Virus record (IMG/VR): IMGVR_UViG_3300025133_000589
Coordinates: 1-24,036 of that record
DNA from: a virus
DNA: 24,036 nt
Reading direction: 5' to 3' (one strand)
Shown: positions 1-24,036 of the stretch, piece after piece
How the letters are laid out: each line of letters starts with the position of its first letter
Position numbering within the stretch: the stretch's first letter is position 1
Translations under genes and position numbers: made by a program
The notes under the pieces: model-generated
The model's database searches: none
The model's input: only the letters and a program-made list of their open reading frames with translations
Told to the model about the DNA's origin: nothing

Positions 1-2054
1 AGGATTCAAATAGAGCTCAAGAAGAAGCTTTGAAGTTGAAACAGGATACAGAGAAAAGACTTTATGAAAGTGATTTAAACTTAACTCGTGCTGATAAACT
101 ACAAGCGTTTGATGAGCATTCAAAACATAACTCAAAAAATGTAGAAGAGTGGCTTAGTGCTATACCTGAAGGAGGTCCCAAAGCTCCAATAGACCCTTCA
201 ACTGGAAAAGCATTTGAAACAGAAGAAGTTTATAATAAAAGGATTGCAAGAGAGAATATAATAAAACAAGCAAAGGCGGCAAGCCGACAAGCTAAAGCGG
301 ACAAGGCATCCACTTATTCTAAATCAAAGAGGAAGAGACAGCAAATGGGTGCAGATAGAAAGTCTTGGGAATCCTACCTACAAGATGGTGGTTTTATACC
401 AAGACATTATAATAAGGGAGATGTAGTAGAAGAACCCGCTTACTGGTCGCAGGAAGCTGGTAAAAGACGTAGGGCTGTGGGAGAATATGAAAGAAAAATG
501 AAGATGATGAAGAGGAACCCTGCATCTTATAAAAGTAGATATGGTGATGAAGCTCCAGTAGACCCTAGATTAGAATGGAATAGTTCAGCTCAATTAGAAA
601 CTACCCAAGAACCTGCCCCAGTCGTTACCCAAGAACCTGCCCCAGTCGTTACCCAAGAACCTGCCCCAGTCGTTGCCCAAAAACCTAAAAGACCGGGTGT
701 ATATCAAGGGGCTGGATTAACCGCACAAGCTAATGAACAGTTATACGCAGAAGACCCAAGTATGAGAGGGCAATCTCCTGAAGCTAGAATAGAGAGATAT
801 GAGGAATTATTTCCTTATCAACCCCAAGACGTTGACCAAAAAGAACCAAGTCTTAATTATGAATACCCTGAATTTGAGCCAAAACTGCCTTTTAATAATT
901 CAAGCGATGATAATTTCGAGACCACAACTGCAGAATCTGTGACAGAAGGAAAGCTTAAAAATGCTCCTACCCAAGTCGTTGCCCCAGTCGTTGCCGAGAA
1001 TACTGACGGTGCTTCTAATCTAGTAGAATTATGGAAAAAAGGAAAGCTTACTACTGCTCCTACCCAAGTTCATGCCAAAAACGTTGCCAAAAACGTTGCC
1101 GAGAATACTCCTTCTAACATACTCCGTCACACTAGTCAAGGTGTTCACAAAGCAGATAATTGGGGTGACCTTCCTCTGGGAAGTGCTTCTGGAGAATCAT
1201 CATCTGAAATAAAACAGAAAGCAGATAGTTTAGACCTTAAAAATGCTAAGCCAACACATACAGCAGATGCAAGTACATCAGCAGAAAGTGTGTCTGACTC
1301 AGCCGGTGCTCCTAAGTCAAAGTCTACTATACAAGAACTAGCAAGTCAAGCTGAGGGTATAGGAGAACAAACTGTAGATGCAGTAAAAGATTTTGGACAA
1401 AAAGCATATCAAGGTGCTGGAAACTTCTTAAAGAAAGCTCATGGAAGATTCGGTGGAGATGCTTGGAAAGCAAGTAAAGCTATGAATATCGAAGCAGACC
1501 TGAACGCAGATGGCTATAAAGCATCTAATAAAGAGCTGGCTATGAAGATGAGAGATGAATTTGGTGAAGGTCAAGGTGATTGGGAAATGGCTAAAGGTCA
1601 AGGAAAACAAAGATTAAAGGATGACTTTGAAACCGTATTAGGAGCAGGAGTTGCAGGTGTGGGAGCGGCAGGTACTTATGCTTGGGATAAAGGTAAGAAA
1701 GCAGTTAGGGCTGGTAGAGACTGGATAAGTGACGAAGAAGGTTATGAGCAAGATTTTAGTAAAGTCCAATCAGGTGAAGCTCGAGGTTCTAATATGCAAA
1801 GAGTTGGTAAAGGTGTTGGAATGCTAGGAGAACTCTTTAAAGACGCTTCTCAATTTCATGGCTATGAAGGTGGAGATTGGGATAAATATCAGAGACCCGA
1901 CCCTAAGACAAAGACTGATGTAGATGAAATTGATTTGCTTACTGGTAAAAAGAAAGGGGTAGCGGCATCTTCTGAAGAATTAATTCAATTTAAACAAGAT
2001 GGTGGACCGATTACCTTAGAAGGATTTATACAGCAATCTTGGAGGAATATGTAA
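1..2054 (+). CDS. Partial virion-type protein with Pro/Ala-rich tandem repeats (5' end outside window)
   Basis: The frame is open from base 3 with no stop before it, so the TTG at 30 is not the real start and the gene begins outside the window. About 683 residues are visible. They are hydrophilic and rich in Lys, Glu, Ala and Gln, as in scaffold, linker or internal virion proteins. Three exact copies of an 8-residue unit (QEPAPVVT-like) lie near one third of its length. Two diverged copies of a second block (GKL..APTQV..VAEN) follow. A Gly/Ala segment (TVLGAGVAGVGAAGTYAW) near the C-terminal quarter could insert in a membrane. A QDGG-I motif occurs twice, once near residue 120 and once close to the C-terminus. 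The TAA overlaps the next gene's ATG (TAATG), implying coupled translation. I do not recognise the family. An internal or ejected virion role is inferred from the neighbours. Confidence 0.75.
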   Translation, partial: DSNRAQEEALKLKQDTEKRLYESDLNLTRADKLQAFDEHSKHNSKNVEEWLSAIPEGGPKAPIDPSTGKAFETEEVYNKRIARENIIKQAKAASRQAKADKASTYSKSKRKRQQMGADRKSWESYLQDGGFIPRHYNKGDVVEEPAYWSQEAGKRRRAVGEYERKMKMMKRNPASYKSRYGDEAPVDPRLEWNSSAQLETTQEPAPVVTQEPAPVVTQEPAPVVAQKPKRPGVYQGAGLTAQANEQLYAEDPSMRGQSPEARIERYEELFPYQPQDVDQKEPSLNYEYPEFEPKLPFNNSSDDNFETTTAESVTEGKLKNAPTQVVAPVVAENTDGASNLVELWKKGKLTTAPTQVHAKNVAKNVAENTPSNILRHTSQGVHKADNWGDLPLGSASGESSSEIKQKADSLDLKNAKPTHTADASTSAESVSDSAGAPKSKSTIQELASQAEGIGEQTVDAVKDFGQKAYQGAGNFLKKAHGRFGGDAWKASKAMNIEADLNADGYKASNKELAMKMRDEFGEGQGDWEMAKGQGKQRLKDDFETVLGAGVAGVGAAGTYAWDKGKKAVRAGRDWISDEEGYEQDFSKVQSGEARGSNMQRVGKGVGMLGELFKDASQFHGYEGGDWDKYQRPDPKTKTDVDEIDLLTGKKKGVAASSEELIQFKQDGGPITLEGFIQQSWRNM
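603..674 (+). repeat. Three perfect 24-bp coding tandem repeats
   Basis: A 24-bp unit occurs three times head to tail with no mismatch and encodes TQEPAPVV each time. The next bases (gcccaaaaacct) are a decayed fourth start. The period is a multiple of three, so the frame is kept. This is a Pro/Ala linker that probably expanded by slippage or recombination. Confidence 0.95.
947..1107 (+). repeat. Diverged duplicated block in the same gene
   Basis: Two related segments (about 947-1001 and 1041-1107) each start with ggaaagctta, continue with gctcctacccaagt and end with gttgccgagaatact. They encode GKLKNAPTQV...VVAENT and GKLTTAPTQV...NVAENT. The second copy contains an extra internal duplication of the KNVA unit. 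This is an older duplication than the exact 24-bp array upstream, but it uses the same TQV/PVVA vocabulary. Confidence 0.8.
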
Positions 2055-3556
2055 TGGAAGTTAAACCGATGAATCTAACGGGAGTATCCCACAATCCATT
2101 AACTGGGATGGCTAGAGAAGAAAGTCCTGCTGATAAGTATAGAAAAGCGGCTGAAGTTAAGTTTATGAAGAAGATGCAGTCTTACCAAATAAAGGCGGCA
2201 GAAAGAAAAGAAAATGAATACTATATAAATAAAAGAGCAGAGAACTTTGTCTTCTCTCATTACCCAAGTTCTAAAGGATATGGAGATTTTACAACTGCTT
2301 TTGATAGACAGAAATTTAATCCCGGTTCTAGAAGTAAGATGTTAAAGATATGGAAAGAACAAGTAGGCGGTGGACTACAACAATTTAATCAATGGTATGA
2401 AATGTCAAAGCAGGCTGAACAGAAAGCTTTGGTTAATTCACTTACTAGAGACCCTAGGAAATATTTAACTCAAGAATCTTATGAAAATGCTGTAAGTGAT
2501 TGGTATAATGGACTTTCCGATGATACAAGAATGAATTTAATAAATAACTCTAGTCCAGAACTTATGAATATAATCAACTCTGTTGTTGACCCGAGTAAAG
2601 ATATGAAGTGGGAGACAATAAAACAACAATTTGAAGATGATAAATGGGGTTACATAACTGGTGCCAGTGCATTAGCATTTGCTGGCTTTATGGCTTTAAG
2701 AAAGGGGAAATTCCCATCGTGGTTAAGTAAGTCTGGTATCATTAAATCAGGTGCGTTACTGGATGACAACTTCCTAAAGCAATCTATGCTTGATGGAAGT
2801 AAAATTCCAGCTAAAAGAGTAGATGATATGCTTAAACGTAAGATGATTACTAAAGCACAAGCAGATGCACTTAAAGCGGGAGAAAGAGTTGTACCTGATG
2901 TTTATATGAAGAATATGCCTAAGCGCGGTCAGCAAATGAATATGTTTGATGATGTGGTACAGTCTACTAAAAATAACATTAGAATGGCTCAGAGAGATAT
3001 TAATAAGTATGTTAAAGATAAAATGCTTACCCAAGCACAAGGAGACCAATTAAAAGGTGTCTTAGATGATATGGTTAGAAACGGAGAAACAATTACTCCT
3101 AATAATCTATTGCGTAAATTACAAGCAGGTGGAAAGAAGTTTGAAGGATTGACTACTGCTCTTGATAAAGGACAGAAGGTTATGAAGGGCTTTGGTCCTA
3201 TAAAGAATCCCGGTATAATATTAGGAATGGCTGTCGCTGGTACTGCTTATTTAGGGGTTAGTCAACTTGCAGAAATGGCAGGAATGGATGAAAATGATGC
3301 TTCAGCCGCAGGCTTAACCGCCGCAATACCATCTCAAGCTTACCCAATCTACTATAGAAAGATTAAAGATGTGCTTCAGAAGAAGGGTAGTGCTTATGTG
3401 ATGAAAAAGATTTTGGAGAAGGGGTCTTGGAAATTAGCCGCAAGAATTGCAGGTTCTACATTGCTGTCTGGCTCAGGAGTTGGGGCTGTTGTTGGATTCG
3501 GCTTACTCGGTTGGGAGTTAAAGAACATATACGATTTATTGACTGAAGAAGAATAA
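2054..3556 (+). CDS. Putative internal/ejected virion protein with hydrophobic segments and two SHOCT-like helical repeats
   Basis: I chose the ATG at 2054: GGAGG sits at 2041-2045 with 8-nt spacing and the ATG overlaps the upstream TAA. A TTG at 2039 in the same frame would overlap the Shine-Dalgarno itself. The product is 500 aa. The N-terminal half is charged and helical. A hydrophobic stretch (ITGASALAFAGFMAL) precedes two similar helical units, VDDMLKRKMITKAQADALK and INKYVKDKMLTQAQGDQLK, which resemble the short SHOCT motif. Two further Gly/Ala-rich hydrophobic segments follow (ILGMAVAGTAYLGV and the C-terminal STLLSGSGVGAVVGFGLLGW). Ejection proteins that cross membranes often combine helical bulk with such segments. 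The position directly before the giant polymerase-like protein supports a co-ejected partner, but this is inference and no family is recognised. Confidence 0.75.
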   Translation: MEVKPMNLTGVSHNPLTGMAREESPADKYRKAAEVKFMKKMQSYQIKAAERKENEYYINKRAENFVFSHYPSSKGYGDFTTAFDRQKFNPGSRSKMLKIWKEQVGGGLQQFNQWYEMSKQAEQKALVNSLTRDPRKYLTQESYENAVSDWYNGLSDDTRMNLINNSSPELMNIINSVVDPSKDMKWETIKQQFEDDKWGYITGASALAFAGFMALRKGKFPSWLSKSGIIKSGALLDDNFLKQSMLDGSKIPAKRVDDMLKRKMITKAQADALKAGERVVPDVYMKNMPKRGQQMNMFDDVVQSTKNNIRMAQRDINKYVKDKMLTQAQGDQLKGVLDDMVRNGETITPNNLLRKLQAGGKKFEGLTTALDKGQKVMKGFGPIKNPGIILGMAVAGTAYLGVSQLAEMAGMDENDASAAGLTAAIPSQAYPIYYRKIKDVLQKKGSAYVMKKILEKGSWKLAARIAGSTLLSGSGVGAVVGFGLLGWELKNIYDLLTEEE

Positions 3557-3569
3557 TTAAGGAGGTCTT

Positions 3570-6500
3570 TTGGCTGAACCACAACAATGGTCCCCTAAGA
3601 TGGAAGAAGACCAGATTAGAGGGGTCATAGACCAATACAATAAGCAACCTCAGCTATTTGATGGCAGAGATGATGACCTTGAATCTCTAGAGGAACACGC
3701 ACACTACTATAGAATACCTTTTACTCGTACTAAAGAGCATCAGGATAACTATGTGATGAGTATCCTTAAAAATGCTGGGCAAGGCTGGGCAGAAGGATTC
3801 TCTACACTTCCACTAGCTGGAAAAGCAGAACCAAAAGATACTTGGCAAGCAATAGCTAATAACCTAGGGCACTTAGCAGGTTTTGTAGGATACTTACCCG
3901 GTGGAAGAGCATTAAAATCTTTAGGTGTACTAAAGTCATATACAAAATTAACAGATGGACTTCGTGGTGTATCTGTTCCAATGGCAGTTGCTAGTAAAGC
4001 ACAAGGTGTAGTTGGAAAAGCTATTAGACCTATATTAAAAGACTTACCAGAATGGGCAACTTCAGGTATTGTTGGAGATATGGCACAGGGTGCTTTCCAT
4101 TTAGGTACTGCTAGTGCTGTGTCAAGTTGGACTCACGGCATAGATGAGATATTTCATTCAGCAGGATTTGGAGCTGTTGCAGGTAGTGCTTTTAGAGGCA
4201 TTGGTAATATGAAAGGCTTTGGTCAAAGAATTAATATGAATCAGATGAAGCCTAATGGTAGTCCTGATTTTTCAAAAATAAGTGATGGACAAAAGGCTGA
4301 CTTGGCTTTAAGGACTATGGCAGGTGCCGCTTTTCAAGGGTTACCTTCTACCTTACAAGGAGCTACTACTGAAGAGCAAGTCTACGCATATGCAATGGGT
4401 TCTTTCTTTGGATTTAAAGAAGTACCTTATCAAACTAGAACCGCCAGAGAATTTCTAGCAGAAAGTTTTAAAGAAAAATATGGTCCAGACCCAGAGATGA
4501 ATCCAAAATGGGATTCTCTTACTTCTGAAATGAAAGAAATCGTGAAGATGGATTTCCAAGAAACATTTCAATACTCTGCTGAAGGACCTAGCGAAACATC
4601 ACACCTCTTATTTGATTTATTAAGTCATCCAGATAGAAAGATGGACTTAGATGCTATTGAAAAGATAGCTAGAGAGTATGGTGAATCATATGAGGTTGAC
4701 CCAGTTACAGGAGAGATTAACGCCAAAGCATTAAGTAAAAAGGAATTAGACGAATATAAAGAAGACTTTATAAAAGAAGGTAGAGCTGATAACCCAGAAG
4801 ATTTAGATATGCACATTCAAGCTATCGCAGATATTCCCGGTAGGCTAGTAGGAAAAAATGGCTATGTAGAACAAGTGTTCCCCGAGTTATCAACTGTAGA
4901 AAGAATAGATATAGCTGACGCTATATTTAAAAAATGGAAAGGACTACAAAATGAAGACTCAAAACCAATCCCGGGAGCAGAGCAAAAAATCATTAGCTTT
5001 ATTGAAGAAAATTATGGAAGGAAGCTCACGGACAATGAACAAGGATGGTGGAGACGTTGGGCTGAAACTAATAGAAAAAAACAATGGGTGGAACAAGTTG
5101 AAATCAAAGATGAAGAAGTTGGAATACTTAATTCTAAAACCAACTCAGCAGGAAACAAAAAAGACCTCTCTCAAGAACCGCTTATTATCCAAAGTCTGCA
5201 CGATGCTGAATATAAGAGATTAAACGGTCAAGACCCTGACCCTCAAGACCATTTCTTTAGGGTATTAGACCACGTTATCTTTAGAGGTAAGGAACACGAC
5301 TTAAAAAGAGCTGAGCAAAATATTGCTAGGCAGGAAATGGTTCGTATACAAAACTCTAAAGAAAGAGACCTATATGACTATGATACATTAAGAGACCACG
5401 TTGAAGGTTATGCTAAGAATCATATGGAAAATGTGATGAAGAAACTTCACGAAAAGATGTGGGAAGATGGTTACTATTACTTTGGAGGTAAGGGTGATGC
5501 TAAGAAGATGTTCTTTGTTAAGATACATCCGGGTTTAAAGAAGCCACCTAAGTATGACCCCGTTACTAACAAGCCTTTGCCACAGGAATTTAAAAGAGGT
5601 ATTGTTAAAAAGGTTCTTAGAAAGATAAGAAAAGTTCTTAGAGATAATGGTACTGAAAATGTTAGAAGAGCATATAGAGAGGGTAGAGATGAATGGAAGA
5701 AAATGTATCCGGGTATTGAGAATGCTAATGAGATGTATGATAGGATGTTTGTATCCAATGCCTTATATGATTTAACTAATAATGGTTACAGTACAAAGAT
5801 TAAAGATTTAGATGCGGGTTTAAAAGATGTATTAGGACCGGGGTTTATTAATGACCCTAAAGCTTTTAATAAGAGGGCACAAATCTGGTTTAATTCAGGT
5901 TTATCAGCTAATCCAACTGAAATTTTCAAGCATATGAGGAAAGTTCTTGGAAATGATAATGATTTTATGGGTTCAGATTTCCGGGTAGGGATATTCTATG
6001 ATGCCGATGGTAGACAAAGTATAAAATACTTTGACCAAAAGAAATTAACAACTGAATCTGAGGCACTAAAGTATACTGAAATAACTGATGGTGCTATAGT
6101 AGCTAGAAGTGAAGTTGTTGATGCTTTAAATTTAGACAAAGGTCTGCCTACTGATGGTGGAATGAATAAATCATTTATTGTATCTCCAGATGCGGTTAAT
6201 GGTGCTTTACTAGGTAAGTATGCTATACATAAAGCATCCCCAGAATTAGAAGCTTATATGAGAGAGAACAAGATTCATATGCTAATGCCAGAGTCTGCTG
6301 TTAAGCAATCGGGTAAACGTAAAGATTCTGCTGGAGACTTGCAATCTCATATAGATTATGACACAGGAGAAGTATCTATCAGTTTTGATGGTACACCTTT
6401 TAGACTACCTGCGGCTCATTTTAGAACCGTTATGTCTGAAATCACTACAAAGAAGATGTTAAAACCATCTCAACTCCCAAAACAGATGTACTCCGTATTG

Positions 6501-9500
6501 TCCTCATATGGCTTTAAAGGTATTGAAGCAGAGGCTATGAAGGATATGTATCAAACTCTCTCTGAGAAGGCTATTAAAGGGACTCCTGAAGGTCGTGAGA
6601 AGTTAGAAGAGTATATGAGGAAGCGGGATACTAAAAGTATTGAAGATGTGGTAGAAAATCTCGAAGAAATACCGATAAATAAACTCTTTGAATTAATAAG
6701 GGACCCTGAACATCCTAAACTATCACAGAAACTTTATGAAAAGATTTTAAAAGTTAATCACGAATACGTAGAAGCCTTAGCAGAAGAAGGTGAAGTATCT
6801 AGAGATGAATTGGAGATGTATAAAGAAAAGGTAGCTGATTACGAAAGCGTTATAGAAAGATTAAGTAAAGTCTTTCCAGATGGCTCCGTAGGTGCTTATA
6901 TGCATAAGTTCTCTAGAGATTATCGTATGCAGGCTATGCGTAATTATGTGGTACAGAAATTAACTAGACCCAGAATTGATAATAGTGCGTCAGCTAGAAT
7001 GAGACCTTATGAAGTAGGGTTCCATAATCATCCAGAAATGGCAAAGCTTAATACTAAAGAAGGACAAGATATGTTCTTTTTAGATGAAGGATTCAGAGAG
7101 CTTGTTATTAAAGATGATATGTTTAGAGGTGGACGTATAAAGTTAGGTGAATTATGGGAGACTAGGGAAGAGTATACAGGGGTACTTAAAGATAAGATAG
7201 ACCAGATACTTCACGGATTAGTAATGCGTGTTCCTATGGACTCGATATCTGGAGCTCATAGTCTCAAATTTCAAGGGTTTACTGGAGTAGATGGGTTAGG
7301 AGCCTTATTACACCCAAGAACTATGAAAGCCCTAGGTGGTGCAGATTTAGATGGTGATAAAGCAACTATATTTTTTGGTGGAGAAAGTCACGGATTTAAA
7401 CAGAAGTGGCGTGAAATGTATCACGGTGCTAAAGATGAGTATGTAGACCCTGTAACTAAAGCTGAAAAACATAATAAAGAAGCTATAGACCCTAAGACAA
7501 AGCAGTCTTATAGAGATGATTTAGCTATTAGAGATGAAGATACATTAGAGAAATCCTATCACCCTACGGCACAATACTCTCCTTACTGGAGAGAATTTAT
7601 GAGTAGAGGTGCTTATGGTGGTCGTGATATGTTGGGAGTTGCAGTTACAAGAAGAATGGCTGTGCTTGGTGCTTATGACGCAATAAGGTCTTTTGATATT
7701 GATGGTAAGCAAGGATATGAAACTCAAGATATTGTTATCAAAGGCTCTGGTAATGTTGATTTACAGAAGGATGGGGAGATTTGGGTTGAACAAGTTATCT
7801 TAAGTAAGGATAAATACAGTGTCCCTTACTATGACAATAAGGATGGTGTTTTAAGAAGGCTTGAATTTGAGATAAGAAAAGGTGATGTAGACCTACAAAG
7901 ATTTAGAGAGCTATCTAGAGCCGCTATTGCACTAGGCTCTGACCCTATGGATGAAGTTGGTTTAAAAGGTGACCTATTTGAAACTAAGATTTTTGATACT
8001 CTTTTTAAAACAAGTGTATATGAGACCAATGAAAAAGGTGTAGCAACAGAGCGTAATGAGAGATTGTCTAGGTATATAAATGAAGAAGATAGTAAGATAG
8101 GTTATTTAAAAAAGAAAGGTTTACACGGGCAGTTCTTAGAGGCTAACTCTTTATTGTATGGTAAAAATCATAGAGATAATAGACGGTGGAGCTATGCAGA
8201 AATCCAAGCGGGTATCCATAAACTTAATTGGTTACCAGAGAGAACCAGAAATACGTTCCTCCCGCAATTAGCAGAATCTATGAAAGAAATTAATTGGTCT
8301 GATAATATCTTTAGACACATTAATGAAGGTGTATTAAATAAAATTTACTTTGACCATAATGAAGTTGTTAAGGGTGCAGATTGGTTAAAGAATATTATGG
8401 GTAGAGAATCTATGGCTACTCAAAAAGGTAGGTTCATCCAAGGTATACTTGATAAGAAACTATATGATGAAGCACAATTAAAGAAGCTTGCTATGGATGA
8501 AGAGGGTTTTATTAAGTTTATTACCTCTGAGTTTACTCGTAAGGATGGCTCTAAAGGTAAGGCTATGGGTCAAATACCTTGGGAATTTAAACCATTAAAC
8601 GCATCAGACTATTATACAAGAAGAGCATATCTAGAACACCTACTCCTTAAAGGTGAAGATTTTTTAGTAAATGATTTAAGTGATATGGCATCCTTAAAAT
8701 CAATAACTGATGTAATAAAGAAAAATAAAATAGGTGATGAGAGGATTGATTACATTCATAAGAAGTCTGATGAAATCAAATCTCAAGGAGTTCACTTAGC
8801 AAAACAAAGGAGAGCTCTAGATGATGCCCTTACTGAACATTATGAAGGTCGTGAAGGTCTTAAAGAAAGTGAAGAACTACGCAAAAGTTTTGGACTTGAC
8901 GACAAAAGTACTCAAATCAGTGACCAAATTCAAACGGACAAAGCGATAAGAGATTTTAAAGTAGAATTGTCAGAAGGAGAACGAGATTTATTTGATATGT
9001 TATTTATGGGAACTTATCAAAGAGCTGACAGAGAAAGAATGAAAGCTATTGAAGCTTATAAAAAGGTTAGACCTGAAGTCGTTAGAGAGCATAACTACTT
9101 ATTTAAATCAATGAAGAACACTTCGCTGGTGCGTGCTGGACTAACTTCTAAAGAAATATCTGATAAGAATTTAAAAATCTTCTTTACTAATTATGACCAC
9201 ATAATGAAGAAGGCTAAAGTAAATCTATCTAAAGAACAAGAAGAGTTGTTAATGAGAGAGGCTACAGAAAAAGAACCTGTAAAGTCTTTCTTTGATGAAC
9301 ACGGTAATAAAATTAAGGGAGAATTTGTAGATGCCAATTTAATAAATGATAAAGAACGACAATACCTAGATGAAGTTGGTCCCTTTACTGGGTTATATAA
9401 GGGTGAAATTAAAGACCCTGAGCTACTTAGACTGTATGATAGTTTAACTGAGCACTTATCTCACTATCATAACTTAGATACTGTTAATCTAAATGGTTTC

Positions 9501-12371
9501 TTTAGAGGATTATTTAAGAAAGATATAAATCAAGCTACTAAAGTAGACCTACAACAACTTGACGCCGTCTTTAAAGAGATGAGAGATGGTACTTGGTGGC
9601 GTAATACTGTAGAATGGCTGACTGGTAAGGATAAGAATCCTGAGATAAAGAAAGCATACTACTGGATGTTCCCTAAAGCTATTGATAGAGACTTAATGCG
9701 TAACCCTGCTATGATGGAATGGTTAGAGGATGTAGGACCCTTTAAAGATAAGATAGGTAATACTATTGAAAACGCTAGGACAATTAGACCTACATCAGTT
9801 ATAGGAGAAATACAACAGTTATCTGCTAGAACTCAAGAGTTATCTATGCAGAAGTTTGAAGAAGAGACTGAATTGTTTAGAGAAGAGCTTAGACCTTATA
9901 TTAACGCTGTTGAAGATGGTGACATCTTATTTAAAATAGCAGTTGCTGATAGGGAATTAGGCTATATGAAGGCTAAGTTAAGAAAAGAATATAAAGCTGA
10001 TAGTCATAACCTTACAGCTAAGGAGATGGAGTATCAAAATAATTGGAATGAGACTAGAAAAGATTTCGATATGATAAAATATAAAACCTATGTGATACCT
10101 ACTAAAGATGGCAATGTTCAAATGACTGGTGAAGCTATTATAGGTAAAATAAATAATATCATAACTAAGACCAATATGAAGACTCATAAATGGTTAAAAG
10201 GGGACCCTGAGAAGATTCAAGAATGGCTAAGTATATCTGAACCTAATGGAAGAATAAGCTGGAGTGGTTTAGATAAACTTAGAAGGAAATTTCACGAATA
10301 CATTAAAGCTACTATAAAAGAAAATAAGAGTATTCCTATTGAAGATTTAGGGATAGACGGCTTAAGGCAGATTGTTAAAAGAGTTGCTCTAAGTCAAACC
10401 CCGTATGCACTTAGAAGTAATAGGACTTTAAATGAATCTCGTAAAAGATTAAGGATTGATAAGTTTGATGAGACAGGAGACCTTGGTGCTGAATACTACT
10501 TCCCTCATATGTCTTTTAATAGAAAGAAAGCAAAAAATAAATTAAAGGGTGCCGTTAAACATATAATGGAAAACCCTAATATGACTCCTGAGCAAAAAGA
10601 AAAAGATATTCGTAAGGTTAATCATCAGTTTAAACAACTTACTGGTGACTTTATGGCTAAAGATGATATGGGTGAGAATTTTAACCTTATGCAGGATGTG
10701 ATGCGAGAGATGGCTTTAGGTAAGAAACAGAAAGCTCATAATATTTTAACTAATGATTTAAAAAGAGTTGGTAATCAATTTAGTAGAGACGCACATATAG
10801 GTGGATGGGAGATGACTCCTGAAGCATATGAAGCTTATATGAAAAATGCAATTAGCACTTTCTATAAACAAGCAATGCAATTATCTGCAAGAACTGCTAT
10901 GTTTAACTTTAATAATACTTTCTTTAAACAGACTGGTGATGGAAAACTAACTAATAACTGGATGGATTTCTTTAGGTTGTATACTCAAAGTGCTATGGGT
11001 TATCCTACTCATATACCCGAAAGAATAGCGGAAGACCCCGCTATGAAGATAAAAGGTACTGCTTATAAGTGGCTTGCTGATTCTACTGCAAAGAAAAGAA
11101 TTGATTTTATAGGTAAAAAACTTGGGGTGGGTCGTAAAGAGCTTGAACGGATGAAGTTAGATGAGGAAACGATTGATGAATTAAGTGGAGTAGAGTATAA
11201 AACCCTTGAACGATGGGGAGCGAGAGAAGCAAAATGGCAGTTAGCATCCTTATTGGCTCACCCTAAGAGTTCTATTGCAAACCTTTATGGTGGTACTGTA
11301 CATACTTGGATAAGTGCAGGCTATGATAACATTAAGAAGGCTAGAAACTTTGAATTTCTGAAGACTAATATTAATCCTAAGTGGAATAGTATGAAGGATG
11401 TTGAGAAATGGATGCAAGAACTTGGTATCATTGAAGAATTTTTAGTTTATGAGGCTGGTCTTAATCCTAAACTTAAAGGTAAAAAGACTCAAGCCTTTAT
11501 TAAAGAGGCTTCGCAACGCATAAGAAGAGACCCTAATATGCCTGATGAAGGCTTACTTGCCTTAAGTAAAAAACACGGTCTAACTGAAAGAGCTTTCCAA
11601 GCGGCGGCATCTTTTATGCGTATACCTGAGCGTATTCTTCGTAGAGATTCGTTTATGGCTCATTATATACAGGCAAAACAACAATTTGGTGGAGCTATTA
11701 AAGATTATAATAGTCCATTCTTAATAAATTATGCTAAAAAGGGTGTAAAAGGAACTCAGTTCTTATATAGTGCACCTTTTCGTCCTTTATGGACCAACAG
11801 CACTCTGGGTAGGGTTATGTCTCGTTTCCAATTATGGAGTTGGAATAGTGTTCGCTTTAGAAATGACGTAATAAGGCGAGCAGAAATTGCAGGTTATCGT
11901 CAGGGTACTCCTGAATTTGAAACCTTTAAACGTCTAGCAATGGCTGATTTGTTTATGTTAGGTTTATCTAATGTATTTGCTTACAGTTTATTTGAAAACG
12001 CACTTCCAGCTCCTTGGAATTGGTTCCAAGATACAGCAGATTGGATGTTTGGAGACGAAAAAGCAAAAGAAAGAGCTTTCTATGGTTCTGCTATTGGACC
12101 ACTTCAAGCTGTTACACCACCGGCACTAAGGCTATTACCACCTATGTTTAAGTGGATGGTCAGTGGAGACGGAGAACAGCTCGCTGATTACTACCTTTGG
12201 ACAATCCCTCCGTTCGGTAGATTAGCACGGGATATAGTAGGTCCCGGTGGAGCCATAGAAAATCCTTATTATGCTATTACAAAATTTACTGGATTACCAG
12301 TAATGCAAATGGCTTCAGCAATAACTAGTGAGAAAAAAGGAAGAACTCGAGGTAAGTTTATATATGGATAA
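3570..12371 (+). CDS. Giant (2933 aa) virion-type protein with two-barrel (DPBB) RNA polymerase catalytic signature
   Basis: It starts at TTG 3570 behind AAGGAGGT (3559-3566); the first in-frame ATG is at 3600. Residues about 90-300 hold Gly/Ala hydrophobic stretches. Around 838-912 a TDGAIVA segment precedes Lys867, Lys883, Lys888 and an MPESAVK segment ending at Lys912, a candidate first double-psi barrel. The decisive signature is R1220-V-P, L1247-H-P, then A1258-D-L-D-G-D. Order and spacing (R to H 28, H to first D 11) nearly match cellular RNA polymerase beta' (25 and 10 in E. coli), so Asp1259, 1261 and 1263 should bind catalytic Mg. A Gly/Arg helix at 1347-1370 could be the bridge helix. 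Residues from about 1500 on are mostly helical and unrecognised. A conserved-looking stretch near 2560 (LLAHPKSSIANLYGG) and a hydrophobic one near 2795 resemble regions of large polyvalent phage proteins. YonO, QDE-1-type RdRPs and crAss-like gp66 share the DxDGD-type barrel. Virion packaging and ejection are inferred from size, hydrophobic ends and neighbours. Confidence is high for the fold signature and lower for its role. Confidence 0.85.
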   Translation: MAEPQQWSPKMEEDQIRGVIDQYNKQPQLFDGRDDDLESLEEHAHYYRIPFTRTKEHQDNYVMSILKNAGQGWAEGFSTLPLAGKAEPKDTWQAIANNLGHLAGFVGYLPGGRALKSLGVLKSYTKLTDGLRGVSVPMAVASKAQGVVGKAIRPILKDLPEWATSGIVGDMAQGAFHLGTASAVSSWTHGIDEIFHSAGFGAVAGSAFRGIGNMKGFGQRINMNQMKPNGSPDFSKISDGQKADLALRTMAGAAFQGLPSTLQGATTEEQVYAYAMGSFFGFKEVPYQTRTAREFLAESFKEKYGPDPEMNPKWDSLTSEMKEIVKMDFQETFQYSAEGPSETSHLLFDLLSHPDRKMDLDAIEKIAREYGESYEVDPVTGEINAKALSKKELDEYKEDFIKEGRADNPEDLDMHIQAIADIPGRLVGKNGYVEQVFPELSTVERIDIADAIFKKWKGLQNEDSKPIPGAEQKIISFIEENYGRKLTDNEQGWWRRWAETNRKKQWVEQVEIKDEEVGILNSKTNSAGNKKDLSQEPLIIQSLHDAEYKRLNGQDPDPQDHFFRVLDHVIFRGKEHDLKRAEQNIARQEMVRIQNSKERDLYDYDTLRDHVEGYAKNHMENVMKKLHEKMWEDGYYYFGGKGDAKKMFFVKIHPGLKKPPKYDPVTNKPLPQEFKRGIVKKVLRKIRKVLRDNGTENVRRAYREGRDEWKKMYPGIENANEMYDRMFVSNALYDLTNNGYSTKIKDLDAGLKDVLGPGFINDPKAFNKRAQIWFNSGLSANPTEIFKHMRKVLGNDNDFMGSDFRVGIFYDADGRQSIKYFDQKKLTTESEALKYTEITDGAIVARSEVVDALNLDKGLPTDGGMNKSFIVSPDAVNGALLGKYAIHKASPELEAYMRENKIHMLMPESAVKQSGKRKDSAGDLQSHIDYDTGEVSISFDGTPFRLPAAHFRTVMSEITTKKMLKPSQLPKQMYSVLSSYGFKGIEAEAMKDMYQTLSEKAIKGTPEGREKLEEYMRKRDTKSIEDVVENLEEIPINKLFELIRDPEHPKLSQKLYEKILKVNHEYVEALAEEGEVSRDELEMYKEKVADYESVIERLSKVFPDGSVGAYMHKFSRDYRMQAMRNYVVQKLTRPRIDNSASARMRPYEVGFHNHPEMAKLNTKEGQDMFFLDEGFRELVIKDDMFRGGRIKLGELWETREEYTGVLKDKIDQILHGLVMRVPMDSISGAHSLKFQGFTGVDGLGALLHPRTMKALGGADLDGDKATIFFGGESHGFKQKWREMYHGAKDEYVDPVTKAEKHNKEAIDPKTKQSYRDDLAIRDEDTLEKSYHPTAQYSPYWREFMSRGAYGGRDMLGVAVTRRMAVLGAYDAIRSFDIDGKQGYETQDIVIKGSGNVDLQKDGEIWVEQVILSKDKYSVPYYDNKDGVLRRLEFEIRKGDVDLQRFRELSRAAIALGSDPMDEVGLKGDLFETKIFDTLFKTSVYETNEKGVATERNERLSRYINEEDSKIGYLKKKGLHGQFLEANSLLYGKNHRDNRRWSYAEIQAGIHKLNWLPERTRNTFLPQLAESMKEINWSDNIFRHINEGVLNKIYFDHNEVVKGADWLKNIMGRESMATQKGRFIQGILDKKLYDEAQLKKLAMDEEGFIKFITSEFTRKDGSKGKAMGQIPWEFKPLNASDYYTRRAYLEHLLLKGEDFLVNDLSDMASLKSITDVIKKNKIGDERIDYIHKKSDEIKSQGVHLAKQRRALDDALTEHYEGREGLKESEELRKSFGLDDKSTQISDQIQTDKAIRDFKVELSEGERDLFDMLFMGTYQRADRERMKAIEAYKKVRPEVVREHNYLFKSMKNTSLVRAGLTSKEISDKNLKIFFTNYDHIMKKAKVNLSKEQEELLMREATEKEPVKSFFDEHGNKIKGEFVDANLINDKERQYLDEVGPFTGLYKGEIKDPELLRLYDSLTEHLSHYHNLDTVNLNGFFRGLFKKDINQATKVDLQQLDAVFKEMRDGTWWRNTVEWLTGKDKNPEIKKAYYWMFPKAIDRDLMRNPAMMEWLEDVGPFKDKIGNTIENARTIRPTSVIGEIQQLSARTQELSMQKFEEETELFREELRPYINAVEDGDILFKIAVADRELGYMKAKLRKEYKADSHNLTAKEMEYQNNWNETRKDFDMIKYKTYVIPTKDGNVQMTGEAIIGKINNIITKTNMKTHKWLKGDPEKIQEWLSISEPNGRISWSGLDKLRRKFHEYIKATIKENKSIPIEDLGIDGLRQIVKRVALSQTPYALRSNRTLNESRKRLRIDKFDETGDLGAEYYFPHMSFNRKKAKNKLKGAVKHIMENPNMTPEQKEKDIRKVNHQFKQLTGDFMAKDDMGENFNLMQDVMREMALGKKQKAHNILTNDLKRVGNQFSRDAHIGGWEMTPEAYEAYMKNAISTFYKQAMQLSARTAMFNFNNTFFKQTGDGKLTNNWMDFFRLYTQSAMGYPTHIPERIAEDPAMKIKGTAYKWLADSTAKKRIDFIGKKLGVGRKELERMKLDEETIDELSGVEYKTLERWGAREAKWQLASLLAHPKSSIANLYGGTVHTWISAGYDNIKKARNFEFLKTNINPKWNSMKDVEKWMQELGIIEEFLVYEAGLNPKLKGKKTQAFIKEASQRIRRDPNMPDEGLLALSKKHGLTERAFQAAASFMRIPERILRRDSFMAHYIQAKQQFGGAIKDYNSPFLINYAKKGVKGTQFLYSAPFRPLWTNSTLGRVMSRFQLWSWNSVRFRNDVIRRAEIAGYRQGTPEFETFKRLAMADLFMLGLSNVFAYSLFENALPAPWNWFQDTADWMFGDEKAKERAFYGSAIGPLQAVTPPALRLLPPMFKWMVSGDGEQLADYYLWTIPPFGRLARDIVGPGGAIENPYYAITKFTGLPVMQMASAITSEKKGRTRGKFIYG
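6081..6305 (+). other. Candidate DPBB-1 (lysine barrel) of the giant polymerase
   Basis: Residues 838-912 of the giant protein read ITDGAIVARS, then a Lys/Gly-rich loop with Lys867, then ALLGKYAIHK (Lys883, Lys888), then MLMPESAVK (Lys912). In two-barrel polymerases the first barrel starts with a DG turn and supplies conserved Lys residues that contact nucleotide phosphates. The order and the roughly 375-residue distance to the Asp barrel fit. The alignment is by eye only, so the exact catalytic Lys is not settled. Confidence 0.5.
7227..7361 (+). other. DPBB-2 catalytic segment: RxP ... LHP ... ADLDGD
   Basis: This segment encodes residues 1220-1264 of the giant protein. It has the three beta' landmarks in the right order: Arg-x-Pro, Leu-His-Pro, and ADxDGD followed by a short hydrophobic strand (ATIFF). 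In E. coli beta' the equivalents are RAP, LHP and ADFDGD. The combination is much more specific than DxDGD alone. Confidence 0.88.
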
Positions 12372-12404
12372 TGTGCGAATTTTAATACATTTGGAGGATA
12401 AATA

Positions 12405-12584
12405 ATGCCAATGCCTTTTCATTGTCAGTTATGTGACAAACCTGTACAACAAGCTTTAAGTGCTATTTGTGATGATTGTAGAGCAGATGAAGAAGAACGT
12501 AAGAAGAGAGAGAAGAATATGGTCTCTTCAAATAGCATAGGAGAAAAAGATGGTAAACCCGAAGACGTTAATCACCGCCGCTAG
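12405..12584 (+). CDS. Small CxxC/CxxC zinc-knuckle protein (59 aa)
   Basis: ATG at 12405 follows TTGGAGG (12391-12397) with good spacing. The 59-aa product begins MPMPFHCQLCDKP and has Cys7-x2-Cys10 and Cys22-x2-Cys25, a compact zinc knuckle or ribbon. A highly charged Glu/Lys/Arg helix and a polar tail follow. Its last 35 nt overlap the start of the next gene in another frame, typical of phage gene packing. Small zinc-ribbon proteins between virion genes are common, but the specific role is unknown. It could bind nucleic acid or one of the giant virion proteins. Confidence 0.72.
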   Translation: MPMPFHCQLCDKPVQQALSAICDDCRADEEERKKREKNMVSSNSIGEKDGKPEDVNHRR

Positions 12585-14205
12585 AAAGCTTTCAAATAAC
12601 TCTAAGTCCTTTCTCCCTGATGTAAAGAAGGGCTATAATAAACACATTAAGACTGTAGCTAATGATGTTAGGCGGGATGTTTATGCTAAGAGCAAGGCTA
12701 CTATGCAGGATGTCAGTGACTCCTTATTATCTAAAAACGGTTTAGCAACTACTGGTTTAGTAGGTAGTACTGGACTATTAGTAGCTGATAAAAAAGAATT
12801 AATAGACCTTGACTCTGACGGCGTTAAAACAGGTGCCGCTATTATAGGTACTATAAGTGGAGCTCTTCTTGCCGCAGGCTTAGGTGCTAGAGGTATGAAG
12901 ACTGTAGTACAAAAGATTAGTAGAGGTAAAGCCTCTAAGGGAGACCTTAGAGGAGCAGGGGTTGGTTTGTGGAGGAATAACTTACAACCTGATGCTTATC
13001 ACGATGTTGCCATACCTTTTTATGGTGGAGGTCCCGCTACACAACTTATGTCTGTAGTAACAGAAATGGCTATGGCGTCTGGACGTGCTGGTAGGAGATT
13101 CTTTAATCCTAAAGAAAGTTATGCTAGTAAAATATCTGGATTACCACAGCATATGGCAAATGATATTACTACATATGAGAAAGCTGTTAAATCAGCTCAA
13201 CAAAAGATTGCTGATATAGACCCCAATCTTTATATGGGAAAGGGTGCGGCTAAAGAAGCAGAATATTATAAAGCAATAAAAAATATTACTAGACCAGTTA
13301 CTCAAGCAGAGAAACCTTTACACGCTAAAATGATTAATGATTACATAAACCCCGCTATTTTTAGAGAAAAGCCTAGGCAAGCCCTAAGTAAATATGCAGA
13401 AAGGTTCGTAAAAGAGGTTAATTATAGAGATTTACAGAAAACACACAGAGCTACTATAGGTCCTAAAGCATTAGATAATTTAATTAAAGCACAAGGTTTG
13501 AAACCCGGAGCGGGTAACAAGTACTTTGAATTAACTGGTGCTGGTATGCGTATGGGTGGAGATGTATTAAGAGGTATACAATTTGACGCTAGAGCTTATA
13601 ACCTTTTTAAAAGAGCTCAAAATGCTGGTATGAGTAGGGCTGAATTTATTAAAGGTGCAAAAGAAGCCTTTGGTGATAATGCTGTGATTCCCCTTACTAA
13701 TAATAAAGTGCAAATACTATTATCCCCTGCAAGAAAACCCAATATAGACTGGGGTGGTTATGCGGGAACTATAGTATGGGATAAAACAAAGCCCGGTAAA
13801 GTGGCTTTTATGGCAGATGACTTAAGAGATTTGTTTGGAGTTAAATTAGGTGCTAATGTATTAAACACTTCTCAATCTAAGGTGATTAAGATACCAGAGA
13901 TACTTGAATCTGTTAAAGATAGAGTATTGAAGACTGGTAAGGGTGTTGCATCTGGAAATAAAAAAGAAATGGATGAGCTTGTAGGTGCTCTTAAAGAAAG
14001 TAAGAAAGCTTCAACCTTTGATGTTACTTTTATGACTAAAGGAGATTATAATAATTTATTAGCCATAAAAGATAAACACGTTAAAGCTTATGGAGATAAA
14101 ATCCCACTTGAGGATAAGATTGAATTTACTGCTACTAGACTTGGAGCTATAGGTGCTAGTGGCGGCACTGTGGCAGGAGCCTACGCTTTGGCAACTGACG
14201 ATTAG
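12550..14205 (+). CDS. Putative internal/ejected virion protein with hydrophobic segments (551 aa)
   Basis: ATG at 12550 has TAGGAG 8 nt upstream and lies inside the end of the zinc-knuckle gene. After a basic N-terminus, two hydrophobic segments follow (TTGLVGSTGLLVA near 75 and TGAAIIGTISGALLAAGLGA near 100). The middle is a long Lys/Ala-rich, mostly polar region, and the C-terminus has a Gly/Ala hydrophobic tail (LGAIGASGGTVAGAYALA). I do not recognise a catalytic motif. Its build (short hydrophobic helices at both ends around a soluble body) repeats that of the 500-aa protein upstream of the polymerase. The two may be the membrane-crossing partners of the giant protein, though that is an inference. 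It is the last gene of the + strand module and is followed by a terminator. Confidence 0.75.
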   Translation: MVNPKTLITAARKLSNNSKSFLPDVKKGYNKHIKTVANDVRRDVYAKSKATMQDVSDSLLSKNGLATTGLVGSTGLLVADKKELIDLDSDGVKTGAAIIGTISGALLAAGLGARGMKTVVQKISRGKASKGDLRGAGVGLWRNNLQPDAYHDVAIPFYGGGPATQLMSVVTEMAMASGRAGRRFFNPKESYASKISGLPQHMANDITTYEKAVKSAQQKIADIDPNLYMGKGAAKEAEYYKAIKNITRPVTQAEKPLHAKMINDYINPAIFREKPRQALSKYAERFVKEVNYRDLQKTHRATIGPKALDNLIKAQGLKPGAGNKYFELTGAGMRMGGDVLRGIQFDARAYNLFKRAQNAGMSRAEFIKGAKEAFGDNAVIPLTNNKVQILLSPARKPNIDWGGYAGTIVWDKTKPGKVAFMADDLRDLFGVKLGANVLNTSQSKVIKIPEILESVKDRVLKTGKGVASGNKKEMDELVGALKESKKASTFDVTFMTKGDYNNLLAIKDKHVKAYGDKIPLEDKIEFTATRLGAIGASGGTVAGAYALATDD

Positions 14206-14255
14206 TCGCTTCCTGTCGTTACTCGTATTTTAATTTGTTACCTTGGACAGTAATT

Positions 14256-14280
14256 GGGGAGCTTGATTGCTCCCCTTTTA
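14256..14280 (+). terminator. Intrinsic terminator at the convergence of the two arms
   Basis: ggggagc (14256-14262) and gctcccc (14269-14275) form a perfect 7-bp GC-rich stem with a 6-nt loop, followed by tttta. It sits 50 nt after the stop of the last + strand gene. On the - strand the bases after the stem (aatta) are a weak U-tract, so termination there would be less efficient. Confidence 0.85.
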
Positions 14281-14285
14281 CTTTA

Positions 14286-14474
14286 TTAGTTGTTTAGTCT
14301 TCCCATTGCTATCCAGAATAACTCTGGAGTAAGACGCTTTAAATTGCTTTCTCTACTCCTTGTAGCCATTCTCCCGACATATTGAGCGAGTTCATATTGT
14401 ATCTGGTCCATTGTACCAGCACCTAGTTGAACTCCTTGCTCTTTAAACAACTCCTTTATTTGTGATTTCGTCAT
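14286..14474 (-). CDS. Small (62 aa) protein, tentative histone-fold/DNA-binding
   Basis: ATG at 14474 follows AAGGAGG with 4-nt spacing (aaggaggacttatg). The predicted layout is a short helix (IKELFKEQG), a loop, a long central helix of about 25 residues (MDQIQYELAQYVGRMATRS) and a basic turn (LKRLTPE). A last short helix (LFWIAMGRL) ends the protein. This short-long-short order, with a basic turn before a Thr/Pro-Glu helix cap, resembles the archaeal histone fold. No diagnostic pair of residues proves it and the basic content is modest. Other small helical phage proteins could look the same. It is the last gene of the - strand module and is preceded by the structured RNA region. Confidence 0.6.
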   Translation of the reverse strand: MTKSQIKELFKEQGVQLGAGTMDQIQYELAQYVGRMATRSRESNLKRLTPELFWIAMGRLNN

Positions 14475-14501
14475 AAGTCCTCCTTGTTGTTATTAAAGAC
14501 A

Positions 14502-14557
14502 GGAGCAGTCAAACCTAGTAGGTAAGGAAAGGACCCTTCTACATCAAAGACTGCTCC
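14502..14557 (-). ncRNA. RNA module 1: stem-loop with perfect 9-bp closing stem
   Basis: ggagcagtc (14502-14510) pairs perfectly with gactgctcc (14549-14557) around a 38-nt loop. The loop can form a small gtag/ctac inner helix. It lies just upstream of the ribosome site of the 62-aa gene, so it may be a leader or processing structure. Strand is assigned from the surrounding transcription. Confidence 0.5.
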
Positions 14558-14575
14558 CATCAGATTTAAATTTGT

Positions 14576-14614
14576 GGCAGGGGGGAAAGGTTTGGGAGGA
14601 TATTACCCCCTGCC
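14576..14614 (-). ncRNA. RNA module 2: G/C-rich stem-loop (9-bp stem)
   Basis: ggcaggggg (14576-14584) pairs perfectly with ccccctgcc (14606-14614) around a 21-nt purine-rich loop (on the + strand). No U-tract follows on the - strand (acaaattt), so it is not an obvious terminator. It is the second of four consecutive closed modules in a gene-free stretch. Confidence 0.5.
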
Positions 14615-14639
14615 GTATGACCTACACAGTCATTAATCG

Positions 14640-14820
14640 AAAAATAGTGAATGACCCGGTGTCCCCCGCAAACTTGAGCTAACACGGTCTGTTTCTCATC
14701 GTTACGATATTAGCCGTAATCAATTTCAACGTCCTAACATCTTGCGTTCACTGTCCCTTGGGCGAAGCCCTTTGCAACAGGTCTGTGCCGGTTTTATGCA
14801 CATCTTTGCATTCACTAAGG
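14640..14820 (-). ncRNA. RNA module 3: multibranched structured RNA ending in a U-tract
   Basis: tagtgaatg (14645-14653) and cattcacta (14809-14817) are perfect 9-bp inverted repeats enclosing 155 nt. Inside are further helices: tgtgc/gcaca (14784-14788 with 14798-14802), gggc-gaa-gccc (14760-14770) and ttacg/cgtaa (14702-14706 with 14715-14719). An 8-bp helix, gacc/ggtc plus gtgt/acac with a 2-nt bulge (14653-14662 with 14682-14689), stacks directly on the closing stem. On the - strand the closing stem is followed by five Us (14644-14640), as at an intrinsic 3' end. No ORF of useful length is present. It does not match tRNA, tmRNA or other RNA classes I can recall, so I call it an unclassified structured RNA. 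Confidence 0.5.
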
Positions 14821-14829
14821 TCTAATTCT

Positions 14830-14962
14830 TTGTGGTCTCATAGTTAGCCAACCATTCATTTGCCATCCTAATTTCTTTTGTTCATAGATTTCTCAAGACC
14901 TAAGTCCATCTTTGTCCTCTAATCACTCACTCGAAACTACGAGAGTTAATGTGAGACCACAA
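14830..14962 (-). ncRNA. RNA module 4: 133-nt element closed by an 11-bp inverted repeat
   Basis: ttgtggtctca (14830-14840) and tgagaccacaa (14952-14962) are a perfect 11-bp inverted repeat. A small hairpin (ctcg-aaacta-cgag) lies next to the right arm. On the - strand the element begins 2 nt after the stop of the MazG-like gene. The rest of the loop is unstructured by eye and holds only a 14-codon ORF. Confidence 0.5.
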
Positions 14963-14964
14963 TT

Positions 14965-15450
14965 CTAATCGCAGTTACTCCCCGGTATACACTTTGTAGG
15001 TGGTACCAATGGGCTGTCGTTTTCATCTCCGGGGTCGTGTGGACCTATGTTGTGGATTTTATTAATAGGATTATCTGTTTGACCTATTCTTTTATCCTCT
15101 TCGTGTCCCCATTTACTCCCTTCTTTTAATGCTGATATTAAAGAATGTATCTCATTAGCTGTTACTAGTGAGTTTTCTTCATACGCATTAGTGTGGAGAT
15201 TGTGTAACCCTTGTATTATGTACTCCATTTCCTGTACTTCTACCTTAAAGGGTTTATTTTGCTTATCTTGTTCCAGCTCTAATAAATAAGCAGTTAAATA
15301 TACTGTGAGGTCTAGTACCTCGTCTATCGCTTCTTCAAGGTTTGTTAAGCCTCTTTCACGCTGTATAGGTACTTCACGTTTATATTCTTCCTGTCCTTTA
15401 TCTAGTCGCTCTTTAATAAGAGTTATTATTTTCTTATTTACGCCGTCCAT
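14965..15450 (-). CDS. MazG-like all-alpha NTP pyrophosphohydrolase
   Basis: ATG at 15450 overlaps the HNH stop; a TTG one codon earlier (15453) is an alternative. AAGGAGG lies 9 nt upstream of the ATG. The 161-aa product starts with a helix, then KGQEEYKRE and NLEEAIDEVLDLTVYL. Glu39, Glu40, Asp43, Glu44 and Asp47 form the EExxDExxD pattern that binds Mg in the MazG/dUTPase-like all-alpha superfamily. These enzymes hydrolyse (d)NTPs to monophosphate and pyrophosphate, and in phages they tune nucleotide pools or alarmones. The C-terminal 60 residues are polar with a CIPGSNC tail that is not part of the fold. Substrate cannot be told from sequence. Confidence 0.75.
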   Translation of the reverse strand: MDGVNKKIITLIKERLDKGQEEYKREVPIQRERGLTNLEEAIDEVLDLTVYLTAYLLELEQDKQNKPFKVEVQEMEYIIQGLHNLHTNAYEENSLVTANEIHSLISALKEGSKWGHEEDKRIGQTDNPINKIHNIGPHDPGDENDSPLVPPTKCIPGSNCD

Positions 15451-15941
15451 CAATAGCGTCCTCCTTTTGCTAGTTTCTTCATTACATAGGCACTTAACTC
15501 TTCAGGTAAGTCTCCTACAAGTTGTATTAATAATTGAAAATCTTCCTCATTCAATGGACCTTTACGGGTATTGCAGGTCTTGCAGATGAGTTGCAGGTTT
15601 TTAGTGGTAGATGGTCCACCCTTGGAAAGTGGTATAATATGGTCACAAGCAATAGTTCTAAATGTCAACTGCTTATTACAATATATACACCCCTTTCCAT
15701 AGGTGACATAGAACAATGTTCTTATCTCCCCAGAAGTTATGTCGAATTTGACTCCGTATTGTTCACTACGCCGCTTGAGAGAACTCTTAAGAGAACTCAT
15801 TTTTGAGGCTAGTTTCTTGTATGCCTTTTGCCAATACGTTTTATGTATCGGTTCAAGGACCTTTTCAAACTCCTTCTTAGATGGGGGAGGTAATGTGGCG
15901 TCTCTTAGCATGAGGTAACTTAATCCATTTTCTATACGCAA
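15450..15941 (-). CDS. HNH endonuclease
   Basis: Residues 82-128 carry a textbook HNH/zinc motif: Cys85-x2-Cys88, Asp100-His101 with IIPLSKGG after it, Asn115 (NLQLIC), Cys120-x2-Cys123, Asn124 and Lys127. The two CxxC pairs bind structural zinc and the DH...N residues form the beta-beta-alpha-metal nuclease site. The N-terminal 80 residues are basic and helical, probably DNA contacting. The start is uncertain: TTG 15941 or ATG 15911, neither with a clear Shine-Dalgarno, and both overlap the preceding gene. A stop at 15963 limits the extension. It could be a free-standing homing nuclease or a DNA-processing enzyme of the replication module. Confidence 0.88.
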   Translation of the reverse strand: MRIENGLSYLMLRDATLPPPSKKEFEKVLEPIHKTYWQKAYKKLASKMSSLKSSLKRRSEQYGVKFDITSGEIRTLFYVTYGKGCIYCNKQLTFRTIACDHIIPLSKGGPSTTKNLQLICKTCNTRKGPLNEEDFQLLIQLVGDLPEELSAYVMKKLAKGGRY

Positions 15942-16080
15942 ATAATCTGCGTTGTAGTTTTTCTAATCTCCGGGCTCCAGCACCATTTTTCTTAATGCGA
16001 CCCTCTTCTATTAACCTTTTGTACAAATCTATTGTACCTGTAAGGCTTATTGTACTGTCTGGGTTATTCTTTTTTACCAT
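15877..16080 (-). CDS. Small basic protein of unknown function (67 aa)
   Basis: ATG at 16080 is preceded by ATAGGGGT with about 5-nt spacing, a moderate ribosome site. The product is strongly basic. Its C-terminal half is a Lys/Arg-rich helix (GAGARRLEKLQRRLFAYRKW) suited to nucleic-acid binding. The stop lies 65 nt inside the HNH frame (or 35 nt if the later HNH start is used), suggesting translational coupling. I do not recognise a family. Confidence 0.6.
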   Translation of the reverse strand: MVKKNNPDSTISLTGTIDLYKRLIEEGRIKKNGAGARRLEKLQRRLFAYRKWIKLPHAKRRHITSPI

Positions 16081-16102
16081 TTCTACCCCTATAGAAATTA
16101 AT

Positions 16103-16146
16103 GGGGAGCAAGAACGTGTAACTGGCTTAATTGCCTCTTACTCCCC
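16103..16146 (-). other. Intergenic hairpin (6 + 4 bp stem)
   Basis: ggggag-c-aaga (16103-16113) pairs with tctt-a-ctcccc (16136-16146), 10 bp interrupted by one C/A mismatch. The loop has an inner ggc/gcc. It fills most of the 76-nt gap between the HTH and 67-aa genes. The downstream - strand sequence (attaatttc) is only weakly U-rich, so this could be a leaky terminator or an RNA-processing/stability hairpin. Confidence 0.55.
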
Positions 16147-16156
16147 GGTTATTAAT

Positions 16157-16372
16157 TTACGCTGATATCAACTGATATTCAGCATATTTGTTGCCTGTGT
16201 GAGACTTAACACGACTTGTAGCAATGTTATGTCCATCAGTTCGCAATGAATTTATGATAGCGGCTAATCTAAAGCAACCACATCTATTCAAGGCTAACAT
16301 AGGCGTTACCTTTACTCCTTGTTCTAAGAGCTCCAGTATTATAGTCTTTTGACTTCTTGCGTTTCTTGGCAT
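16157..16372 (-). CDS. Helix-turn-helix DNA-binding protein (71 aa)
   Basis: I chose the ATG at 16372 because CGGAGG lies 7 nt upstream; longer versions lack a ribosome site. The product reads as a small winged-helix/HTH protein: a first helix (SQKTIILELLEQG), then VTPMLALNRCGCFRLAAIINSLRTDGHNI, then a beta-wing rich in Lys/Tyr (HTGNKYAEYQL). The run of Leu/Ala positions with an LR-x-DG-H-I end matches the pattern of phage HTH_39-like regulators. It directly follows the promoter/operator at 16421-16520 and is the obvious candidate to bind it, but this is inference. Confidence 0.72.
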   Translation of the reverse strand: MPRNARSQKTIILELLEQGVKVTPMLALNRCGCFRLAAIINSLRTDGHNIATSRVKSHTGNKYAEYQLISA

Positions 16373-16420
16373 AGGTTTTCCTCCGATGTTATGAAACTTG
16401 TTGTTATACCGTATTTCCAT

Positions 16421-16520
16421 ATACATAACTCGAATCGTATACTATCATTATGTATGCTTACCCCAAATCTAAAATGCTGGAATAAAATAATGATTATACC
16501 ATTCTTTGGTATAAATATGT
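16421..16520 (-). promoter_or_regulatory. Extended -10 promoter overlapped by a dyad operator, plus a second dyad
   Basis: On the - strand TGGTATAAT (16501-16493) is a perfect extended -10. TAGACA lies 19 nt upstream as a weak -35. The -10 is embedded in an 8-bp perfect inverted repeat, ttatacca (16494-16501) and tggtataa (16507-16514), spacer ttctt, the classic position for a repressor. A third GGTATAA half-site occurs on the - strand at 16420-16414. A second dyad, atacataa (16421-16428) with ttatgtat (16448-16455), lies in the 5' leader around a gtatac core. Transcription would run leftward into the HTH, 67-aa, HNH, MazG and RNA region. Confidence 0.6.
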
Positions 16521-16532
16521 CTATTATCGGCG

Positions 16533-17063
16533 TCACGAACGTCTTACTCTTTTAACTTTTTGTATAAAGAACCCGGGAATGTCTACACCTTGAGTTAACT
16601 CTTTACGAGCTTTTTTCTTATCAATGTGTGTTGTCATCTTTACCACCTTATAATCATCAGGGACATCATCTTCACGGGAAACTGCTACAGGTCCGTAGGT
16701 TTCGTATAGTTTGTATCTAGCGGTGTCTGTTTCATAAACACCATCTGTGCCAACTTCCTCTACTACCATAGGTATTAGAGTTTCATTAAAGTACTTCTTT
16801 AAGCTTTCTGTTGCTCTTCTTCGTACTTTTAATCGCTGAATCTCCTTGGTTAACGCCTCAACTTCTGCGTCTACTAGGTGAATCTTTCTATCAATGTTTA
16901 TCATAAAGTGGTCTATTCCATCGACTTTACGTCCGATGTCCTGCTTAGTCACAGTTAAGGCACTTTCAATGACACTAACTTCGTCTTGATTATCAGCATA
17001 TTCTAATTGACACTCTAAGTCTATGAAATCTCCTACTAGTTCTCTAGTCGTTTTCTTTTCCAT
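16533..17063 (-). CDS. Gp157-like phage protein
   Basis: ATG at 17063 follows TGGAG with 8-nt spacing and lies inside the end of the RHH gene. The 176-aa product begins with a helical region and has a long coiled coil (residues about 50-95, VDAEVEALTKEIQRLKVRRRAT). The C-terminal half is a small beta domain containing DVPDDYKVVK and IDKKKARKELTQGVDIPGF. The coiled coil, the P-x-x-Y segment and the K-K-x-x-LK-x-G-x-x-x-G-F ending are the order seen in siphovirus Gp157 proteins (Sipho_Gp157). Those usually sit beside recombination/SSB genes, as here. Gp157 of Streptococcus phages is associated with phage resistance when expressed, but its biochemical role is poorly defined. Confidence 0.75.
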   Translation of the reverse strand: MEKKTTRELVGDFIDLECQLEYADNQDEVSVIESALTVTKQDIGRKVDGIDHFMINIDRKIHLVDAEVEALTKEIQRLKVRRRATESLKKYFNETLIPMVVEEVGTDGVYETDTARYKLYETYGPVAVSREDDVPDDYKVVKMTTHIDKKKARKELTQGVDIPGFFIQKVKRVRRS

Positions 17064-17211
17064 ATTCTTTCTCCAGAGCTTGTTCGATTATGTGTTCTAA
17101 TTGCTTACGCATACTACGTTTATTCCGTTGTGCTAACTTCTGTAACTTTAGTTTTGTTTCTTGAGTTACTTCAGTCTTTACAACAGCTCTTTCTCCGAAT
17201 GGTATAGGCAT
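17044..17211 (-). CDS. Ribbon-helix-helix (Arc-like) regulator (55 aa)
   Basis: The start is set at ATG 17211: AAAAGGAGGG lies just upstream and the ATG overlaps the helicase stop (TAATG). A longer frame exists but lacks this signal. The product has a short basic beta-strand region (AVVKTEV), helix 1 (TQETKLKLQKLAQRN) and helix 2 (SMRKQLEHIIEQALEKEYG), the layout of MetJ/Arc-type ribbon-helix-helix proteins. Such dimers bind short inverted repeats, so it is an alternative candidate for the dyads downstream at 16421-16514. Charge and length fit, but the target is unknown. Confidence 0.72.
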   Translation of the reverse strand: MPIPFGERAVVKTEVTQETKLKLQKLAQRNKRSMRKQLEHIIEQALEKEYGKEND

Positions 17212-18989
17212 TATACCCTCCTTTTCAGTCTGAATGATGGAGTCCATTCAAGTTCAACATCGAATAAATCTCCATCGCTGTTTTTGAATAATGATACTGT
17301 CTTTTCAGTAGAGTCTTGCTTACCATTGATACCTATCACTTTTCTAGATGCGTTTTCTATCGCACCACTTCCTTTACCAGCATATATATCAAGAATCTGA
17401 TTCCTGCTATATTCTCTGGCGACCTGACTAATCTGTATAATGATTATATCTAGGTTTACTGCAAGGTTTGATAAGAAATGTGATACATATCTAACTTGTT
17501 CATATTCTCCTCTGATACCCCTTGGTGGTTCAATAAGGTCTATATAATCCACTATAACCAAGTTTGGTTGTAGGTCTCTTATAGTCTTTTGAATCATATC
17601 TGGGGTAGGTGCTACTGTCTGTATGTTTAGATGTTCTAAATACTGATTATAGTTATCTCCTACATACTTATAGTTAGCTGTAACATCATCTTTACTCATT
17701 CCAGAAACTATCTGTTGGTTACGTCTGTGCATATACCAACCACTTAATTCTAAAGATAAGAACAAAGTAGGTATCTGCCACTCCTGTTTGATTTCGTCAT
17801 TTCCGAAATCGTAACCTAATGCAATATTCTGGGCTAAAGCTGTCTTATTAGCACCAGTAGGACCGAATATCGTAACGAGTTCCCCCGGATAAATATTACA
17901 ATCCCTATTGTTAATACCAAACATCTTTGCTAAAGGTATCATTTTTCCAGTAAAGTCTGATTCCAATCTTTCCTCTAGCTCTGACTGTAAATCTCCTGAT
18001 GTTTTAATATCAATAAGATAGTCTTTGTTTTTGTAGTATACGCACTTTGGTGAGCATACTTTTACTAGCAATTCGTCATTGCAACCATACTTATACCCAT
18101 AGTTATATGTACTTTCGACCTTGTCTATAACTATTTGCGGGTTTAATTGATTATCGTTCCAATGTAACAAGGATGCCTTAGTAGCATCGCTTGGTATTCC
18201 ATTACGTCTAAAATGAGAAGCTATTCTAAGTAACGTGTGATTCCTAGAACCTTGGTTAGGTCCATCATTGTATAGTTTTTGTATACAAGGAACTACATTA
18301 CTCGGTTCATTAACTTTCTGCATTGACCTGACTTTTGGTACTTCTCTTACAATATGCTTTTCAAGAGATAAATCTCCCCAGAGGTCTGATACTCCGTAGT
18401 CTAATCTCCTGTCTTGAGCAATACTGATGATGTTCGTATAGTCAGTATGAAGTTCTGCATATGTTAATGGAACTTTAAATAGTTCTGATTTTATGTTTAA
18501 GGTATGGGCTAACCTTATGATAGCTGTCCTCGTGTAGACTGCGGGGTCTGGCTTAAACTCTTCTAATAGATTAAGCATAGTCGCCTTAACGATAAAAGGC
18601 AGGTCTGGACTGGGCTGAAACCCAAAACATTCTGCACTTATATCAACGTGGTAACCTGTCCCACTAAAGTAGATTTGGAAGTTACCTTCCTTTAAACCTA
18701 ATTCTTTAGTAAGATGTTGCACTATCATCTGAGCAACGGTTAATGTATACTCATCTGAGTTTTGACCTTTGTCTATGTCGACAGGTACTGTTTCGATATG
18801 TCTGGTACCTAAGAAATTCTTAATTGTACCATTAGCCTTAACAAACGCTAGAGCCTCATCATCGTATCTATATACACTACTGTATATAGCCTGTTCAGCA
18901 CCCTGTTCATAAACAATATCCCACATATCTTCGATTGGGACGAGAGCCCCTCTTTTGGAGGGACTCCCGATTGCCATTTCAACAAACAC
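17211..18989 (-). CDS. Archaeo-eukaryotic primase fused to DnaB-type helicase
   Basis: GTG at 18989 follows the SSB stop directly (TAAGTG) with AGGA 6 nt upstream. The N-terminal part shows AEP primase motifs: VPVDIDKG (Asp71, Asp73), IYFSGTGYHVDI (His114) and RLAHTLNIKSELFKVPL. These bind metal and nucleotide for primer synthesis. A linker (NQGSRNHTLLRIASHFRRNG) resembles a PriCT domain, followed by Cys residues (CSPKCVYYKN). The C-terminal half is a RecA-fold helicase with Walker A GPTGANKT (376-383) and Walker B LVIVDYIDL (Asp481), then a QIS motif like DnaB motif 4. Together they form a replication initiator that unwinds and primes the fork. This one-polypeptide arrangement is frequent in phages that lack a separate DnaG. 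Confidence 0.88.
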   Translation of the reverse strand: MFVEMAIGSPSKRGALVPIEDMWDIVYEQGAEQAIYSSVYRYDDEALAFVKANGTIKNFLGTRHIETVPVDIDKGQNSDEYTLTVAQMIVQHLTKELGLKEGNFQIYFSGTGYHVDISAECFGFQPSPDLPFIVKATMLNLLEEFKPDPAVYTRTAIIRLAHTLNIKSELFKVPLTYAELHTDYTNIISIAQDRRLDYGVSDLWGDLSLEKHIVREVPKVRSMQKVNEPSNVVPCIQKLYNDGPNQGSRNHTLLRIASHFRRNGIPSDATKASLLHWNDNQLNPQIVIDKVESTYNYGYKYGCNDELLVKVCSPKCVYYKNKDYLIDIKTSGDLQSELEERLESDFTGKMIPLAKMFGINNRDCNIYPGELVTIFGPTGANKTALAQNIALGYDFGNDEIKQEWQIPTLFLSLELSGWYMHRRNQQIVSGMSKDDVTANYKYVGDNYNQYLEHLNIQTVAPTPDMIQKTIRDLQPNLVIVDYIDLIEPPRGIRGEYEQVRYVSHFLSNLAVNLDIIIIQISQVAREYSRNQILDIYAGKGSGAIENASRKVIGINGKQDSTEKTVSLFKNSDGDLFDVELEWTPSFRLKRRV

Positions 18990-19610
18990 TTAGAATCCTG
19001 ATGATTCCATACCGCTAGACATTGAGCCATTGGATTGTGGTGTTGGTGTTGACCCCGCTTGCACCTCCTTGATAAGGTTCTTAGACTTCATAAAAGTTAT
19101 GTAGCCTTCGAGGTCCTTTCTCCCCGCAGGTGTATTTGGGGCTAACCTTGGGAACACAGTCGTGTATGTTTTGGAAGGGTCTTTACGACCTTGTTCCTTA
19201 TATACATAAGCTATGTAATCGTGGTTAGGTTGAACTGGATTGGTAACGTGATTCTGGTTAAGGTGATTGACTAAGTCAATGCTATTACCTTCATCATCTA
19301 CCATTTCCCCTTGTACATTAGGACCACCCTCGAAACCGATGGTGTCAAAGATGCTGTAAAGCCTCTTTAGTAATGTGCAAGTTTTTATGTTACCGTTAGG
19401 TTCTCTATCAAAAGAGCCTGCAAGCCTCATTTCCTGAGGGTATTGCGAACCTTCCATAGAGAGAGTAGCAACTAAGTACACATCAGCCCAGTCAAACTGG
19501 TCTGAACGTGATACCCAATCTACTACTCCAACATTACAATAGCCAAGAAACTTGGAACCACCATCGCTGGCAGTATCTAAATCACTTGGTCGAAAACGAG
19601 TTTCACTCAT
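18990..19610 (-). CDS. Probable single-stranded DNA-binding protein (Sak4 partner)
   Basis: ATG at 19610 overlaps the upstream ATPase stop (TAATG) with AAGGAGG 5 nt ahead. The 206-aa product has a beta-rich N-terminal 150 residues with aromatic positions (VVDWVSRSDQFDWADVYLVATL, HDYIAYVYKEQG), as in OB-fold proteins. A polar Ser/Gly/Pro linker follows, with a short tail ending ESSGF, similar in style to the acidic-aromatic tip that SSBs use for protein contacts. The gene sits between a Sak4-like ATPase and the primase-helicase, the usual place of a phage SSB. I see no diagnostic motif, so the call depends on context and overall layout. Confidence 0.6.
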   Translation of the reverse strand: MSETRFRPSDLDTASDGGSKFLGYCNVGVVDWVSRSDQFDWADVYLVATLSMEGSQYPQEMRLAGSFDREPNGNIKTCTLLKRLYSIFDTIGFEGGPNVQGEMVDDEGNSIDLVNHLNQNHVTNPVQPNHDYIAYVYKEQGRKDPSKTYTTVFPRLAPNTPAGRKDLEGYITFMKSKNLIKEVQAGSTPTPQSNGSMSSGMESSGF

Positions 19611-20467
19611 TATTCCTCCTTGTATTTTAGGATTTCGTTAGATATAGCACTATACTCAAACGGGAGTATCTTCTGAGCAAGGGGTTTTAGTCGTGAACCG
19701 ACTACCCTCTCGTCATACGCCTCAAATGAGATGTAGTACTTACCATCTTCTTTAGATGCTGTAGTATAACCTATAACATCTGCTTTAGCGGCTAATGAGT
19801 AACCCAGTCCTCTGGGTAGTTCAGGTGCTAATTGAACTTTGCCATCCTGTAACTGTGACGTTTTAGAATGACTGACGAGAACTAGGTTCCCGCCCTTTTT
19901 CTTCATAAGGTCTTGAAACCTCTTGATGACATCTAGATTTTTACGTCTAGCTTTGCCCCAATCGGCTCCCCATTGACCTTCGCCCATAGCATTAATACCT
20001 AATTCGTTGCAAACAGCAGATTCTATCCAACTATTTACCTCTCCTATAGTATCAACAACTATGGTATCGTATGGGAGTGTATCCCACTCTGAAGAAATCC
20101 AGTTATAAGCTTCTATCATAGAGTAGACAGGCATTGGGTTGCCTTTTTCTTCTCCTGAACGATAACTAAAACCTCTTTCTTCAGGTGGAATAACTTCTGT
20201 TTTTGCCACGCCCTTCTCTGTGACCTGTTTGTCCTCGTGCATTACGGGACGAATAGGAGCATTGAGACTTGTAATCGTTACAGTATTAGCATCTTTTACA
20301 AAGTCTGAACCAAGGTCAGTATCAAGGATTATTACCCCTTCACTTCCCTTAGGAGACCATCTGCTACACGCTGTAGTTTTACCTGTCTTAGGCTGTCCTA
20401 TAATTAAGTATGTCAGTCCCCCGGGCATTGCTGTCCAGTCGGTTGACACTTTCCGTACTTGTATCAA
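19610..20467 (-). CDS. P-loop ATPase, Sak4/AAA_24-like recombination protein
   Basis: TTG at 20467 is chosen because AAGGAGGT lies 5-6 nt upstream; no ATG is near. Walker A is GQPKTGKTT (Gly24-Lys30), then VIILDTDLG as a beta-strand acidic pair. Walker B is PYDTIVVDTIGEVNSW near residue 135, and NLVLVSHSKTS is a sensor-like strand. This is the RecA-like core of the phage AAA_24/Sak4 family, single-strand annealing or recombinase-type ATPases. An SSB-like gene follows directly, as in known Sak4 systems. The N-terminal 80 nt overlap the E1-like gene in a different frame. A minor alternative is a general AAA protein of unknown role. Confidence 0.78.
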   Translation of the reverse strand: MIQVRKVSTDWTAMPGGLTYLIIGQPKTGKTTACSRWSPKGSEGVIILDTDLGSDFVKDANTVTITSLNAPIRPVMHEDKQVTEKGVAKTEVIPPEERGFSYRSGEEKGNPMPVYSMIEAYNWISSEWDTLPYDTIVVDTIGEVNSWIESAVCNELGINAMGEGQWGADWGKARRKNLDVIKRFQDLMKKKGGNLVLVSHSKTSQLQDGKVQLAPELPRGLGYSLAAKADVIGYTTASKEDGKYYISFEAYDERVVGSRLKPLAQKILPFEYSAISNEILKYKEE

Positions 20468-21152
20468 TAGATACCTCCTTCACTTTTGGAGTTATTAATG
20501 TCCCAAATTCGACCATATTTGGGTTCAGGCTGGTCCAAATATAGTCATAGTATGCAAGGTTTGCAACTATATTATAAATTTGTGATAAGCCAAGAGACAC
20601 TATGTGATTTGTAGCGAAGACTGTATGCTTCATTGAACACGGAGCTGGTGGGATTGTATGAGTTGGTACCCAAGTATCCAGATAATTGTCATTACCCGGT
20701 GTTATCGATACACACTCTACTGATGTTGCTCCCATTCTCATGTCAATAAAGAAATGAGGGTTTGATAACTCTTTCCACTTATTATAAACCATTCGTCTTG
20801 ATTCCATATCGTCTGTACAAACAATCATTTTAGATTCTGGTTTATTGTCCATTTCAAAGTTATCATTAGGAACAAACTCCTGCCAATCTTCTGAATAAGC
20901 TTGGAAGAGACCCTGTGCAGAGTCTTTTTTACTATTTCCAATCTCATCTAAAGGATAACAGGTGGTACTTAAGTTATGGTCTTCTATGACGTCTCCATCA
21001 TAACCTACAACTTTGTGCCATCCCATCATAGCCAATCCCTGTATTAGGAATGAGCCTATACCACCAAGCCCTACAACTCCTATAGTACTTAGTGATTCTA
21101 ATGGAATAAGGTCCTTATTTCTAAGAAACCTTGTTTTTAGTCTATTTGCCAT
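20388..21152 (-). CDS. E1-like ThiF/MoeB adenylating enzyme
   Basis: ATG at 21152 has AAGGA 9 nt upstream and overlaps the previous gene by 16 nt. The 254-aa product has a Rossmann P-loop GLGGIG (28-33), then YDGDVIEDHNLST (Asp52, Asp54, Asn60), then IG-NS-K75, the ATP-binding order of E1/MoeB/ThiF enzymes. ICTDD-type Asp114/115 follows. A candidate catalytic Cys (Cys172) lies in APCSMKHTVF. It lacks the zinc CxxC pairs of MoeB and the usual Arg after NL is Ser/Thr. Such E1 proteins adenylate the C-terminal Gly of a ubiquitin-like or sulfur-carrier protein. The JAMM and E2-like genes upstream on the same strand point to a Ubl-type rather than cofactor pathway. Confidence 0.82.
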   Translation of the reverse strand: MANRLKTRFLRNKDLIPLESLSTIGVVGLGGIGSFLIQGLAMMGWHKVVGYDGDVIEDHNLSTTCYPLDEIGNSKKDSAQGLFQAYSEDWQEFVPNDNFEMDNKPESKMIVCTDDMESRRMVYNKWKELSNPHFFIDMRMGATSVECVSITPGNDNYLDTWVPTHTIPPAPCSMKHTVFATNHIVSLGLSQIYNIVANLAYYDYIWTSLNPNMVEFGTLITPKVKEVSIDTSTESVNRLDSNARGTDILNYRTA

Positions 21153-21574
21153 TCAATAAAGTCCTTCAACATTGCGTGTGCCGCTTCTTCCGAACCGAAC
21201 ATTGCAACGTCTTTTATGCGTGTAGCTTCTTCGTGAAGTTTATTACGCTGGTTAACAATTAGATTGTTTTCTTCAGCTATTTGGTCTTTTAATTCAAGTT
21301 TATATTCTGCAAAACCCTTTAACATAGGTTCTATTTCAATATGACCTAAATTTTGACCAATCCAACCAGTGTCTTTGCCATTTCCTATAATTAGGTCAAT
21401 AGCCTTATGAATCTTTTTTATATCTGATGGATATTCTACTTTTCCATTAGCAAGACCCATTTGTGCCATACCCTTATTACTATGAGCAGAGACATTTTTT
21501 AAGTCATTTATTTTTTGTGCAGTGATTTCGTCAATCCTTGTACAAAAGTACTTCTTTTGCGGTACTGTCATCAT
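21137..21574 (-). CDS. Unknown 145-aa protein between the JAMM and E1 genes
   Basis: ATG at 21574 follows TAAGGAGG with 8-nt spacing (a second ATG is 3 nt later). The product starts MTVPQKKYFCTRIDEIT and is mainly helical. A coiled-coil-like segment from about 85 to 120 (LELKDQIAEENNLIVNQRNK) is followed by an amphipathic C-terminal helix. No Gly-Gly end, beta-grasp pattern or catalytic motif is visible, so it is not an obvious ubiquitin-like modifier. It is the first gene after the promoter/leader at 21608-21802 and overlaps the E1-like gene, so it is co-expressed with it. It may be a substrate, adaptor or unrelated replication protein. Confidence 0.7.
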   Translation of the reverse strand: MMTVPQKKYFCTRIDEITAQKINDLKNVSAHSNKGMAQMGLANGKVEYPSDIKKIHKAIDLIIGNGKDTGWIGQNLGHIEIEPMLKGFAEYKLELKDQIAEENNLIVNQRNKLHEEATRIKDVAMFGSEEAAHAMLKDFIEWQID

Positions 21575-21607
21575 ATACAGTTCCTCCTTATTATTTGATT
21601 GTGATTA

Positions 21608-21765
21608 TTAAGGGGTGAGAAGGGGGAAACCAATGCTGTACGCTTTGGTAGTTGTGGAAAGGGTATATTTGATTCCCCCCTTAAAGATTATGGGGCAAGG
21701 CGGCGGCGTTAATTCGCTGTCATCTGTCCCGGGATGCGACCAAAGACTAGAGCAACTTTGCCCCA
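21608..21765 (-). promoter_or_regulatory. Structured leader RNA with competing hairpins
   Basis: On the - strand the leader begins with an 8-bp stem ttgccccA-type helix (tggggcaa 21691-21698 with ttgcccca 21758-21765). A second element follows. In one form aaggggg (21620-21626) pairs with cccccct-type bases at 21676-21682. In the other ttaagggg (21608-21615) pairs with ccccttaa (21677-21684). The two pairings exclude each other. A small accaa/ttggt hairpin (21629-21633 with 21645-21649) sits inside. The leader ends at the ribosome site of the 145-aa gene, so a switch or attenuator is possible. Confidence 0.5.
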
Positions 21766-21773
21766 ATGAAGCA

Positions 21774-21802
21774 AATGTACTATTAATCCTTTAAAAAGTC
21801 AA
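21774..21802 (-). promoter_or_regulatory. Sigma70-type promoter upstream of the 145-aa/E1/recombination operon
   Basis: On the - strand TTGACT (21802-21797) is followed after exactly 17 nt by TACATT (21779-21774). The predicted start is near 21767, at the first base before the GGGGCAA stem of the leader. The -35 matches the consensus at five of six positions and the -10 at four. It overlaps the sequence just after the JAMM gene stop. Confidence 0.6.
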
Positions 21803-21805
21803 GAA

Positions 21806-22723
21806 CTACCACATATAGTCATCTTTATTACCCATACTGTCCATATATAAATATGGGTCAATATTTGGGCATTCTTTTCTTGCTTCCTCGATAAAATCGT
21901 GGTAGTGCATCTCACCATCGTTAAACTTGTCAGCTAACTCCTCCATTTTCTTTAATTCCTCTTCGGATATCTCGGTTTGACGGTCCCAAGAGGATAACTG
22001 CTTTTTTTCGTCTTTCTCCTTATCTTTATCATTTTTATCATCAACTCCTGTTATGACACTTCCGTAACCATATCCGCCGTAACCACTGTATCCCCCGTGA
22101 ACATAGCCACGAGTTCCACCGAAAGCTGAAAGTTGACCATTGCCACCTATATAAGTGACTCTGTTCTCTTTCTTCTTAGCTTTCTCAATACTGGTTGCTT
22201 CGTATTTCCATTCTTTAGGCACTACCATAGCAGGCTGTTGAACGTCAACTTTCCCCTCTATTAAATTTGAATAACCAAATCTATCAAGGTATGTAAAGCA
22301 ACAATCATATGGGTCCCTATTAGACGCTACTACTGTTGAAAAGAAGAAACCATCATTGGTCGCTTGTTCTCTGGCAGTATCTTTGTCCGTTGCGCTTAAG
22401 AACGCACCCATATTGTGATGTGAATGTATAAGTCCTAAATAGCAATCCTTTAAATCAGGAAACTTTTTATAGACTCTAGGTAATAGTTTACCCATTTTAT
22501 CCCCATCTAATTCGGTCTCTGTCCCGTGTCCCAAGTGTATTGGCTTAAAGTACTCCAAGGAAACGACTTCTGGGAAGCCGTTATCCTTAGCTTTAAGTAC
22601 TTGGTACCACGCAGGTCCAGACCACTCTGTAGTCGCAAATCTAGAAAGCAGATAATTGACTTTGTTGTGAATCATCTCCGACACTTCTACGATGAAGTCC
22701 GGGCTTGATTTTGTTTTTCCCAC
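21806..22723 (-). CDS. JAMM/JAB (MPN+) metalloprotease with Gly/Tyr-rich tail
   Basis: GTG at 22723 is supported by AAAAGGA 6-7 nt upstream and overlaps the E2-like gene by 83 nt. The zinc-binding JAMM motif is complete: Glu33 (TTEWSGPAWY), His100-Ser-His102, Ser110 and Asp113, with the exact HxHx7Sx2D spacing. JAB/MPN+ enzymes are zinc isopeptidases that remove or process ubiquitin-like proteins. After about residue 170 comes a linker with repeated Gly-Tyr (GYVHGGYSGYGGYGYG), then an acidic/Lys region and a helical C-terminus to 305 aa. The tail is unusual for phage JAB proteins, which usually end after the domain. The E1-like and E2-like neighbours make a Ubl pathway the likely context. Substrate is unknown. 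Confidence 0.88.
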   Translation of the reverse strand: MGKTKSSPDFIVEVSEMIHNKVNYLLSRFATTEWSGPAWYQVLKAKDNGFPEVVSLEYFKPIHLGHGTETELDGDKMGKLLPRVYKKFPDLKDCYLGLIHSHHNMGAFLSATDKDTAREQATNDGFFFSTVVASNRDPYDCCFTYLDRFGYSNLIEGKVDVQQPAMVVPKEWKYEATSIEKAKKKENRVTYIGGNGQLSAFGGTRGYVHGGYSGYGGYGYGSVITGVDDKNDKDKEKDEKKQLSSWDRQTEISEEELKKMEELADKFNDGEMHYHDFIEEARKECPNIDPYLYMDSMGNKDDYMW

Positions 22724-24036
22724 GATGTATCCTTTTTGTTATGGTCTCCTTAATAACGGATTCATAGTTATCTAGGGCTGTATAGGCATAATCTTCTGCT
22801 AATACCTGAGTATCTTCGTCAAGCATTTGTGTAAAATGATTTCCAAGAGACACTAAAGCATTAGCGTATACACCACAAGCCTTGAATCTAACGTCTGAAT
22901 CTCCACTATCAAAGTCGACCTTGTTATCAATGTCGCACTTCTCTAATAAAGAGTTTACTACATTCACTAAATCGTCAAACTGTACTGTACCTATTCGTGA
23001 ATTAACGTAGTATTCGATTGCCATTGTAATATCGTCCTGTGTTAGATGTTCTTTTAAAGAGTAACTCTGCTTACGATTCATATTTCGCTGGTACTCTAAG
23101 AGATATGATAGTTCTATACCACTCTCAGCATATCTGAGCTCTTGATAATCTCTGAGCTTATTATCTGTGTAATCTCTTAGATAATTCATTTCAGATACGA
23201 ATGTTCTATCGCTTTGATTGAGGCTCCAAGGCTTAGGAACATGTGCTTTTGGTTTACCAACCATCGCCTCGCAAGCAAGGTCCCGTCCAAGTGCGTCAGG
23301 TGCGTGAAGATGTTTATCAATGATACCTTTGGTTTGAAACCAAATCTCTTCGATAAAATTCTTACCATAATAAATGGCTGACATTCTTTCATCTTCTGTG
23401 TCTCTTGTAACTCGGTGTCCTGCAAAAGCACCCCAATACAAATTACACAGTTTTTGAAAGTCCATTCCATTACGCACTAACTCCTGAATAGACTCTTGAT
23501 TAGCGGCAAGCCACCTTGATAGATTGCTTACGCTAACCCCTCGTCTATTACTATGACTGTCTGATGTTATTCTACGCCATAAAGCATAGAAAGCATTAAA
23601 CTCGCCAAACGGAAACAGTTTTCTCATCCATAGAGGCATCTGTCTATAGCATCTGTAGACATAGTTGATGTTCCAGTATGAGTCATCAGCTGTCCAAGTA
23701 TTCAGAAAACTTTGAGCTACTGGTACTAATGATAATATATTAGAGCTATTTATGGTTTGTGCCCACGCATTGCCCCAGCCACCTAGACAAGGTGAACCAT
23801 CATCGTTTATATGTGGGTGTGCAGAGTAGTTTCCCTTAATCCAAAAATCCTTTGCTCTGTTAATAGCACTTACGGACATTGGGTTAAAGTGAGCATCAAT
23901 TACCCCTCTGTGGTAACTTGGCTCTTTAACTTCTACACAAAATTTTACTGCGGTGGGGCTCTTAGTATTAAATAAGAGACTATGAGGAGCTAGAGTGTAA
24001 TTTACGGTTCCCCTGAACTTAGGTTTGCCTACTCTA
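22641..24036 (-). CDS. E2-like (UBC-fold) conjugating protein with helical C-terminal region, partial
   Basis: The frame is open without a stop to the right edge, so the internal ATG at 23879 is probably not the start and the gene begins outside the window; 464 residues are visible. Within visible residues 20-105 an E2 signature is seen. Beta-strand-like TAVKFCVEVKEPSYHRGV is followed by HPHI at 73-76, GSPC with Cys83, and LGGWGNAW. His73 to Cys83 is 10 residues, the same as from HPN to the catalytic Cys in classical UBC proteins (HPxI..xG.xCL). A helix (LSLVPVAQSFLNTW) follows, as after the E2 active site. The remaining roughly 350 residues are helical, unrecognised and end in QLSAF. An E2 enzyme carries a Ubl as a thioester between E1 and target. 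The JAMM and E1 genes downstream make that role likely. Confidence 0.72.
   Translation of the reverse strand, partial: RVGKPKFRGTVNYTLAPHSLLFNTKSPTAVKFCVEVKEPSYHRGVIDAHFNPMSVSAINRAKDFWIKGNYSAHPHINDDGSPCLGGWGNAWAQTINSSNILSLVPVAQSFLNTWTADDSYWNINYVYRCYRQMPLWMRKLFPFGEFNAFYALWRRITSDSHSNRRGVSVSNLSRWLAANQESIQELVRNGMDFQKLCNLYWGAFAGHRVTRDTEDERMSAIYYGKNFIEEIWFQTKGIIDKHLHAPDALGRDLACEAMVGKPKAHVPKPWSLNQSDRTFVSEMNYLRDYTDNKLRDYQELRYAESGIELSYLLEYQRNMNRKQSYSLKEHLTQDDITMAIEYYVNSRIGTVQFDDLVNVVNSLLEKCDIDNKVDFDSGDSDVRFKACGVYANALVSLGNHFTQMLDEDTQVLAEDYAYTALDNYESVIKETITKRIHRGKNKIKPGLHRRSVGDDSQQSQLSAF

Follow-up and report, generated by a model that had tools for sequence, protein, structure and literature searches.

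The giant gene and its catalytic segment

Does the giant protein encoded beside the structural genes of this virus contain an RNA polymerase and, if so, would that polymerase travel in the virion? The window analyzed here is an entire IMG/VR virus record of 24,036 bases. Its giant gene (3570–12371, + strand) is an open frame with a TTG start that encodes 2933 residues. The protein can be divided into an N-terminal part (residues 1–624; 3570–5441), a core that was modelled and compared by AlphaFold2, Foldseek and VIA-align and is read here as a two-barrel RNA polymerase (residues 625–1720; 5442–8729), and a C-terminal part (residues 1738–2933; 8781–12368) that is predicted to be mostly helical, with no confident fold match. 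The first 300 residues of the N-terminal part are conserved according to the conservation profile, and this part has no match in Pfam or PHROGs.

The first-pass annotation had placed the RxP, LHP and ADLDGD elements of a beta'-type active site, in beta' order and near-beta' spacing, within positions 7227–7361, which correspond to residues 1220–1264. Residues read off the open reading frame agree with this placement and with the numbering of the aspartates: RVP is found at residues 1220–1222 (7227–7235), LHP at 1247–1249 (7308–7316) and ADLDGD at 1258–1263 (7341–7358), such that Asp1259, Asp1261 and Asp1263 of the catalytic segment (7227–7358, + strand) would form the metal-binding triad by homology. 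The D.D.D pattern occurs once in the whole protein; by itself it carries little weight, because 0.96 occurrences are expected by chance in a protein of this size with 6.9% aspartate. The combination of RxP, LHP and DxDxD in the same order and spacing was obtained in only 7 of 20,000 shuffles. As a sequence pattern, the motif is thus a good lead that falls short of proof.

Conservation in relatives

Alignment-based scans of IMG/VR recovered 22 and then 55 related loci, which mostly encode giant proteins of 2,820–3,290 residues. The columns of Asp1259, Asp1261 and Asp1263 are invariant in all 34 core sequences (24–58% identity to the window protein). A scan seeded with the C-terminal part found at least 271 IMG/VR contigs with a relative, of which 80 were retrieved; DxDxD is present in each of the 56 contigs whose open reading frame covers the site, a set that overlaps in part with the 34-member core set. 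The two seeming exceptions have open reading frames that begin downstream of the site. On sequence grounds, this conservation is stronger evidence than the motif itself.

Four divergent relatives (L023, L077, L078 and L051) carry ADLDID, ADSDGD, ADTDGD and ADFDGD variants, with all three aspartates kept. Two others, L012 (9530–13393) and L017 (9509–13156), contain extra domains inserted shortly after the DxDxD strand. A match to cpYpsA, a Pfam entry of the SLOG family (E 2.7e-25), was obtained in one core member, which from its sequence appears to be L012; the insert of L017 was judged by eye to be ASCH-like.

Predicted structure of the polymerase core

Residues 625–1720 were modelled with AlphaFold2 using the 34-member alignment as input. 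The model has a mean pLDDT of 86.6 and a pTM of 0.83, and most blocks around the motif score above 90. The best PDB match by Foldseek is the virion RNA polymerase of the crAss-like phage phi14:2 (PDB code 6vr4; E 5.4e-8, probability 1.00), followed by QDE-1 (E 3.5e-5, probability 1.00) and by bacterial beta' subunits. VIA-align ranked QDE-1 highest (Z 13.2, 488–522 residues), with Z 12.1 for both the phage non-virion RNA polymerase (nvRNAP) 8f5m and 6vr4 (657 residues for the latter); plant RDR2 and Rpb1 rank after these. The alignment with QDE-1 extends over model residues 1–954, with both barrels within, and the structural alignment with phi14:2 gp66 likewise covers both barrels. TM-scores over the whole model are low (0.22–0.34 for the best PDB matches), which indicates a distant relationship and is expected for distant multidomain relatives. 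A viral structure library returned two close unnamed relatives (24–26% identity) and crAss-like proteins. Residues 1200–1300, where the first-pass annotation had expected one of two double-psi barrels, thus fall in a confidently modelled region, and both barrels are matched in known two-barrel RNA polymerases.

The candidate beta-like barrel, DPBB-B, comprises residues ~842–953 (6093–6428, + strand), with boundaries taken from the predicted strands of the model; the region is covered by the QDE-1 and gp66 alignments and has a match to crAss family motifs. It contains three lysines that are invariant in 34/34 aligned core sequences: Lys867 in NKSFIV (6165–6182), Lys883 in GALLGKY (6201–6221) and Lys912 in SAVKQSG (6294–6314), which occupy columns K243, K259 and K288 of the core alignment and were paired by eye with the crAss QPxK, PxxxKxS and SAVKVG segments, respectively. 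From the model alignment, these are the putative active-site lysines of a beta-like barrel. The family-conserved FNKRAQ (residues 766–771; 5865–5882) precedes this barrel and pairs by eye with the crAss KR...G segment. The candidate beta'-like barrel, DPBB-A, comprises residues ~1139–1270 (6984–7379, + strand), as judged from the model strands; it holds the DxDxD triad, with which the crAss profile is in register, and beta' and Rpb1 chains match model residues ~505–852. DPBB-A is followed by a 36-residue helix (residues 1338–1373, model helix H714–749; 7581–7688) and by GSDPMDE (7935–7955); the helix and this strongly conserved segment both lie within the structurally aligned range. These two elements are, by position only, the candidate bridge helix and trigger-loop region. 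Assignment of the 2933-residue protein to the two-barrel polymerases, by predicted fold and active site, is well supported by the computed model.

Sequence links to known polymerases

Direct sequence searches of Pfam, PHROGs, PDB sequences and named phages with the window protein gave no match, and a 13-sequence profile searched against the PDB found no polymerase; the relationship is therefore visible only through structure, profile-profile comparison and relatives. When the family was compared by hhalign with a profile of the crAss gp66 family, the score was 57.5 (E 3.6e-5) over ~58 columns with DxDxD in register, as against at most 22.5 for 30 column-shuffled control profiles. Other motifs match crAss in the same order by eye: FNKRxQ..F resembles the KR segment, TDGAI resembles TDAQ, and NKSF, LLGKY and SAxKQxG pair with the lysine-bearing segments. 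A crAss-like affinity, as suggested in the first-pass annotation, is accordingly borne out by both the top PDB match and the profile comparison. The profile search that it proposed gave a divided result: the window protein alone had no Pfam match, whereas the RdRP family PF05183 (the QDE-1 family) was the commonest Pfam match among core members (4/34, best E 7.9e-4) and was located at the DxDxD segment in both members inspected.

The hhalign comparisons with single sequences of YonO, P23-45 gp64 and P23-45 gp96 were not significant, and those of the N- and C-terminal parts with N4 gp50 and with phi14:2 gp65, gp66 and gp67 found nothing. Strict membership of the gp66 family is not established, as only a single segment has significant sequence similarity and no relationship could be seen for the flanking parts. 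The T7-type polymerase family PF00940 had no match in 11 records, a search in which no control gave a signal either.

An unrelated virion protein with a chance motif and no polymerase at all could also contain one D.D.D, since about one is expected at this size and composition, and would likewise lack a direct sequence match to known polymerases. Such a protein would not be expected to give a confidently predicted fold that matches known structures across both barrels, together with a profile-profile match and a conserved motif; the AlphaFold2 model, the Foldseek matches and the gp66 profile match make this reading very unlikely, and we give it next to no weight.

The C-terminal part

Conservation in the giant protein is highest in the C-terminal part, above that of the polymerase part, with a mean column identity of 59% over the last 526 aligned residues (residues 2390–2915; 10737–12314, + strand), a segment that may serve as an ejection or packaging domain. 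Its model is weak (pLDDT 64.4), and a Foldseek search of the PDB with this model gave no match with E below 0.2. Several members also show a weak match between the C-terminal part and phrog_11358 (a 3,431-position profile of unknown function; best E 1.3e-5), which hints from sequence at an ejection domain common to other giant phage proteins. The last 540 residues (10737–12314) align near the end of this profile.

The higher conservation of the C-terminal part than of the polymerase part would suit a structural or channel protein that is ejected, that retains the polymerase fold without its activity and in which the C-terminal part is the working domain. A dead enzyme, however, is expected to lose its catalytic aspartates and lysines, and here the aspartates and the lysines of the beta-like barrel are invariant in all 34 sequences down to 24% identity, with DxDxD kept in 56 of 56 contigs; we therefore regard an inactive fold as improbable.

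Gene neighborhood and distribution

The giant gene lies in a structural module on the + strand. Upstream are a low-complexity open reading frame of 683 residues (3–2054; 985 residues in relative L001), assigned to the module by position, and one of 505 residues (2039–3556); downstream is one of 551 residues (12550–14205). The latter two are, by position, candidate ejection or internal virion proteins. The neighbors had been described as hydrophobic and virion-like: only the 551-residue protein has a transmembrane-like segment, a single weak one, and the hydropathy scan found none in the others, but the virion-like part of the description holds in that the neighbors belong to the structural module of related genomes. 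A terminator-like hairpin with a T tail (14256–14275, + strand) marks the end of the structural operon. It is followed by a convergent replication and early module (14965–24035, − strand) with HNH-like, Mu Gam-like, DnaB/primase, Sak4-like, ThiF and Prok-JAB open reading frames. Five long relatives have the giant gene as the final or penultimate one of the structural module, facing the convergent replication module. The intergenic regions of five genomes yielded shared promoter motifs no better than those of shuffles.

Within the convergent module, the open reading frame at 15450–15941 (− strand) has by eye a CxxC...H-type HNH-like pattern (IYCNKQLTFRTIACDHIIPLSKGG), which is typical of HNH endonucleases. 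A ThiF/E1-like gene (20388–21152, E 4e-12) and a Prok-JAB-like gene (21806–22723, E 6e-5) are close together on the − strand, and both recur in relatives; to judge from their sequences, they are possibly a ubiquitin-like conjugation and deconjugation pair.

Among 11 related records (44–56 kb), the portal phrog_156 was found in 10 and the major head protein phrog_1328 in all 11; a large terminase is present in the single relative that was scanned for one. The distant named relatives of the portal include portals of P22-like and other short-tailed phages. Phages with relatives of the capsid protein include Roseobacter CRP-810 and Caulobacter Kuura; a profile search of their fetched stretches did not find the giant protein. 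The searches made of 50,697 named phage records found no relative. One scan of species-representative genomes with two short peptide patterns also found none, which is weak evidence of absence. A 'DNA transfer protein' of Caulobacter phage CcrSC (tblastn, E 0.5) was considered and rejected when the family profile failed to recover it. No published description of the group was found in the literature searched, which excludes most subscription journals.

A probable virion-packaged polymerase

The fold and the active site could also belong to a two-barrel RNA polymerase that is made late and acts only inside the infected cell, without being packaged, like P23-45 gp64 and YonO. Non-virion two-barrel enzymes, including gp64 of P23-45, do exist (PMC10770324) and match the core model with Z 12.1 and 9.8 (the P74 structure 8f5m and the P23-45 gp64-like structure 8f72). 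These enzymes are compact, however, with 616 residues for the P23-45 enzyme and 839 for YonO as opposed to ~2,900 residues with conserved flanks here, and the giant gene, in a structural module beside tail and internal proteins, occupies the position of N4 gp50 and phi14:2 gp66. We consider a polymerase confined to the cell unlikely.

In our judgment, the giant protein is quite probably a single-chain two-barrel RNA polymerase that is packaged in the virion and ejected. The computed evidence supports the fold and the active site well; that the protein is packaged, is ejected and transcribes early genes we infer from gene position and domain layout, as we do its template and promoters from the proposed role. 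The argument draws on the layout of N4 gp50 and on crAss gp66 and P23-45 gp96, the latter two of which show that two-barrel polymerases are packaged in virions. Residues ~625–1720 would hold two double-psi barrels, the first contributing the three invariant lysines and the second the DxDxD triad that would bind the catalytic magnesium, with the bridge helix after the DxDxD barrel. By analogy with N4 gp50, crAss gp66 and P23-45 gp96, a few copies would be packaged in the capsid and would exit through the tail together with the flanking internal proteins. The polymerase would then transcribe the first phage genes, which probably belong to the convergent replication module, ahead of the host RNA polymerase or without it, and the N- and C-terminal parts would probably serve in packaging, threading and membrane passage.

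Comparison with known polymerases

Two-barrel virion polymerases are already known in phi14:2 (gp66) and P23-45 (gp96), the latter of which transcribes the pre-early genes (PMC10770324). Like gp66 (6vr4), the window protein is a predicted single-chain two-barrel polymerase of some two to three thousand residues in a virion module, with the beta-like barrel ahead of the beta'-like barrel and with corresponding KR, TDxx, K...K...SAxK and RxP...DxDxD segments. It differs in having only ~10% identity, in reading DLDGD where gp66 has DFDID, and in showing no detectable gp65 or gp67 homologue in its N- or C-terminal parts; moreover, phi14:2 has a genome of 100 kb, whereas the capsid and portal here point to small short-tailed phages with records of 44–56 kb. 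As in P23-45 gp96, the predicted two-barrel polymerase has a DxDGD motif and forms part of a giant particle protein. In gp96, however, the polymerase is at the N-terminus of the tape measure of a long-tailed phage (PMC10770324), as opposed to a central position and short-tailed-type portals here. A PHROG search with the giant protein matched no tape measure, although a missing match is not proof, and the portal of its relatives has short-tailed-phage relatives.

N4 gp50 is an ejection protein carrying the early polymerase, the third ejection protein of its phage, with a three-part layout (PMC12633501). The likeness to this Schitoviridae protein lies in size (~3,000–3,500 residues), a central polymerase in three parts, a position as the last particle gene and adjoining smaller particle proteins (PMC12633501). 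The N4 domain is T7-like instead of two-barrel, the fold predicted here, and none of the three parts shows detectable homology. The analogy to N4 drawn in the first-pass annotation is thus reasonable for use and layout, where the three-part organization and gene order agree, with a different catalytic fold and no sequence homology.

The QDE-1/RDR family (PF05183) is the closest cellular fold by VIA-align, with a weak sequence match at DxDxD, but its members are eukaryotic RNA-interference enzymes without a virion context. YonO of SPbeta is also a phage single-chain two-barrel polymerase; in contrast, it is a non-virion protein and gave no meaningful profile match.

On these comparisons, the best reading is that crAss gp66 and P23-45 gp96 are joined by a new lineage. 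We lean somewhat toward the broader view that giant ejected polymerases on the N4 plan arose more than once with unrelated catalytic folds, and that widespread uncultured small short-tailed phages hold a third two-barrel virion lineage. If true, this would extend the short list of virion-packaged two-barrel polymerases by a deep lineage and widen the sequence diversity available for relating the single-chain two-barrel enzymes to cellular polymerases. It would also offer a natural test of the passage of a huge polymerase through a narrow tail, and would mean that small short-tailed phages can begin transcription independently of the host enzyme, using a cellular-type catalytic core.
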